Part shown: positions 1-55,603 of the stretch, in pieces
Numbering within the stretch: the stretch's first letter is position 1
Layout of the letters: each line of letters starts with the position of its first letter
Assembly (NCBI GenBank): GCA_017302075.1
Contig: JAFLEB010000003.1
Coordinates: 1 to 55,603, forward strand
DNA: 55,603 bases
Source: Lysobacterales bacterium
GTDB lineage: Bacteria; Pseudomonadota; Gammaproteobacteria; Xanthomonadales; Xanthomonadaceae
Direction: 5' to 3'
Made by a program: the position numbers and the translations under genes
Notes under the pieces: model-generated
The model's database searches: none
Told to the model about the DNA's origin: nothing
What the model saw: only the letters and a program-made list of their open reading frames with translations

Positions 1-512
1 AGCTCGCGGTGATCGTCCCCATCACGATCTTCTTCATCTTCGTGCTGCTCTACACCGCCTTCAACTCGATCAAGTACGCGGCCTTGATTCTCGCCAACGT
101 GCCGTTCGCGACCATTGGAGGCTTGGTCGCACTGGCTCTGACGGGGCAGTACCTGTCCGTCCCGTCTGCCATCGGGTTCATCGCTGTGTTCGGGGTCGCG
201 ATGCTCAACGGCATTGTGCTGGTCAGCTTCCTCAACGAGTTGCGCGACAAGGGACTGTCCGTGCGAGACGCGGTCGTACAGGGGACGGCGCTGCGACTAC
301 GCCCGGTGTTGATGACCGCGAGCGTGGCGATCCTCGGCCTGGTGCCGATGCTGCTGTCGAGTGGTGTGGGTGCCGAGACGCAGCGACCGCTCGCTACGGT
401 GGTGGTAGGCGGCCTGATCAGTTCCACGCTGCTGACACTGATCCTGCTGCCGGTCCTGTATGAGTGGCTTGAACAGCGGGCCGAACGTCAATCCACGGAG
501 ACAACGCCATGA
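1..512 (+). CDS. HME-RND (CzcA/CusA-type) metal efflux pump, C-terminal part
   Basis: This is the 3' end of a gene that begins outside the window; the reading frame is open from base 3, so the GTG at 9 is not a start. The roughly 169 visible residues hold the last transmembrane helices of an RND inner-membrane pump (VPFATIGG, GIVLVSFLNELR, RPVLMTASVAILGLVPM). These match the C-terminus of heavy-metal-efflux RND proteins, which use proton flow to drive metal out through a tripartite complex. The substrate-binding part is not visible. The PII-like and CDF genes downstream suggest a divalent-cation (Zn/Co/Cd) system rather than the Cu/Ag system at 26716-32715. The stop overlaps the next start by 4 bp. 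Confidence 0.9.
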   Translation, partial: LAVIVPITIFFIFVLLYTAFNSIKYAALILANVPFATIGGLVALALTGQYLSVPSAIGFIAVFGVAMLNGIVLVSFLNELRDKGLSVRDAVVQGTALRLRPVLMTASVAILGLVPMLLSSGVGAETQRPLATVVVGGLISSTLLTLILLPVLYEWLEQRAERQSTETTP

Positions 513-829
513 AACAGATCAAGGCATTCGTGCACCGGAATCGGGTCGCCGACCTGATCCACGCCCTCGACGCCGCCGGCTTCGGACGCGTCAGCCTGTT
601 CGACGTCAAGGCCACGCTGCGGGCGCTCAGCGCGCGCGAGCAGGAGTATTCGGTCGAACTCGGCGACAAGGTGTTCAGCGAGGTTCAAGTGGAGGTGTTC
701 TGCGACGACGAAGACGTCAGCCGGGCCACCGACGTGATCCGCAAGGCCGGACGCTCAGGTCATCGCGACGATGGCTGGATCTACGTCAGTCCGATCGAAC
801 AAGCGATTCCGCTCACGCCAAGGCTGTAA
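509..829 (+). CDS. PII-like signalling protein linked to metal efflux
   Basis: A 106-residue protein whose ATG overlaps the stop of the RND gene (ATGA at 509-512), preceded by GGAG. The fold signature of PII/GlnB-like proteins is visible: an N-terminal beta strand (MKQIKAFVHRNRV), a central T-loop-like stretch, and a C-terminal segment AGRSGHRDDGWIYVSPIE that aligns with the PII pattern G-x-x-G-D-G-x-I-F-V. Canonical nitrogen PII residues such as the uridylylated Tyr of the T-loop are not evident. Small PII-like proteins beside CzcA-type pumps are thought to sense metal or a metabolite and modulate the pump; the ligand here is unknown. Translational coupling to the pump is suggested by the overlap. 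Confidence 0.8.
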   Translation: MKQIKAFVHRNRVADLIHALDAAGFGRVSLFDVKATLRALSAREQEYSVELGDKVFSEVQVEVFCDDEDVSRATDVIRKAGRSGHRDDGWIYVSPIEQAIPLTPRL

Positions 830-838
830 ACGGAGGCC

Positions 839-871
839 CCGACCCGGCGCGCACTGGCGTCGCCGGGTCGG
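839..871 (+). other. Intergenic hairpin between PII-like and CDF genes
   Basis: An 11-bp perfect inverted repeat (ccgacccggcg at 839-849, its complement at 861-871) with an 11-nt loop. No T-run follows, so it is not a classical rho-independent terminator; it could reduce read-through or stabilise the upstream mRNA. Confidence 0.45.
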
Positions 872-919
872 ACATCGAAACCACGCCGCGTCAGTCGACG
901 CAGCTACGAGGAGACCAGC

Positions 920-1816
920 ATGGGTGCGGGACACGATCACGGCACGAGCGAAATCCAGCACGAACGTCCACTCTGGTGGGCACTCGGGCTGACAGCCACC
1001 TTCCTGGTCGCCGAAGTCATCGGCGGATTGGTCACCAACAGCCTGGCATTGCTGTCCGATGCGGCACACATGATGACGGACGTCATCGCGCTGGGAGTGT
1101 CGTTGTTCGCCGTAAGGCTCAGTCGGCGCCCGGCTGATGCCCGACGCACCTACGGCTACGCGCGAATGGAAGCGCTTGGCGCGATCATCAACGGCGGTCT
1201 GCTGTTTCTGGTCGCCGGCTACATCCTCTGGGAGGCGGTCGGCCGGTTCCGCGAACCGCCGGAGATCGCCTCCACCGGCATGTTGGTAGTTGCAGTGATC
1301 GGATTGGTCGTGAACCTGATCTCCATGAAGCTGCTGAAGGCGGGGAGCGGCACAAGCCTCAACGTCAAGGGCGCGTACCTGGAAGTGTGGGCCGACATGC
1401 TTGGCTCGATCGGCGTCATCGTCGGCGCGCTTGTGATCCGCTTTACCGGCTGGACCATCGCCGACCCGATCATTGCGGTGTTGATCGGCCTATGGGTGCT
1501 GCCACGCACTTGGACACTCCTCCGGCAAGCGGGCCACGTCCTGATGCAGGGTGTGCCGGACGGGATCGATCTCGATGAAATCCGCGAGGCATTTCTTGGC
1601 CACGAGGGCGTGAAGGACGTGCACCACCTGCACGTCTGGGCACTGGCGTCCAAGGAGGCGGTGCTCACAACGCATGTCGTTGCCGGCGACGGCAAGGCCG
1701 CGAATGGCGACGCGCTGCGGGCTGGGCTCGTTGCGATGCTGGACAAACGCTTCGGGATCGAGCACTCAACGATCCAGGTGGAAGCTGAAGCGTGTCACGA
1801 CCGTGAGCATAGGTAG
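920..1816 (+). CDS. CDF-family cation efflux transporter (CzcD-like)
   Basis: A 298-residue cation diffusion facilitator that exchanges cytoplasmic divalent metal for protons at the inner membrane. Visible family features are the short His-containing N-terminus (GAGHDHGTSEIQH), the metal-site helix SLALLSDAAHMMTDVIALG (HxxxD of transmembrane helix 2), a second D-rich helix (LEVWADMLGSIGVIVGAL, DxxxS) and a C-terminal cytoplasmic domain with DVHHLHVWALASKEAVLTTH. Length is usual for CzcD/ZitB. The start is supported by GAGGAG 7 bases ahead. It follows the RND pump and PII-like gene on the same strand, completing a Zn/Cd/Co-type efflux set. Confidence 0.93.
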   Translation: MGAGHDHGTSEIQHERPLWWALGLTATFLVAEVIGGLVTNSLALLSDAAHMMTDVIALGVSLFAVRLSRRPADARRTYGYARMEALGAIINGGLLFLVAGYILWEAVGRFREPPEIASTGMLVVAVIGLVVNLISMKLLKAGSGTSLNVKGAYLEVWADMLGSIGVIVGALVIRFTGWTIADPIIAVLIGLWVLPRTWTLLRQAGHVLMQGVPDGIDLDEIREAFLGHEGVKDVHHLHVWALASKEAVLTTHVVAGDGKAANGDALRAGLVAMLDKRFGIEHSTIQVEAEACHDREHR

Positions 1817-1941
1817 CACCTATCCTCAAGCCACTACCGCGCTGGGCGGGCACGACGCTTCAGTCGTCGAGTGACCGCTTCTGGCCGATAGCAGACGCCT
1901 AGCGCCGGGCGCACTAATTGGACATCCGCCTTTAAGTAGTT

Positions 1942-2457
1942 CTACCGCGCAAGCAGTGCTCTCATTTGAGCGATCTCGCCATCCTGCGACTTGACGATGC
2001 CCTCGCAAAGCGCCTTGATCTCCGGGTCGGTGAGGTTGGCCTGCCGGCACATGAGGATGGCGCCTGCATGGTGCGGAATCATCGACTTTAGGAACTGGCG
2101 ATCCTCGACCCCTGCCTGCAGCCGAATTGCAAACCAACACGCTGCCAGCACCACCGTCCCCAGTAGAAGGATCATGGTGTTCTTGCGCTTGTCGGGATAC
2201 ATGCGCCCCATCAGCAGAATTTCCAGGATGGCCATGGGCGCCGTCATCAGCCCTGCCATGTAGAACTGGTTGATGTTGGGGACTGCGTTTCCGATTCGGT
2301 CGACCATTGCGTACATCAGTACATACATTGCCGCGAACGACAGAAGAAGCATCAAGGCGAAACGGCGGTAGTGGCCGCCCTCCATATCGTGTCGCATGGG
2401 CGCGGCTTTGGTGGTGGGGCCGGCATGCCCGGTGTGCTTCGACGTTTGCTTCTCCAT
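1942..2457 (-). CDS. Membrane-anchored DUF305 protein
   Basis: A 171-residue protein with a His-rich N-terminal tail (residues 1-30), three predicted membrane helices (about 33-50, 65-83 and 94-112) and a C-terminal DUF305 segment. The DUF305 core QFLKSMIPHHAGAILMCRQ carries the HH motif typical of this ferritin-like helical family, which is often found with copper-resistance genes. GGAGG lies 6 bases before the ATG. It is the last gene of the cueR-P1B-ATPase-EF-hand unit and follows an intercistronic hairpin. The molecular function of membrane DUF305 proteins is not established; copper binding or oxidation is suspected from context. Confidence 0.8.
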   Translation of the reverse strand: MEKQTSKHTGHAGPTTKAAPMRHDMEGGHYRRFALMLLLSFAAMYVLMYAMVDRIGNAVPNINQFYMAGLMTAPMAILEILLMGRMYPDKRKNTMILLLGTVVLAACWFAIRLQAGVEDRQFLKSMIPHHAGAILMCRQANLTDPEIKALCEGIVKSQDGEIAQMRALLAR

Positions 2458-2474
2458 GGTGCCTCCTTGTGGAT

Positions 2475-2501
2475 GGCGGGCGGTGCTCTACACCGCCCGC
2501 C
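2475..2501 (-). other. Intercistronic hairpin before DUF305 gene
   Basis: A perfect 11-bp inverted repeat (ggcgggcggtg at 2475-2485, complement at 2491-2501) with a 5-nt loop lies between the EF-hand stop and the DUF305 start. On the minus strand no U-run follows, so partial attenuation or 3'-end stabilisation of the upstream message is more likely than full termination. Confidence 0.5.
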
Positions 2502-2513
2502 GGGTTGAAAGGC

Positions 2514-3032
2514 TTACAGGCCGTGAGCTGCCGCCTCTTGGGGGCTCAGGTAGCCACTCTTGTCGGTGTCGAGCATGGGGAAATGGGCAGCCATTGGATG
2601 CTTGGCCATTTCGACCTTGGAGAGCTTGCCGTCCTTGTTGGCATCCAGCTTGGCGAAGGTCCCGCTGCCTGCTGACGGCGTGGTCGCCGCGTGCTTGGCA
2701 TGGTCGGCTGCTTGATGGGAGGCGCCATCGTGCTTCATGCGCTCCTTGCCGTGGTGGTCCATCTGCATGCCGCCATGCTCCATCGACATTGTCCGGTGGT
2801 GCGCGACAAATTCTTCACGGCTGAGGCTGCCGTTCTTGTTCGTATCAATCTTGTCGAACATCGTGTTGGCCATCTTCGCCCTGGCTTCGGGCGTCGCTGG
2901 CATCTTCATTGCGGAATGGTCCATCTTCATCTTGCCGTGGTCCATTGGCTTGGAGGCGTCCTGAGGGCCGGCTTGGACATTGGAAGCCAGCAACAGGGCA
3001 CCGGCGAGGGCGAGCGTAGTTTTGGTATTCAT
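2514..3032 (-). CDS. Secreted EF-hand protein, His/Met-rich
   Basis: A 172-residue protein with an N-terminal signal peptide ([21 protein letters not shown]) and three EF-hand-like calcium loops: [30 protein letters not shown] and [14 protein letters not shown]. Between them are His/Met runs ([34 protein letters not shown]) of the kind that bind copper in periplasmic resistance proteins. The start codon overlaps the ATPase stop by 4 bp (ATGA, 3029-3032), with AGGAG 7 bases upstream. EF-hand proteins of this type are common in xanthomonad metal clusters, and binding of Ca or another metal is expected. A role as a periplasmic copper sponge is an inference. Confidence 0.83.
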
Positions 3033-5470
3033 GTTGAAACTCCTGTGGAACGAGCCTGTGGAGGTACGGCGCGGGTCCCGGGCTCTCGGGGGGAGGCGTC
3101 TTCTGGAAGGCGTGTCCTGGCCAGTCGCAGGGCATTGCCAACAACCGAGACCGAACTCAGGCTCATCGCCAATGCGGCGATCATCGGGCTGAGCAAGAGG
3201 CCGAACACGGGATACAGCAGTCCAGCGGCGATGGGCACGCCGATGGCGTTGTAGAGGAAGGCGAAGGCGAGGTTCTGGCGCATGTTGCGCACTGTGGCTT
3301 TCGACAAGGCGCGCGCGCGAAGGATGCCGCGCAGATCGCCCTTGACCAGCGTGACCTGGGCGCTGGACATGGCCACGTCGGTGCCAGTGCCCATGGCGAT
3401 GCCGACATCGGCGCTTGCCAGCGCAGGCGCGTCGTTGATGCCATCGCCCGCCATCGCGACCTGATGGCCCTGCGCCTGCAATTGCTTGACCAACGCCGCC
3501 TTGTCTTCCGGCCGCACCTCGCCGTGGAACTCGTCGATGCCGAGGGCGCGGGCCACTGCCTGCGCGGTGGTCGCGCCGTCGCCGGTGGCCATCACCACCC
3601 GCAGTCCGCTGGCTTGCAGTGCCGCGATGGTCGGTTTGGCGGATGGTTTGATCGGATCGGCGACCGCGACCAGGCCCAGCAAGCGTTTGTCCCCCGCCAG
3701 GAACATGACGCTGGCGCCCTCGGCGCGCAGCGCCTCGGCTTCTTGCACCAGCGAAGCCACGTCGATGTCGTTGGCGTCCATCAGTGCGCGATTGCCCAGC
3801 AACAGCGCGCGTCCGTCCACGTTGCCGCGCACTCCCGATCCGGTGATCGAATCGAAGTCCTGCGGGGGCGAGAGCGACAACGCGCGCTGGCGCGCCTCGG
3901 CGACGATGGACTCGGCCAGCGGGTGTTCGCTGCCCTGGTCCAGGCTTGCCGCGAGGCGCAGGACCTCGGCGTCGTCGGTACCCGGCGCGCCGATCACCGT
4001 GCGGAAGCTCGGCTTGCCCTCGGTCAGGGTGCCGGTCTTGTCCACCACCAGCGTATCCAGGCTACGGAAGCGCTCGATCGCCTCGGCATCGCGGAACAGC
4101 ACGCCGGCCTGCGCGGCGCGACCGGTGGCGACCATGATCGACATCGGCGTCGCCAGTCCCAGTGCGCACGGGCAGGCGATGATCAGCACGGACACGGCAT
4201 TGAGGACCGCCCAGGTCCACGAGGGATGCGGACCCCAGAACCCCCAGGCGAAGAAGGTGGCCACGGCGACTGCCAGCACGGCCAGCACGAACCAGTACGC
4301 GACTTTGTCAGCCATGCGTTGCATCGGCGCCCGCGAGCGCTGTGCCTGCGCGACCAGTTGCACGATGCGTGCCAGCACGGTGGCGGACCCCACCTGTTCG
4401 GCCCGGATGAGCAGTGCCCCGGTTCCATTCTGGGTAGCGCCGATGACGGTGTCGCCAATCCCCTTGCCGACCGGCATCGGCTCGCCGGTGAGCATCGACT
4501 CATCGACGCTGGAACCACCTTCGACCACCACCCCGTCGACCGGTACCTTTTCACCGGGGCGGACGCGCAGGGTATGGCCCACGTGGACGTGTTCCAGCGG
4601 GATGTCTTCCTCGCTGCCGTCGTCCTTGACGCGTCTTGCGGTTTTCGGTGCCAGTCCCAGCAGCGCCTTGATTGCGGCGCTGGTCTTGGAGCGGGCGCGC
4701 AACTCCAGCAGTTGACCGAGCAGCGTCAGTGAGACGATCACCGCGGCCGCCTCGAAGTAGACGCCGACGCGGCCATGCGCACGGAACGAATCGGGGAACA
4801 GGCCCGGGGCGACGGTGGCCACGACGCTGTAGCCGAACGCCGCCGCCACGCCGATGCCGATCAGCGTCCACATGTTCGGGCTGCGGTTGCGGATGGATTG
4901 CACGCAGCGCACGAAGAACGGCCAGCCCGCCCACAGCACCACAGGCGTGGTCAGCACCAGCTCGATCCAGGTACGCGTGGCGGTCGGCAGCGCGGGCAGA
5001 TAATGGCCGAACATGGCCAGCAGCAGCACCACTACGGTCAACGGCAGTGTCCACCAGAAACGCCGGCCGAAATCGCGCAGTTCCGGGTTTTCCTCTTCGT
5101 CCAGGCTCGGCATTTCCGGCTCGAGCGCCATGCCACACAGCGGGCAGGTGCCGGGACCCTGCTGGCGAATCTCCGGGTGCATCGGGCAGGTGTAGATGGC
5201 ATCCGCCGACGTGGCAACGGCGTGCGGTGTCTGTGCCTCGCGTTGCGCGGGTGGCAGGTCGAGGAACTGTTGCGGGTTCGCGACGAATTTCTCGCGGCAC
5301 CCGGTGCTGCAGAAATGATATTCGTGCCCGTCATGGGTCGCGGATCCACCCTTGGCGGTGGCCGGGTCCACCGTCATGCCACAGACAGGGTCGCGCGTCG
5401 GATCCGGAGCCGTCGCCGGCTTGTTCTGGTTGTGGCAGCAGGCGCCGGCGGCATGCTCGTGGGTGCTCAT
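3029..5470 (-). CDS. Copper-translocating P1B-type ATPase with YHS and heavy-metal-binding domains
   Basis: An 813-residue inner-membrane ATPase that exports Cu(I)/Ag(I) from the cytoplasm. Domains in order: a His/Cys N-tip ([11 protein letters not shown]), a YHS metal-binding domain (27-70, [10 protein letters not shown] and [10 protein letters not shown]), a heavy-metal-binding domain (93-120, YTCPMHPEI and [11 protein letters not shown]), then the transporter core. The core has the Cu-type CPC motif in the membrane (C433-P-C435), the phosphorylated Asp of DKTGT at 477, SEHPLAESI in the nucleotide-binding domain and [10 protein letters not shown] near the end. There is no classical HMA domain; YHS plus heavy-metal-binding replaces it. 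The start overlaps the regulator stop by 4 bp, so the two are co-transcribed. It is a different gene from the multicopper oxidase also called copA in this window. Confidence 0.95.
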
Positions 5471-5865
5471 GTGCGTGGCTCCGAAAGGGCGGCAAGGATC
5501 GGGCAGCGTTCCAGCGCGCCATGTCCCGGGCAGGCGGTCACCAGGCCTTGCAACGCATCCCGGATTCGGGTGAGGGACTCGATCTTCTCCTCGACGTCCC
5601 GCAGCTTGGCTTGGGTCTGCGCGTTCAACGCGGCCATGTCGCCGCCGGTCAACGCGGTGAGGTTCAGCAGCTCGCGGATTTCGGGGAGGGTGAAGCCGAG
5701 GCCTTTGGCACGGCGCATGAAGCGCAGGCGATCCACGTCTGCGTCCAGGTAGTCGCGGTAGCCGGAAGCCCGGCGCGGCGGCGGCGGGATCAGACCTTCG
5801 CGCTCGTAGTACCGCACCGTATCGATGGGCACTTGGGCCCGCTTTGCCAGTTCGCCGATCTTCAT
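5467..5865 (-). CDS. cueR: MerR-family metal regulator (CueR-like)
   Basis: A 132-residue MerR-type activator with the winged helix at [26 protein letters not shown], a dimerisation helix and a C-terminal metal loop with two Cys ([10 protein letters not shown], eight residues between). At the dimer-helix position where Zn/Cd/Pb/Hg sensors carry Cys there is none, which by family knowledge favours a monovalent (Cu/Ag) sensor. The start at 5865 is chosen because it gives the usual N-terminus; an upstream in-frame ATG at 5928 would run through the promoter. It is the first gene of its unit, so it probably activates its own operon through the MerR-type promoter at 5898-5928. Confidence 0.88.
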
Positions 5866-5897
5866 GGGTTCACCTGTGGAATCTCCCTCTACGCGGA

Positions 5898-5928
5898 CTG
5901 TGCACCCTTCACCATGGTCCAGAGTCAA
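5898..5928 (-). promoter_or_regulatory. MerR-type promoter/operator of the cueR-P1B-ATPase operon
   Basis: On the minus strand a -35 TTGACT (5923-5928) and a weak -10-like GCACAG (5898-5903) are separated by 19 bp, the long spacer typical of MerR-family promoters. An imperfect dyad spans the spacer (ACTCTGGACC and GGTGAAGGGT, 7 of 10 positions symmetric). It lies about 33 bases before the regulator start. Confidence 0.6.
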
Positions 5929-6049
5929 GCGTCACGAGGGGCTGCATCGATGTCACGGAACACGCTGGATTCACGCACTGCGCACGCGCGGCGTGTGAAG
6001 AGTGGGCAGCACCCGACCACCTGCCTTCGGGGCCAAGAGGAGCACGACA

Positions 6050-6448
6050 ATGAAGACGAAGAATCCCATCGGTTTCGCGTTGCCGATGTTCCTGGGCGCG
6101 GGCCTGGCCCTGGCGGTCGGCGCATGTGCGGAAGGTACCCAGCCGCCACAAGTCGAGCCGGCCACGCAGCCTCCAGCCATGCCGGCGGATCATGCGATGC
6201 CGGGGCACAGCGAGGCATCGATGGAACTGCATCGCATCATGTCCGAGGGACAGAAAGCGCCGATGACCATGACGGGCGATGTCGACAAGGACTTCGCAAC
6301 CATGATGTCGTTGCATCACCAGATGGCCATCGACATGGCGGATGTCCTGCTCAAGTCGGGCCGCAACCCGGAACTCAAGGCGATGGCCGCGAAGATGAAG
6401 GCGGCGCAGCTGGAGGAGATCAGGCAGTTGGAGCCATACACCAAATAA
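6050..6448 (+). CDS. DUF305 lipoprotein
   Basis: A 132-residue exported protein with a lipoprotein-type signal (hydrophobic stretch ending ALAVGAC) and a DUF305 domain (DFATMMSLHHQMAIDMADVLLKSG, with the HH motif, continuing to the C-terminus). A Pro/His/Met-rich linker (ATQPPAMPADHAMPGHSE) may bind copper. The start at 6050 follows AGGAG and yields a clean signal peptide; an upstream in-frame ATG at 6002 is less likely. It diverges from cueR and may share its control region. DUF305 proteins are frequent in copper clusters, but their activity is not proven. Confidence 0.85.
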   Translation: MKTKNPIGFALPMFLGAGLALAVGACAEGTQPPQVEPATQPPAMPADHAMPGHSEASMELHRIMSEGQKAPMTMTGDVDKDFATMMSLHHQMAIDMADVLLKSGRNPELKAMAAKMKAAQLEEIRQLEPYTK

Positions 6449-6551
6449 CGGCTGCGTCATTGCGACGCATACCCGGCCCACCGTGACGGGCATTAGCCTT
6501 CCGGTGGTCCGGAGATGGCGCATTGAGTCAGCGCGCAGCCACGCCATTGTC

Positions 6552-7145
6552 TTATGGAACAGCCGCATGCTCGGCGAACGCGATGGTCGCGCCGTCGCGC
6601 CCCACGAGTTCCACGGTGTAAGCCTGGGCTCGGCCATCCGGACTCTCCATGCCGGGCGAGCCCATGGGCATGCCCGGCAGCACCAGGCCCTTGGCGTCCG
6701 GCTTCTCCGCGATCAACCGCTTGACGTCAGCGGCGGGCACGTGGCCTTCGATGAAATAGCCAGCGACCTCTGCGGTGTGGCACGAGCCCTTGCCATAGGG
6801 AACACCGACCCGTTCCTTGAGCGGATTGAGGTCGTCGGTATTGCGGACTTCGACCGCGAACCCAGCGGCGCGCATATGGTCGACCCACAGCCCGCAACAT
6901 CCGCAGCTTGCGCTCTTGTGGACGATCATGCGTGGCGCGTTCGCATCCGTGGGCTGGAGCGCGGGCGCCACTGGGGCCGGGTTCTGTGCGGTGGCCGTGG
7001 ACGCGTCCGCAGCCGTTGCCTCGCTTGCCGGAGCTGCCACTCCAGCCGCAGTGCTGCTGGAAGCGTCCGGTGCGCGGGCGCATGCCGTCATTGCCGTGAG
7101 CGAGCCGCATGCTGCCGCGGCGACCAGGAGGGATTTGATCTTCAT
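6552..7145 (-). CDS. DUF411 periplasmic metal-binding protein
   Basis: A 197-residue protein with a signal/lipoprotein-like N-terminus (MKIKSLLVAAAACGSLTAMTAC), an Ala/Pro linker to about residue 80, and a DUF411 domain. Family features are KSASCGCCGLWVDHMRAAGF (CGCC metal-binding motif), SCHTAEV, GYFIEGHVPA and GLVLPGMPMGSPGME. The DUF411 family is linked to copper tolerance and is thought to bind metal in the periplasm. It is the last gene of the copLAB-led operon, 10 bases after the NTF2-like gene. It converges on the DUF305 lipoprotein gene. Confidence 0.88.
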   Translation of the reverse strand: MKIKSLLVAAAACGSLTAMTACARAPDASSSTAAGVAAPASEATAADASTATAQNPAPVAPALQPTDANAPRMIVHKSASCGCCGLWVDHMRAAGFAVEVRNTDDLNPLKERVGVPYGKGSCHTAEVAGYFIEGHVPAADVKRLIAEKPDAKGLVLPGMPMGSPGMESPDGRAQAYTVELVGRDGATIAFAEHAAVP

Positions 7146-7155
7146 CGGTGATGCC

Positions 7156-7683
7156 TCACTTGGCTTTCTTCGGTCGCGATGACCAGTGGATGTGGACGAT
7201 GCGCCAGTCGGCGCCGATCTTCCTGAGCACCATCGTTTCGGTGCTGAGCAGGGTCAGGGGTTTGCCGTCCTTGCTGGCATGCAGCTCGCTCTCGCTGCCG
7301 ATCCACGCCAGATCGCCCGACGTGCGCGCCGTGCGGCGCTTGAGCTGGTGGTGGCTGCCCTTGAGGAACTTGGCATCGCTGATGGCGTGGTGGCCCAGGT
7401 ATTCGGCGCGGCTGCGCTCGGCGCCGCCGGTTTCGAGGATCAGCACGTCCGGGGCCAGCAATTCCTCGACCGTCTTCATGTCTCCGGCGGCCAGCGCCTT
7501 GCCGAAACGCTCCACCACTGCCACCGCCGGGCCGGCGGCAGCCGGGACATCGAGATCGGATCGTGCTTCAACGGGGTGCGCATGTCCGGTATGGGGCAAG
7601 GCGGCAGGCGTGGACTGGGCTGCCGCGTCCATGACGCCGCCCAAGGCGACAACAGCTACAAGCAGGATCGTGATCGATTTCAT
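7156..7683 (-). CDS. Secreted NTF2-like (DUF4440-type) protein
   Basis: A 175-residue protein with a signal peptide (MKSITILLVAVVALGGVMDAAAQ), a His-containing linker (PHTGHAHPVEAR) and a single NTF2-like domain (VERFGKALAAGDMKTVEELLAPDVLILETGG to the C-terminal WRIVHIHWSSR). NTF2-like folds in this class form small ligand-binding or hydrolytic pockets; the role in copper clusters is unknown. The start at 7683 is preferred to more upstream in-frame codons because it gives the signal peptide. It lies 17 bases after the cytochrome gene in the same operon. Confidence 0.82.
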   Translation of the reverse strand: MKSITILLVAVVALGGVMDAAAQSTPAALPHTGHAHPVEARSDLDVPAAAGPAVAVVERFGKALAAGDMKTVEELLAPDVLILETGGAERSRAEYLGHHAISDAKFLKGSHHQLKRRTARTSGDLAWIGSESELHASKDGKPLTLLSTETMVLRKIGADWRIVHIHWSSRPKKAK

Positions 7684-7700
7684 CGGGTGAGTTCCGTGAG

Positions 7701-8429
7701 TCAGTGTTGGTGGTCGTGCCCATCGTCGGCCTTGGCCGGCGTTGGTGGGGAAGGGGCTACCGGATGCGACTCGACAGTGCCGTCCGCGTGCCTGTGTTCC
7801 ACCATCTCCGGCGGCGCTGCCGCGCTCGATCGGGCAACTGCGGGAGCATGGTGGTCCGCAGCCATCTCTTCGGTGTGGCCATGGGACTTGGTTTCGCCGC
7901 CCCCGTGGTCGTGGCCGCCGCTGCTCTCGACAAGGCGCTGGTACTGCGCCGCATCCAGCCGCGGCAACTGTTGCAGGAACGCGGTCATGTTCCAGATGTA
8001 TTCGTCCTGCATGCTCTTGCCCCACGCGGGCATCCCCGAGGCCTTGATGCCGTGCTTGATCACCCAGAAGGCTTTTCCGGCATCGACGGCTGTGCGCGTG
8101 AGGTCAGGGGGTGCGGGATATAGACCGCGACTCAGCTCGGTGGATGGCATGCCAGGTGCCAGGTGGCACCCCATGCACATTGCCGCGTAGTTGCCAGCCC
8201 CTTGCCGGATACGTGCGGGATCCTTGAGGTCGGGTATTTGCAGTGTCTTCGCGCGTGCCTGGATGGAGCGCTCGCGCACGGCCTGCATCAGGGCGTAGAC
8301 CGGGCGTGTGTGTTGATCATCAGCCCCGATGTTGTAGACGCCCGACCAGACGAAACCAGCCGTGGCCAGGACGGCAACGCCGGATAGCACGCCCAGGGTG
8401 AGCAGGGTTTTTCGGGTCACGAATGGCAT
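7701..8429 (-). CDS. Membrane-anchored c-type cytochrome with His-rich tail
   Basis: A 242-residue protein with an N-terminal membrane anchor (residues 9-29) and one haem c site CMGCH (85-89), with the likely Met ligand in GIKASGMPAWG. The C-terminal third is rich in His (GGHDHGGGETKSHGHTEE, ADDGHDHQH), probably a metal-binding extension. It lies 11 bases after copB and is probably co-transcribed. Cytochromes in copper operons may pass electrons to or from copper centres of the periplasmic oxidase; this is an inference here. An open frame continues upstream into copB, but the ATG at 8429 gives the signal anchor. Confidence 0.87.
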   Translation of the reverse strand: MPFVTRKTLLTLGVLSGVAVLATAGFVWSGVYNIGADDQHTRPVYALMQAVRERSIQARAKTLQIPDLKDPARIRQGAGNYAAMCMGCHLAPGMPSTELSRGLYPAPPDLTRTAVDAGKAFWVIKHGIKASGMPAWGKSMQDEYIWNMTAFLQQLPRLDAAQYQRLVESSGGHDHGGGETKSHGHTEEMAADHHAPAVARSSAAAPPEMVEHRHADGTVESHPVAPSPPTPAKADDGHDHQH

Positions 8430-8440
8430 GGATGTCCTCC

Positions 8441-9556
8441 TCAGAACCAGACGCGCACGCCGGCCACGATGCGGGTGTCGCCCGCGCCGTGCCCCGCGTT
8501 GCGCCGGAAGTCGGCGGTATTGCCGAAAGCACGCTCGTGTTCGATGCCGATGTAGGGCGCGAATTGGCGAGTGATCTCGTAACGCAGTCGTGCGCCCGCT
8601 TCGATGGTGGAGAGGCCCGCGCCAACGCCCGCCATGGGGTCGTTCTTGCCATGTGCGTTGGCCTCCGCGCGCCACTGCAGGATCAAGCGGTTGGTCAGCA
8701 GGGTGTCGTACTCGGCCTCGGCGCGCAGTGCGGTGCGACCGCCCTGGCCCAGGTAGGCGGTGGCTGCCACCTCGAACTTGTAAGGCGCCAAACCCTGAAC
8801 GCCGATCGCCCCCCAAGTGCGCGATGGGCCGTCGCCTACGTCCTGGCGCACACCGGCCACGACGTCCCACCATGCCCGCACGCTGCGGCCATACAGCACC
8901 TCGATGTCGCCGTGTTCGATGCGGCCATCCACGGCTTCACCTTCACTGCGTAGCCACAGGCGTTGAATGTCGCCACCGATCCAGGCGCTCGCTTCCCAAC
9001 CCAGGGCCGTGCCGTCATCCGCATCGGAGACTTCCAGGCGATCAAGCAGCCAGTAGCTGTGGATGCTGGTGCCGTGCTGGTGGTGTGCATGCACGTCGGG
9101 AAAGGCGGCCTCGCGGTCTGCCTGGGTCACAGGTGGCACCGGAGTGATCACCGGCTTTGCTGCATGGTCAATCGTGGAGTGATCCATGCCCTGCATCTGC
9201 GAGTGGTCCATCGTGGAGTGGTCCATGCCCTGCATCTGGGAATGGTCCATGGTCGAGTGGTCCACAGCGGCAGGCGCTGCCGCGGGTGAGGCGGGCTTGG
9301 GCGCCGGCGGTTTGGATGGTGCGGTGGCCTTGCGCGTGGACCGTTTGGGCGCGGGAGCTTTCGCAGCGGGTTTCGCCGGCGCCTTGAGCGTCGGTTTTAC
9401 GGCAGGCTTTGCCACGGCTTTCGCGGCCGGCTTTTTCTTGACGACGGGCGCAGGGGGCATTGGCATGACGTGCCCTTGGTGCTGGGCGTGCGCCGGCAAC
9501 TGGACTGACAGCACGAGCGCGATGGCAAGCGGAAGAATCGGGCGCATTGCGTTCAT
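8441..9556 (-). CDS. copB: Outer-membrane copper resistance protein CopB
   Basis: A 371-residue protein with a signal peptide (MRPILPLAIALVLSVQLPAHA), a long Lys/Pro/Ala-rich segment, a Met/His repeat (two copies of MDHSTMDHSQMQG plus part of a third), and a C-terminal beta-barrel domain beginning near AAFPDVHAHHQHG. The barrel has typical CopB features (SYWLLDRLE, LWLRSEGE, GLAPYKFEV, YIGIEHERAFGNTAD, final VRVWF). CopB is an outer-membrane partner of CopA that binds or passes copper. The start overlaps the copA stop by 4 bp (9553-9556); a second ATG three codons later is possible. Confidence 0.93.
   Translation of the reverse strand: MNAMRPILPLAIALVLSVQLPAHAQHQGHVMPMPPAPVVKKKPAAKAVAKPAVKPTLKAPAKPAAKAPAPKRSTRKATAPSKPPAPKPASPAAAPAAVDHSTMDHSQMQGMDHSTMDHSQMQGMDHSTIDHAAKPVITPVPPVTQADREAAFPDVHAHHQHGTSIHSYWLLDRLEVSDADDGTALGWEASAWIGGDIQRLWLRSEGEAVDGRIEHGDIEVLYGRSVRAWWDVVAGVRQDVGDGPSRTWGAIGVQGLAPYKFEVAATAYLGQGGRTALRAEAEYDTLLTNRLILQWRAEANAHGKNDPMAGVGAGLSTIEAGARLRYEITRQFAPYIGIEHERAFGNTADFRRNAGHGAGDTRIVAGVRVWF
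9173..9265 (-). repeat. 39-bp tandem repeat coding Met/His copper-binding motif in copB
   Basis: Two almost identical 39-bp units (9173-9211 and 9212-9250) and a partial third (9251-9265) encode MDHSTMDHSQMQG. Each unit adds two DHS and several Met ligands. Only a few bases differ between the units, so the array is recent or kept uniform and may vary in copy number. Confidence 0.85.
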
Positions 9557-11424
9557 TCCTCCACCCGCACTTCCCGGAACATCCCGGATTCCATGTGGAA
9601 GAAGAGATGGCAGTGATAGGCCCAGCGTCCGAGTGCGTCTGCGCGCACCCGGTAGCTGCGCTTGCTTCCGGGCGGCATGTCCACGGTGTGCTTGCGCACC
9701 TGGAAGTTGCCCTCGGCATCCTCTACGTCGCTCCACAGGCCGTGCAGGTGGATCGGGTGGCTCATCATGGTGTCGTTGACCAGGACGATGCGCAGTCGCT
9801 CGCCGTAAGTCATCCGCAAGGGTTCGGCCTGGGCGAACTTGAGCCCGTCGAACGACCACGCGAACTTCTCCATATGCCCGGTCAGGTGCAGCTCCACGCT
9901 GCGTCCGGGTTCCCGTCCGTCGGGATCGGCGAAGGTGCTCCTGAGATCGGAGTAGGTCAGCACACGGCGGCCGTTGTCGCGCAGGCCGATGCCTGGATCG
10001 TCCAGCTTCGGCGTGGGTGCCATGGTCTGCATGTCGACCAGCGGATTGTTGGTCTCGCTGGCGGGATGGACCTGCATCGCGCCGCTGCCATGGTCCATCC
10101 CTGCCATCTCGCCTGCGGCCATGACGTGGCCTGCATGCGGGTCGGCGGAGGAGGGTGCAGGCGACGGGGTGACGGGCATGGCGTGACCCGCATGCGGATC
10201 CGCGGCGACAGCAGATTTGGTGGACCCCTTCGAACCCATGTCGTGGCCGGCGTGCATGTCGCCATGGCCCATGTCGGCCATGCTCAGGATCGGACGTGGA
10301 TCCAGCGGCGGGATCGGCGCGCGCAACCCTTCCCGCACGGCCAAGGTGCCGCTGACAAAGCCGGTGCGCGCGCTGTCTTGGGCGAATATCGTGAAGGCGT
10401 CCTGCCCGCCGGGCTGCACGATCACATCGAAGGTTTCCGCCGCCCCGATGCGGAGTTCGTCGACCGTCACTGGATGCACGGGTTGGCCATCGGCGGCCAC
10501 CACGGTCAGCTTCAACCCCGGGATGCGGACGTCGAAGTAGGTCATCGCAGACCCGTTGATCAACCGCAGGCGCACCTTGTCGCCGGGGGCGAATACGCCG
10601 GTCCAGTTGCCCAGCGCAGTGGTGCCATTGAGCAGGTAGGTGTAGGTCTGCCCGTTGACATCCGACAGGTCCGTCGGAGTCATTCGCATCTGCCCCCACA
10701 TCTTGCGGTCGGCCACCGTGGCGGGCAGGCCATCGCGCTCGGCATCGCGCATGAAGTCGCCCACGGTGCGCTGGTAGACGTTGTCGTGGCTGGCCATCTT
10801 CTTGAGCCGCGCAAACAGCTTGGCCGGGTCCATGTCGGTCCAGTCCGATAGCATCACCACGTAGTCGCGATCACTGGCAATCGGGTCAGGCCCATCGGGA
10901 TCGATCACCAGAGGCCCATACATGCCCCCCTGTTCCTGGAAGCCTGAATGACTGTGGTACCAGTAGGTGCCGGCTTGTTTGACGTCGAACCGGTAGAGGT
11001 AGCTCTCGCCGGGGCGAATGCCGTCGAAGCTCATGCCGGGCACGCCGTCCATGTTCGCCGGCAGCAGAATGCCGTGCCAGTGGATCGAGGTGTCAGGGCC
11101 GTGGATGGAGCCGCGCGGCAGATCGTTGCGCACGCGCAGGGTGACGGTGGTGCCCTGTTTCCACCGCAGCAGCGGACCGGGCAGGGTGCCGTTGATGGTG
11201 ACGGCGGGCCGGGTCCGGCCGGTGTAATTGACCAGGGTCTCACCGATGCTCAGGTCGAACTCGGTCCCGCGCAACACGGGCATCGCGCGCGGGGATTGCG
11301 ACCAGCCGGCCTGCGGCCAGAGACCCAATCCCGCGACCGCTCCACCCGCGGCTAACCCTTGTACGAAGCGCCGCCGCGACGGCATGGCGATGCCGGGCGA
11401 CAGACCGGAAGATTTGAATGACAT
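9553..11424 (-). CDS. copA: Periplasmic multicopper oxidase CopA
   Basis: A 623-residue multicopper oxidase of the CopA/PcoA family, exported by the Tat pathway (SRRRFVQGLAAGG near the N-terminus). Copper ligands are visible at SIHWHG, WYHSHSG, HPIHLHG and the C-terminal YHCHLFFHMESGM (type 1/3 His-Cys-His and axial Met). A Met/His-rich insert includes MADMGHGDMHAGHDMG and two DPHAGH motifs. The enzyme probably oxidises Cu(I) to less toxic Cu(II) and sequesters copper. The start at 11424 follows GGAG 6 bases upstream and leaves a usual Tat leader; an open frame extends to 11499. It lies downstream of copL with a hairpin between them. Confidence 0.95.
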   Translation of the reverse strand: MSFKSSGLSPGIAMPSRRRFVQGLAAGGAVAGLGLWPQAGWSQSPRAMPVLRGTEFDLSIGETLVNYTGRTRPAVTINGTLPGPLLRWKQGTTVTLRVRNDLPRGSIHGPDTSIHWHGILLPANMDGVPGMSFDGIRPGESYLYRFDVKQAGTYWYHSHSGFQEQGGMYGPLVIDPDGPDPIASDRDYVVMLSDWTDMDPAKLFARLKKMASHDNVYQRTVGDFMRDAERDGLPATVADRKMWGQMRMTPTDLSDVNGQTYTYLLNGTTALGNWTGVFAPGDKVRLRLINGSAMTYFDVRIPGLKLTVVAADGQPVHPVTVDELRIGAAETFDVIVQPGGQDAFTIFAQDSARTGFVSGTLAVREGLRAPIPPLDPRPILSMADMGHGDMHAGHDMGSKGSTKSAVAADPHAGHAMPVTPSPAPSSADPHAGHVMAAGEMAGMDHGSGAMQVHPASETNNPLVDMQTMAPTPKLDDPGIGLRDNGRRVLTYSDLRSTFADPDGREPGRSVELHLTGHMEKFAWSFDGLKFAQAEPLRMTYGERLRIVLVNDTMMSHPIHLHGLWSDVEDAEGNFQVRKHTVDMPPGSKRSYRVRADALGRWAYHCHLFFHMESGMFREVRVEE

Positions 11425-11500
11425 GACGACTCCACATGGATCAGTGACGGCCTTGCGTAAAGGCAGGTCCGGCATGGCCAAGTAGCCCATGCACGGCAAG

Positions 11501-11517
11501 CGGCGCCAAAGGCGCCG
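11501..11517 (-). other. Hairpin between copL and copA
   Basis: A perfect 7-bp inverted repeat (cggcgcc / ggcgccg) with a 3-nt loop lies 8 bases after the copL stop. There is no T-run. It may act as an attenuator or RNA stabiliser between the regulatory gene copL and copA. Confidence 0.4.
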
Positions 11518-11525
11518 GAGGTCAC

Positions 11526-11942
11526 TTAGCCGATGGGAGGTCGATTGAGGTTGAGCGAGACAGGCGTTGAATGGCCTAGCGCGAGGACCGCCACCAGGGT
11601 CCTGCCCCGTGCTGCCGGGGGTACTGACGCCATTTCAAGCAGCGCGGCTTGCGCTAGGTGCATACAGGGACAAGTACACGTCCCGAGCTCGCAACAATCC
11701 TTGCCACAGTCAGCCGGGTGACCTGCCGGCGGGGAAGGAGGGGTCAGGTCTGCGACCGTTGGCCCGCTCTCGGCTTGGCCACATTCGGCGTGGACGGACT
11801 GGTTCTGACTGTCAGTCATCTGCATCACTGCGTCATCCGACATGCCAGATATGGCAGGCATCGCGCCTGCGGCCGCGGCGTTGCCAATCCCATTGAGGAT
11901 CAGGCATAGGGCCAACAGCAGGCGTAGGACAATACGGGGCAT
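11526..11942 (-). CDS. copL: CopL-family copper-responsive regulatory/metal-binding protein
   Basis: A 138-residue secreted protein with a signal peptide (MPRIVLRLLLALCLILNGIGNAAAA), a Met/Asp/Gln-rich section and a Cys cluster (DCGKDCCELGTCTCPCMH) followed by the C-terminal RPPIG found in this family. In Xanthomonas, copL precedes copA and is needed for copper-inducible expression of copAB; this gene has the same order. The protein does not resemble a DNA-binding regulator, so it may sense copper in the envelope or act through its transcript. The restriction of this family to Xanthomonadaceae-like bacteria helps place the organism. Confidence 0.87.
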   Translation of the reverse strand: MPRIVLRLLLALCLILNGIGNAAAAGAMPAISGMSDDAVMQMTDSQNQSVHAECGQAESGPTVADLTPPSPPAGHPADCGKDCCELGTCTCPCMHLAQAALLEMASVPPAARGRTLVAVLALGHSTPVSLNLNRPPIG

Positions 11943-12094
11943 GGGGATAGGTTACGCCACGGCGCGGGCCTGCCATGTGAAAAAAATGTTCGCGTTGGAC
12001 AGATTCAAAAAGTCTTGCCGGAATGCCTGCCGACGGTCACATTCAGGGCAATCCGGGCCGCGGCTCACCTTTAAAAATGCAGCGAGGAACTCCC

Positions 12095-13372
12095 ATGGAG
12101 GCGGACGCCTGCGATGTGCTCTGCAATACCAGGGATCCCGAGGAACTGAACCGGCTTTGTGCGTGCACCCTGTTGGATGTCAGCCACGTCCGTGAGTCGT
12201 TGGGGACCATTGGTCCCGCCGTCCCGACCCTGGATCCAGCGTTGCATGCGCATCTGTTCTCGCCCTATGCGCTGTTCGTGCATCGGACGTCACTGGACCT
12301 CATGGGTGCTGTTGCGAACGCAGTATTCGATATCGCGCGCAATCCGAACTACGTCGACCATGTCCTGGGCTGGGCGCCCGATATCGCCCTGCATGACCCG
12401 GGTTCATTGGGCGGGGTGCTGGGGCTGGACTTCCATCTCACCGTTGCCGGCCCACGCCTGATCGAAATCAACACCAATCCTGGCGGACTGTTGCTCAATG
12501 CGCGCCTGGTTGACGCCGTGCGGTCATGCGCGCCGGCGACCTGGGTGCCGTGGACAAGCGGAGCGCAGGCGCGCGATGCGTCAGTGGCGGCATGGCTTCA
12601 GGATGCGCGGGCACAACTGGGACGGATGCCGCAGCGCATCGCGATCGTGGATGTCGCACCGCGGGAACAATTCCTCTACCCGGAGTTCGAGCTTTACGCC
12701 GAGGCGTTCAGGCAACAGGGGGTCGACAGCGTTATTTGTCCGCCCGACGCTCTGACGTTCGGCCCGGACGGGCTGGCAGACGCGGCTGGGCAGATCGACG
12801 CCGTCTACAACCGCCTGACCGACTTTGCACTCGCCGATCCAGCGTCCGCGCCACTGCAACAGGCTTACCTGGAACGTGCGATCGCGCTCACTCCGCACCC
12901 AAGGGCGCACGCATTATTCGCGGACAAGCGGAATCTGACCCCGCTCGCCGATGCCAGCCTGCTGGAGGGCTGGGGAGTGGACCCCGTCGTGGCCCACCGG
13001 CTTGCACAGGTGATCCCCTCGACTGTCGAAGTCACGCCTGAAAACCGGGACGCGTTGTGGGCGGATCGTCGCGCGTATTTCTTCAAACCTGCGACAGGCT
13101 ATGGGAGCCGCGGAACCTACCGCGGCGACAAGCTCACCCAGAGGGTCTGGAACGGCATGGCCTCCAGCTCGTACGTGGCGCAGGCGTTTGCCGCACCCGG
13201 TGTGCGCATCGTGCATGGCGGCGCCTCACTCAAGGCGGACATACGCTGTTTTGCGTCCGTATCGGGGGTGCTCATGTTTGCCGCCAGGCTGTACCAGGGC
13301 CAGACCACGAACATGCGGACGCCGGGTGGAGGATTCGCTGCGGTGCTCACCACCCCGGACGGACTGGCATGA
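12095..13372 (+). CDS. Possible circularly permuted ATP-grasp enzyme
   Basis: A 425-residue protein that I do not recognise as a named enzyme. Two ATP-grasp-like signatures appear in reversed order: EINTNPGG at 124-131, which in ordinary ATP-grasp ligases lies near the C-terminus, and a Gly-rich ATP loop KPATGYGSRG at 331-340, usually N-terminal. ALFADKRNLTPL (273-284) and DIRCF (382-386) also fit nucleotide and metal binding. Such enzymes join a carboxylate to an amine or thiol using ATP. The start at 12095 follows GAGGA 6 bases upstream; the frame is open from 12023. It is divergent from copL and converges on ackA, a lone plus-strand gene between two large minus-strand operons. Substrate unknown. 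Confidence 0.7.
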   Translation: MEADACDVLCNTRDPEELNRLCACTLLDVSHVRESLGTIGPAVPTLDPALHAHLFSPYALFVHRTSLDLMGAVANAVFDIARNPNYVDHVLGWAPDIALHDPGSLGGVLGLDFHLTVAGPRLIEINTNPGGLLLNARLVDAVRSCAPATWVPWTSGAQARDASVAAWLQDARAQLGRMPQRIAIVDVAPREQFLYPEFELYAEAFRQQGVDSVICPPDALTFGPDGLADAAGQIDAVYNRLTDFALADPASAPLQQAYLERAIALTPHPRAHALFADKRNLTPLADASLLEGWGVDPVVAHRLAQVIPSTVEVTPENRDALWADRRAYFFKPATGYGSRGTYRGDKLTQRVWNGMASSSYVAQAFAAPGVRIVHGGASLKADIRCFASVSGVLMFAARLYQGQTTNMRTPGGGFAAVLTTPDGLA

Positions 13373-13403
13373 GCCTTGGGGTTTGATTTGGCACGACTGT
13401 CGG

Positions 13404-14492
13404 TCAGATCCACGACATCGCGGATTCGGCTAGTTCGCGCTCTTCGTCCACCTGCACATTCCAGATCCCCGGCCCCATGCCGCGATCAATGCGCAAGGCC
13501 CCAGCATTGTTGCGGTCGGTATCCGGAATGAGCCCGAGCCATGCCAGGCGCGCGAAGATGCGCTCGCGCACCACCGGCGCGCGGTGGCCAATGCCCCCGG
13601 AAAAGACCAGATGATCGAGACCACCGATTCCCGTCGCCATTGCGGCAATCGCCTGAGCGATCCGTACGACGAATACCTCGAGGGCTAGGCGGGCGGCGGG
13701 CCCATCGTCTTCGATGAGCAGGCGCATATCGCCGTGGCCAGCGATTGCGGCCAGCCCCCCGTGATGAGAAAGCCGGTACTCAATGGCGTCCGCATCCAGA
13801 CCACTGTGGCGCAGCAGGTACAGCAGCACGCCGGGGTCGAGATCTCCTGAACGTGTTGGCCCCGGAATGCCGCCCAGAGGGGTCAGAGCCATTGTTGTGT
13901 CACGACTCAGGCCGTTTTCCACGGCACAAACGCTGCATCCGCCACCGAGGTGTGCGAGAACCACACGGCCTTGTCGGGTGCGAAGGTCGTGGCCGGCCAG
14001 TGTTCGCAGAGCGGAGGTGAAGGCAAGGCCATGGAAGCCATAGCGGCGGATACCCATCGCATCCCACTCCGCGGGAATGGACAGTCGCCGGCTCCATGGG
14101 GCGAGTGATGCGTGGAAGCTGGTGTCGAATGCAACGCCATGTCGGGCGTCCGGCCAGCGGGCGCGGGCCACACGGAGCAACTCAAGCGCTATTGGCTGGT
14201 GCAACGGAGCCAGCGGGGACAGGTTGTCGAGTTCTGCCAGCAGGGTGTCGTCGAGCTCGCGCCCCTGGCCGTGGGTTCCGCCGTGCACGATCCGGTGAAT
14301 CACCAGATCGGGTACCCGCCTGGGCGGAGGCAGTGCCTCTAGCAAAGCGGCGAGGCTGTCTTCCGACGGAGTCTCGCGCTTGATCTCTGCGCGCGCGTAC
14401 TCGACCAGCGTATGGGTGGCGTCAAGGTCGTAGATCGCCGCCTTGAGCGTGGTGGATCCGACGTTGAGCGCAAGCAGGGAGCGGTCCATCAC
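13404..14492 (-). CDS. ackA: Acetate kinase family protein
   Basis: A 362-residue acetate/propionate kinase, which interconverts acetyl phosphate + ADP with acetate + ATP. Family motifs are all present though varied: LALNVGSTTLK (phosphate-binding start), RIVHGGTHG, FDTSFHASL, GIRRYGFHGLAF, LAHLGGGCSV and PTRSGDLDPG. It is about 40 residues shorter than the usual 400, mostly in the N-terminal half. The start overlaps the AarF stop by 4 bp (14489-14492). As the last gene of the MerR-led operon it would harvest ATP from acetyl phosphate produced upstream in the pathway. Confidence 0.92.
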   Translation of the reverse strand: MMDRSLLALNVGSTTLKAAIYDLDATHTLVEYARAEIKRETPSEDSLAALLEALPPPRRVPDLVIHRIVHGGTHGQGRELDDTLLAELDNLSPLAPLHQPIALELLRVARARWPDARHGVAFDTSFHASLAPWSRRLSIPAEWDAMGIRRYGFHGLAFTSALRTLAGHDLRTRQGRVVLAHLGGGCSVCAVENGLSRDTTMALTPLGGIPGPTRSGDLDPGVLLYLLRHSGLDADAIEYRLSHHGGLAAIAGHGDMRLLIEDDGPAARLALEVFVVRIAQAIAAMATGIGGLDHLVFSGGIGHRAPVVRERIFARLAWLGLIPDTDRNNAGALRIDRGMGPGIWNVQVDEERELAESAMSWI

Positions 14493-16078
14493 AAATGTCC
14501 CGAACGACTGATCGCGATGACCAGGCGCAAGGACAGCACGCCCGCCGCGACGAAAGCGATGACTGCAAGCCAGGGCAGGTGCCCCAACAGCGTCGGGCCC
14601 TGGGCATGCAGCGTGAGCAATGCACCACTCACGTAAAGCCCCAGAGTGACCAATGCCAACGCGAGGCGGTTGCCGGTGCGGGCGAGCGCTTCTTGGGTGG
14701 AGTGGAGCCCGTGGTGATGCACGGAAAACGCGGGGCGGCCGTCGCTCAGTTGCGCCTGCCGCAAAAGATCCGCGACGAGCTGCGGCAACTGGCGGGCGGT
14801 GCGTGCCAGCCGCAGGGTGAGCGGGCGACCGGCGGGCCGGCTGGCATCGATCACCTGTGCGATCTCGGCCGCCCGCGATGTCAGGCTGCCGAGCAGATCG
14901 AGGTCGGGGTCGAGGGCGCGTAGGGTGTTTTCAACGAGGAACAGGGTGCGCATCAGCACCAGCAGGTGCGGTGGCAGGCGAAATGCCTCTCCCTGACCGA
15001 TGCGGGCGACCCGCCAGATCGCTTCGGCGATGGACCACTGCGCCAGCGGCCGGCTGGCCATCTCGGCCAGGATCAGGTGGATCTCTCGCACATGTGAGCG
15101 TCGCTCGACCTGTGGCGGGAAGAAACCCAAGGCGATTGCCGCATCCAGCACGCCCTCGGCGTCGTCGGCCGCGATGGCCTCGACCATGCCGCCAAGCGCG
15201 AGGCGGGAGGCAGGATCCAGCACGCCAATCGAGCCGAAGTCATGCAGGCACAGACACCCGTCCTGCAGCACGAACAGATTGCCGGGATGCGGGTCAGCGT
15301 GGAACACGCCGGCGCCGAATAGCTGATGCACATAGGCATCCAGCAAGGCGCTGGCGAGTGCCGGTGCCCCCGGGGTGCCGTACGCGGATTCCAGGTGCGC
15401 GCCTCGGCTGCGCTCCTGCACGAGGACCTCGTGTGCGACGAACGGATCGATGACGTGCGGTAGCGTGACCGGTGCCAGCGGGTCGATGACCGAGGCCATG
15501 CGGCGCATGTTCTGTGCTTCGTGCCGCATATCGATCTCGTTACGCAGGAAGCCCGCCAACTCGTCCGCGAGCTCCAGCGGGCGCTGGCGCTTCAGCGGGG
15601 GCCACAGCCACTGGCCGATGCGCAACGTGCGCCGCAGCAAGCGCAGATCCGCCTCCACCTGCGCCTGGATGCCCGGCCGGGTGATCTTGACGACGACGTC
15701 GCGACCGTCGTGGAGGCGTGCGGTGTGGATCTGCGCGACCGAGGCGGCTGCAAGCGGGATCCCATCGAAGTGCGCGAACAGGCGTTCGATGGGTTGACCG
15801 AAGGCGCGTTCGACCGTGCCGATTGCCTGGTCGCCGGGAAACGGCGGCACATTGCTGTGCAGGCGAGCGAGCGCCTCGCGGTAAGGCGCCGGCAACAAAT
15901 CCCAGCGCAGGCTCAGGCCCTGCCCCAGCTTGACGAACGTGGTGCCCAGCCCGGCCAGGGTAGCGCCCACCCGTGCTGGCAACTGCTCGGGCGTCCGCCG
16001 TCGCAACCGCAGGAAATCCACTCCGAGCCGCAAGGCTGCCCATGCGATCTGCAGGCCCCGCCGGACCGTCCCCCTCAT
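14489..16078 (-). CDS. AarF/UbiB (ABC1) family kinase-like protein
   Basis: A 529-residue atypical kinase with the family hallmarks FVKLGQGLSLR (KxGQ at 50-53), EIDMRHEAQNM (ExD), FHADPHPGNLF (catalytic loop) and LHDFGSIG (DFG-like). Two hydrophobic helices close the C-terminus, giving a membrane anchor. The chromosomal UbiB acts in ubiquinone synthesis, and island copies like this one are widespread but of uncertain role; ATPase activity towards membrane lipids or quinones is plausible. It overlaps its neighbours by 1 and 4 bp, so it belongs to the same transcript. Confidence 0.88.
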   Translation of the reverse strand: MRGTVRRGLQIAWAALRLGVDFLRLRRRTPEQLPARVGATLAGLGTTFVKLGQGLSLRWDLLPAPYREALARLHSNVPPFPGDQAIGTVERAFGQPIERLFAHFDGIPLAAASVAQIHTARLHDGRDVVVKITRPGIQAQVEADLRLLRRTLRIGQWLWPPLKRQRPLELADELAGFLRNEIDMRHEAQNMRRMASVIDPLAPVTLPHVIDPFVAHEVLVQERSRGAHLESAYGTPGAPALASALLDAYVHQLFGAGVFHADPHPGNLFVLQDGCLCLHDFGSIGVLDPASRLALGGMVEAIAADDAEGVLDAAIALGFFPPQVERRSHVREIHLILAEMASRPLAQWSIAEAIWRVARIGQGEAFRLPPHLLVLMRTLFLVENTLRALDPDLDLLGSLTSRAAEIAQVIDASRPAGRPLTLRLARTARQLPQLVADLLRQAQLSDGRPAFSVHHHGLHSTQEALARTGNRLALALVTLGLYVSGALLTLHAQGPTLLGHLPWLAVIAFVAAGVLSLRLVIAISRSGHL

Positions 16079-16365
16079 CAGTGCACTCCCTCAATCCAGC
16101 GCCACGCGCCCCAGCCGGCCATCGCGGCGATCCCGATCCAGCACAGGATGTAAAGCCACTGCCAGATCGCCGGCAAGGACCCGCCGTGGCGCTCCAGGCG
16201 ATGCCGCGCCGTCATGCCAACGGCGTGGGCAAGCATGCCCGTTGCGAACACCGGCGCCACCACCGGCAGTACCGCATCCGCGAACCAGGCGCCCGCCGCC
16301 ACGCCGGCGACCGCCGCCCCGGCAAGCGAGAGAAGGTCGGCACGTTTGCGCGCGCGGATCGGCAT
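16078..16365 (-). CDS. Small membrane protein
   Basis: A 95-residue protein with three hydrophobic stretches (LSLAGAAVAGVAAGAWF, LPVVAPVFATGMLAHAVG and the C-terminal LYILCWIGIAAMAGWGAW) and a basic N-terminus (MPIRARKRAD). The start at 16365 lies 2 bases after the stop of the phosphoketolase-like gene and the stop overlaps the aarF start by one base, so the gene is well embedded in the operon. No function is recognised. A partnership with the following AarF-like membrane kinase is possible from position alone. Confidence 0.7.
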   Translation of the reverse strand: MPIRARKRADLLSLAGAAVAGVAAGAWFADAVLPVVAPVFATGMLAHAVGMTARHRLERHGGSLPAIWQWLYILCWIGIAAMAGWGAWRWIEGVH

Positions 16366-16367
16366 GT

Positions 16368-18833
16368 TCACCGCACGACTCCGGAAGCAGGATGCAGCAG
16401 CGTGTCGGGCGCGCCGCAACCGTCAATCGCCGCGAGCTCGTCGTTTGCAAGCAGCAGCGCGCGCGCGACACCCATGACGTGCGCCGCTGCGTCGATGACG
16501 TGCGCCCATGTGCACCGGTTCGCGAACAGCAGGCCTGGCACGTCAAGCGTCCCGCCACGGTTGATGAACCCCAATGCGGTGGTGGTGGCCGGTCCAGTAT
16601 CCAGCCGGCGCAGGGCGCCGAGAAACGGTTCCGGGCGGGTGTGGGTCAGGAACACACGCGGCTTGCCGCGTGGAAACAGTGCCCGTAGGTGCGCGTCGGC
16701 ATGCGTATAGCGAGCTTCGGCTGCATCTCGCGGAGCGCGATAACGCGCCGGCTCCCCCAGATAGATGACGGCAGCGGACATGTTGTGTGCGGCTAGACGC
16801 GCCTGCGCGCGAAGCACCTCCTGCAACTGGTAGGCACCGGTGGCGACGAGAAGAAGCTTGGCCGTGGCGGGATCGCCCGTCAGTAACACAGCGCCCGTTG
16901 CCGCGAGTTCCTGGGCCTGGTCTGTGGTCAGGACCTGCGGCACTGCCCGCTTGGGCACCACCAGCGCGGTGACAGTGCCGCGCTGCGCATACGCATGCGA
17001 CAACGCCGCAGCAGCACCGTTGGCGTCGGGAGGAAACACGACGCGCGAGACATCCGCCATTTCCGCGAGAAGGGCTTCCGCCATGGTCGGATCCTGGTGG
17101 GATTGCTCGTTCTTGGCGTTTTCCCAGGTGTGTGAGGTCATCACTAGCGGAACACCCAGCCAACCGGGCGGGCGCCCGGCCTGCGCCAGGTGTCGCGCAA
17201 AGATCAGTTCCTGGCGCACGGCGCCCAGCATCTTCGGCGCGAACGCTTCGTAGGTGACGACTAGGTTAAGCCCACCCTTGTTCCCGAGCGCCGCGCACAC
17301 CACGGCTTCCTCGTTCAGTGCGGTAATCACGCCGCCGGTCGTGGATTCAGCGACGCCCGGTTCCGGCACCTGGACCCGATGCTTTTGCGCATCCAGGGTC
17401 TGGTCGAGCTTGTTGCTGCGCAGTTCATCCGGATTGCCAACCCGTACCCGCAATGCCGGATTCGCGGCGGCGATTCGCATGAACTGCTCATCGACGGCCA
17501 CCATCGGCGAACTTGCCGTGCCGGGAGTTTGCGGCGCGATCGGGGAAGCCTCCGTCAGCGCCACCTCCCGATTGGCGAGCACATGATCCCGCTCCCGCAT
17601 TCGCTTCTGGCTCGCGTGCGTGTTGAGCGCGACAATGGCTGCGTCCAACTCCTGGCCTGGGACGAACAAGCTCGCGGCGCCCTCGTTGAATAGCGCGCGT
17701 GCCTGCGCGTCTCGGGCAGGATTGCCGGGCAAAGGCAGGTTGTGGGCGGCATTGGTGCCGGCGCCCGGGAACCCGTAGCCCTTGACCGTTTCCGCGATGC
17801 CATAGGGCAGGCGGATGTCTCCCGAGTGCGAGCTTCCGTAAGCCTGCAGCCCTGCCTCCATCACATGGATGCCCCAGGCGATGCTGGCCGGATCGCGGCC
17901 GTCCAGCGAAACGGGGTCGAAGCCATTGAGGCGAAGGTGCCAGTCCAGCCAGCGTTCGCCACCTTGCTGGGTGATCTGGCTGCGCTGTTCGATACGTCGT
18001 CCGTTGAGGATCATGATCGGGCTGACCAGTCCACTGTCCTCGGCCCGCCACCAGCGGGGCGCCCAGTCGCCGCCGCGTTGCTCCTCGAAGGCGCCGTCGC
18101 TGAGGAACGCGACCAGCCGCTCGCCCTTGAGTGGCGCATGCACGTATTGCAGTTCGGCAAAACCCAGGTAGCCGCCCTCCAGCACACCACCCGCGGTATG
18201 CGCGTTGACGTGGGAACCCAGGGGCGAAGCCGGGGTGCCGTCGGCATTGAGGGTATAGGCATAAAAATCGCCGACAAAGCGGCTCAGACCAGCGTCGGAG
18301 CGGTCGTAGCGGGCAGCGTGCGCCGTGGTCATGTTGCCCACCAGCAGGTTGAGCGCATCGATCGCGGCAACGCAATGCCCCTGGCCCATCATCCACGCGC
18401 GGGTCACGCCATCAAGGGCGTCCATGAGCAGATAGCCCACGTACGCGGGCACCATGTTCAGCGAGCCTCCCGTGTGGCCTTCCGGCGTGGGCTTAAACTC
18501 ATCCGCCTCGAGCACCGAGCCATCCGTTCGCACCTTGGAGGCATAGGTCATGTGCGCGACCAGCCACATCCCTGCACTGGCGACTCGATCGGCGGCCGCG
18601 AGTCGCTTCCAGCCTGTTCGTGCATCGGGGATACGGCCCGATGCGACGAGCTCGTCCATCATTTCGCGGACGCGCACCTGGGTAAGCGGATCGTGCCGGA
18701 CCACGCCGTAACCCGCCGCCCAGTGCGCGAACGCGGGATCCGTCAGTCGCTGTGAGGCAGCCAGATCAACGATCTGCTGGCGGGCCGTGGGATCAAGCTC
18801 GTCGGCAGTGCAACAATTGCGGGGCAGGTTCAT
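16368..18833 (-). CDS. Divergent phosphoketolase-family (XFP-like) thiamine-diphosphate enzyme
   Basis: An 821-residue protein of the usual phosphoketolase length and organisation. Canonical phosphoketolases split xylulose-5-phosphate (or fructose-6-phosphate) with phosphate to acetyl phosphate and an aldose phosphate. Equivalents of the family motifs can be seen but are altered: MGQGHCVAAID (149-159) where GPGHGGPA is expected, EGGYLGFAE (219-227) instead of EGGELGYSL, and SDGAFEEQRGGDW (245-257) with NGRRI (277-281) instead of the GDGEAETG..NGYKI thiamine-diphosphate site. The cofactor site is probably kept, but the reaction may differ. The start overlaps the prs-like stop by 4 bp. Acetate kinase two genes on supports acetyl phosphate as product. 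Confidence 0.85.
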   Translation of the reverse strand: MNLPRNCCTADELDPTARQQIVDLAASQRLTDPAFAHWAAGYGVVRHDPLTQVRVREMMDELVASGRIPDARTGWKRLAAADRVASAGMWLVAHMTYASKVRTDGSVLEADEFKPTPEGHTGGSLNMVPAYVGYLLMDALDGVTRAWMMGQGHCVAAIDALNLLVGNMTTAHAARYDRSDAGLSRFVGDFYAYTLNADGTPASPLGSHVNAHTAGGVLEGGYLGFAELQYVHAPLKGERLVAFLSDGAFEEQRGGDWAPRWWRAEDSGLVSPIMILNGRRIEQRSQITQQGGERWLDWHLRLNGFDPVSLDGRDPASIAWGIHVMEAGLQAYGSSHSGDIRLPYGIAETVKGYGFPGAGTNAAHNLPLPGNPARDAQARALFNEGAASLFVPGQELDAAIVALNTHASQKRMRERDHVLANREVALTEASPIAPQTPGTASSPMVAVDEQFMRIAAANPALRVRVGNPDELRSNKLDQTLDAQKHRVQVPEPGVAESTTGGVITALNEEAVVCAALGNKGGLNLVVTYEAFAPKMLGAVRQELIFARHLAQAGRPPGWLGVPLVMTSHTWENAKNEQSHQDPTMAEALLAEMADVSRVVFPPDANGAAAALSHAYAQRGTVTALVVPKRAVPQVLTTDQAQELAATGAVLLTGDPATAKLLLVATGAYQLQEVLRAQARLAAHNMSAAVIYLGEPARYRAPRDAAEARYTHADAHLRALFPRGKPRVFLTHTRPEPFLGALRRLDTGPATTTALGFINRGGTLDVPGLLFANRCTWAHVIDAAAHVMGVARALLLANDELAAIDGCGAPDTLLHPASGVVR

Positions 18834-19744
18834 GGGGTCTCCCGGGAAACGGCGCTGGATTCCATCAGCGCTGACGCCGCCAGCCCGATCTCGTTTCCGA
18901 GCGGGATCGCATTCGAGGGGTGGGCGATCGTGTCCGAGCTCACGATTCTGGCTAAGCCTGCGGCTTGCAGCGATGCATAGGCATCCCCTGCAAAGACGGG
19001 ATGGATCGCCACCAGCACCGGAGGCGATGCCACCAGGCGTTGCAGATGCACAACGGTTTCCAGAATCGTGTGCCCCGACGAGACGATGTCGTCCACCAGC
19101 ACCGGGGTACGCCCCGCCGCGGCTTGCGCATCTGGGAGACTGACCCGCACGTCGTAGTCGCCTTGCCGCTGTTTTCGAAGAACCTGATAAGGCACGCCGG
19201 CCTTCACGGCGATGCGTGCCACCCACTGCTCGCTTTCGCTATCGGGCCCGATGAGGATTGCGTCGGGCACGGCGTCGGCAATCCAAGCCGCGACGGCGGT
19301 CGTGGCAGAAACGTGGGTTGTGGGAATGCGATACAGCGCCTGCAACTGCTCGAATCGGTGCAGGTGCGGATCGACGGTAAGCAGCCAGTCGAACGTCTCT
19401 TCAAGGAAACGGGCGAACAACGGCGCGCTGACCGCCTCGCCCGGGTGGAAGCGTGTGTCCTGCCGCATGTAGGCAAGATACGGCGCAATCAGGCCGACGG
19501 AGCGCGCACCGAACTCGCGGGCTGTCTGCGCTGCGAAGCGCAAAGGCAGGGCGAGCGGATCGGGATCCCGCAGGCTGGCCAGGATCGCCACATCGGCGCC
19601 GGCCAATGCGTCGTCCAAGGCGACCAGCGACTCGCCATCCGGGAAGTGCCGCCAGGCCACGGGTGCAATGCGCGCCTGCAGGGGCTCGGCGATGGCGGAT
19701 GCCAACAGTGCATCGGCCGGGAAGGGCATCAGCACACGGTTCAT
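18830..19744 (-). CDS. Ribose-phosphate diphosphokinase (PRPP synthetase)-like protein
   Basis: A 304-residue member of the PRPP synthetase family, which interconverts ribose-5-phosphate + ATP with PRPP + AMP. Motifs: FPDGES (34-39), LIAPYLAYMRQDTRFHPGE (85-103), VDPHLHR (124-130), IGPDSESEQW and the PRPP-binding loop VLVDDIVSSGHT (215-226). Some regulatory and catalytic residues of housekeeping Prs differ (VDDIVSSGHT for VDDMIDTGGT), so this is a specialised paralogue. It lies between an AMP-phosphorylase-type gene and the phosphoketolase-like gene with 4-bp overlaps on both sides, which suggests a catabolic rather than biosynthetic role, for example handling ribose-1,5-bisphosphate or PRPP. 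That direction is inference. Confidence 0.88.
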   Translation of the reverse strand: MNRVLMPFPADALLASAIAEPLQARIAPVAWRHFPDGESLVALDDALAGADVAILASLRDPDPLALPLRFAAQTAREFGARSVGLIAPYLAYMRQDTRFHPGEAVSAPLFARFLEETFDWLLTVDPHLHRFEQLQALYRIPTTHVSATTAVAAWIADAVPDAILIGPDSESEQWVARIAVKAGVPYQVLRKQRQGDYDVRVSLPDAQAAAGRTPVLVDDIVSSGHTILETVVHLQRLVASPPVLVAIHPVFAGDAYASLQAAGLARIVSSDTIAHPSNAIPLGNEIGLAASALMESSAVSRETP

Positions 19745-21258
19745 GGCGCCTCCGCGAGGACAAAGGGTTGCAACGCCGCGGCGTGGTCCAGGGCATAGGC
19801 AAGCTCCCCCGGCGACTCCGCGTGCAGGGTTAGCAGGGGTTGTCCGCGCTCCACCGTGTCGCCGATCCGCAGGCCGGTTTCCAGGCCGGCGGTGGGGGAT
19901 GTCGGTGCGCCGGCCAGCTTGGCCAGCTTGGCCAGCCTGCGGTTGTCGATCTCCGCAATGCGGCCCGATGCGGGTGCCGGGACATCGGCGGTGAACGCCG
20001 CCCGCGGCGGTTCGCGGAAGCCTCCCTGGGCGTCGCAGATCGCCAGGAACTTGGCCAGCGCAGCGCCGGAATCCAGCACGCTGCGCGCGCGCTGCAGTCC
20101 TGTGCCAGCGCTGCTGCCCGGCGCCATGTCCAGCAGCCCGGCGGATAGCGCAAGCGCGCGGTCGCGCAGGTCGGCCGGTGCATCGGCGGCATTGCGCAGC
20201 ACCTTGAGCACATCGTGCGCCTCGAGCGCCGGGCCAATGCCCCGCCCCACTGGCTGGGCGCCGTTGGAGCGATGGATGCTCAACTGCAAACCAAGCGCGC
20301 CCGCGGTGTGGGCAAGCCGCGAGCCGAGGCTGTCAGCCGCGGCATCACTCCGCACCTTGGCGGTCGGGCCCACCGGCATGTCGATCAGGACGTGGGTCGA
20401 GCCGGCCGCCACCTTCTTCGACAGCACGCTGGCGACCAGTTGCCCGTCGCTGTCGAAGTCCAGCGGCCGCTGGATCCGAATGAGGATGTCGTCGGCTGGG
20501 CTCAGACGCACGTTGCCCCCCCAGACGATGCAGCCGCCTTCGAGTTCCACCACGCGACGCATCGCCGCCAGGTCCAGCGCTACCGGCGCCATCACTTCCA
20601 TGGTGTCGGCGGTGCCCGCAGGCGACGTGATCGCGCGCGACGACGTCTTCGGGATGCGATAGCCCAGCGCGGCCACAATCGCCACCACGATCGGGGTGGT
20701 GCGATTGCCGGGCAGGCCGCCCACGCAGTGTTTGTCCAGTACCGGCCCCTTACCCCAGTCCAGGCGCTGGCCCACCGAGATCATGGCCCGCGTCAGAGCG
20801 GTGGTTTCCGCACCGTCCAGGCGGTCGCCTGCGCTAGTCGTGACGAACGCGGCCAGCTCCAGATCCGACAACCTGCTTTCCATCACGTCCTGCACCAGCG
20901 CGAGGTACTGCGCATCGTCCAGCCGCGCGCCGAACACCTTGGCTCGGAGCGCACCTGCGGACGCGGCGGGCTCCGCATGCCGAACCCAGGCCAATGCACC
21001 AGTCATGGGATCGAGCAGGGCCCAAGCGACCTCCGACAGCGCCACCTCGCCCAAGCCGACCCGATCGTCGACGACCACGTTCAGCGTCGCCACCAGCGTA
21101 CGCGTGCCGACGTCCAGCCTCACGCGCGTCATCGCGGCAAAGCCTTCCGAGCGACAGACTTCGCAGTCACGATGCATGTAGACCACCGGCTGCTGGTAGG
21201 TATCGATGCCGGCGCGTGTAACGCGCAGCCGCGTGTGGCCTGGGGTATGCGTGGTCAT
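19741..21258 (-). CDS. Thymidine phosphorylase family, AMP-phosphorylase type
   Basis: A 505-residue nucleoside/nucleotide phosphorylase. The long form with an extra N-terminal domain and the signatures DKHCVGGLPGNRTTP (175-189) and KTSSRAITSPAGTAD (204-218) match archaeal-type AMP phosphorylases better than the 440-residue DeoA. Those enzymes convert a nucleoside 5'-monophosphate and phosphate to the base and ribose-1,5-bisphosphate. The C-terminal domain (PAPASGRIAEIDNRRLAKLAKLAG, GLRIGDTVERGQPLLTLHA) is the usual pyrimidine-phosphorylase end. Its start overlaps the RNase stop by 4 bp, so the enzyme that could make nucleotides is encoded just before it. Confidence 0.88.
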   Translation of the reverse strand: MTTHTPGHTRLRVTRAGIDTYQQPVVYMHRDCEVCRSEGFAAMTRVRLDVGTRTLVATLNVVVDDRVGLGEVALSEVAWALLDPMTGALAWVRHAEPAASAGALRAKVFGARLDDAQYLALVQDVMESRLSDLELAAFVTTSAGDRLDGAETTALTRAMISVGQRLDWGKGPVLDKHCVGGLPGNRTTPIVVAIVAALGYRIPKTSSRAITSPAGTADTMEVMAPVALDLAAMRRVVELEGGCIVWGGNVRLSPADDILIRIQRPLDFDSDGQLVASVLSKKVAAGSTHVLIDMPVGPTAKVRSDAAADSLGSRLAHTAGALGLQLSIHRSNGAQPVGRGIGPALEAHDVLKVLRNAADAPADLRDRALALSAGLLDMAPGSSAGTGLQRARSVLDSGAALAKFLAICDAQGGFREPPRAAFTADVPAPASGRIAEIDNRRLAKLAKLAGAPTSPTAGLETGLRIGDTVERGQPLLTLHAESPGELAYALDHAAALQPFVLAEAP

Positions 21259-22640
21259 TGCGCCTCCTCCAGTGCAACCCGCTCCAGGTGCTCCGGTACG
21301 CGCGCGTGCCAGCCCAGCTCGCGTTGCACCCGCCCGCGCAGCGTGTCGGCTGCGTCGGGCTCGCCGTGGGTGAGGTAGACGATGCGCGGCGCGGACGGCG
21401 CGGTGCGCATCCAGTCCAGCAACTCGCCGGCGTCGGCGTGGCCGGAAAACCCTTCAAGCTGCACCACCTCGGCGCGGATCGGCACCTCTCGGCCGAACAT
21501 GCGCAACGTGCGCTTTCCTGCCGCCAGCGCCGCGCCGCGTGTTCCGCCGGCCTGGTAGCCCGCCAGCAGGATCGCGTTGCGGTCATCCTGGCCGAACGCT
21601 TCGACGTGGTGCAGCACGCGCCCGCCGGTGATCATGCCGCTGGCCGAAATGAGGATCATCGGGCCGCGCTGGCGGTTGAGCGCCTTGGACTCCTCCACCG
21701 TGTTGACGAAGGTGGCCAAGTCGAACATCCGCTGGCAGTCTTCTTTGGACACATGGTGTTCGGAATGGTGGGCGTGGTAGAGCCCGGTGGCGTTGACCGC
21801 CATCGGACTGTTGAGATAGACCGGTATCCGGGGGATCTCATCGCGCTCGCGCAGTCGGGCGATATGCAGCATGAGTGCCTGGGCGCGACCGACGGCGAAT
21901 GCCGGGATGACGATCACCCCACCACGGGCGGCCACCCGGCGGATGATCGGCGCGAGTTCCGCCTCCTGGTCGATCACAACGTGTTCCCGATTGCCATAGG
22001 TGGATTCGCAGACCAGCACGTCGCAGGCAGGCAGCGGGGTCGGCGGGTTCATCAGCGACTCCTGCTGCCGCCCCAGGTCGCCACTGAAATGCAGGCGCTG
22101 GCCCTGGACGTCGAGACTGACGTGGGCGGCCCCCAGGATATGGCCGGCGGGATGGAAGCGGACCGTGAAGCCGGGCGCGATCTCGATCTCGCGCTCGTAG
22201 TCATGTCCGGTGAGCTGCTTCAGGCTGCGCCGGGCGTCGTCTTCCGTGTAGAGCGGTAGCGGCTCCTCATGCTTGGAATAGCCTTTGCGCGCCGCGTACT
22301 TTGCCTCTTCTTCGAGCAGGTGCCCGCTGTCGGGGAGCAGCAGGCCACACAAGGCGACGCTGCCGTCGGTGCAGTGGATCCGGCCGCGGAACCCCTGTTT
22401 GACCAGTGCGGGCAGGTAGCCCGAATGGTCCAAGTGGGCGTGGGTCAGGATCACCGCATCGATTGATGCCGCGTCGACGGGAAACGGTGCCCAGTTGCGC
22501 TCGCGCAGCTGTTTGTAGCCCTGGAACAGGCCGCAGTCGACCAGCACGCGCTGGCCATTGGCCTCGACCAGATAGCGCGAGCCGGTGACCGTGCCCGCGG
22601 CGCCGAGGAATTGCAGGGTGGGGCTGGTTTCGTTGTTCAT
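21255..22640 (-). CDS. MBL-fold beta-CASP ribonuclease
   Basis: A 461-residue metallo-beta-lactamase/beta-CASP hydrolase of the RNA-processing (CPSF73/YSH1-like) type. The zinc site is seen in THAHLDHSG (66-74), FHPAGHILGAAH and SGDLGR, and the beta-CASP motifs in VIPAFAVGRAQ, LISASGMITGGR and EGFSGHAD. Such enzymes cut or degrade RNA. The start at 22640 follows AGGAG; the frame is open from 22727 inside the ATPase gene. It lies 22 bases after the P1B-ATPase gene and overlaps the AMP-phosphorylase-type gene by 4 bp, so RNA breakdown feeding nucleotide phosphorolysis is a reasonable reading. Confidence 0.92.
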   Translation of the reverse strand: MNNETSPTLQFLGAAGTVTGSRYLVEANGQRVLVDCGLFQGYKQLRERNWAPFPVDAASIDAVILTHAHLDHSGYLPALVKQGFRGRIHCTDGSVALCGLLLPDSGHLLEEEAKYAARKGYSKHEEPLPLYTEDDARRSLKQLTGHDYEREIEIAPGFTVRFHPAGHILGAAHVSLDVQGQRLHFSGDLGRQQESLMNPPTPLPACDVLVCESTYGNREHVVIDQEAELAPIIRRVAARGGVIVIPAFAVGRAQALMLHIARLRERDEIPRIPVYLNSPMAVNATGLYHAHHSEHHVSKEDCQRMFDLATFVNTVEESKALNRQRGPMILISASGMITGGRVLHHVEAFGQDDRNAILLAGYQAGGTRGAALAAGKRTLRMFGREVPIRAEVVQLEGFSGHADAGELLDWMRTAPSAPRIVYLTHGEPDAADTLRGRVQRELGWHARVPEHLERVALEEAQ

Positions 22641-22662
22641 GGGTGCTCCTGTGGGTTGACGG

Positions 22663-25056
22663 CTACGCTGCGGCATTGGCGGAGGTAGATGAGGGAACCG
22701 CGTCGTTGCGCGGGGCCAGCCGAACACGGCGCAGCAGTAGTGCGTTGACCGCCACGATGACCGAGCTTCCGGACATCGACAGCGCGGCGATCTCGGGCGA
22801 CAGCACGAACGGATAGAACACGCCGGCCGCGAGCGGGAAGGCCAGCACGTTGTAACCCACGGCCCAGCCGAGGTTCTGGTGCATCTTGCGCAGGGTGGCC
22901 CGGGCGATGGAGGTCGCGCGCACGACGTCGTAGGGGTCGCTGTGCATGAGCACGATGTCGGCGCTCTCGATGGCGACGTCCGTGCCGGCGCCGATCGCGA
23001 AGCCGACGTCGGCCTGCGTCAGCGCCGGTGCGTCGTTGATGCCGTCGCCCACCATGCCGACCTTGAGGCCCTGCGACTGCAGCTTGATGACCTCGTCGGA
23101 CTTGCCGCCAGGCAACACGTCTGCCAGTACGATGTCGATCCCCAGATCCTGAGCTACGCGTTCGGCGGTGGGGCGATTGTCGCCGGTGATCATCGCCACT
23201 CTGATGTTGCGACGATGCAGTTCGTCGATGGCGGCGCGCGAGGTCTCGCGGATCGCGTCGGCAATTGCGAAGAAGCCCGCAAGCTCGCCGCCTACCCCTG
23301 CATAGATCACGGTGCGGCCGGCGCCGGTAAGGCGCGCGGCCTCCGCTTCCAGCACGGATAGATCGATTCCGTGTTCGACCATCAGGATGCGATTGCCCAG
23401 CAGGACCTGCACCCCGTCAACCACCCCGGTGGCGCCCTGGCCGTCGATGTTGGTGAAGGCCGTAGCGCGTTCGGCTGCTGGACCGGCGCGCTTGAGGATC
23501 GCTTGCGCCAGCGGGTGCTCCGAATGCGCCTCGACCGCAGCGGCCGTGGCCAGTAGCCGCTCCTGCGTCCAGCCCGGTGCGACCGCCATGTCGACCACCT
23601 CCGGTGCACCGACCGTCAGGGTTCCAGTCTTGTCAAAGATCACAACGTCCAGCCGGGCGCTCTTCTCGATGGCTTCGGCGTGTTTGAACAGAATGCCGTG
23701 TCGAGCGCCCAGGCCCGTGCCGATCATGATCGCCATCGGGGTGGCCAAACCCAGTGCGTCGGGACAGGCAATGACGAAGACGGTGATCGTCAGCGTGAGC
23801 GCGAACATGAGCGGCTGTCCCAGCCACCAGAACCAGACCGCGAAGGTCAGCAGCCCGATCACGATCGCGGCCAGCACCAGCCACTGCGAAGCGCGGTCGG
23901 CGAGCAGTTGCGCAGGCGCCTTGGAGTTCTGTGCGGTCTGGACCAGCTTGATGATCTGCGCCAGCGCGGTATCGCTGCCGATCTTGGTGGCGGTGTAGGC
24001 AAATGCACCGCTCTTGTTGATCGATCCGCCGACAACGGAGGCCCCTGGGTCTTTGCGCACGGGCATCGACTCGCCGGTCAGCATGGATTCGTCGACCTGG
24101 GAGCTGCCTTCAGTGACGGTGCCGTCGACGGGGATCTTCGCCCCCGGCCGCACCACGACGATATCGCCGACCAGGACTTCGGCGGTCGGGATGTCGAGCT
24201 CCTGTCCGTCACGGCGCACCACCGCGCGGGGCGGGGACAGCTTCAACAACGCCTTCATCGCGTCCGAAGCGCCGGCGCGTGCCCGCATCTCGAGCCAGTG
24301 GCCGAGCAGGACGAAGGTCAGCAGAACCGCCGAGGCCTCGTAGAAGTTCGGTCCGTCGAAGAAGAACGTCGACGCGATGCTGAACCCGTAGCCGGTGCCC
24401 ACGCTCAGCAGCACCAGCACCGCCATGTCCAGCACGCCGCGGCGCAGCGAACGAATCGCCGCACTGAAGAACGGCCAGCCCGGATACAGCACGGCGCCGG
24501 TCGCCAGCAGGAACAACCAGACGTTCTCGCGCAGTCCAAACGGCACCGGCGGCGGCTCCATCAGGCCGCCCATGGGCGACCACACGAATACCGGGATCGC
24601 GAAGGCGAGGGCGACCAGGAAGCGGCGGCCCATGTCGCGCGCCGCGGCGTGCAGATCGCTGCCGTGGTTCATGCCCGCATGGGCGTCGTGACCCCCGGCA
24701 TCCTTGGCGTCATCGCCGTGGCCGGCGTGGGCGTCGGCAGGGTGCTCCGCGGTGGTACCCGGTCCGTGCCGGGCATGCGCAGCGTGGGCGTGCGTGCCTG
24801 CGCCCGGGCCGGCAGCGGGCATCGAGGCGTCGCATTGGAAGCCGCAGTCGCGGATCGCGGTGGCGACCGCGCCCGACGACAGTCGGGCCGGGTCGTAGGA
24901 CACCTGCAGGGTCGCGGTGGCGAAATTCGCGATGGTGGCGTTGACTCCGGGCAACGCGGCCACGGCCCTCTCCAGCGTGCGCGCGCAGCCGGCACTCACC
25001 ATGTCGCCGATGGGCCAGGTGCGCGTGCGCACTGGCGGTTCGTGGACGTGTGTCAT
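22663..25056 (-). CDS. P1B-type heavy-metal ATPase with CPD motif and degenerate HMA domain
   Basis: A 797-residue metal-exporting ATPase. The N-terminus is an HMA fold (residues about 10-75) in which the usual CxxC is reduced to S21-A-G-C24, followed by a His-rich linker ([41 protein letters not shown]). The membrane metal site reads C431-P-D433 instead of CPC or CPH. DKTGT has its Asp at 475; SEHPLAQAI and [10 protein letters not shown] are intact, so the pump looks functional. The changed membrane motif predicts an ion preference different from classical Cu(I) pumps. It is the fourth gene of the MerR-led operon and overlaps the methyltransferase-like gene by 4 bp. Confidence 0.93.
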
Positions 25057-25718
25057 CGGACTTCTCCCTGGGATGGGGCGGGGCCGCGCCTGCGTATCGG
25101 AATGAAGGCCGGCACGTGCTGCATGTAGCGGACGTACTCGTCGCCGAAGCGGCCCAGGCAGTCCTTTTCCTCACGGCGCGCCAGGCGGGCATAGGCCCAC
25201 ACGAGCACCGGATAGCTGGCGAGCGTGAGCAGCGTGGGCCACTGCAGCAGGAAACCGGTCAGCACCAACACGAAAGCGACGTACTGCGGGTGGCGCATGC
25301 GCGCATACACGCCGTCTCGGGCCATCCGGCCCTCACGCTGCGCCCGATACAACACTGGCCAGGCGGCCGACAGCAGCCAGAAGCCACCGCCGATCAGGAC
25401 GAAGCTCGCCATGTGGAATGGACCAAAATGCGGATTGGCGCGCCAGCCGAACCACATCTCCAGCAGATGGCCCGCGTCATGGCTGAGCCAGTTCACTTGC
25501 GGATAATTGGCACTGAGCCACCCGCCCAGGACGTACAACGTCAGCGGGAAGCCATACATTTCCGCGAACAGGGCCACGACGAAGGCGGAGAACATCCCGA
25601 ACCCCCGCCAGTCCCAGCGGGTCAAGGGCTTGTAGAAGCTCCAGGCGAAGAAGATGAAGAACGCGGCGTTGATGGCGGCCAGCAGCCAAAGGCCGTAGCC
25701 GGAGTCGGGTGCCTGCAT
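25053..25718 (-). CDS. Isoprenylcysteine/phospholipid methyltransferase-like membrane protein
   Basis: A 221-residue protein with four to five membrane helices and the C-terminal motif of the ICMT/PEMT-like family ([27 protein letters not shown], with RHPxY, and a closing [17 protein letters not shown]). Family members transfer methyl groups from S-adenosylmethionine to lipids or other membrane substrates; the substrate is unknown for copies in metal clusters. The start lies one base after the stop of the DUF2933 gene, and the stop overlaps the ATPase start by 4 bp. Confidence 0.82.
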
Positions 25719-25719
25719 G

Positions 25720-26034
25720 TCAGTGCCCTCCGTTCGAGGTGTCGGACGTTTCGTCGTTCAGTGCCCGCTTGCTACGGCTCTCATGCTGGCCATGGGGTGT
25801 GTCGTCGGCATTGCCGTCGCGCCCATGACTTCCGGAACCTCCATGACCGCCATGCCCCTTGTGCATGAACACATGCATCAAGGGACATAGCAGCAGGATG
25901 GCCAGGGGCAACCAGCGAAGCGTCCCCCCAAGGTGGGCGCGGTGCTCGACGGCGAGATAGAACACGGCCAGCGCCAGGAAGATCCAGAAGACCCAGCGTC
26001 GGGAGCCTGAGGGGGCAGGACTGGAGGCTGTCAT
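25720..26034 (-). CDS. DUF2933 small membrane protein, His-rich
   Basis: A 104-residue protein with two membrane helices (VFWIFLALAVFYLAVEH and WLPLAILLLCPLMHVFMH) and a His/Gly-rich C-terminal tail (HKGHGGHGGSGSHGRDG). The central CPLMHxxMH element is typical of DUF2933 proteins of copper/mercury islands. The tail may bind metal. The start overlaps the regulator stop by 4 bp (26031-26034). Function unknown. Confidence 0.82.
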   Translation of the reverse strand: MTASSPAPSGSRRWVFWIFLALAVFYLAVEHRAHLGGTLRWLPLAILLLCPLMHVFMHKGHGGHGGSGSHGRDGNADDTPHGQHESRSKRALNDETSDTSNGGH

Positions 26035-26543
26035 GGCAAATTCTCCTCTGTGGGGCGGCGTCCAAGAAGTCGCCGCGGGGTGGACTTGACGAACCCGCCG
26101 CCTTCAGCAGCGGCAACAGATTCGATCAATGCGCAGACGTCATCGCCAGTCGGAATGGAGTCCGGAAGCTCCGCCCAGGCGTGGATGGCACGCTCCATTC
26201 GTCCGTGCATGGCGAGCAGCCTGTCCAGTTGTTGGCGGGTGTCGTCGAGCCTGCGCCGAATGATGTCCCGCACAAGCGGACAGGGACTATGTCGCAGCAG
26301 GCTGTGGTGGATGATTTCCTCGATTTCCCCCAGCGTGAAGCCAAGGTGTTGCGCCGTGCGAATGAAGTGCAGGCGAAGGAGCTCCGAGGTGGAGAACAAC
26401 TGGTAGCCGCCCTCGGTATGCGTGGCCGCTTGCAACAGACCGCGCCGCAGGTAGTTGCGCACCACATGCACCGTGACATCGCCCTGCCGTGCCAGCTGGC
26501 GGACCGTCATCAGCGGCAGCGTCACTTCTTCCTTGGTCGTCAT
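26031..26543 (-). CDS. MerR-family regulator, MerD-like
   Basis: A 170-residue MerR-type protein. Its DNA-binding half (VTVHVVRNYLRRGLL, EGGYQLFSTSELLRLHFIRTA) closely resembles MerD of mercury operons, while the rest is longer and resembles metal-sensing MerR proteins. One Cys (C88, in HSPCPLVRDI) sits where Zn/Cd/Pb/Hg sensors carry the dimer-helix Cys, and another (C137, DDVCALIES) near the C-terminal metal loop. This suggests a divalent-metal sensor, unlike the regulator at 5467. It is the first gene after the promoter at 26571-26601 and so probably controls its own eleven-gene operon. A start at codon 12 is possible but less conserved. Confidence 0.82.
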   Translation of the reverse strand: MTTKEEVTLPLMTVRQLARQGDVTVHVVRNYLRRGLLQAATHTEGGYQLFSTSELLRLHFIRTAQHLGFTLGEIEEIIHHSLLRHSPCPLVRDIIRRRLDDTRQQLDRLLAMHGRMERAIHAWAELPDSIPTGDDVCALIESVAAAEGGGFVKSTPRRLLGRRPTEENLP

Positions 26544-26570
26544 CGGCTTGCTCCCGGCGAGGTGTTGATC

Positions 26571-26601
26571 AGGCTAGACCTGTGTCTCGCACACAGGTCA
26601 A
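26571..26601 (-). promoter_or_regulatory. MerR-type promoter/operator of the eleven-gene operon
   Basis: On the minus strand a -35 TTGACC (26596-26601) and a -10 TAGCCT (26571-26576) are separated by 19 bp, the MerR spacing. The spacer contains a perfect 9-bp inverted repeat, gacctgtgt (26577-26585) and acacaggtc (26591-26599), with a 5-bp centre. It ends 27 bases before the regulator start. This is the clearest regulatory site in the window and marks the 5' end of the transcript that ends with ackA. Confidence 0.8.
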
Positions 26602-26715
26602 CCGGCCTTGCGGTGGGCGAAGCCAGTAACGCGCGAATTGGCCGTAGACGGACGGATGTTCGCGGCCACAGTTGCATGAACCGTCGGTCCCTGCCTGCGT
26701 TGAACGGCCCCATCA

Positions 26716-29700
26716 CTACTTCTCCTTGGGTAGTGCGGAGGAGGGGTGCGGCTTCCTGGCCAGCTGCGGCTGCTTGATCAGCGAGTACAGCGCCGGGATC
26801 ACGACCAGGGTGAGGATGGTCGAAGACACCATGCCACCTACCATCGGCGCAGCGATTCGGCGCATAACTTCCGAGCCAGTACCGCTGCTCCACATGATGG
26901 GCAGCAGGCCCGCCATGATCGCGACCACGGTCATCATCTTCGGGCGCACGCGGTCGACCGCGCCTTCGATGATGGCCTCGCGCAGGTCCCGTGCATCCAG
27001 TGCCCGGCCTTCGGCCTGCCTCTGCGCGGCACGCGCTTCAAGTGCGTGGTCGAGGTAGATCAGCATCACCACGCCGGTTTCCGCGGCGACGCCGGCCAGC
27101 GCGATGAAGCCCACGATCACCGCGACGCTGGTGTTGTAGTCGAGCATCCACATCAGCCAGATGCCACCGACCAGTGCGAAGGGCACCGACAGCATCACGA
27201 TCAGCGACTCGGTGACACGGCGGAAGTTGAGGTACAGCAGCAGGAAAATCAGCGCCAGCGTCACCGGAATGACGACCCGCATTTTTTCGGCGGCGCGCTG
27301 CATGTACTCGTATTGACCGCTCCAGGTCACGTAGTAGCCCGATGGGAACTGCACCTGTCGAGTGACCGCTTCCTGCGCCGCCTTCACGTAGCGGCCGAGG
27401 TCGCTTTCGCGGGTATCGACATAGATGTATGCGGCCAGCATGGCGTTCTCGGTGCGGATGCTGGGCGCCCCTTTCCTAACCTCGATCTTCGCCAACTCGC
27501 CGAGCTGCACCTGCGCACCGCCGGGCACCGGCACCAGCACCTGGGTCCCGATGCGCTGCGGGTCGTCGCGCAGTTCGCGCGGATAGCGCACGATCGCGCT
27601 GAAACGCTCGCGGCCCTGCAGGATGGTGGTGACCATCTCGCCGCCCAGCGCGGCCGCCACCACGTCCTGCACCTCGCCCAGGGTCACTCCGTATTGAGCC
27701 AGGCTGGCCAGGTCTGGGGTGATGTCGAGGTAGTAGGCACCGGTCAGGCGTTCGGCGAAGGCGCTGGTCGTCCCCGGCACCTGCCGCACCACGGCTTCGA
27801 TCTCGGTGGCCAGGGCTTCCAGCTGGTCCAGGTTGTTGCCGAAGATCTTGATGCCCACGGGCGTTCGGATGCCCGTGGCCAGCATGTCGGTGCGGGCTTT
27901 GATCGGCATCGTCCAGGAGTTGGCGACACCCGGGAACTTCAGCGCCGCGTCCATCTCGGCAATGAGCTTGTCGGTGGTCATGCCGTCGCGCCACTGGTCC
28001 TCGGGTTTGAGGTTGATGACGGTTTCGAACATCTCCAGCGGCGCCGGATCGGTGGCGCTCAGGGCGCGACCTGCCTTGCCAAACACCGATTCCACTTCCG
28101 GGAAGCCCTTGATGACCCGGTCCTGCTGCTGCAGCAGTTCGGAGGCCTTGGTCACCGACATGCCCGGCAGCGACGCAGGCATGTACAGCAGCGTGCCCTC
28201 GTTGAGCGTGGGCATGAACTCGCTGCCCACGCGCGATGCCGGCCACAGGCTGGCGAACAGGGCGACCAGCGCGAGCACGATCGTGGCGATACGGTGCCGC
28301 AGCACGAGGTTGATCACCGGCCGATAGGCGGCGACCAGGAACCGGTTCACCGGGTTCCTGTGCTCGGGCACGATCTTGCCGCGCACGAACAGCAGCATGA
28401 GCACCGGCACCAGCGTCACCGACAGCAGCGCGCCTCCGGCCATGGCGAAGGTCTTGGTGAACGCGAGCGGCTTGAACAGGCGGCCTTCCTGCGCTTCCAG
28501 CGCGAAAACCGGCAGGAACGAGACGGTGATGATCATCAGGCTGAAGAAGAGCGCCGGCCCGACTTCGCGGCAGGCGTCGATGATCAGCTGGGTGCGGCTG
28601 CGGGAGCCGTCGCCGCGCTCGATGTGCTTGTGCGCGTTCTCAATCATCACGATCGCCGCGTCGACCATCACGCCGATCGAGATCGCGATGCCGCCCAGGC
28701 TCATGATGTTGGAGTTCATTCCCAGCACACGCATCGCGATCACCGCGATTAACACGCCGACCGGCAACATGACGATCGCCACCAGCGCGCTGCGGGCATG
28801 GAACAGGAACACCAGGCACACCAGCGCGACGATCAGGCTCTCCTCGAGCAGGGTGGTGCGTAGGGTCTTGATCGCACGCACTATGAGATCGGACCGGTCG
28901 TAGACCGCCTGCACGCTGACGCCCTCCGGCAGTCCACGCGCGAGCTGGGCGATCTTCTCCTTCACCCCGCCGATCACGGCTAGGGCATTCTCGCCGAATC
29001 GCGCAATCACGATCCCGCCCACCACGTCACCTTTGCCGTCCAGATCGGCGATCCCGCGGCGCTCATCGGGCACAAGCTCGACCCGGGCAACATCGCCGAT
29101 AAGCACCGGTGCGCCGCCTTCGGCGCGCAGCACTAGGTTCTCGATGTCCTCGATGCCGCGCAGGTAGCCACGGCCCCGCACCATGTACTCCGTCTCGGCC
29201 ATTTCGATCACACGGCCGCCAACGTCGCGGTTGCTTGCAGCGATCACCTCGGACACCCGCGAAATCGGGATGTCGAACGCGCGCAGCCGCACCGGATCGA
29301 CTGTGATCGAGTACTGGCGCACGAAGCCACCGACGCTGGCGACCTCGGCCACCCCGGGCGCGGTGGTCAGCTGGTAGCGCAGATACCAGTCCTGCATCGC
29401 GCGCAGTTCGTCCAGCGAGTGGCGGTCACTCTTGAGGACGTACTGATAGACCCAACCCACGCCGGTGGCGTCAGGGCCCAGTGCGGGTGCCACGCCGGGC
29501 GGCAGGTTCTTCGACGCGACGTTGAGGTTTTCGAGCACGCGTGAGCGCGCCCAGTAGAGATCGGTGCCTTCCTCGAAGATGACGTAGATGAAGGAGGCGC
29601 CGAAGAACGAGAAGCCGCGGACGTCTCGCGATTTCGGAACTGCAAGCAGGGCGCTGGTCAGCGGATAGGTGACCTGATCCTCGACCACCTGGGGCGCCTG

Positions 29701-29865
29701 CCCTGGGTACTCGGTGAACACGATCACCTGTACGTCCGAGAGGTCCGGCTGGGCGTCCAGCGGCGTGTTCGTCAGCGCGTAGATGCCACCGGCGACGATC
29801 GCCAGCGCCATCACCAGCACCAGGAAGACGTTGCGTACCGACCATTCAATGAGACGGCCAAGCAT
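26716..29865 (-). CDS. cusA: CusA-type Cu(I)/Ag(I) RND efflux pump
   Basis: A 1049-residue heavy-metal RND pump, the usual length. The three methionines that bind Cu(I) in E. coli CusA have counterparts in YMPASLPG, APLEMFET and RTDMLATG, so Cu/Ag specificity is likely. The proton-relay helix includes GGIAISIGVMVDAAIVMIENAHK, and the C-terminus LTLVVIPALYSLIKQ is complete. It works with CusB and the outer-membrane channel to expel metal from cytoplasm and periplasm. It starts one base after cusB. A 172-bp gap with a separate promoter divides it from the MerR-led operon. Confidence 0.96.
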   Translation of the reverse strand: MLGRLIEWSVRNVFLVLVMALAIVAGGIYALTNTPLDAQPDLSDVQVIVFTEYPGQAPQVVEDQVTYPLTSALLAVPKSRDVRGFSFFGASFIYVIFEEGTDLYWARSRVLENLNVASKNLPPGVAPALGPDATGVGWVYQYVLKSDRHSLDELRAMQDWYLRYQLTTAPGVAEVASVGGFVRQYSITVDPVRLRAFDIPISRVSEVIAASNRDVGGRVIEMAETEYMVRGRGYLRGIEDIENLVLRAEGGAPVLIGDVARVELVPDERRGIADLDGKGDVVGGIVIARFGENALAVIGGVKEKIAQLARGLPEGVSVQAVYDRSDLIVRAIKTLRTTLLEESLIVALVCLVFLFHARSALVAIVMLPVGVLIAVIAMRVLGMNSNIMSLGGIAISIGVMVDAAIVMIENAHKHIERGDGSRSRTQLIIDACREVGPALFFSLMIITVSFLPVFALEAQEGRLFKPLAFTKTFAMAGGALLSVTLVPVLMLLFVRGKIVPEHRNPVNRFLVAAYRPVINLVLRHRIATIVLALVALFASLWPASRVGSEFMPTLNEGTLLYMPASLPGMSVTKASELLQQQDRVIKGFPEVESVFGKAGRALSATDPAPLEMFETVINLKPEDQWRDGMTTDKLIAEMDAALKFPGVANSWTMPIKARTDMLATGIRTPVGIKIFGNNLDQLEALATEIEAVVRQVPGTTSAFAERLTGAYYLDITPDLASLAQYGVTLGEVQDVVAAALGGEMVTTILQGRERFSAIVRYPRELRDDPQRIGTQVLVPVPGGAQVQLGELAKIEVRKGAPSIRTENAMLAAYIYVDTRESDLGRYVKAAQEAVTRQVQFPSGYYVTWSGQYEYMQRAAEKMRVVIPVTLALIFLLLYLNFRRVTESLIVMLSVPFALVGGIWLMWMLDYNTSVAVIVGFIALAGVAAETGVVMLIYLDHALEARAAQRQAEGRALDARDLREAIIEGAVDRVRPKMMTVVAIMAGLLPIMWSSGTGSEVMRRIAAPMVGGMVSSTILTLVVIPALYSLIKQPQLARKPHPSSALPKEK

Positions 29866-29866
29866 G

Positions 29867-31396
29867 TCAGTGCCCCTCGTGCCCGGTGGGGGAAGTAGGT
29901 GCGGCGTGGTCGCTCATCATCCCGTGGCTGCCATGGCCGTCTTGACCGGCAGGTGCGTCAAGGGCGCTGGCGGGAGCCGGCGCATCCGCCGGCGCCGCAG
30001 GCATGGCATGGCCGGCATGTGGGTCAGCCGCCTCCTCGCTGTGCCCGGCGTGCGGATCCGCTGCCTCGGCACCATGGCCGGCGTGCGGGTCGGCGGAGCC
30101 ATCGCCTGACTGTTCGCGCTGCGGATCTTCACTGGTGCCGGAGGGCGACCCGTGTCCTGCGTGACCCTCAAGCCCCTTGAGTGCCGACTGCAGGTTGCTT
30201 TCGGCGTCGATCAGGAAGTTGGCGGACACCACGACCTGTTCGCCTTCAGACAACCCGTCGAGGATCTCGATGCGCTCGCCGCCGCGACGACCCAGGGTCA
30301 CGTCGCGCGGTGCAAAACGGCCCGCGCCGGTCTCAACCAGCACCATCTGGCGCGTGCCGCTGTCCAGCACGGCCGAACGCGGAACGGTGAGCACCGGGCC
30401 GGTCCCCGGCGCCTCGAGCAGCACCGTCCCGTAGAGCCCGGGCCGCAGGTCGCCGTTGGGATTGGGCAATGCGATGCGCACGTCCACGGTGCGCGTCATT
30501 GCATCGATGACGGGCTGCACGAAGGTGACCTTGCCCTTGGCCACCTGGCCTGGCAGGGCTACGGTTTCAAAGCGGGCGGGCTGGCCGATTGCTATGCCCG
30601 CGGCCTGCGCCGCCGGCACCTTGGCGACCACCCACACCATCGACAGGTCGGCCAGGCGCAGGATGGTCTCGCCCGCCTCGAACCGGGCGCCCTGGACCAC
30701 CGGTTTTTCGATCACCACCGCATTTGCCGGCGCGGTGAGGACCAGGGCCTTCTTGCCCATCTGCGCATTGCTGATTTCCCAGTTGCGCAGGCGGGTACGG
30801 GCGGCATCGCGTAGGCGGGTCATCGATGCCGCGCTGGCGGGATCGGATCCGGCCAGCCTGCGGGCGGTCTCGTCAGCGAGCCTGTATTCCTGCTGCGCCG
30901 CAGCCAACTGCGGGCTGTAGACGGATAGCAGCGGCTGCCCGGCGCGGACTCGCATGCCGGTCTGGTTCGCGTACAGCCGCTCCACCCAGCCTTCGAAGCG
31001 CGGGGCAATGACGTACTGTCGGGTCTCGTCGACCTCGACCGTGCCGCTGGTGCGCACGGTGGCGGACAGTGCCCCGCGCGTAACCGCTTCCGTGCGCACG
31101 CCCAGCGCCTGCACCTTGTCCGGCGGCAGCACCACCGTGCCCTGCGCCGCCGGCGGCGCGTCGTCGGCATAGACCGGAACGTAGTCCATGCCCATCGGAT
31201 CCTTCTTCGGCACCGGCGAGGTGTCGGGGAGCCCCATGGGATTTCGGTAATAAAGCACCTTGCGCTCCGCGGCAGGCGCCTCGGCGGATGTAGCTGCGGT
31301 CGGCGAATCGTTGGTCGCGCGGCCGGCCATCCAGCCTGTGGTGAGGGCGGCGAGTGCGACGCCGATGGCGAGCGACAGGGTCTGGACACGGGTCAT
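29867..31396 (-). CDS. cusB: CusB-type periplasmic adaptor with His-rich C-terminus
   Basis: A 509-residue membrane-fusion protein linking CusA to the outer-membrane channel. After the N-terminal anchor comes a Cys-free heavy-metal-binding segment (YYRNPMGLPDTSPVPKKDPMGMDYVPVY), then the hairpin, lipoyl and barrel domains (VRAGQPLLSVYSPQL, GLYGTVLLEAPG, LSEGEQVVVSANFLIDAE). From about residue 420 a long His/Ala/Asp-rich tail with three DPHAGH motifs extends beyond the usual end, probably a copper-binding extension. The start overlaps the channel-gene stop by 4 bp. Confidence 0.93.
   Translation of the reverse strand: MTRVQTLSLAIGVALAALTTGWMAGRATNDSPTAATSAEAPAAERKVLYYRNPMGLPDTSPVPKKDPMGMDYVPVYADDAPPAAQGTVVLPPDKVQALGVRTEAVTRGALSATVRTSGTVEVDETRQYVIAPRFEGWVERLYANQTGMRVRAGQPLLSVYSPQLAAAQQEYRLADETARRLAGSDPASAASMTRLRDAARTRLRNWEISNAQMGKKALVLTAPANAVVIEKPVVQGARFEAGETILRLADLSMVWVVAKVPAAQAAGIAIGQPARFETVALPGQVAKGKVTFVQPVIDAMTRTVDVRIALPNPNGDLRPGLYGTVLLEAPGTGPVLTVPRSAVLDSGTRQMVLVETGAGRFAPRDVTLGRRGGERIEILDGLSEGEQVVVSANFLIDAESNLQSALKGLEGHAGHGSPSGTSEDPQREQSGDGSADPHAGHGAEAADPHAGHSEEAADPHAGHAMPAAPADAPAPASALDAPAGQDGHGSHGMMSDHAAPTSPTGHEGH
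30008..30091 (-). repeat. 33-bp repeat coding DPHAGH in cusB
   Basis: Three copies, 33 bp apart (30008-30025, 30041-30058, 30074-30091), encode DPHAGH in the CusB tail. The hexapeptide also occurs twice in the multicopper oxidase CopA of the same window. Confidence 0.75.
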
Positions 31397-32715
31397 CGGA
31401 TATCTCCTTCGATGGCGCGCACGGCGGCGGCGCCCAACAGTTCGTCACGCAATGCATCGACCCGTGCGAGGTCGGCGCCCTGCCATTCATTGAGTGCTTC
31501 CAGCAGCGTCCCGAAGTCGACTTCGCCGACCTGGTAGCTCGCCAGCGCCGACTGCCAGGTGGCGTCGGCCTGCGGCAGCAGCGTGTTCTGGATCAGTTGC
31601 CGGCGTTCGCGGGCGCTGGTCCACTGCGACCAGGCGGAAGCGCCTCGCTCCTCGACGGCCCGCAGCGTGGCGTCCCTGCGGGCCAGCGCGGCTTCCTCGA
31701 GCAGGCGCGATTCGCGCTCGCGCTCGCGGCGGGCGCGCTGCTGGAACGGGATCTCCACCTCGAGCATCAGCTCGGTACTCTGGATGCCGTTGCCCAGCTG
31801 CATCGCACCCACGCCGACGGTGATGTCGGGAAAGCGGTTGCGACGCTGCAGCACCACATTCGTGCGCGCGGCCTCGGCGCGGGCCTGCTGCGAACGGACC
31901 GCGGGGTGCGTGTCGGCGGCGTCCAGAGCCTCGGCAAGCGAAGCGCTGCGGACGGCAAGGTGCGGCGCCTCGTCGGGAGCCGCCAGCGGCGCATCGGAAC
32001 GGCGCCCCAGCACCGCGTTCAAGGTGGCGGCCGCCTCTTGCTTGGCGGCGAGGCGTTCGATCCGCTCGCGCTGCAGGGTGGTCTGCTCGACTTGGGCGCG
32101 GATGGCATCCTGCTGTGCCGCGCGGCCAAGGGCGTAGCGCACGCCCGCGATCTCTTCGATCTGGCGGAGCAGGGCGATGCGGCGATCGAGCACGTCTATC
32201 GCTTGATCGGCATGCCAATAACGAGCGTAGGCCGCCTCGGCGTCGGACAGCAGCCCGCGCGTCGCAGTGACTCGATCAAGTCCGATCGCGACCGCGTCCT
32301 GGCTGGCCGCAGTCCGCGCCAGATCGCGCTTGCCCCAGAGCGGAAAGCGCTGGCGCACCGCGTAGTTGATCTCACGCTCGGCACCGACGGTGCGCCAGGG
32401 TCTGTCCGGATCGAGCCCGCGAAAGCCCATCGAGGCCATCGGATCGGGCAGGGCGCCCGCCGGCAGTATCCGCGCTTCAGCGGCCTGGGTTTCCAAGCCC
32501 ATGGCCCGAAGCTCGGGGTTGTGTTCGAGCACCCAGGTCCGGATCGACTCGAGACTGTGTCCCGGGATGGGCTCGGTTGCGGTCACCGGCAGCGCCAGCG
32601 CCCACAAGGCGCCGGCGAGCACGCAGGCGAGCACGCGCCGCCGCGGTGGCCGCTGGCAGGACAGCGGGTGGCAGTGCAGGCGGCTGGCCTGCCACAGGTA
32701 GAACGGAGATGCCAT
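31393..32715 (-). CDS. TolC/CusC-like outer-membrane efflux channel
   Basis: A 440-residue outer-membrane factor with a signal-type N-terminus (RRRVLACVLAGALWALALPVTA) and two repeats rich in coiled-coil helices, as in TolC-family proteins (VLEHNPELRAMGLETQAAEAR; EVEIPFQQRARRERERE; SYQVGEVDFGTLLEAL). It forms the outer part of the Cus tripartite pump. The start at 32715 follows AAGGA 7 bases upstream; the open frame runs to 32811 but that extension lacks a signal. It is the first gene of the cus set and overlaps cusB by 4 bp. Confidence 0.92.
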   Translation of the reverse strand: MASPFYLWQASRLHCHPLSCQRPPRRRVLACVLAGALWALALPVTATEPIPGHSLESIRTWVLEHNPELRAMGLETQAAEARILPAGALPDPMASMGFRGLDPDRPWRTVGAEREINYAVRQRFPLWGKRDLARTAASQDAVAIGLDRVTATRGLLSDAEAAYARYWHADQAIDVLDRRIALLRQIEEIAGVRYALGRAAQQDAIRAQVEQTTLQRERIERLAAKQEAAATLNAVLGRRSDAPLAAPDEAPHLAVRSASLAEALDAADTHPAVRSQQARAEAARTNVVLQRRNRFPDITVGVGAMQLGNGIQSTELMLEVEIPFQQRARRERERESRLLEEAALARRDATLRAVEERGASAWSQWTSARERRQLIQNTLLPQADATWQSALASYQVGEVDFGTLLEALNEWQGADLARVDALRDELLGAAAVRAIEGDIR

Positions 32716-32840
32716 ATCAGTGTCCTTGGGCCGACGCGACGCAGTCGCTCGGCCGGGGCAGGAACACATGCCGTGACGCGCACGGCACGAACGCACAGCA
32801 CTGCACCGCACAGGCGTGCGGCGCAGTCAGCATTCGGGCA

Positions 32841-33260
32841 TCAGATCAGCAGGAGGGCCGCGGGATGCGCGGTGGGTCGGTGCCAGGCAGGCGTGGGTGG
32901 CGAATCGACCCATGTGGACGTGACCCCGGGGCCACCGTCTGCGACTTCGGCGGCCGCGAACCAGGAGAACCACACCCCGACCAGCAGCGCTGGAACCGGC
33001 GGGATGCGCCCGCTGTCGGCCGAGAGATCCCCTTCGCTGCAGTGCGCGGCACACAGTGCTTCATCAGCCGAGGGAAGCTCTTCACCACAATCGTGGCCGT
33101 GGTCGTGGCGGGTGTCCGCGTCGGCCGCGACTGCGGCGGTTGTGGCCCTGAGATCCAGACAGCCGCCATGACCGGCCAGTGCGAACTGGGACCAGAGCAA
33201 CGCCACCATCGCGAGGAGGGCAGTGCGCTGAAACCAGTTCCGATGGCGAAGGCGGATCAT
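32841..33260 (-). CDS. Small secreted protein preceding the cus operon
   Basis: A 139-residue protein with an N-terminal signal (residues 10-29, ALLAMVALLWSQFALA), His/Asp/Cys residues (DTRHDHGHDCGEE, ALCAAHCSEG), one hydrophobic helix (VPALLVGVWFSWFAAAEVA) and the end RPTAHPAALLLI. Small secreted proteins of similar layout precede cobalt-zinc-cadmium or copper RND operons (CzcI/CnrX-type position), but I cannot assign it to a named family. It reads in the same direction as the cus genes, 125 bases ahead of the channel gene, and may be a periplasmic metal sensor or buffer. An FNR-like box lies just upstream. Confidence 0.65.
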   Translation of the reverse strand: MIRLRHRNWFQRTALLAMVALLWSQFALAGHGGCLDLRATTAAVAADADTRHDHGHDCGEELPSADEALCAAHCSEGDLSADSGRIPPVPALLVGVWFSWFAAAEVADGGPGVTSTWVDSPPTPAWHRPTAHPAALLLI

Positions 33261-33293
33261 GATCTGAGCTTACTCTTTTCTGATCCGGTGCAA

Positions 33294-33307
33294 CTGATCC
33301 AGATCAA
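33294..33307 (-). promoter_or_regulatory. FNR/ANR/CRP-like box upstream of the cus leader gene
   Basis: Minus-strand TTGATCTGGATCAG matches the FNR/ANR pattern TTGAT-N4-ATCAA at 9 of 10 positions. A -10-like TAAGCT (33267-33272) lies so that the box centre would be about 41 bases before a start of transcription near 33260. That would leave almost no leader before the ATG at 33260, which weakens the assignment. Confidence 0.35.
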
Positions 33308-33337
33308 TTTCTGGTCAAGCACGGAGACGGCGGGGGA

Positions 33338-33991
33338 GTTCGTGCGCGCTATGGCGTGGTGCTGGCCCGCACCCAGCAGGAACTACGCGGCATACCTTGC
33401 GGGGATCTGGAACTCGATGAGCCTGATCGCAAGCAGATCGTCGTCTCGCGCATGTTTGGTCAGGACGTAGCTGACCCTAGCGAAGCGCTAGCAACCTTCG
33501 CCACTGTCGCCTGCGAGAAGCTGCGCCATCGAGGCCTCGCCGCTTCTGCGGTGTGGGCGTGGCTCGATGGAAATCCACACAAGGGCAGCCCGTTCCATGC
33601 GTCACGCGCGATCCCGCTGCCGTTTCCGACTCGGGACACCCGCGAGGTCCTGTTTGCGGTGCGCTGGCTGGCGAAGTCCCTGATGAAGCGAGGGCAGCTC
33701 TACAAGCGCGGAGGCGTGGGTCTCGCTGACTTGGTCCGCGGCGAGCAACAGCAGGCGGATCTCTTCTCGGCACCCAATCCACGGCGTGAGCGCGGGGTGG
33801 ATGTGCTTGACCGGATCAATTCCAAGTTCGGCCGCGGGACCGTCGGTATGGGCGATGCGGGCTGGAAGGTTGGTGGTGCCCGACCACGAGAGCAGCGCAT
33901 GCAGCGAGAGGAAGCGCGGTGGCGTCCCACGCTCAAGGCACTTTCGCCGGCGTACACCACCCGCTGGGATGAGCTCCTGCGAGCTCATTGA
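33338..33991 (+). pseudogene. umuC: umuC fragment (DNA polymerase V catalytic subunit, C-terminal half)
   Basis: The frame from about 33338 encodes some 217 residues that match the C-terminal half of UmuC: VRARYGVVLARTQQELRG, VSRMFGQ, LPFPTRDTREVLFAVRWLA, YKRGGVGLADL, QADLFSA and the C-terminus LSPAYTTRWDELL. The whole N-terminal half with the polymerase active site is absent, and no umuD is nearby. The 3' end is intact, so the 5' part was removed by recombination at about 33335, where cus upstream DNA now begins. A GTG at 33356 could start a shorter protein, but polymerase activity is excluded. Confidence 0.85.
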
Positions 33992-34010
33992 GGTGTTGAT
34001 AAACGAGAAC

Positions 34011-35474
34011 CTAGCCCGGCCCTCCGAGCGACTGGAAGGGCTGCACCGACATGATCGGGGTGACCAAGGTGTCCTTGCCGTGTGCAGTCAGGTGCACCAT
34101 GCCCTCCAGTTCCAGCCATTTCAAAGCGCTCGCCAGACGGCGGGCCGGCAGGTCCGCCAACAGGTTGAGCTCGCGGACTGTCACGGCCTTCGTGGGGAGC
34201 CACAGTCGGCCCAGACAGGTCAAGAGCCATTGGGCGTCCTGAAACGGGCGCGGCAGCTTCGGCGGCTTCGGCGACGTGATGCGGATCGGGCGAATCGGGG
34301 CGGCTTGCGCGGTCATTCCAGTACCTAGGTTAAGTCCGAGCGACTCGATGAAGACGAGCCGGTGCTGGGAGAGCGACCATTCGACAATCGCCCAGGCGCG
34401 TTCGACGTAGTCACGGGAGACCTTGCCTTCACCGAGGCAGAACACGTGCAGTACCACCGCGACGCGCAGCGTGTTCTCCCAAGCCCGGCCCGCGGCTTCA
34501 CGAATGTCCGAGTAGTCCGTGTCGAGCCACTGCTTGGCGCGAAAGCGCAGCTCGAGCATCAAGGCCTTAGCCTCAGTATCGAGCTCGACGCGCACACGAC
34601 CCGCGAAGCCATCATAGCTGCGCGCATTGGTGAGAAATGCCAGTGACGCCATACGTACCTGGAAGGCACTATCACTCACCTCGCCGACAGCATCGGCACG
34701 ATACGTCTCGTTCAAAGGGAAGCGGGTGGGGTCGTAGCAGGCAACCAGGAAGCGGGGGAACAGGCCGACCTTGATGGCCCGGCGCAACGTCGCTTGCGGT
34801 ACATCAGCAAGGATGTCGGGCTGGGTGCGAAGCCCGAGAGAGACCCGGGCATCCACAGCCTCGAGCTGCGAGCTGCCGAAGGCTCTAGTGAGCGGAGGGT
34901 CCGCGCTCCATGCCTGCGTCAGGCGATTCGCTTGGCGCTTGAACAGGTCCGAATCGAAGAAGGATGCCGAATCCTCGTCCTGGATGGCCACGTTCCTGCC
35001 TACGCCGTCCAGCGCCTTCAGCAGGGCGAAGTAGGTCATTTCGCTCAGTAGCGCTTCCACGCCAGGGTCGTCCTTGCATGCTTCAGCTTGCCCACTCAGC
35101 AGGGCACTCAGGACGGCGGCCTTGGTGAGCTTGGGAATCGCAGGCTTGGGCTTTGCGCGCTCGAGCATGTCGCGCTTCCGCGACTGAGTGAAGTACTGGA
35201 AGAAGATCCGGTACGACGACCCTTTTCCCGTGACAGAAGGCGCGCTGGCGAGCGTGTACAGCGATGCCGCCATCGCCTCGCCATCAGGGGCCACGCAATC
35301 GTGGCCGACATGGACAACCGCGGCCGAGGCGGCCAACGCGTCCATCAATGCGATGGCCGGGGGCACCCCCTTTTTGAGAATCGCGTAGAGCACTGCCTGC
35401 CTAAGCGGGTCAGGCAGTGCATCGACCGCGCAGATCGGCCGATGATTGGGGTAGGGCAAAAGCGGGTACGGCAT
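34011..35474 (-). CDS. DUF3987 (YfjI-type) mobile-element protein
   Basis: A 487-residue protein resembling the DUF3987/YfjI family: PYPNHRPICAVDALPDPLRQAVL near the N-terminus, then VPPAIALMDALAASAAVVHVGHD, where related proteins prepare for a RecA/primase-type ATPase core, and a C-terminal winged-helix-like part (LNLLADLPARRLASALKWLELEGMVHLT). No clear Walker A is seen. Relatives are found in prophages and satellites, often near replication genes; function is not established. It converges on the umuC fragment with 19 bases between. Confidence 0.75.
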   Translation of the reverse strand: MPYPLLPYPNHRPICAVDALPDPLRQAVLYAILKKGVPPAIALMDALAASAAVVHVGHDCVAPDGEAMAASLYTLASAPSVTGKGSSYRIFFQYFTQSRKRDMLERAKPKPAIPKLTKAAVLSALLSGQAEACKDDPGVEALLSEMTYFALLKALDGVGRNVAIQDEDSASFFDSDLFKRQANRLTQAWSADPPLTRAFGSSQLEAVDARVSLGLRTQPDILADVPQATLRRAIKVGLFPRFLVACYDPTRFPLNETYRADAVGEVSDSAFQVRMASLAFLTNARSYDGFAGRVRVELDTEAKALMLELRFRAKQWLDTDYSDIREAAGRAWENTLRVAVVLHVFCLGEGKVSRDYVERAWAIVEWSLSQHRLVFIESLGLNLGTGMTAQAAPIRPIRITSPKPPKLPRPFQDAQWLLTCLGRLWLPTKAVTVRELNLLADLPARRLASALKWLELEGMVHLTAHGKDTLVTPIMSVQPFQSLGGPG

Positions 35475-35777
35475 TGCAGCGATCCGGTGAGTGAGTCACG
35501 TGGTTGTACTGGTCAACACAGCGTTCACAGAAACCCTCACCGGAAAACTGGGGAAACTTCCGTGTTGGATCCTGCTTGTCTGGCCGGCCAGAGGTGTCGA
35601 GTGGACCGCATTGGACGCGTCGACTTAACCCCGTAGGTGCGCTAGCGCCATCTGCGGGGCTCATGCCCATCCCCTTTGTCCTGCTGTCCAGTTAGCGCCC
35701 GGTGTCAGGCGTCTTGCGCGACTGAGTGCGCCGCTTGTTGCGCGAGTCGACGCCGAGTCGAGCGACGTCGGGGGGCA
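35475..35777. other. Noncoding stretch upstream of the DUF3987 gene
   Basis: About 300 bases with no convincing gene. It should hold the DUF3987 promoter (a TTGACC is present on the minus strand at 35508-35513, but no clear -10). The short open frames here have no ribosome-binding site or recognisable product. Confidence 0.5.
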
Positions 35778-35972
35778 GTGAGTGTCGCGTATCAACAAAC
35801 GTGGGCCATCGAACTCCTGCCGCTTGGGAGTGCCCGAGGCGGTGCCAGCTGGTGGCGTGTGCGGCAAGACGCAGAGGGAACGGTGGTGGTCAGTGACCTA
35901 CGCAGGCGAGTTGAGCCCGTCGGACTCCGGATCTACCTAGCCGAGCCCGCCTCACTGGATGGCTTCCCTTGA
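35778..35972 (+). CDS. Small hypothetical protein
   Basis: A possible 64-residue protein starting with GTG after a G-rich stretch (GGGGGGCA). The sequence (TWAIELLPLGSARGGASWWRVRQ, VVVSDLRRRVEPVGLRIYLAEP) looks like a small globular protein and has no signal or membrane segment. It is on the same strand as the AlpA gene 140 bases further on. The open frame continues upstream to 35676, but that part is Cys/Arg-rich and unlike a protein. Unrecognised; it may not be real. Confidence 0.35.
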   Translation: MSVAYQQTWAIELLPLGSARGGASWWRVRQDAEGTVVVSDLRRRVEPVGLRIYLAEPASLDGFP

Positions 35973-36112
35973 CGCCTAGGATGCCGCCATGAACGGGCAA
36001 GCAGAGTTGGCAACTCGGAAATTTCCCGGACTTTCCCGGCAATGTTCGCTACAGGTTCCGTGCTGGTCTAGGCTGCAACCACACACACCACACAGGAGCT
36101 ATACGTTACGAC

Positions 36113-36304
36113 ATGAACGAAATCCCCGCCGGTTCTGCCCTGCGCCTGAAGCAGGTCATGGCGATAACCGGCCTGAGCAAATCCACAATCTATGCCCTGA
36201 TGGCTTTGGGCAAGTTCCCGCGCCAAGGAAATCTCACCGAACGCACGGTTGGTTGGCCGGCCGACAAGATTTTTGGCTGGGTGGCAGCCCGCCTCCAGGC
36301 CTGA
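36113..36304 (+). CDS. AlpA-family regulator/excisionase
   Basis: A 63-residue MerR-like helix-turn-helix protein of the AlpA family (LRLKQVMAITGLSKSTIYALMALGKFPRQ, then VGWPADKIFGWVAARL). Such proteins activate integrase genes or help excision in P4-like satellites and integrative elements. AGGAG lies about 12 bases before the ATG. Upstream (36028-36047) are two close copies of TTTCCCGG that could be operator half-sites. No integrase gene is present in the window, so the element has lost it or it lies elsewhere. Confidence 0.85.
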   Translation: MNEIPAGSALRLKQVMAITGLSKSTIYALMALGKFPRQGNLTERTVGWPADKIFGWVAARLQA

Positions 36305-36335
36305 TGCTCACCGCTAACTCGACGTTGAGCGATTC

Positions 36336-36366
36336 CCCCGATTCCTAGGCGAATCGGGGAGGTTTT
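36336..36366 (+). terminator. Rho-independent terminator after the AlpA gene
   Basis: A 9-bp stem (ccccgattc / gaatcgggg) with a 6-nt loop followed by a short T-run (TTTT at 36363-36366), about 30 bases after the AlpA stop. Confidence 0.7.
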
Positions 36367-36791
36367 CGTCATCGGACGGGCGTGTGCCTAGGCATGTCCG
36401 CCGCCTGACTTCCGGTTATTGATGTTATCCATAGTCCATACAGATCTATCGCTCTATCGCTTTGCTCTTCGTCTTCATCACGCTGTACATCTTCTCTAGC
36501 TGCATTGGAGACGTCATCCAGAGGTCAGCTAGTACGTGCATCGGGCCGTAGATCGCGAGGATCTAGATCAAGCCAGGTGGGTCACTCACTGCCCATAGGA
36601 GGCAGTGAGTGACGCTTTGGCCATGGTGACTTGGTAGCCAATGAAGTAGGGCTGCTGAGTCGACAATCAATCGCTCCTGTCAATCGACGCGGATCGACAG
36701 GTCTCCTTCAACACAGTTCATGCGTCCCGTACGGCAGGCCCATATGCCTGCCCTTCGGGATCGCGTGGACGCTATTCGAAGAACTGATGTC
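36367..36791. other. Noncoding region upstream of the Gp2-like gene; possible replication origin
   Basis: About 425 bases without a supported gene and with visibly lower GC. It contains the long hairpin at 36581-36613 and several TCGAC/CAATC motifs (36659-36700), including cctgtc...gacagg (36676-36681 and 36696-36701). The arrangement next to a Gp2/Rep-like protein would suit a replication origin of a rolling-circle element, but no nick site can be identified. Confidence 0.4.
36581..36613. repeat. 13-bp perfect inverted repeat (hairpin)
   Basis: Arms gtcactcactgcc (36581-36593) and its exact complement (36601-36613) enclose a 7-nt loop. There is no T-run on either side, so it is not a plain terminator. 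It lies about 180 bases before the Gp2-like gene. Confidence 0.75.
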
Positions 36792-38111
36792 ATGAGCAAC
36801 GACGACACGCCAGACGGCAGTGAGCCGCCGCATGTGCTCAACGGCAAGCCTGAAGAGGCTACGCCGCTGGAGATAGCCATTCGCAACGTAGTGCGCCGTG
36901 AGCAGCGGCAGGAAGACTTTGCTGAGAAATGCACCTATGCATATGCAGAGGATGGCAAGGTTCGCATTCCCCGATCGAACAAGTACGTCACGACCGACCA
37001 GGAGCGGATCCTGCTGGTTGGAACTGACGACTACGTATTCAAGGACTACATCGAGGGACCGCTACGCAAGCTCTTCGATGTGATCACCAGCAGCGATCGC
37101 AGTACTTGGCGCGAGGTCAAAGGGGCTCGACGTGGCGTGGTGCTGCCCGAGACGACGTTCGAACTGACCAGACTGGGCCAGCAGGTCATGCAGGCCTGCT
37201 TTTGCTATGACCCCGCGTGGGCCGTTGCGTACATGCACCACGAGTTCCATCCGAAGGTCGCGGTCATGCTGCGCGCCATGCGTTCTAACGCGCGAGTGAT
37301 CCATCGCTTCGGTGTGGCGGGCAGCACGTGTACGCAGAAGCGCGTGCTTGTGCAGGCCTTGGAGCGCGTGGTGCGCTTTGTGCGCCGTGTGGTGCGGTCC
37401 TGGACGTTCATCAATGCCCTGAAGGCACATGAGCGGCAGGCGCAGGAGAACTTCGAGAGCGGCCGCGAGTTCCTCTACTACGCCGCAGAAGGCCACTCCA
37501 AGCTGCTGATCCTTCGCATCGACCTCTATTACCGTCCCTACTACGATGTCGCGGGTGCGGACAAGGCCGTCCACAGCTTCCTGCGCTGGTTGCGTAGCCC
37601 CGCATGCAGGCGCAACGTCCTTCCGAGTTATCTGGGGTTCTTGGTCAAGCGCGAGAATGGTTTGGTGCGTGGTATGCATTACCACGTCATGGTGATCTGC
37701 AAGGGCAACCAACAACAGAGCGCTTATTACCTGACGCGCCTGCTGGGCGAACACTGGGCGAAGATCACCGGTCAGGGGCCAGGCAGTTTCCACAACTGCT
37801 ATGCCGATAAAGATACCTACGAGGCCAACGGCTTCAATGGCTTGGGTGTCATGACACTCGACGACTGGGAGCAGATGGCGGGCCTGCGTGCAGCCCTGTG
37901 GTACATGACCAAGGCCGATTGCGTGATCAAAGCCACGAACAGCAAGGTCAAGAACTTTTGGCGTTCACCGATCCCCAAGCAGGTCCGCAAGAAGTTGGGT
38001 CGGCCGCGCGCGAGTGCTGACCCGCTGAAGCTGCTCCGCCGGATGCTGGGTGGCAAGCGGAGTAAGTTTCCGCCCGGTCTCGGGCCCCGGGATAAGTCAC
38101 GGGGTAGCTAA
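36792..38111 (+). CDS. YagK/YfjJ-domain protein (inovirus Gp2-like)
   Basis: A 439-residue protein of the YagK/YfjJ (inovirus Gp2-like) family found in satellites and integrated phage remnants. The C-terminal domain has LLILRIDLYYRPYY (about 238-251), LGFLVKRENGLVRGMHYHVMVI (H296 and H298 in HYH) and SAYYLTRLLGEHW. The H-x-H strand recalls the HUH motif of rolling-circle Rep proteins, with Tyr residues shortly after. A replication or nicking role is likely from the family, not proven. The start at 36792 is uncertain because no good ribosome-binding site is seen; an in-frame ATG exists at 36720. The C-terminus is basic. Confidence 0.8.
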   Translation: MSNDDTPDGSEPPHVLNGKPEEATPLEIAIRNVVRREQRQEDFAEKCTYAYAEDGKVRIPRSNKYVTTDQERILLVGTDDYVFKDYIEGPLRKLFDVITSSDRSTWREVKGARRGVVLPETTFELTRLGQQVMQACFCYDPAWAVAYMHHEFHPKVAVMLRAMRSNARVIHRFGVAGSTCTQKRVLVQALERVVRFVRRVVRSWTFINALKAHERQAQENFESGREFLYYAAEGHSKLLILRIDLYYRPYYDVAGADKAVHSFLRWLRSPACRRNVLPSYLGFLVKRENGLVRGMHYHVMVICKGNQQQSAYYLTRLLGEHWAKITGQGPGSFHNCYADKDTYEANGFNGLGVMTLDDWEQMAGLRAALWYMTKADCVIKATNSKVKNFWRSPIPKQVRKKLGRPRASADPLKLLRRMLGGKRSKFPPGLGPRDKSRGS

Positions 38112-38226
38112 GCTCGTGATTCTCAGAGGGGCTCGCGCGGACCTGGGTCGAGCTTGGGTCCGCTGCGAGTTCGCGCTTCATTCGCGGGTTGTGGAATCCT
38201 TCGATGTCGTTGGAGAGGGAGACTTT

Positions 38227-38412
38227 GTGGTGAGTAAGCGGCCTTGGCTGGCTCTAGTCCGTGATTTCCAGACGTGGTGTGTTCGCGTCGAGCCAATGAG
38301 CCTGCTTTCAATGGCGAGGTTAGAACGGATCTTGAGCCGCTCGGAGATCAGCGTTGACCGCGCGTTTCTGCGCTTGCGCGATAAGATGAAAATCGAGTGC
38401 TCATTATTCTAG
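38227..38412 (+). CDS. Small hypothetical basic protein
   Basis: A possible 61-residue protein from GTG at 38227, with GGAGAGGGA 6 bases upstream. It is basic with one Trp/Phe-rich stretch (KRPWLALVRDFQTW) and a predicted helix (ARLERILSRSEISVDRAFLRLRDKM). It ends 8 bases before the ATG of the next gene, so the two could form a unit. No homology recognised. Confidence 0.4.
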   Translation: MVSKRPWLALVRDFQTWCVRVEPMSLLSMARLERILSRSEISVDRAFLRLRDKMKIECSLF

Positions 38413-38420
38413 GCGTCACG

Positions 38421-39656
38421 ATGATTGTTCAGGCATTGACGAAGCTCGGCCTAGCTGAGACGGGGAACCTTTCTAGCAAAGTCGATCCACTCTCTCTTCT
38501 GCTTAAGAGGAGTGTTGCGGTCTACATCGAGGTCGATCAATCCAGGTACCTCGTAAGAGCGAAGGCCAGTGCGATGGCCTTATTTGTCAGCAACTGCACT
38601 ATCCTCAAAGGAGAGGAGACAGACCATACTCTCGGATTGAGCATTGCCCAAGATCTGCTGTACCTGAGATTGGATGATTCGCAGGTGGCAGAGATCAGGG
38701 ACTTTGGGGACTGCCATATCACTCTCTTTAGTCGCGGCGGATTGGTGCGACGTCAAATCGCAAAAGAGCATGGGGGCGCGATTCGAGGTGAGAGCGGCGA
38801 TGTGAATGCGCTTGAGCTCGTCAATTTGGACGAGTGCTCACTGATCGATAAGAAGAAATGGGATGCCCGCAGGCCATCAATTGAGGTTGGACGAGAGTTG
38901 ATGAGTAGCGACCCCTTCGTCGTGGGGAGAAGGGTGGGCAAAAATGACCTGTTCCTCTCCGTCGTCGATGCTCAGATGTTGAGATTAGGGGGTTCGTCGA
39001 ACAGGGATTGCGTCGAATACCCTTTCAATCGTGGCGCATACCCACCCGATGACGGCAGGGTGCGGCCACTGCCCATCATCTGGCTCTACGAGGTATCAGT
39101 GGCGTTCAACAGCGGGTTGATCCGGCCGTGCGTGGTGGATGAGCAGAGAAAAAAGACCCAAGGATATCTGGAGATCGCGAAGTGGTTGGAGGACAACGCA
39201 CCAGAGAGTGTGGTGAAGGGCGCATTGAAGAAAACTGCCAGGACGATCGCGTCGAAGGACTACAACCGATCCAAGAACTTTGATGAGCAAGGCCTTGCAA
39301 GGTTTCCGGATAGTGAGCACGTACCGGTGGAGAATCTCAGTCTGCCGGTACGCTTTGCTCTGGCGATCACCGAATGGTGGGTTGGTCTCCCCAAGGAGAG
39401 ACAGTCTAGACCTCAACTCTTGTGTGAACTGATCGCCGTTGGTTTCGATAAGACGGCCGCGTTGGATTTTGTAGGAATGATTTCCGGGAAGCCTGTTCCA
39501 CGCGATGAGCGGGATGGGCTCTGGGAGCTAGCTCAAAAGACGCTGAGAGGGCGCAAATTGAGAAAGCTAGGAGAAAGAAAGGTTAGGAAAATCTTGAGAA
39601 AGTCGAGCCCGAGCGACCAGCCTGAGCGTGCGGCTACTGACGGCGTTGACGAGTAG
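38421..39656 (+). CDS. Hypothetical cargo protein of lower GC
   Basis: A 411-residue protein that I do not recognise. The N-terminal half is beta-rich with conserved-looking elements (AVYIEVDQSRYLVRAKAS, ITLFSRGGLVRRQIA), the middle has a YPFNRGAYPPDDGRVRPLP loop, and the C-terminal third is helical ending in a strongly basic tail (LRGRKLRKLGERKVRKILRK) that may bind nucleic acid. No signal peptide or membrane segment is apparent. Base composition is clearly less GC-rich than both flanks, a sign of separate transfer. Its place between a Gp2-like gene and an integrative-element module is typical of cargo such as anti-phage genes, but nothing specific shows that. Confidence 0.7.
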   Translation: MIVQALTKLGLAETGNLSSKVDPLSLLLKRSVAVYIEVDQSRYLVRAKASAMALFVSNCTILKGEETDHTLGLSIAQDLLYLRLDDSQVAEIRDFGDCHITLFSRGGLVRRQIAKEHGGAIRGESGDVNALELVNLDECSLIDKKKWDARRPSIEVGRELMSSDPFVVGRRVGKNDLFLSVVDAQMLRLGGSSNRDCVEYPFNRGAYPPDDGRVRPLPIIWLYEVSVAFNSGLIRPCVVDEQRKKTQGYLEIAKWLEDNAPESVVKGALKKTARTIASKDYNRSKNFDEQGLARFPDSEHVPVENLSLPVRFALAITEWWVGLPKERQSRPQLLCELIAVGFDKTAALDFVGMISGKPVPRDERDGLWELAQKTLRGRKLRKLGERKVRKILRKSSPSDQPERAATDGVDE

Positions 39657-39894
39657 CGTTTGGTCTCAGTTTGATGGGCTCGCCGGCTTCTCGTGCCTGG
39701 TGCCGCCGCCAAGGTGATGTGAGCGCTGTTGCAGTTCGCGATCGTTAGTTGTGAGGATCTCGGCCGCCTTGGTTGGTGGCGATCGGTGAGTGTTAACCGA
39801 ATTATTTTCAAACCTATAACACGCACTTGAAGCCCGAGCGGTCTGGCTTCGCGTGCTGGCGCAGCGCTCGTTTGCGCCTAAGTGGACAAGAAAG
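39657..39894. other. Noncoding stretch after the hypothetical cargo gene
   Basis: About 240 bases (to 40083 if the small reading frame at 39895 is not real) without a supported gene. It includes an AT-richer stretch around 39795-39825 (accgaattattttcaaacct) that may be a promoter for the following plus-strand module. This is also the likely boundary between region G and the integrative-element genes. Confidence 0.4.
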
Positions 39895-40005
39895 ATGTGC
39901 CCCCGACCAACTCACGAAGTGTTGACCTGCGTGGTGGTGGTGACTGCCGCCGTGCTGGTCGCGATCACCCGCTGCGGCAGCGGCATGCTGCAACTTCCCC
40001 GCTAA
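39895..40005 (+). CDS. Tiny membrane peptide
   Basis: A 36-residue frame (ATG at 39895, TAA at 40003-40005) predicting one membrane helix (VLTCVVVVTAAVLVAI) after a short N-terminus MCPRPTHE. A weak AAGAAAG precedes the start. It sits just ahead of the hairpin at 40023-40058. The hydrophobic pattern and position make it a candidate small protein of the element, but it may be chance. Confidence 0.3.
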   Translation: MCPRPTHEVLTCVVVVTAAVLVAITRCGSGMLQLPR

Positions 40006-40022
40006 ACCATTCCGCCAGACAC

Positions 40023-40058
40023 ACGCACAAGGCCCGGATCGCTCCGGGCCTTGTGCGT
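40023..40058 (+). other. Perfect 16-bp hairpin before the DUF932 gene
   Basis: Arms acgcacaaggcccgga (40023-40038) and its exact complement (40043-40058) around a tcgc loop, 25 bases before the DUF932 start. It has no T-run. It may end transcripts from upstream or act as a structured leader of the DUF932-YqaJ message. Confidence 0.6.
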
Positions 40059-40083
40059 TATGGCGCCCGACAGGAGCAAGAAC

Positions 40084-41040
40084 ATGCATCTCGTGGAATC
40101 CATGGCTTACGCAGGGGACCGTCCCTGGCATGGCCTTGGCAACAAACTCACCACTCTCCAACCGATCGACGTCTGGAAGCGCCAGGCCGGCATGGACTGG
40201 ACCATTGAGGATTCTGAAGTCCGCTACATCACCGGCAGCCAGACGGTCGGTGCAATTCATTCCTTCCCCGAGCAGAAGGTGCTCTACCGCTCTGATACCA
40301 AGCGTCCGTTGGCAGTGGTGTCCAAACGCTTCCAGGTCGTACAGCCCGAGGAAGTCCTCGAGTTCTATCGCGACCTGACCGAGGACGCCGGCTTCGAGCT
40401 CGAGACGGCGGGTGTGCTTCGCGAAGGCAAGAAGTTCTGGGCGCTGGCGCGTACTGGCCAAAGCACAACGCTGAAGGGCAAGGACCAGGTCAACGGCTAC
40501 CTGCTGCTGGCCACCGCCTGCGATGGATCGCTGGCCACCACGGCCCAATTCACCTCGGTGCGTGTGGTCTGCAACAACACACTGCAGATCGCCCTGGGCG
40601 ACAACCGCGGTGCAGTGAAAGTGCCACACCGCTCGGCGTTCGATGCCGAGGCGGTCAAGCAGCAGCTGGGCATCACGGTGGCACCCTGGTCGCGCTTCGT
40701 GACCCGGATGAAGGACCTGGTGGCCTGTCCTGTGGATCCCGATTCGGTCGAAGGCCTGCTGCGCCGGGTGCTGGTCTATCCCGGCCAAGCCGGCAAGGCG
40801 CCTGTGGTCAACGAGCAAGCCGTGCGCTCGGTGCGTGCGCTGTACGACGGCGGTGGCCGTGGTGCACAACTGGCTTCCAGCCGCGGTACGGCATGGGGCC
40901 TGCTCAACAGCGTCACCGAATACGTCGACCACCATCGGCGTGCACGCAGCGATGACCACCGTCGTGAAGCGGCCTGGTTCGGCCAGGGTGCGCAGTTCAA
41001 GCAGCGCGCCTGGGACGAGCTGGTCCAGCTCACCGCCTGA
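40084..41040 (+). CDS. DUF932 phage/plasmid-like protein
   Basis: A 318-residue DUF932 protein (phage/plasmid-like protein family). Typical segments are MAYAGDRPWHGLGNKL at the start, VVSKRFQVVQPEEVLEFYRDL, FELETAGVLREGKKFWALARTG, LLLATACDGSLATTAQFTSVRVVCNNTL and a C-terminal helical part. These proteins accompany recombination genes in ICEs and plasmids; their activity is unknown. The start at 40084 follows AGGAG 7 bases upstream; a GTG at 40051 lies inside the hairpin and is rejected. A terminator follows the gene. Confidence 0.88.
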   Translation: MHLVESMAYAGDRPWHGLGNKLTTLQPIDVWKRQAGMDWTIEDSEVRYITGSQTVGAIHSFPEQKVLYRSDTKRPLAVVSKRFQVVQPEEVLEFYRDLTEDAGFELETAGVLREGKKFWALARTGQSTTLKGKDQVNGYLLLATACDGSLATTAQFTSVRVVCNNTLQIALGDNRGAVKVPHRSAFDAEAVKQQLGITVAPWSRFVTRMKDLVACPVDPDSVEGLLRRVLVYPGQAGKAPVVNEQAVRSVRALYDGGGRGAQLASSRGTAWGLLNSVTEYVDHHRRARSDDHRREAAWFGQGAQFKQRAWDELVQLTA

Positions 41041-41065
41041 TCCCAACTCCTCGTTGTTCCTCCCC

Positions 41066-41091
41066 ACGCCCGGCCTCGTGCCGGGCGTTTT
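41066..41091 (+). terminator. Rho-independent terminator after the DUF932 gene
   Basis: A 9-bp stem (acgcccggc / gccgggcgt) with loop ctcgt ends in TTTT (41088-41091), 25 bases after the stop. The YqaJ gene starts 17 bases later, so read-through or a separate promoter must serve it. Confidence 0.75.
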
Positions 41092-41107
41092 CATTTGGAG
41101 ACACTTG

Positions 41108-42085
41108 ATGAAGAAGAACGCCGCCTTGCGGCTGGTCGACACGCGCACGCTCGACCGACAGCAATGGCTATCGGTGCGCCAGGGCGGCATTGGCAGTTCC
41201 GATGCCGCCGCCGCTGTAGGTCTTTGCCCCTACAAGAGCCAGCTCGAACTTTGGATGGAGAAGACCGGCAGGACGCCAAAAGAGGACGCACCGCCCGGGA
41301 TGGAGGACCCGCGCTACTGGGGCACCTTGCTGGAGCCCTATGTGGCCGTGGCGTACTCGCAGCAAACCAATCGCAAGGTCCGCAAGGTGAACGCGGTTCT
41401 GCAGCACCCCTCGTTCCCCTACATGTTGGCGAACATCGACCGCGAGGTCGTGGGCTGTCCCGATGTCCAAATCCTGGAGTGCAAAACCGCCGGCGAGTGG
41501 GGCTCAAAGCTGTGGCGGGACGGTGTCCCCGAGTACGTGCAGCTCCAGGTCCAGCACCAGCTGGCCGTCACCAATCAGCAGGCCGCCGATGTGGCGGTGC
41601 TGCTGTGCGGCCAACGCCTGGAAATCCACCGGATCGAACGCGACGAAGACGTCATTGCCCGGCTGATGGTGCTGGAGGCTCGATTTTGGCAGTACGTCAC
41701 TACCGATATCGAGCCACCTGCCGATGGCAGTGAGTCCGCTGGCAAAGCCTTGCGCCAGCTGTATCCCGGTGGCGGCAACACCTTGGACTTCTGTGAGAAC
41801 CGAGGCCTGTCGGACGCCTTCGCCGAACTGGTGGCCCTGAAAGACGAGCTGGAGGTGCGCGGCAAGCACGCCGAGCAGCTCAAGCAGACGCTGCAGCAGG
41901 CCATGGGTGACGCCGCCCGTGCGGTCTTTGCTACGGGCGAGGTGAGCTTCAAGCGTGCACAGGACGGTACCAGCCTCGACACCAAGCGCCTTGCCCAGGA
42001 TCACCCGGAACTGGTGGCCCGCTATAGCGCGACAAAGCCCGGCGCACGCCGGTTCCTGATCTCGGCCAAAGCCGATCAACCCTAG
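41108..42085 (+). CDS. YqaJ-type (lambda Exo-like) viral recombinase exonuclease
   Basis: A 325-residue exonuclease of the YqaJ family, which resects double-stranded DNA for single-strand-annealing recombination. Visible motifs are RQGGIGSSDAAAAVGLCPYKSQLELW (substrate-binding start), WGTLLEPYVAVAY (Glu ligand), MLANIDREVVGCPDVQILECKTAG (D and ExK of the PD-(D/E)XK core) and YVQLQVQHQLAVT (Gln). A helical C-terminal part follows. GGAG stands 7-8 bases before the ATG. Together with DUF932, RDF-like and RadC genes it forms the recombination module of an ICE-type element; no single-strand annealing protein is obvious unless a neighbour plays that part. Confidence 0.9.
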   Translation: MKKNAALRLVDTRTLDRQQWLSVRQGGIGSSDAAAAVGLCPYKSQLELWMEKTGRTPKEDAPPGMEDPRYWGTLLEPYVAVAYSQQTNRKVRKVNAVLQHPSFPYMLANIDREVVGCPDVQILECKTAGEWGSKLWRDGVPEYVQLQVQHQLAVTNQQAADVAVLLCGQRLEIHRIERDEDVIARLMVLEARFWQYVTTDIEPPADGSESAGKALRQLYPGGGNTLDFCENRGLSDAFAELVALKDELEVRGKHAEQLKQTLQQAMGDAARAVFATGEVSFKRAQDGTSLDTKRLAQDHPELVARYSATKPGARRFLISAKADQP

Positions 42086-42094
42086 GAGGGTTCC

Positions 42095-42988
42095 ATGTTG
42101 AAGGGATTTGCGATTACCCCGCCTGTTGTGGGGCGGATCTCAATCGGGCGCGTGGTCGAACGCAATGGCATGCGCCTGCCCGAGAAGGATGACCAATTCA
42201 CCCTGACCAGCCAGGTCCAGAATAGGGATGGTTGGCTGCTGCATCCGCTCGACGAAACCCTGCGCCAACAGGCCGGAGGCAAGCTGCGCAGCCTGCCGGT
42301 CCGGCTGTTGTTCAACGACCCAAGTCTCAACCTGCGGGCGGATTTCAACCTGTTCGATCGCACCAACGGGCGACCGGTGTGCGTGGGCAATGGCGAGAGC
42401 TGCAGGCGCAGCGGGCAGGACGGCATCGAGACGCTGCCATGTCCTGGGCCGGAAGGCTGTCGGTTCGCAGAAGGCCAGTGCAAGCCGTACGCGCGGTTCA
42501 ATGTGCGTATCGGTGACGAAGACGAGATCGGCACGTTCGTGCTGCGGACCACGTCCTTCAACACCATCCGTACGCTGGCGGCAAGGCTGCAGTACTTCCA
42601 GGCCGCCTCGGGTGGGCTGTTGGCCTGCCTGCCGCTGGAGCTGAAGCTGCGGGGTAAGTCCACAACCCAGAGCCACCGCACGCCGATCTTCTATGTGGAT
42701 CTGGTGGTCCGCTCCGGAATGACCATGGAGCAAGCGATCACCGAAGCACGTCGACTGGATGGTGAGCGCCAGCAAGCCGGCTTTGACCAGGCCGCGCTGG
42801 ACGAGGCGGCACGCCAAGGCTTTGCCAACGGCGCCTTCGAGGATCTGGAGGAAGACGTGCCGGCAGTGGTGGAAGAGTTCTTTCCGCCGTCGAGCGACGC
42901 CGTGGGCACGCCAGCACCTGCACCGCCGAGGCCGCTCCGGCTCGCCGGACGCCTCAACGACAAGGTCGCCCAGCTGGGCGACGCCTAA
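42095..42988 (+). CDS. Cys-rich integrative-element protein (Gp3-like RDF/zinc-binding)
   Basis: A 297-residue protein found next to YqaJ/DUF932 genes in integrative elements, often labelled hydrolase or metal-binding. It has a Cys cluster (FDRTNGRPVCVGNG, SCRRSG, LPCPGPEGCRF, GQCKPYARF) able to bind zinc, followed by FVLRTTSFNTIRTLAARL. This arrangement resembles Gp3-type recombination directionality factors of phage serine integrases, but the similarity is only by pattern. The C-terminal 60 residues are acidic then Pro-rich. GGAGG precedes the ATG, 9 bases after the exonuclease stop. Confidence 0.7.
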   Translation: MLKGFAITPPVVGRISIGRVVERNGMRLPEKDDQFTLTSQVQNRDGWLLHPLDETLRQQAGGKLRSLPVRLLFNDPSLNLRADFNLFDRTNGRPVCVGNGESCRRSGQDGIETLPCPGPEGCRFAEGQCKPYARFNVRIGDEDEIGTFVLRTTSFNTIRTLAARLQYFQAASGGLLACLPLELKLRGKSTTQSHRTPIFYVDLVVRSGMTMEQAITEARRLDGERQQAGFDQAALDEAARQGFANGAFEDLEEDVPAVVEEFFPPSSDAVGTPAPAPPRPLRLAGRLNDKVAQLGDA

Positions 42989-43011
42989 AACCCAACCCAA
43001 GGAGAAACACC

Positions 43012-43305
43012 ATGCTGAAGCAACTCGGCATTGCCGCGGCGTGCGGCATCGCGCTGTATGGCATCGCCCGTTACATCAAGAACAACCATGTCGTCGTGAT
43101 CGACGCGTCTGGCGACTTCCCGGACCTGTTCGCTGCAGGCACGAAAGCCCACGAAGCCGCAGAGGCGGGAACCGAAGTACCACGCGATGGCGACGACCTC
43201 GTCACCATGCCGCGAGCGCCCGTTGATGCTGCGGTGGCGGAAGTGGCGAGCACCGACACTGGTCAGGGACATTCACCCGGAGAAGCACCGCAGGCGGCGT
43301 CATGA
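43012..43305 (+). CDS. Small single-span membrane protein of the element
   Basis: A 97-residue protein with one N-terminal helix (LGIAAACGIALYGIARYI) and an acidic, Ala-rich tail (AAGTKAHEAAEAGTEVPRDGDD). A strong AAGGAGA lies 7 bases before the ATG. Its stop overlaps the radC start by 4 bp, so the pair is translated together. No function recognised. Confidence 0.7.
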   Translation: MLKQLGIAAACGIALYGIARYIKNNHVVVIDASGDFPDLFAAGTKAHEAAEAGTEVPRDGDDLVTMPRAPVDAAVAEVASTDTGQGHSPGEAPQAAS

Positions 43306-43790
43306 CCATCGAGGCCAAGCTGTACGTGCGTGAGAAGACCCGATACAGGACTGCTGATGCCGAGCAGGTACTGGCCGCCGCCCAAGAGATCGTCGATGCC
43401 CGCATGGTCCGGGGGACGTCGCTCAAGGACCCTGCAGTGGCCAGTAACTTCTTCCGCGACAAGTTGGGTCACCTGGAACGCGAGGTGTTCGCTGCGGTGA
43501 TGCTGGATACGCGGCATCGTCTGATCGAGTATGTGGAGCTGTTCCAGGGCACGATCGATGGGGCCGAGGTGCATCCCCGCGAGGTTGTCCGCGTGGCGCT
43601 TCGACTCAATGCTGCGGCTGTGCTGGTGGCGCACAATCATCCGTCTGGCGACGTGGAGCCATCGGCAGCGGATCGTGCGGTCACCGCGCGGCTGAAGCAG
43701 GCGCTCGCCTTGGTGGATGTGCGACTGCTCGACCACGTCATTGTTGGTGGAGGGCAGAGCCTCAGTTTGGCGTCCAGCGGAGTCGTATGA
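43302..43790 (+). CDS. radC: RadC-like JAB-domain protein (short form)
   Basis: A 162-residue protein with the JAMM/JAB metal motif VAHNHPSGDVEPSAAD (HxH..S..D) and the preceding FAAVMLDTRHRLIEYVELFQGTIDGAEVHPREV. It lacks the helix-hairpin-helix start of chromosomal RadC (about 225 residues), like the short forms that occur in ICEs and plasmids. Role unclear; a peptidase/isopeptidase-type fold or DNA-repair accessory has been proposed for the family. It is the last gene of the plus-strand module. Confidence 0.92.
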   Translation: MTIEAKLYVREKTRYRTADAEQVLAAAQEIVDARMVRGTSLKDPAVASNFFRDKLGHLEREVFAAVMLDTRHRLIEYVELFQGTIDGAEVHPREVVRVALRLNAAAVLVAHNHPSGDVEPSAADRAVTARLKQALALVDVRLLDHVIVGGGQSLSLASSGVV

Positions 43791-43829
43791 GCCACCACCC
43801 GCAATGCTAACGATAATCACAGAGTGCAA

Positions 43830-43869
43830 GCGGGGATGCGAATGCATCCCCGCGTTCCGTTCCTTTTTC
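43830..43869 (+). terminator. Rho-independent terminator after radC
   Basis: A 10-bp stem (gcggggatgc / gcatccccgc) with loop gaat at 43830-43853, then a T-rich stretch (43855-43869). It ends the plus-strand module 40 bases past radC and lies close to the end of the convergent GHKL gene, so it may work in both directions. Confidence 0.8.
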
Positions 43870-43909
43870 TTTCTTCATGAATAGAGCAGCAGCGCCGAAA
43901 ATCGCCTCT

Positions 43910-45877
43910 CTAAGCAGCTTGTGACTTGCTTGAAGTCAGAGGAGCCTCAAGCTCTGTTTGAATAGGGCGTTCAAGCACCCGCTCCATCAGGGTGTCCGTA
44001 GGGATGCTTGCGTATCTGGCCGCCAACGTGTCACGAAGTTTCATCATTCTGCGGTTCGCGGTGTCGATCAGCACGCCGAAGGTTGTCGCTCGAACGCGCC
44101 CATATTGGCGCTTGTCATCTCCAACCTTCTTATCGTTGGCGACGCCGGCAGCGATGGACTGTCCTACCACCCATGCGGATACGAAGGGAACTCCTGAAAT
44201 GGCGCCAGATGCAGCAATGTCCTGCACATAGCCATCGGCCTGATTCACTTCTTTCCGAGTCAGCTTGAACCCGCCCTTCTTCAACTCGATCAGCAGCACG
44301 TGTTGCAGCTGCACTACTGAAGGATCTGCAGGGTCAAACGCCTCGATCCCAACCAGCTGGAGCGTCACCTTGTCCGGAAGGACAACTATGTCTGGCCGGT
44401 TCTTCTCATTGATGAACTGGCCCCCTTCCTTTTGGAACAGCTGCTTGGCGACCGTTTGCAAAGTCGCATTCGAGCAGAATTCTTCTGACTCGAACTCTGG
44501 GCCAAACAACCAGCGTGACCGCAGAATCAGCGGGTGCAGCGTATGGAGCTCGTCCGTTTCCGGGTCATCGGCGATCCTTCTGATCGTCTCGATGACGCTC
44601 AGTCGACCATCAATCTCATCAAGTACCCGCAATGCGTCCTTGATCGACCACTCTTCAAGCAGCTGATCCAGTCCTGCCACGTCATCCGGCGGCAGGGCCG
44701 ACAGCTTCTGAAGAAGAGCCGCGCCGCTCTTCGACTTCTCCAGATTGATCACCGCCTTGACCGCAGCCGATAGGAATTCCGGCGAAACAGTTGGGTGGGC
44801 TTGCGCGATCGCCTTGGCAAACTCGGCAACCTCGGCCCTGGCACCCCGGCCCAGTGTCGTCAGAGCCGCTCGATTCTGAGAAAGAGCATCGACAGTGGAC
44901 TCCTCCACCACCTCAACAGCCAAGTCCTGAGCAACCCGCTCAATGTGCTCAGCGGTTGCCTTGAACAGCTCGGAAACAGGCTCGGTCCGCTGGAATGCGG
45001 TCCAGTCACGTTCTACGTGCTCATCGAACCCATGCGTGTCCACAATGACCTTGTACCGACGAGCGAAGCGCGTACGTCCATCGAAGCTCGCGACCGAGCC
45101 TATGGACCAGGATGGTGTCCCTACAAGGCGCTTCTGGACCCAGAAGGCGATCCCCTGGTGCACTGCCGAATGATTCAGGAGCGTCGAATCAATCACGATG
45201 ACGGTCGCTGAACGCCCATCAGAGAGCGCGATCGTCTCCTCGCTGACCTTGCCGCCAATCTCGGCAACGGTTCGCGCCACTCCGTTGACCTGAACCTCAA
45301 ACTCCGGGTCATGGACAAATCGAGCTGCCAGAACGGTCAGGATCTCCTCTGCGTTGGGCAACTTGCGTTCGACCTGAACTGATAGCTTCGTCCCGCTTCC
45401 ATCCCGGGAATCAGAATCCCCGCGTCTCAACACGAATGGGCTGGTACCCGCGCCCGTTCCTACAGTGAAAGTCGAAAGGACGCCATCCCGCCATGTCTCG
45501 ACTTCGTACTCATCACCAAAGCAAAGCATCCCGTGCCGTCCAACGCCGTTTCGGCCATAGGCCTTGCGCGGTCGCGCGGATTTTCCCTTCGGGAACTCGA
45601 CGTTAACGCCCTGATGCTTGAGACGGTCATACCCAAGCGTCATCCACCGCCGCTTGAATTGATCAGGCGTCATCCCATGACCGTTGTCTTCTACCGTAAG
45701 AGTCCCTCCGATTTCGGTAGGCAGGATAACTTTCACACTTGATGCCCCCGCATCCCAGGCGTTCGCAACCAGTTCGGTCAATGCCACCTGCGGCACGTGG
45801 GCAACCTGTCCGAGCTCACGCAGCAGGTAGTCCTCTTCGAACAATGACGTTTGCAGCACGTCCGGCACCTTGCTCAT
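43910..45877 (-). CDS. GHKL ATPase with PD-(D/E)XK-like C-terminal domain (paraMORC-type, RM-associated)
   Basis: A 655-residue protein. The N-terminus is a GHKL ATPase: N-box TELVANAWDAG (E35 and N39), DNGHG (64-68) and GRNGVGRHGMLCFG, with an S5-like section next. A helical middle part leads to a C-terminal domain with RPDIVVLPD (D496), LLIELKKGG (E531-x-K533) and a following Gln (Q546), matching a PD-(D/E)XK nuclease core. MORC-like GHKL proteins (paraMORC) are known beside bacterial restriction-modification genes. It is the last gene after hsdS with a 36-base gap, so it probably belongs to the type I system. An upstream GTG at 45889 is an alternative start. Confidence 0.82.
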   Translation of the reverse strand: MSKVPDVLQTSLFEEDYLLRELGQVAHVPQVALTELVANAWDAGASSVKVILPTEIGGTLTVEDNGHGMTPDQFKRRWMTLGYDRLKHQGVNVEFPKGKSARPRKAYGRNGVGRHGMLCFGDEYEVETWRDGVLSTFTVGTGAGTSPFVLRRGDSDSRDGSGTKLSVQVERKLPNAEEILTVLAARFVHDPEFEVQVNGVARTVAEIGGKVSEETIALSDGRSATVIVIDSTLLNHSAVHQGIAFWVQKRLVGTPSWSIGSVASFDGRTRFARRYKVIVDTHGFDEHVERDWTAFQRTEPVSELFKATAEHIERVAQDLAVEVVEESTVDALSQNRAALTTLGRGARAEVAEFAKAIAQAHPTVSPEFLSAAVKAVINLEKSKSGAALLQKLSALPPDDVAGLDQLLEEWSIKDALRVLDEIDGRLSVIETIRRIADDPETDELHTLHPLILRSRWLFGPEFESEEFCSNATLQTVAKQLFQKEGGQFINEKNRPDIVVLPDKVTLQLVGIEAFDPADPSVVQLQHVLLIELKKGGFKLTRKEVNQADGYVQDIAASGAISGVPFVSAWVVGQSIAAGVANDKKVGDDKRQYGRVRATTFGVLIDTANRRMMKLRDTLAARYASIPTDTLMERVLERPIQTELEAPLTSSKSQAA

Positions 45878-45913
45878 GGCTCTATCCACCCCCTCATTCT
45901 GATGATCCGGTTC

Positions 45914-47095
45914 TCATGGCCCGCGATCCACAGAGCTGAATAGACGCTCCAGCCTGGCAGGCAGCAGCGCGGCGTTGTCGGCGCGGATGGCGGCGTAACG
46001 AGACCTGAGGTGAATGACAGCGGGAACGGCCGCGCCGAGCCGATCAAGCTGCCGACGAGGCGGGAGCCAGAGTTGGTGACCTAGCACCTGATCTGGCTTG
46101 ACTCGTTGTCGACGATCACCCAGTCCCTTGCTGCCACGCGCTATTGACTGCCAGACGTCAGGCGATCGGAAGTAGGCGTATAAAAATTCCGGATTGGCAT
46201 GTTCCAGGTTGATGTCGAATGCGGGGAACTCATTGGAAACGAACGCACCGTCATGCTCCTGTCCCGCGACAGCATATGCGCCCTCAAACGCGAACAAGCG
46301 GCTGTACACAAACTGCCCTGCGCGAATCCGATACAAGGTTGCGGCACTGGTCGTTGCCCCATCGATAGGAGGCTTGGTAAAAAGCCCCCGCGCGAAACTC
46401 AGCGCTCCGACATTTGGATAGCTGTGCTCGGGCTTTACGGACACCGGATTAGAAACCAACTTGAGTACGTCGCCAAGGCTCCCCTGGGTCCAGCCTTGCC
46501 TGGCACGCTCAGCATCCGACAGATCAGCGCGGGTCGCCAAACCGATTAACAGACGATCGGCATCGGCCTCGATGGCGTCGATGTGGGCGATCAGCTGCCG
46601 TGTCTTGTCAGCCAGGGCATCGAGGCGGGCGACGATGGCTTGCTGTTCGGCCAGCGGGGGAAGTGGGATTCTCTGCTGAAGGAAGCGATCCTCCCTGATC
46701 CGCACCCGATTCGTCGTCCCTTCGCTGGATGCCTTGCAAAGATCGACGAATGGTTCGGACTGGACAAGCCAGCTCATATACCCAGGCAAGCATCCTCCGG
46801 CTTCTCGCAGCTCGAACGAAGGGAAGTCGTTACTGACAATCGCCCCATCAAGCTCAGACGGAACCATGCCCAAGGCCCCGTTGCGGGCATCAATCTTGGA
46901 AAGGATCAGCTGGCCACTGCGCACGAACCGGCGGGCCGTCGTTACGTCTGCCCCACGGACCTTGCCGCGGCTGACGACTCCCTTTCCCCACAGCCGAATC
47001 GTGACCTCGTGGTATTCCGTATCGGGGGCAAGATCCGCAGGCGAGTCGGCACGGGACAGCAGTTCGTCCAAGGGCACTTGCGGCCAATTGCTCAC
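45914..47095 (-). CDS. hsdS: Type I restriction-modification specificity subunit
   Basis: A 393-residue specificity subunit with two target-recognition domains. The central conserved region RIPLPPLAEQQAIVARLDALADKTRQL and the C-terminal repeat WLPPRRQLDRLGAAVPAVIHLRSRYAAIR form the spacer coiled coils that set the distance between the two half-sites of the DNA target. The second recognition half includes YIxAYF-like FLYAYFRSPDVW. The start overlaps the hsdM stop by 4 bp. The recognised sequence cannot be deduced from sequence alone. Confidence 0.93.
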   Translation of the reverse strand: MSNWPQVPLDELLSRADSPADLAPDTEYHEVTIRLWGKGVVSRGKVRGADVTTARRFVRSGQLILSKIDARNGALGMVPSELDGAIVSNDFPSFELREAGGCLPGYMSWLVQSEPFVDLCKASSEGTTNRVRIREDRFLQQRIPLPPLAEQQAIVARLDALADKTRQLIAHIDAIEADADRLLIGLATRADLSDAERARQGWTQGSLGDVLKLVSNPVSVKPEHSYPNVGALSFARGLFTKPPIDGATTSAATLYRIRAGQFVYSRLFAFEGAYAVAGQEHDGAFVSNEFPAFDINLEHANPEFLYAYFRSPDVWQSIARGSKGLGDRRQRVKPDQVLGHQLWLPPRRQLDRLGAAVPAVIHLRSRYAAIRADNAALLPARLERLFSSVDRGP

Positions 47096-48684
47096 GCCTC
47101 AACCTCGGCCACAAGCTTCTCGATTTCCGACAGCAGCTTCTGCACTTCCGATTCGTGCCCGCGCATCCGCGCAACCAGCGCGGCCGGCGGCACATGCTCG
47201 ACACCCTGTTTCGCATTGGGATTCTTCAGATCCAGGTTGTAGCCACGCCTGGCGATCTCACTCGCCTTGACCTTCCACGCCTGCGGCCCCTCCTCACGCT
47301 TCTTCCACCACGCCAGGCAATCGGCGAACTCCTCGAACTGCATGGGCGCGGTCTTGGAGTACTTCTTGCGGCCTTCCGGCAGCGGAATCTCGTAGTACCA
47401 GATGTTTTTTGTCGGTCCGCCGCGCTCGAAGAACAGCAGGTTGGCCGGAATGTCCGTATAGGGCGCGAACACGCCCTGCGGCAGGCGCACGATGGTGTGC
47501 AGGTTGAAGCCCTTGAGCAGCTGTTCCTTGATCAGCGCGGCCACGCCGTCGCCAAACAGGGTTCCGTTGGGCACGACCACGGCGGCGCGGCCGCCGTGCT
47601 CGGCACGCCCGGCCTTGCGCAGGCGGCCGTGGGCCGGCACCGGCGCATCCTTGTGGCGCAGCATGCGCATGATGTACTGCAGGAACAGCAGCGCGGTTTC
47701 ACTCGTCTGCAGGTTGGGCGGGAAGTTGGCCTTGATGCCGGCCTCTTCCTCGCCGCCGAACGGCGGGTTGGTCAAGATCACGTCCACGCGCTGGCTGTGG
47801 CCGATCTCGTTCAACCGCTGCGAAAGCGTGTTGCCATAGGCGATCTGGGGCGCATCCAGCCCGTGCAGCAGCAGGTTCATCTCGGCCAACATGTAGGGCA
47901 GTGGCTTGGCTTCCTGCCCGTACAGCGTGGCCTGGTGCAGCAGCTCGCGCTGCTTCGTGTCGCCCTTCACCTGCTGATTGAGGTGGTCGAAGGCTTCGAC
48001 CAGGAAACCGCCGGTGCCGCAGGCCGGGTCGAGCACTGTTTCACCCAGCCGCGGATCGGTGACCTGCACCATGAAGCGCACCACCGGGCGGGGGGTGTAG
48101 AACTCGCCCGAGTCCCCGGCCGCGTCGCGCATCTCGCGCAGCATCGACTCGTACAGGTGCGAGAGAGTGTGGATTTCCTCGCTGCTGCTGAAGTGGATCT
48201 GGTTGATCTTGTTGAGCACGTCGCGTAGCAGGTAACCGCTGACCATGCGGTTCTGCACGCCCTTGAACACGTTGGAAATGACGCGGCGCTGGCCGCCGTT
48301 GGCCTCGCGGTCGGCCAGCGAGCGCAGGTAGGCGAACACGCCGGCCCGTCGCTTGCCGTCCGGGCCGGGCGCCTTGTCCTGGCTCAGGAAGGCCAGCAGC
48401 TCGTCACCGTTGATGCCGTCCGAGCGCGCGGCCCAGTCACGCCAGCGGTATGGGGGTTCGATCAGCGGCTCGTATTTGCGGCCGTCCATCGCGGCCTCGT
48501 CCGCCTTGCGGGTTTCCAGGTCGTCGAGGAACTTCAGGAACATCACCCAGGTGAGCAGCGGCAGGCGGTCGGCGTCGCCGTTGAGGCCCTTGTCCTTGCG
48601 CAGGATCTGGCGCACCGACTTGATGAGGGCGGACAGCTGCTGGGCGGTGGTCTGGGCGGGTTTTGCTTTCTTGGTACGGGGCAT
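47092..48684 (-). CDS. hsdM: Type I restriction-modification DNA methyltransferase subunit
   Basis: A 530-residue N6-adenine methyltransferase. Motif I (DPACGTGG, 219-226) binds S-adenosylmethionine and the catalytic NPPF lies at 306-309. GEFYTPRPVVRFMV before motif I and the helical N-terminal HsdM domain are typical. With HsdS it protects the host DNA; with HsdR it forms the restriction complex. Sequence start MPRTKKAKP is basic. It lies 12 bases after hsdR. Confidence 0.95.
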   Translation of the reverse strand: MPRTKKAKPAQTTAQQLSALIKSVRQILRKDKGLNGDADRLPLLTWVMFLKFLDDLETRKADEAAMDGRKYEPLIEPPYRWRDWAARSDGINGDELLAFLSQDKAPGPDGKRRAGVFAYLRSLADREANGGQRRVISNVFKGVQNRMVSGYLLRDVLNKINQIHFSSSEEIHTLSHLYESMLREMRDAAGDSGEFYTPRPVVRFMVQVTDPRLGETVLDPACGTGGFLVEAFDHLNQQVKGDTKQRELLHQATLYGQEAKPLPYMLAEMNLLLHGLDAPQIAYGNTLSQRLNEIGHSQRVDVILTNPPFGGEEEAGIKANFPPNLQTSETALLFLQYIMRMLRHKDAPVPAHGRLRKAGRAEHGGRAAVVVPNGTLFGDGVAALIKEQLLKGFNLHTIVRLPQGVFAPYTDIPANLLFFERGGPTKNIWYYEIPLPEGRKKYSKTAPMQFEEFADCLAWWKKREEGPQAWKVKASEIARRGYNLDLKNPNAKQGVEHVPPAALVARMRGHESEVQKLLSEIEKLVAEVEA

Positions 48685-48696
48685 TGCGCGTTCTGC

Positions 48697-51093
48697 TTAC
48701 TGGTACAGCGTCGCCTGCAGTCGGGTGACGGCCTCGCGCAGGGCGGGCACGCCGCCGAAGTGGCGGTCTGCGATTTCGGAAGGGGTGCCGTAGCGGTCGA
48801 AGGGGTCCACCTTCAACAGGTCCGACAGGCGGTTGAACTGGATCACGCCGCGCTCGACGTAGCGGTCGAGCAGCAGGCGCAGGATATCGCGGGCGGTGTC
48901 GCCGTACTTCGAGAACTGGTCTTCGGCCTGCTTGCGCGCTCGCTCGGCGCGCTGGCGACGGGTCAGCAGCGGCGCGTTCCACGCCAGGTGACACAACAGA
49001 TCGAAGGCGTCGGCGTCCTGATGGCCGGTGGAGGCCGCCAGCTCATCGAAACTGATGTGGCGCTCTGCCAGTTCGCGCAGGACTTCGATGCGGGTATCCG
49101 GCCTGGCCCACTTCGACTTCAGTTCGTCGCGGCTGGGAAACAGCGAGCGCACAGTCCGGGCCGAATACTCGGTGTAGCGCACCACCTGGAGCTTCTTGCC
49201 GTCGGCATCCAGGTCGTAGACCAGATGGCCAATGACTTCGACCGTGCCGCCGTCCACATAGAACTTGCGCGGTGCGTCAGATTCCTCACTGGTGACGCCG
49301 GCGATTTCCGGATCGTCCTCGGATTCGACTTCCGGGTACTCGGGCGGTGGATTGGTCTCGCTCTGTTCCTTCTCTACCACCTCGCCGTCATCGTCGATGG
49401 TGACCTGCTCGATGCGCGCAGGTTCGCCGTCGAAGTCCGGGTCCGCAAAGTGCTGGGTCGCGGTGCCGGTGAAGTCGATGATGTTGAAGAACTCCTTGCC
49501 GTAATCCACGCGCAGACGGGTGCCGCGGCCGATGATCTGCTTGAACTCTGGCCTCGAGCCGACGACGCGGGCCAGGACCACGTTCTTGACCATCTCGGCA
49601 TCTACGCCGGTGGTCAGCAGCTGGGACGTGGTCAGGATGACGGGCGTAGGTTCATCGACATCCTTGAACTTGTGCAGGTGGGCAAGGCCGATGGCGCCCT
49701 CGTCTGCAGTCACGCGGCACACGTAATCCGGATAGTCGCGAACGAGGTCGGCGTTGAGGTTCACCAGCGCCTGCCGCATCTCGGACGCGTGCTCCTGGTC
49801 CACGCAGAAGACGATGGTTTTGGCGAAGCGGTCGGTGCCGCGCATGAAGTCGGATAGATGCCTGGCCATTGCCTGCGTGCGTGCACGCAGGGCCACGACC
49901 CGCTCGAAGTCCTTGGTCTGGTATTCCTCGTCCGGAATCTCGCGGCCGAAGCGATCCAGTTCGTCGCGGTTCGGACGCCAGCCGGCGGCGTCGGCCGTGG
50001 TGATGACGCGATGCACCCGGTAGGGCGCGAGGAAGCCGTCCTCGATGCCCTGTCGCAGGCTGTAGGTGTAGACCGGGTTGCCGAAGTATTCGTAGCTGTC
50101 CCGGGACTCCTCGCGCAACGGAGTGGCAGTCATGCCGAAATGCGTGGCCGCCGAGAAGTAGTCCAGCACCTTGCGCCAGCTACTGCTGTCGCGGGCTGAA
50201 CCCCGGTGGCACTCGTCGATCACGATCAGATCGAAGAAGTCCGGGGTGTACTGCCGGAACACATCCTTGCTGGCCGTCGTGAGGGCCTGGTAGATGCCGA
50301 AGTACATGTCCCGCGCCTGACTGGGATCGGCGCCGGTGATCTTGTGGCGGGCATCGCCGAAGTGGATGAAGTCCTTGTCCTTGGGGTCATCAACCAGGAT
50401 ATTGCGATCGGCCAGGAACAGGATCTTCGGGCGGCGGTACTCGCCACTACGGTTCCAGCGGCTGTTCCAGAGCTTCCAGCACACCTGGAAAGCGACGCTG
50501 GTCTTGCCGGTGCCCGTGGCCAGGGTTACCAGCACCCGCTTCTGGTCGGACAGGATGGCCTCGACCACGCTGCGGATGGCTGCGTCTTGGTAATAGCGGG
50601 GGATCTTGCCGGACGTGAGGTTGTAGGGCTCCAGCCATTGCGCCTGTGCGGACGCCGGGAGCCCGCTCTCACCGTTCAGGCGCGCCCAGATTTCCTCGGG
50701 CGTGGCGTAGTGATCGACTTCGCGCTCGGTGCCCGTGGTGTAGTCAATTTCGATGATGCGGCGGCCGTTGGTCGCGTAGGCGAAACGCAGGCCCAGCAAC
50801 TCCGCGTACTCACGCGCCTGCTGGACACCGTTCTCGGCCGGCAGACCAGCCTCCTTGGCCTCCACAACGGCAATCGGGAAGTCGCGTCGGTAGTAGAGCA
50901 GGTAGTCCGCTCGGCGCTGCTTGGCGCGTCGGGCCTTGCCGCCGATCAGGAGGATTCGGCCATCGGTGATCTGGTGCTGCTCTCCGATGGAGTAGGGGGC
51001 TTGCCCCCAGCCGGCCAGCCGTATTGCAGGCGTCACCAGCTCGCGACAGGTGTCCGCTTCAGTCAGAAGCTGAGTGGCTTGAGTTTCGGTCAC
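48697..51093 (-). CDS. hsdR: Type I restriction endonuclease/translocase subunit
   Basis: A 798-residue motor subunit, a length typical of EcoEI-like (type IB) HsdR. The N-terminal nuclease has D63 and the VVEAK motif (E78-x-K80); the SF2 helicase has Walker A ATGTGKT (192-198), DECH box (VIDECHRG), TATP and later QIIGRGTRLR; the C-terminal part fits the EcoEI R domain. All motifs are intact, so the system is probably active. GTG at 51093 is chosen because it follows AGGGGGAAGC and gives VTETQATQLLTEAD, while the open frame to 51246 has no family-like sequence. Confidence 0.94.
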   Translation of the reverse strand: MTETQATQLLTEADTCRELVTPAIRLAGWGQAPYSIGEQHQITDGRILLIGGKARRAKQRRADYLLYYRRDFPIAVVEAKEAGLPAENGVQQAREYAELLGLRFAYATNGRRIIEIDYTTGTEREVDHYATPEEIWARLNGESGLPASAQAQWLEPYNLTSGKIPRYYQDAAIRSVVEAILSDQKRVLVTLATGTGKTSVAFQVCWKLWNSRWNRSGEYRRPKILFLADRNILVDDPKDKDFIHFGDARHKITGADPSQARDMYFGIYQALTTASKDVFRQYTPDFFDLIVIDECHRGSARDSSSWRKVLDYFSAATHFGMTATPLREESRDSYEYFGNPVYTYSLRQGIEDGFLAPYRVHRVITTADAAGWRPNRDELDRFGREIPDEEYQTKDFERVVALRARTQAMARHLSDFMRGTDRFAKTIVFCVDQEHASEMRQALVNLNADLVRDYPDYVCRVTADEGAIGLAHLHKFKDVDEPTPVILTTSQLLTTGVDAEMVKNVVLARVVGSRPEFKQIIGRGTRLRVDYGKEFFNIIDFTGTATQHFADPDFDGEPARIEQVTIDDDGEVVEKEQSETNPPPEYPEVESEDDPEIAGVTSEESDAPRKFYVDGGTVEVIGHLVYDLDADGKKLQVVRYTEYSARTVRSLFPSRDELKSKWARPDTRIEVLRELAERHISFDELAASTGHQDADAFDLLCHLAWNAPLLTRRQRAERARKQAEDQFSKYGDTARDILRLLLDRYVERGVIQFNRLSDLLKVDPFDRYGTPSEIADRHFGGVPALREAVTRLQATLYQ

Positions 51094-51469
51094 GCTTCCC
51101 CCTACGGACACAGAAGAGCACTGCTTTGCTGCGTATTCAGATCCCCGCCAGTCGCACCAAGATTTTTCCTTTGGATCGAGGTCGCCTGAGTGTGCAGTTG
51201 CGGCTCTTCCAGAGCGAGATTGCCTTTCACTTCCTAGGGCGTCCACCGACGTTCATCGAAAGCCAGTGGCTCAGAACGGTAGATCTGGCGGTAAACGTCT
51301 GATCATCTGAAGATTAGTGACAATGAAAACATGAAGTTAGGGATAATTTTGGAATCCATCCGGGGCTGCCATCTTCGGACCTCGCGTCCACCCGAACCCG
51401 CCGCAAGGCGGGTTTCGTGTTTCCGGGCCCGGCGCGATGCGACAATCCGCGTCCCGCCCGGAGTTCGCC
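51094..51469. other. Right boundary region of the accessory island
   Basis: About 376 bases with no gene. The part near 51094 should contain the hsdR promoter (minus strand). An AT-rich stretch (51290-51350) separates the island from the GC-rich chromosomal side, which begins with the terminator at 51395. No tRNA or direct repeat that could be an attachment site was recognised here. Confidence 0.5.
51395..51420 (+). terminator. Terminator-like hairpin at the island-chromosome boundary
   Basis: An 8-bp stem (aacccgcc / ggcgggtt, 51395-51402 and 51407-51414) with loop gcaa, followed by TCGTGT. It does not follow any gene in this window, so it may be the remnant 3' end of a chromosomal gene displaced when the island entered. 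Confidence 0.6.
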
Positions 51470-52213
51470 ATGGTCGCCCGCTTCCCCGCCCCCGCCGTGC
51501 CCTTGGAGCGCCTGGACGAGACCCTGCGTGCGCAGGGCTATGCGGTGCTGCAGCCCGATGCGCTGGCCGCGCTGGCCGGTGTCGCGGTCGGGGATTTCGA
51601 TGGCCTGGCGCCCGGCTGGGACGACCTGCCGCCGGACGCGCACCTCAAGGACGGCGGGCGTTACCGCCGCCGCCGCCACGGCTCGTTCATCGTCGAAGGC
51701 GGCGCGTTGCGCCAGGTCCCGCACCGGCGCCATTGGCAGCCGGTCGAGTACAACGCCCTGCATGGGGGGATGGACCGCTGGTTCGCCCCGCTGGAGCCCG
51801 CGCTGGTCGACGACCCCGCCTTCGCCAGGCTGGTCCTCGGCATCGCCGCGGCCTGCAGCCGGCAGCGCCAGGTGGCGCGCTGGCATGTCGAGGTCCACCA
51901 GTTCCGCATCGACACCACCGACGGCCTCGGCCGCCCGACGCCCGAGGGCGCGCATCGCGATGGCGTCGATTTCGTCGCGGTGGTGCTGCTGACCCGCCAC
52001 CGCATCAAGGGCGGGGAAACCCGGGTATTCGAGGCTGACGGCCCCCAAGGGCAGCGCTTCACCCTGGAGGCGCCGTGGTCGCTGATGCTGATGGACGATG
52101 CGCGGGTGATCCACGAATCCACCCCGATCCAGCCGGTGGATGCCGGGGGCGGCCATCGCGACACCCTGGTGCTGACGTTCCGCGAGCAGGGGTTCCTCGG
52201 CGACGACGCATGA
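51470..52213 (+). CDS. 2-oxoglutarate/Fe(II) dioxygenase family protein
   Basis: A 247-residue protein of the 2OG-Fe dioxygenase family. The double-stranded beta-helix residues are visible: EVHQFRID, EGAHRDGVDFVAVVLL (H-x-D iron ligands) and ESTPIQPV preceded by DDARVIHE (distal His), with RDTLVLTF (Arg for 2-oxoglutarate). Members hydroxylate amino acids or related compounds; the substrate cannot be told. The start at 51470 follows GGAG 7 bases upstream; an upstream in-frame ATG is less good. It is the first chromosomal-type gene right of the island. Confidence 0.85.
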   Translation: MVARFPAPAVPLERLDETLRAQGYAVLQPDALAALAGVAVGDFDGLAPGWDDLPPDAHLKDGGRYRRRRHGSFIVEGGALRQVPHRRHWQPVEYNALHGGMDRWFAPLEPALVDDPAFARLVLGIAAACSRQRQVARWHVEVHQFRIDTTDGLGRPTPEGAHRDGVDFVAVVLLTRHRIKGGETRVFEADGPQGQRFTLEAPWSLMLMDDARVIHESTPIQPVDAGGGHRDTLVLTFREQGFLGDDA

Positions 52214-52304
52214 GGCGCGGGATCGCGGCGCTGCGATCGGCGCAGCCCGCCGCGGCTATCGTTACAATTGCAACTAACGAAATTCGCTAGGACACGAGGT
52301 CGCC

Positions 52305-53294
52305 ATGAAGCTGGGTTCTCTCAAGGAAGGCGGGCGCGACGGCACCCTGGTCGTGGTCTCGCGCGACCTGGCCAGGGCGGTCCGCGCCACCGGCATCGCA
52401 CCCACCCTGCAGCGCGCGCTGGAGGACTGGGAGAACGCCGCGCCGCGCCTGAACGCGTTGTCCGACGCCCTCCACGACGGCAGCGCGGACGGCGTCTTCG
52501 ACCTCGACATGCATGCGCTCGCCGCGCCGTTGCCGCGCGCCTACGAGTTCGTCGACGGCAGCGCCTACCTGCCGCACGTGGCGCGGGTGCGCCGCGCCCG
52601 CGGTGCCGAGGTGCCCGACAGCTTCTACACCGATCCGCTGATGTACCAGGCGGTCAGCGCCGGCTTCTACGGCCCGCGCGACCCGGTGAAGGTGGCCAGC
52701 GAGGACTACGGCATCGACCTCGAGGCGGAGATCGTGATCGTCACCGACGACGTGCCGATGGGCGCCACCGCGGCGCAGGCCGCGGCGCATATCCAGCTGG
52801 TCGGGCTGGTCAACGACGTGTCGCTGCGCAACCTGATCCCGGCGGAGCTGGCGAAGGGCTTCGGCTTCCTGCAGAGCAAGCCGCGCAGCGCCCTCAGCCC
52901 GGTGTTCGTCACCCCGGACGAGCTGGGCGAGGCGTGGCAGGGCAACAAGCTGCACCTGCCGCTGCTGACCCATGTCAACGGCAAGTGGTTCGGCGCGCCG
53001 GAAGCCGGCGTGGACATGCAGTTCGACTTCGCCCAGCTGGTGGCGCACGCGGCGAAGACGCGGCCGCTGTCGGCCGGCACCATCGTCGGCTCCGGCACGG
53101 TGGCCAACGAGGACACCGCGCTCGGCGCCTCCTGCTTCGCCGAGCAGCGCACGGTCGAGACCCTGCGCGACGGCAAGCCCAGCACGCCGTTCATGGGCTT
53201 CGGCGACGTGGTCCGCATCGAAGTGCTGGACCGCGACGGCAACAGCATCTTCGGCGCGATCGAACAGCGTATCGAGCCCCAGTCGGGAGTCTGA
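52305..53294 (+). CDS. Fumarylacetoacetate hydrolase family protein
   Basis: A 329-residue enzyme of the fumarylacetoacetase family, which splits fumarylacetoacetate to fumarate and acetoacetate in tyrosine degradation. Features are MKLGSLKEGGRDGTLVVVSRDL, FVDGSAYLPHVARVRRARG, the metal-binding ligands DLEAEIVIVTDDV, and GTIVGSGTVANEDTALGASC near the end with FMGFGDVVRIEV. A maleylacetoacetate isomerase gene follows, which supports the tyrosine/homogentisate pathway. Core metabolism rather than island content. Confidence 0.92.
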   Translation: MKLGSLKEGGRDGTLVVVSRDLARAVRATGIAPTLQRALEDWENAAPRLNALSDALHDGSADGVFDLDMHALAAPLPRAYEFVDGSAYLPHVARVRRARGAEVPDSFYTDPLMYQAVSAGFYGPRDPVKVASEDYGIDLEAEIVIVTDDVPMGATAAQAAAHIQLVGLVNDVSLRNLIPAELAKGFGFLQSKPRSALSPVFVTPDELGEAWQGNKLHLPLLTHVNGKWFGAPEAGVDMQFDFAQLVAHAAKTRPLSAGTIVGSGTVANEDTALGASCFAEQRTVETLRDGKPSTPFMGFGDVVRIEVLDRDGNSIFGAIEQRIEPQSGV

Positions 53295-53383
53295 AACGAC
53301 CGGCTGTCGCCGGGTTGGCGGCGGCCACTTCACGCCACCCCTGCGCGCCGGATATCGTGGGGTGGCAGACCATCGGGGACGCC

Positions 53384-54049
53384 ATGGCTGAAGTGCTGCA
53401 GTTGTATTCCTATTGGCGCTCGAGCGCCGCGTACCGCGTGCGCATCGGCCTGAACCTGAAGGGCCTCGCCTACGACCTCGTGCCGGTCCACCTGTTGCGC
53501 GACGGCGGCGAACAGCATGCGGCTGAGTACCGCGCGGTGAATCCGCAAGAACTCGTCCCGGTCCTGGCGCATGGCCACCGGCGGCTGGGCCAGTCGCTGG
53601 CCATCCTCGAGTACCTGGACGAAGTCTGGCCCTCGCCCTCGCTGCTCCCGGGAACCGCGCGTGCGCGTGCGCGGGTACGCGCCCTCGCCCTGCTGGTGGC
53701 CTGCGACGTGCATCCGCTCAACAACCTGCGCGTGCTGCAGTACCTGGAACACGAGTGGGCGGTGCCGCAGCCCGAGCGCGACGAATGGGTGAAGCACTGG
53801 ATCGTCCGCGGTTTCGACGCGGCCGAGGCGATGCTGGCCGGCCATCCGTCGACGGGCACGTATTGCGAAGGCGACACGCCGGGCCTCGCCGATTGCTGCC
53901 TGGTGCCGCAGGTCTACAACGCCCGCCGCTTCGGCGTCGACATGGCCGCGTATCCGACCCTGTCGCGCATCGAGGCCGCCTGCCTGTCGCTGCCGGCGTT
54001 CGAGGCCGCACGCCCCGAGCGCCAGCCGGATGCGCCGACGCCGACGTGA
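53384..54049 (+). CDS. maiA: Maleylacetoacetate isomerase (zeta-class GST)
   Basis: A 221-residue glutathione-dependent isomerase that converts maleylacetoacetate to fumarylacetoacetate, the step before the enzyme encoded upstream. The zeta-class signature SYWRSSAAYRVRIGLNLKGL and the loop NPQELVPVL are clear, followed by the helical C-terminal domain (DVHPLNNLRVLQYL). The start at 53384 gives the usual MAEVLQLYSYWRSS N-terminus; the frame is open far upstream but that part overlaps the hydrolase gene. Same strand and about 90 bases after it, so probably one operon. Confidence 0.94.
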   Translation: MAEVLQLYSYWRSSAAYRVRIGLNLKGLAYDLVPVHLLRDGGEQHAAEYRAVNPQELVPVLAHGHRRLGQSLAILEYLDEVWPSPSLLPGTARARARVRALALLVACDVHPLNNLRVLQYLEHEWAVPQPERDEWVKHWIVRGFDAAEAMLAGHPSTGTYCEGDTPGLADCCLVPQVYNARRFGVDMAAYPTLSRIEAACLSLPAFEAARPERQPDAPTPT

Positions 54050-54073
54050 CCGCCGCGCGCGTCGGCGCGCCGG

Positions 54074-55180
54074 TCAGTGGGCGGCGAACACGTCCGCGTA
54101 GGGGTCGTGCTCGCCGGTGGCGCCTTCCGACAACCGGAACTTCAGCGCCAGCCCGTCGCGCGAGTCGGCGGCCTTGAGCGCCTCCTCCATGTCGATCCGG
54201 CCTTCCTTGTAGAGCCGGAACAGGCATTGGTCGAAGCTCTGCATGCCTTCCTGCAGCGACTCTTCCATCGCCGTCTTCACTTCGTGCACCTGGCCGCGAC
54301 GCAGCAGGTCGCGGATCATCGGCGTGTTGATCAGGACTTCGGTGGCCGGCAGGCGGCGCCCGTCGACGCCCACGACCAGGCGTTGCGACACAACCGCCTT
54401 CAGGTTCAGCGCCAGGTTCATCAGCACGTTCTTGTGCGCGCCCTCGGGGAAGAAGTTGAGGATGCGCTCGATGGTCTGGTCGGCGTTGTTCGAGTGCAGG
54501 GTGGCCAGGCAGATGTGGCCGGTTTCGGCGAACGCGATCGCCGCCTCCATCGTCGCGGAATCGCGGATCTCGCCGATCAGGATGACGTCCGGCGCCTCGC
54601 GCATCGCGTTCTTCAGCGCGGCATGGAAGCTGTGGGTGTCCAGCCCGACCTCGCGCTGGTTGACGATCGACCGCTTGTGCCGGTGCAGGTACTCGATCGG
54701 GTCCTCGATGGTGAGGATGTGGCCGGTGGTGGTGCTGTTGCGATGGTCGATCATCGAGGCGAGGGTGGTGGACTTGCCCGCGCCGGTGGAGCCCACGATC
54801 AGCACCAGGCCGCGTGGCGCCATGATGATGTCCTTCAGCACCTGCGGCAGTTGCAGTTCCTCGATGCTCGGGATGTCGCTGCGGATCGCGCGGATCACCA
54901 CGCCCACCTCGCCGCGCTGCTGGAACACGTTCACGCGGAAACGGCCGGAGTTCGGCACCGCCATCGCCATGTTCAGTTCGAGTTCCCGCTCGAATTCGGC
55001 GATCTGGGCTTCGTTCATCAGCGAATACGCGATCTTCTTCGCCATCCCGGCCGGCAGCGGCGCGCTGCCGAGCGGGATCAGTTCGCCTTCGACCTTGATG
55101 TTCACCGGCGCGCCGGAAGTCAGGAACATGTCCGAGGCGTTCTTCTCCGCCATCAGCTTCAGGAAATAGCCGATATCCAT
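54074..55180 (-). CDS. pilU: Type IV pilus retraction ATPase PilU
   Basis: A 368-residue PilT/PilU-family ATPase, which powers retraction of type IV pili together with PilT at the inner-membrane motor. Seen are MDIGYFLKLMAEKNASDMFLT, the Asp and His boxes, Walker A LIVGSTGAGKST, GEIRDSATMEAAIAFAETGH and a C-terminal extension of the PilU type. The start at 55180 is chosen for the conserved N-terminus; the open frame to 55528 lies in another gene. It converges on maiA. Confidence 0.92.
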   Translation of the reverse strand: MDIGYFLKLMAEKNASDMFLTSGAPVNIKVEGELIPLGSAPLPAGMAKKIAYSLMNEAQIAEFERELELNMAMAVPNSGRFRVNVFQQRGEVGVVIRAIRSDIPSIEELQLPQVLKDIIMAPRGLVLIVGSTGAGKSTTLASMIDHRNSTTTGHILTIEDPIEYLHRHKRSIVNQREVGLDTHSFHAALKNAMREAPDVILIGEIRDSATMEAAIAFAETGHICLATLHSNNADQTIERILNFFPEGAHKNVLMNLALNLKAVVSQRLVVGVDGRRLPATEVLINTPMIRDLLRRGQVHEVKTAMEESLQEGMQSFDQCLFRLYKEGRIDMEEALKAADSRDGLALKFRLSEGATGEHDPYADVFAAH

Positions 55181-55272
55181 CACGTGATTCCCTGGTCGTG
55201 GCCGACGATTTGCGAAGGCGTCGCCGGCTTCCCACAATGACCGCGTCCCTGGATCACGACGCAAGGTCCCCA

Positions 55273-55603
55273 ATGCGCCCAAGCTTCGCACACTTCGGTT
55301 CGACCCGGCACGCACTCGCCTGCGGCCTTGCGATGGCCTTCGCACTTGCAGGTTGCGCCAGCCTGCCGCCGCCGACCGCGGAACTCGATGCCGCGCAACA
55401 GGCCGTGGCGCGTGCGCAGGATGCCGATGCCGACCAATACGCCGCGGCGGACATTGCCCGTGCGCGGGAGGGGTTGGAGCAAGCGCAGGCCGCCATGGCG
55501 CGTGGCCGCGAGGATGAGGCCCGTGCATCGGCGCTGGCCGCGACCGCCGACGCGGACCTTGCGCGCGTGCGCAGCGCCGCCACCCGCACGGACGCCGACC
55601 GCC
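55273..55603 (+). CDS. DUF4398 lipoprotein, N-terminal part
   Basis: The gene runs off the right end; about 110 residues are visible. A lipoprotein signal (LACGLAMAFALAGC) is followed by Ala/Asp/Arg-rich helical heptads (AELDAAQQAVARAQDADADQYAAADIARAREGLEQAQ, broken here for space into a repeating helix pattern) typical of DUF4398 proteins, which often precede an OmpA-like domain gene or fusion. The ATG at 55273 gives the signal directly and follows AAGG; an in-frame ATG at 55237 is an alternative. It is divergent from pilU. Confidence 0.75.
   Translation, partial: MRPSFAHFGSTRHALACGLAMAFALAGCASLPPPTAELDAAQQAVARAQDADADQYAAADIARAREGLEQAQAAMARGREDEARASALAATADADLARVRSAATRTDADR

Follow-up and report, generated by a model that had tools for sequence, protein, structure and literature searches.

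The window, that is, the whole 55,603-nt stretch of DNA that was analysed, contains an eleven-gene operon that is part of a mobile copper-resistance island of water and soil bacteria, and in this operon genes for metal export are followed directly by genes for nucleotide and pentose-phosphate enzymes. The preferred reading, which is quite possible while falling short of probable, is that the operon is metal-inducible and joins export to a metabolic bypass, one branch of which would run from RNA to PRPP while a second would make acetyl phosphate and ATP out of pentose phosphates. We infer the induction by metal, the activity of every enzyme and the role of each step from sequence. From this arrangement it would seem that certain bacteria withstand copper by circumventing the reactions it blocks, in addition to exporting the metal.

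Gene Organization of the Copper Island

The following features were annotated:

3029..5470, minus: second P1B-ATPase (copper subfamily model over cut-off)
5467..5928, minus: second MerR-family regulator (ZntR, MerR and CueR models match, all under cut-off)
8441..9682, minus: CopB (PF05275)
9553..11499, minus: CopA multicopper oxidase (TIGR01480 over cut-off)
12023..13372, plus: convergent 449-aa gene without family match (homologues in 29 of 80 clustered loci)
13404..14492, minus: acetate-kinase-type enzyme, AckA (PF00871, 227.6 bits)
14489..16078, minus: AarF/UbiB-type kinase-like protein (family searches)
16078..16371, minus: small, probably membrane protein, no match in family searches
16368..18833, minus: divergent phosphoketolase-type enzyme (Pfam XFP, XFP_N)
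18830..19744, minus: PRPP-synthetase-type enzyme (PRS), no cysteine, GPDSESEQW stretch, second copy in genome
19741..21258, minus: AMP-phosphorylase-type enzyme, AMPp (NF003338 and TIGR02645 over cut-off, TIGR03327 below)
21255..22640, minus: beta-CASP ribonuclease-type protein (nearest solved structure RNase TTHA0252)
22663..25056, minus: P1B-ATPase with CPD motif, MSGSS and degenerate HMA (SAGC) (family and motifs)
25053..25718, minus: ICMT/PEMT-type membrane methyltransferase-like protein (family searches)
25720..26034, minus: DUF2933 protein (PF11666)
26031..26543, minus: MerR-family regulator (family searches), conserved Cys in SPCPLVRDI and DDVCALIE
26571..26601, minus: MerR-type promoter/operator TTGACC-19 bp-TAGCCT, perfect 8-bp dyad ACCTGTGT-N5-ACACAGGT
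26716..29865, minus: CusA-type pump (closer to CusA than to ZneA)
29867..31396, minus: CusB-type adaptor (family search)
31393..32811, minus: outer-membrane efflux protein in the CusC position (family search)

The eleven minus-strand genes at 13404-26543 stand in the order that an earlier note on this DNA had given. The cluster is real and forms the middle part of a larger copper island, with CusCBA (26716-32811) upstream on the same strand and CopAB downstream. The overlaps of 1-4 bp that the note had ascribed to nearly all of the genes are present at eight of ten junctions: 4 bp at MerR/DUF2933, ICMT/P1B, RNase/AMPp, AMPp/PRS, PRS/XFP, XFP/small protein (GTG start) and UbiB/AckA (GTG start), and 1 bp at small protein/UbiB. 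The remaining two are a 1-bp gap (DUF2933/ICMT) and a 22-bp gap that includes a separate Shine-Dalgarno-like stretch (P1B/RNase). Pfam and NCBIfam confirmed the protein families, the small gene being without a match, and the labels in the note held overall, except that the phosphoketolase-type and AMP-phosphorylase-type enzymes are divergent and miss some curated cut-offs.

Promoter and Regulator

MerR-controlled metal operons carry a promoter with a 19-20 bp spacer and a dyad adjoining the MerR gene. The promoter that the earlier note had placed in front of the cluster is of this kind (TTGACC/TAGCCT, 19-bp spacer, 8-bp dyad); it is the only site in the window with at most three mismatches (shuffled mean, 0.10), occurs at one place only in the available assembly of the source genome, all of which was scanned, and is kept in 29 of 31 relatives. 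The scan revealed neither promoter nor terminator between the metal and the metabolic genes, in keeping with the single unit that the note had proposed. No sigma-70-type promoter with a 16-18 bp spacer, a definition that excludes the 19-bp MerR promoter, was found on either strand in 13200-26750. The same region holds four terminator-like sites versus 6.1 expected, none of them at a junction that splits metal from metabolic genes, and the sole one on the minus strand (20298-20314) lies inside AMPp. No RNA family reached its gathering threshold anywhere in the window.

MerR binds metal through a set of three cysteines and CueR through two C-terminal cysteines. The regulator of the operon has two conserved cysteines and no known metal-binding set, with Trp/Ala at the place of the first C-terminal cysteine of those sensors, a region before which the PDB alignments end. 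Because this C-terminus fits no sensor class known to us, copper as the sensed metal is not certain.

Enzymes of the Metabolic Half

Family motifs are kept in the alignments of PRS, XFP, AckA and RNase. PRS scores over the cut-offs of NF005537 and TIGR01251 and retains the RQD, DPH and DD stretches (alignment to 1u9y); it lacks the PDxGGxxRA stretch, which reads PDVGGVVRA in the canonical Prs of the source genome, and GPDxESx[QPS][WL] is found in 149 of 153 PRS partners. The phosphoketolase-type enzyme exceeds the Pfam gathering scores (XFP, 135.2; XFP_N, 39.7), falls far under the cut-offs of the NCBIfam models, and in alignment keeps the His and Glu stretches that we take to be catalytic. 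AckA retains HR, FDT, GFHG and TRSGDLDPGV (alignment to 4dq8), with 221.1 bits against the TIGR00016 cut-off of 293.4, and AMPp reaches 433.8 bits against the cut-off of 535 for the AMP phosphorylase equivalog TIGR03327.

The earlier note had proposed a continuous route from RNA to ATP, which as written is not supported, as it breaks at ribose-1,5-bisphosphate. R15P isomerase (TIGR00511) was over cut-off in none of 65 genomes, the source genome included, with weaker matches in 37, and the best match to PhnN in the source genome, which is 86.8% complete, had 45.8 bits versus a cut-off of 156. Thus, no known enzyme was found that would feed ribose-1,5-bisphosphate to phosphoketolase. The same TIGR00511 result led to rejection of the archaeal route through AMPp, R15P isomerase and Rubisco; Rubisco (PF00016) matched in 23 of the 65 genomes, the source genome giving only a partial 56-bit match. 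PhnN makes PRPP from ribose-1,5-bisphosphate. Four natural fusions of an AMPp-type phosphorylase to PhnN were found, all over both cut-offs and two adjoining a quinolinate-phosphoribosyltransferase-type gene, and these fusions point to PRPP as the product of the phosphorylase route.

Cysteine Depletion of the PRPP Synthetase

In Staphylococcus aureus, according to the available portion of the source, Prs is inhibited by Cu(I), the PRPP level drops, R5P and Ru5P accumulate, and additional prs improves growth (PMC10249872), a result on the S. aureus enzyme, the island PRS belonging to another class and other hosts. The island enzyme, the second PRS of its genome, has no cysteine at all, and cysteine content in its clade is 0.57% versus 1.35% and 1.45% in two metal-poor groups, a trait of one mostly metal-linked clade whose rows are not independent tests. 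The adjacent AMPp shows no such drop (1.42, 1.33 and 0.99 across the same groups) and the RNase a slight one. A copper-specific loss of Cys 91, the strongest single position, was rejected, as a mostly non-metal sister group is also free of cysteine there; five metal-linked rows of that sister group retain 2-4 cysteines.

Linkage of Metabolic and Metal Genes

The search for the same gene set in other genomes, as suggested in the earlier note, showed MerR, DUF2933, P1B-type ATPase, RNase, PRS and XFP together in 33 of 80 related loci selected by AMPp similarity; thus, the cluster exceeds chance, and the junction of metal with metabolic genes is conserved widely. A metal marker was present in 74 of these 80 AMPp-similar loci, where the label denotes a P1B-like ATPase (>400 bits), a CusA-type pump (>900 bits) or DUF2933 (>30 bits) within 10.5 kb, so that some labels may reflect metals other than copper. 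L196 and L060 are one and the same contig, as are L199 and L080, and further genomes repeat loci, and the counts therefore hold a few duplicates. Of 10 places with the unusual CPD-type P1B-ATPase, the window among them, 8 have the RNase gene next to it.

A broader sample was drawn from the class (34 of 79 places, mostly picked for long contigs) and the phylum (46 of the 47 places outside the source genome, a short contig being omitted), with a few genomes in both. AMPp and PRS were paired in 72 of the 80 sampled neighbourhoods, of which 9 had a metal marker. Because 71 of 80 had none, the original role of the pair did not lie in metal handling, and the metabolic genes are older than their metal linkage.

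Models for the Function of the Operon

In the preferred copper-induced bypass, metal entry would cause the local MerR protein to open the single 19-bp-spaced promoter, and the whole run would be transcribed. The P1B-ATPase, DUF2933 and methyltransferase-like proteins would form an export arm beside CusCBA and CopAB. The beta-CASP RNase would convert RNA to nucleotides, which the AMP-phosphorylase-type enzyme would split into base and ribose-1,5-bisphosphate, while the cysteine-poor PRS would replenish PRPP by serving as a copper-tolerant isozyme that uses ribose-5-phosphate or by carrying out a PhnN-like step. Phosphoketolase-type enzyme and acetate kinase might drain the pentose phosphates piled up under a PRPP synthetase/GAPDH block, to form acetyl phosphate and ATP in the absence of respiration. 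The metabolic genes may have been recruited from an older low-oxygen module, a view with which the published co-regulation of these families at low oxygen agrees. The proposal assigns no explained role to UbiB, the small protein or the methyltransferase-like protein. A narrower version, distinctly unlikely, is metal resistance by target bypass, in which cellular RNA would supply PRPP through a copper-tolerant route and a PRS relative with a new activity would replace PhnN, converting ribose-1,5-bisphosphate to PRPP or passing its 1-phosphate to AMP to give ADP and ribose-5-phosphate; use of ribose-1,5-bisphosphate by a PRPP synthetase is not known to us.

Scavenging of RNA for ATP, by way of nucleotides, ribose phosphates and acetyl phosphate to acetate, with PRS perhaps running backwards or passing the 1-phosphate of ribose-1,5-bisphosphate to AMP, is somewhat unlikely. 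RNase and divergent phosphoketolase genes do adjoin in 7 of 13 non-window phosphoketolase places, without AMPp or PRS in the ~1.5-kb flanks, and a low-oxygen-type box (at most two mismatches) lies within 125 bp of the phosphoketolase 5' end in 8 of 9 places without AMPp/PRS (0.38 expected), a count repeated in a fixed 250-bp region because the regions were first picked after the hits were known. The families also occur in published low-oxygen sets. However, no enzyme was found that would feed ribose-1,5-bisphosphate into the pentose phosphates, and among 62 metal-linked loci whose flanks are long enough, 20 have no phosphoketolase, so that ATP is not a constant endpoint. A general module for energy or redox balance when respiration stops, with copper as one block of several and a low-oxygen cassette placed under a new switch with no copper-specific adaptation, is unlikely. 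In the portions of the sources available, the Bradyrhizobium diazoefficiens FixK2 targets bll3117-bll3116-bll3115 and bll2518-bll2517 are lower in a fixK2 mutant and higher in microoxia (PMC9104804; PMC6515984), and a table of Anr/low-oxygen genes of Pseudomonas aeruginosa contains PA3613/PA3614, a phosphoketolase and a metallo-beta-lactamase-superfamily protein with neighbouring numbers (PMC8575079). Because the same enzyme families are under FixK2/low-oxygen control, the idea of emergency metabolism at respiratory failure, raised in the earlier note, is independently supported. Furthermore, of 80 regions surrounding the start of an AMPp operon, 34 have a TTGA-N6-TCAA-like box (at most one mismatch) versus 10.85 expected from simple shuffles, and L174 and L176 bear the box printed for bll3117. 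Against such a module, no TTGA-N6-TCAA box with at most one mismatch is present at the window promoter (26450-26720), and PRS cysteine depletion marks a mostly metal-linked clade. Mere accretion, in which a mobile island picked up a foreign metabolic operon downstream of its efflux operon with little functional coupling, would agree with the scattered occurrence within the genus (5 of 25 genomes, source genome included) and the several gene orders among related loci. This model is very unlikely given the overlapping genes, the two-way linkage of metal and metabolic genes and the metal-linked copies in Mesorhizobium, roseobacters, Alcaligenaceae and Lysobacterales, the metal label requiring at least 11 changes, gains or losses, on a quick tree with flagged long branches. 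A plasmid origin was considered and rejected: of the 19 plasmid records with matches, none covered more than 80% of the query.

Significance and Comparison With Known Systems

To our knowledge, copper resistance is otherwise described as export, oxidation or binding. If the copper-induced bypass is correct, the replacement or bypass of central metabolism poisoned by copper, carried on a mobile operon, would add another strategy to these, an idea that matches the recent demonstration of PRPP synthetase as a copper(I) target. It also offers testable functions for two units that are found widely: the AMPp-PRS pair of bacteria and, in low-oxygen regulons, the pairing of RNase with phosphoketolase. 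A literature search, with most subscription journals outside its scope, found no description of a copper-metabolic operon of such makeup; in a uranium study, thymidine phosphorylase rises, and the available portion does not show the present operon.

Several systems resemble parts of the operon. Archaeal AMP phosphorylase belongs to the pentose bisphosphate pathway (PMC9700705, available in part), which shares the phosphorylase family (PDB 4ga5 alignment) and the expected product, ribose-1,5-bisphosphate, whereas here the partner is of PRS type and no R15P isomerase is over cut-off in 65 genomes. The published excerpts on B. diazoefficiens predict one operon with genes of the thymidine phosphorylase family, for PRPP synthetase and of the MBL fold, and another with phosphoketolase and acetate kinase; unlike the present cluster, these are two operons under low-oxygen control, with the order AMPp-PRS-RNase and no metal genes inside. 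The PA3613/PA3614 table entry has its counterpart in a comparable, divergent phosphoketolase/RNase-type pair at seven loci, which are not equated with P. aeruginosa and differ in having neither AMPp nor PRS in their flanks. Rhizobial P1B-3 ATPases of subtype VIc have CPD in TM6, MSGSS in TM8 and few N-terminal histidines, in a source whose main text lacks the terms thymidine, phosphoketolase and pyrophosphokinase (PMC5552934, available in part); the window ATPase has both motifs at these positions, as expected of the P1B-3 CPD subtype VIc, but carries a His-rich stretch. Finally, copper islands with cus/cop genes are well known and likewise contain CusCBA, CopAB, P1B-ATPases and a MerR regulator; here, in contrast, nucleotide and pentose-phosphate enzymes sit inside the efflux operon.

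Operon Structure and the MerR-Type Switch

Ten of the eleven minus-strand genes at 13404-26543 belong to recognised families, encoding a MerR regulator, a DUF2933 protein, an ICMT-like protein, a P1B-type ATPase, a beta-CASP ribonuclease-type protein (RNase), an AMP-phosphorylase-type enzyme (AMPp), a PRPP-synthetase-type enzyme (PRS), a phosphoketolase, UbiB and AckA; the remaining gene encodes a 97-aa protein with no family match. Neighbouring genes overlap by 1-4 bp at eight of the ten junctions, the other two being gaps of 1 bp and 22 bp. The 22-bp gap falls exactly at the ATPase/RNase boundary and by eye contains only a ribosome-binding stretch; scans found no terminator-like site there and no sigma-70-type promoter (spacer 16-18) in 13200-26750. 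Because the operon promoter (TTGACC-19 bp-TAGCCT) ends 27 bp ahead of the MerR gene, the regulator is the first gene in its own operon. Convergent with AckA lies a 449-aa gene (12023-13372, plus strand) with homologues in 29 of 80 loci and no Pfam or NCBIfam match. In many Lysobacteraceae loci (e.g., L022:9484-11619) a second P1B-ATPase, of CPH type, is found between UbiB and AckA; the window, unlike many close relatives, does not carry it.

The 19-bp-spaced promoter and its dyad are kept in 29 of 31 MerR relatives (score >200, fetched loci), the exceptions being loci L058 and L068. In L060 (duplicate: L196) both dyad arms are altered together (CTGCGT with ACGCAG), preserving the dyad. Within the own genome the pattern occurs only at the operon promoter, a second listed match being the same dyad on the opposite strand. 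Two regulator cysteines (in SPCPLVRDI and DDVCALIE) are conserved across most of the MerR relatives compared, and Trp or Ala occupies the position where MerR and CueR sensors carry their first C-terminal cysteine. As this cysteine set is unlike that of either sensor, the sequence does not settle the regulator's metal.

Copper Neighborhood and Distribution

The surroundings of the operon are rich in copper genes. CusCBA lies upstream on the same strand, and its CusA scores 1183 bits to the solved CusA and 545 to ZneA, with methionines aligning with M573, M623 and M672, copper sites of CusA. On the downstream side the window encodes a CopA multicopper oxidase and CopB, as well as a second ATPase of the copper subfamily and a CopM-like protein that scores under its cut-off. 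The operon ATPase has CPD in place of CPC or CPH, a feature it shares with a subtype reported from three rhizobia (PMC5552934). The right flank of the window holds type I restriction-modification genes with a HATPase-domain gene next to them (43910-51246) and, in addition, a type II/IV secretion ATPase. Roseobacter loci have another metabolic set adjoining copper export: genes of FabI and cardiolipin-synthase type, together with Rieske and CBS-BON genes, precede an RNase-AMPp-PRS-copper ATPase run (L088:1300-7757, L097:4101-5447).

One scan returned 242 AMPp relatives. Among the best 80 of these, 31 are 90-94% identical to the window AMPp and come from Lysobacter, Luteimonas, Thermomonas, Stenotrophomonas, Pseudoxanthomonas and Dokdonella, but also from Neopusillimonas and an Acetobacteraceae bin; more distant ones include Mesorhizobium and roseobacters. 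Luteimonas granuli and Thermomonas sp. S9 are examples of environmental carriers. Full-strength AMPp matches occur in five of 25 genomes of the genus, counting the source assembly (2.77 Mb, 225 contigs, 86.8% complete). This distribution is the pattern of a putative mobile accessory unit.

Linkage of Metal and Metabolic Genes

The best 80 of 242 loci, chosen by similarity and thus biased toward the window's own kind, contain PRS in 80, RNase in 72, a P1B-type ATPase in 69, DUF2933 in 58, phosphoketolase in 47, UbiB in 43, AckA in 37 and any metal marker, which may include metals other than copper, in 74. To correct this bias, samples were chosen with the AMPp family model NF003338 (46 phylum-search neighborhoods and 34 of 79 class-search places). 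PRS adjoins AMPp in 39/46 and 33/34 of these, respectively, while RNase (19/46, 3/34) and metal markers (6/46, 3/34) are less frequent; AMPp-PRS is therefore an old pair, mostly without metal. Within the 80 family-chosen neighborhoods RNase and metal are associated, a marker being present in 6/22 with RNase vs. 3/58 without (Fisher p 0.011, relatedness uncorrected). On a quick AMPp tree of 158 rows, which carries long-branch warnings and does not distinguish gains from losses, the metal label requires at least 11 changes vs. 52.5 in shuffles.

Among 299 genomes of the order, 9 carry the window-type (CPD) ATPase, at 10 places; at eight of these, counting the window, RNase follows within ~1.5 kb. 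The two exceptions are L247, which shares a contig with L059, where RNase follows further along, and L251, with no RNase in view. The operon described in the earlier note and its metal-metabolic junction are real, conserved and more than chance, with no separating promoter or terminator in the scan.

The phosphoketolase is less constant. Across 396 genomes of the phylum, the window type is present in 13, at 14 places; excluding the window, four of 13 lie beside PRS, seven beside a divergent RNase gene in flanks without AMPp or PRS, and two beside a P-type ATPase (L256, the one checked, is calcium-type by best score). Among 62 well-flanked metal-linked loci, 42 have phosphoketolase, 34 of them with AckA, and the remaining 20, including Mesorhizobium and roseobacter loci, keep RNase-AMPp-PRS without it. 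The smallest gene set linked to metal thus indicates PRPP as the endpoint, to which acetyl phosphate would be an addition.

Fate of the Phosphorylase Product

The earlier note had proposed a route from RNA to acetate and ATP, which needs conversion of ribose-1,5-bisphosphate to a pentose phosphate. At this step the chain has a gap: in a set of 65 genomes (AMPp present in 45, absent from 20), none had a ribose-1,5-bisphosphate isomerase over the cut-off, and a PhnN over its cut-off was seen in 17 but not in the own genome. A partial Rubisco-like match (56 bits) was seen in the own draft genome (contig C180, 4671-5180).

In four genomes PhnN and AMPp share a single open frame (L201:8330-10429, L202:9121-11274, L203:9161-11476, L204:8648-10576), and all four fusions pass the curated cut-offs for both NF003338 and TIGR02322, the latter describing a PRPP-forming 1,5-bisphosphokinase. 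A quinolinate-phosphoribosyltransferase-type gene, by family a PRPP user, stands just upstream in two of the four (neighbors of the other two were partly scanned). The fusions are good evidence that in those lineages the phosphorylase product is meant to become PRPP. No literature was found on PhnN, thymidine phosphorylase and phosphonate together.

Far more commonly, a PRPP-synthetase relative occupies the place next to AMPp. By alignment, this relative keeps the RQD, DPH and DD stretches, and 149 of 153 such partners have GPDxESx[QPS][WL] where the own genome's canonical Prs has PDVGGVVRA.

Copper and PRPP Synthetase

In Staphylococcus aureus under copper, ribose-5-phosphate and ribulose-5-phosphate rise while PRPP falls by about half; activity of purified Prs is cut 7-fold at 2 µM Cu(I) and abolished at 5 µM, extra prs raises copper tolerance, and GapA is cited as another copper target (PMC10249872).

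The own genome has two PRPP-synthetase copies, canonical (382 bits) and island (172 bits), and the latter contains no cysteine. PRS of the main metal-linked clade averages 1.0 cysteine (83 rows, two of them duplicates; 35 are cysteine-free and six have no metal marker in view), vs. 4.06 in 18 sister rows and 4.3 in 50 deep rows. When each 80% cluster is represented by a single row, the respective cysteine shares are 0.57, 1.35 and 1.45%. At the same loci the share does not drop in AMPp (1.42, 1.33, 0.99%) and drops slightly in RNase (1.15, 1.35, 1.65%). Because the loss is limited to one clade, it is close to a single event. A low-cysteine island PRS fits an enzyme that may have been hardened against copper. 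A cysteine just before RQD (position 91, window numbering), present in 43/50 deep rows and absent from 83/83 main and 20/20 sister rows, is a clade marker.

The operon may serve to bypass PRPP and pentose-phosphate metabolism under copper, a reading given slightly less than an even chance; each alternative explanation was rated lower. The island would supply a second, cysteine-free PRPP synthetase alongside the host's own Prs, and phosphoketolase and acetate kinase would drain accumulating pentose phosphates and yield ATP without GAPDH or respiration.

Comparison with Low-Oxygen Systems

Bradyrhizobium diazoefficiens has two predicted operons that carry FixK2 boxes (PMC9104804, PMC6515984): bll3117-bll3116-bll3115, for a thymidine-phosphorylase-family enzyme, a PRPP synthetase and an MBL-fold protein, and bll2518-bll2517, for a phosphoketolase and an acetate kinase. 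Members are expressed less in a fixK2 mutant (PMC9104804) and more under microoxia (PMC6515984). PA3613 (phosphoketolase) and PA3614 (metallo-beta-lactamase superfamily) appear in an Anr/anaerobiosis table (PMC8575079). Respiration failure being the published setting of these families, the energy reading of the earlier note is partly right in spirit; its chain is gapped, and other parts of the set are better conserved than its endpoint.

Two loci (L174, L176) carry the B. diazoefficiens FixK2 box, ATGATCTGGGTCAA, ahead of AMPp. TTGA-N6-TCAA boxes (≤1 mismatch) occur in 34 of 80 regions around AMPp operon starts vs. 10.85 expected. At phosphoketolase places without AMPp or PRS, some of them close relatives, TTGAT-N4-ATCAA-like boxes (≤2 mismatches, in a 250-bp region around the frame's 5' end) occur in eight of nine vs. 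0.38 expected from shuffles. Of the seven divergent phosphoketolase/RNase pairs with no AMPp or PRS in their flanks (L258, L260-L265), six have such a low-oxygen-type box close to where the phosphoketolase starts. Whereas the B. diazoefficiens operons are under FixK2 and low-oxygen control, the window operon has a MerR-type promoter at which no low-oxygen-type box was found; the same enzyme families have therefore moved from a probably older oxygen switch to a metal-type switch.
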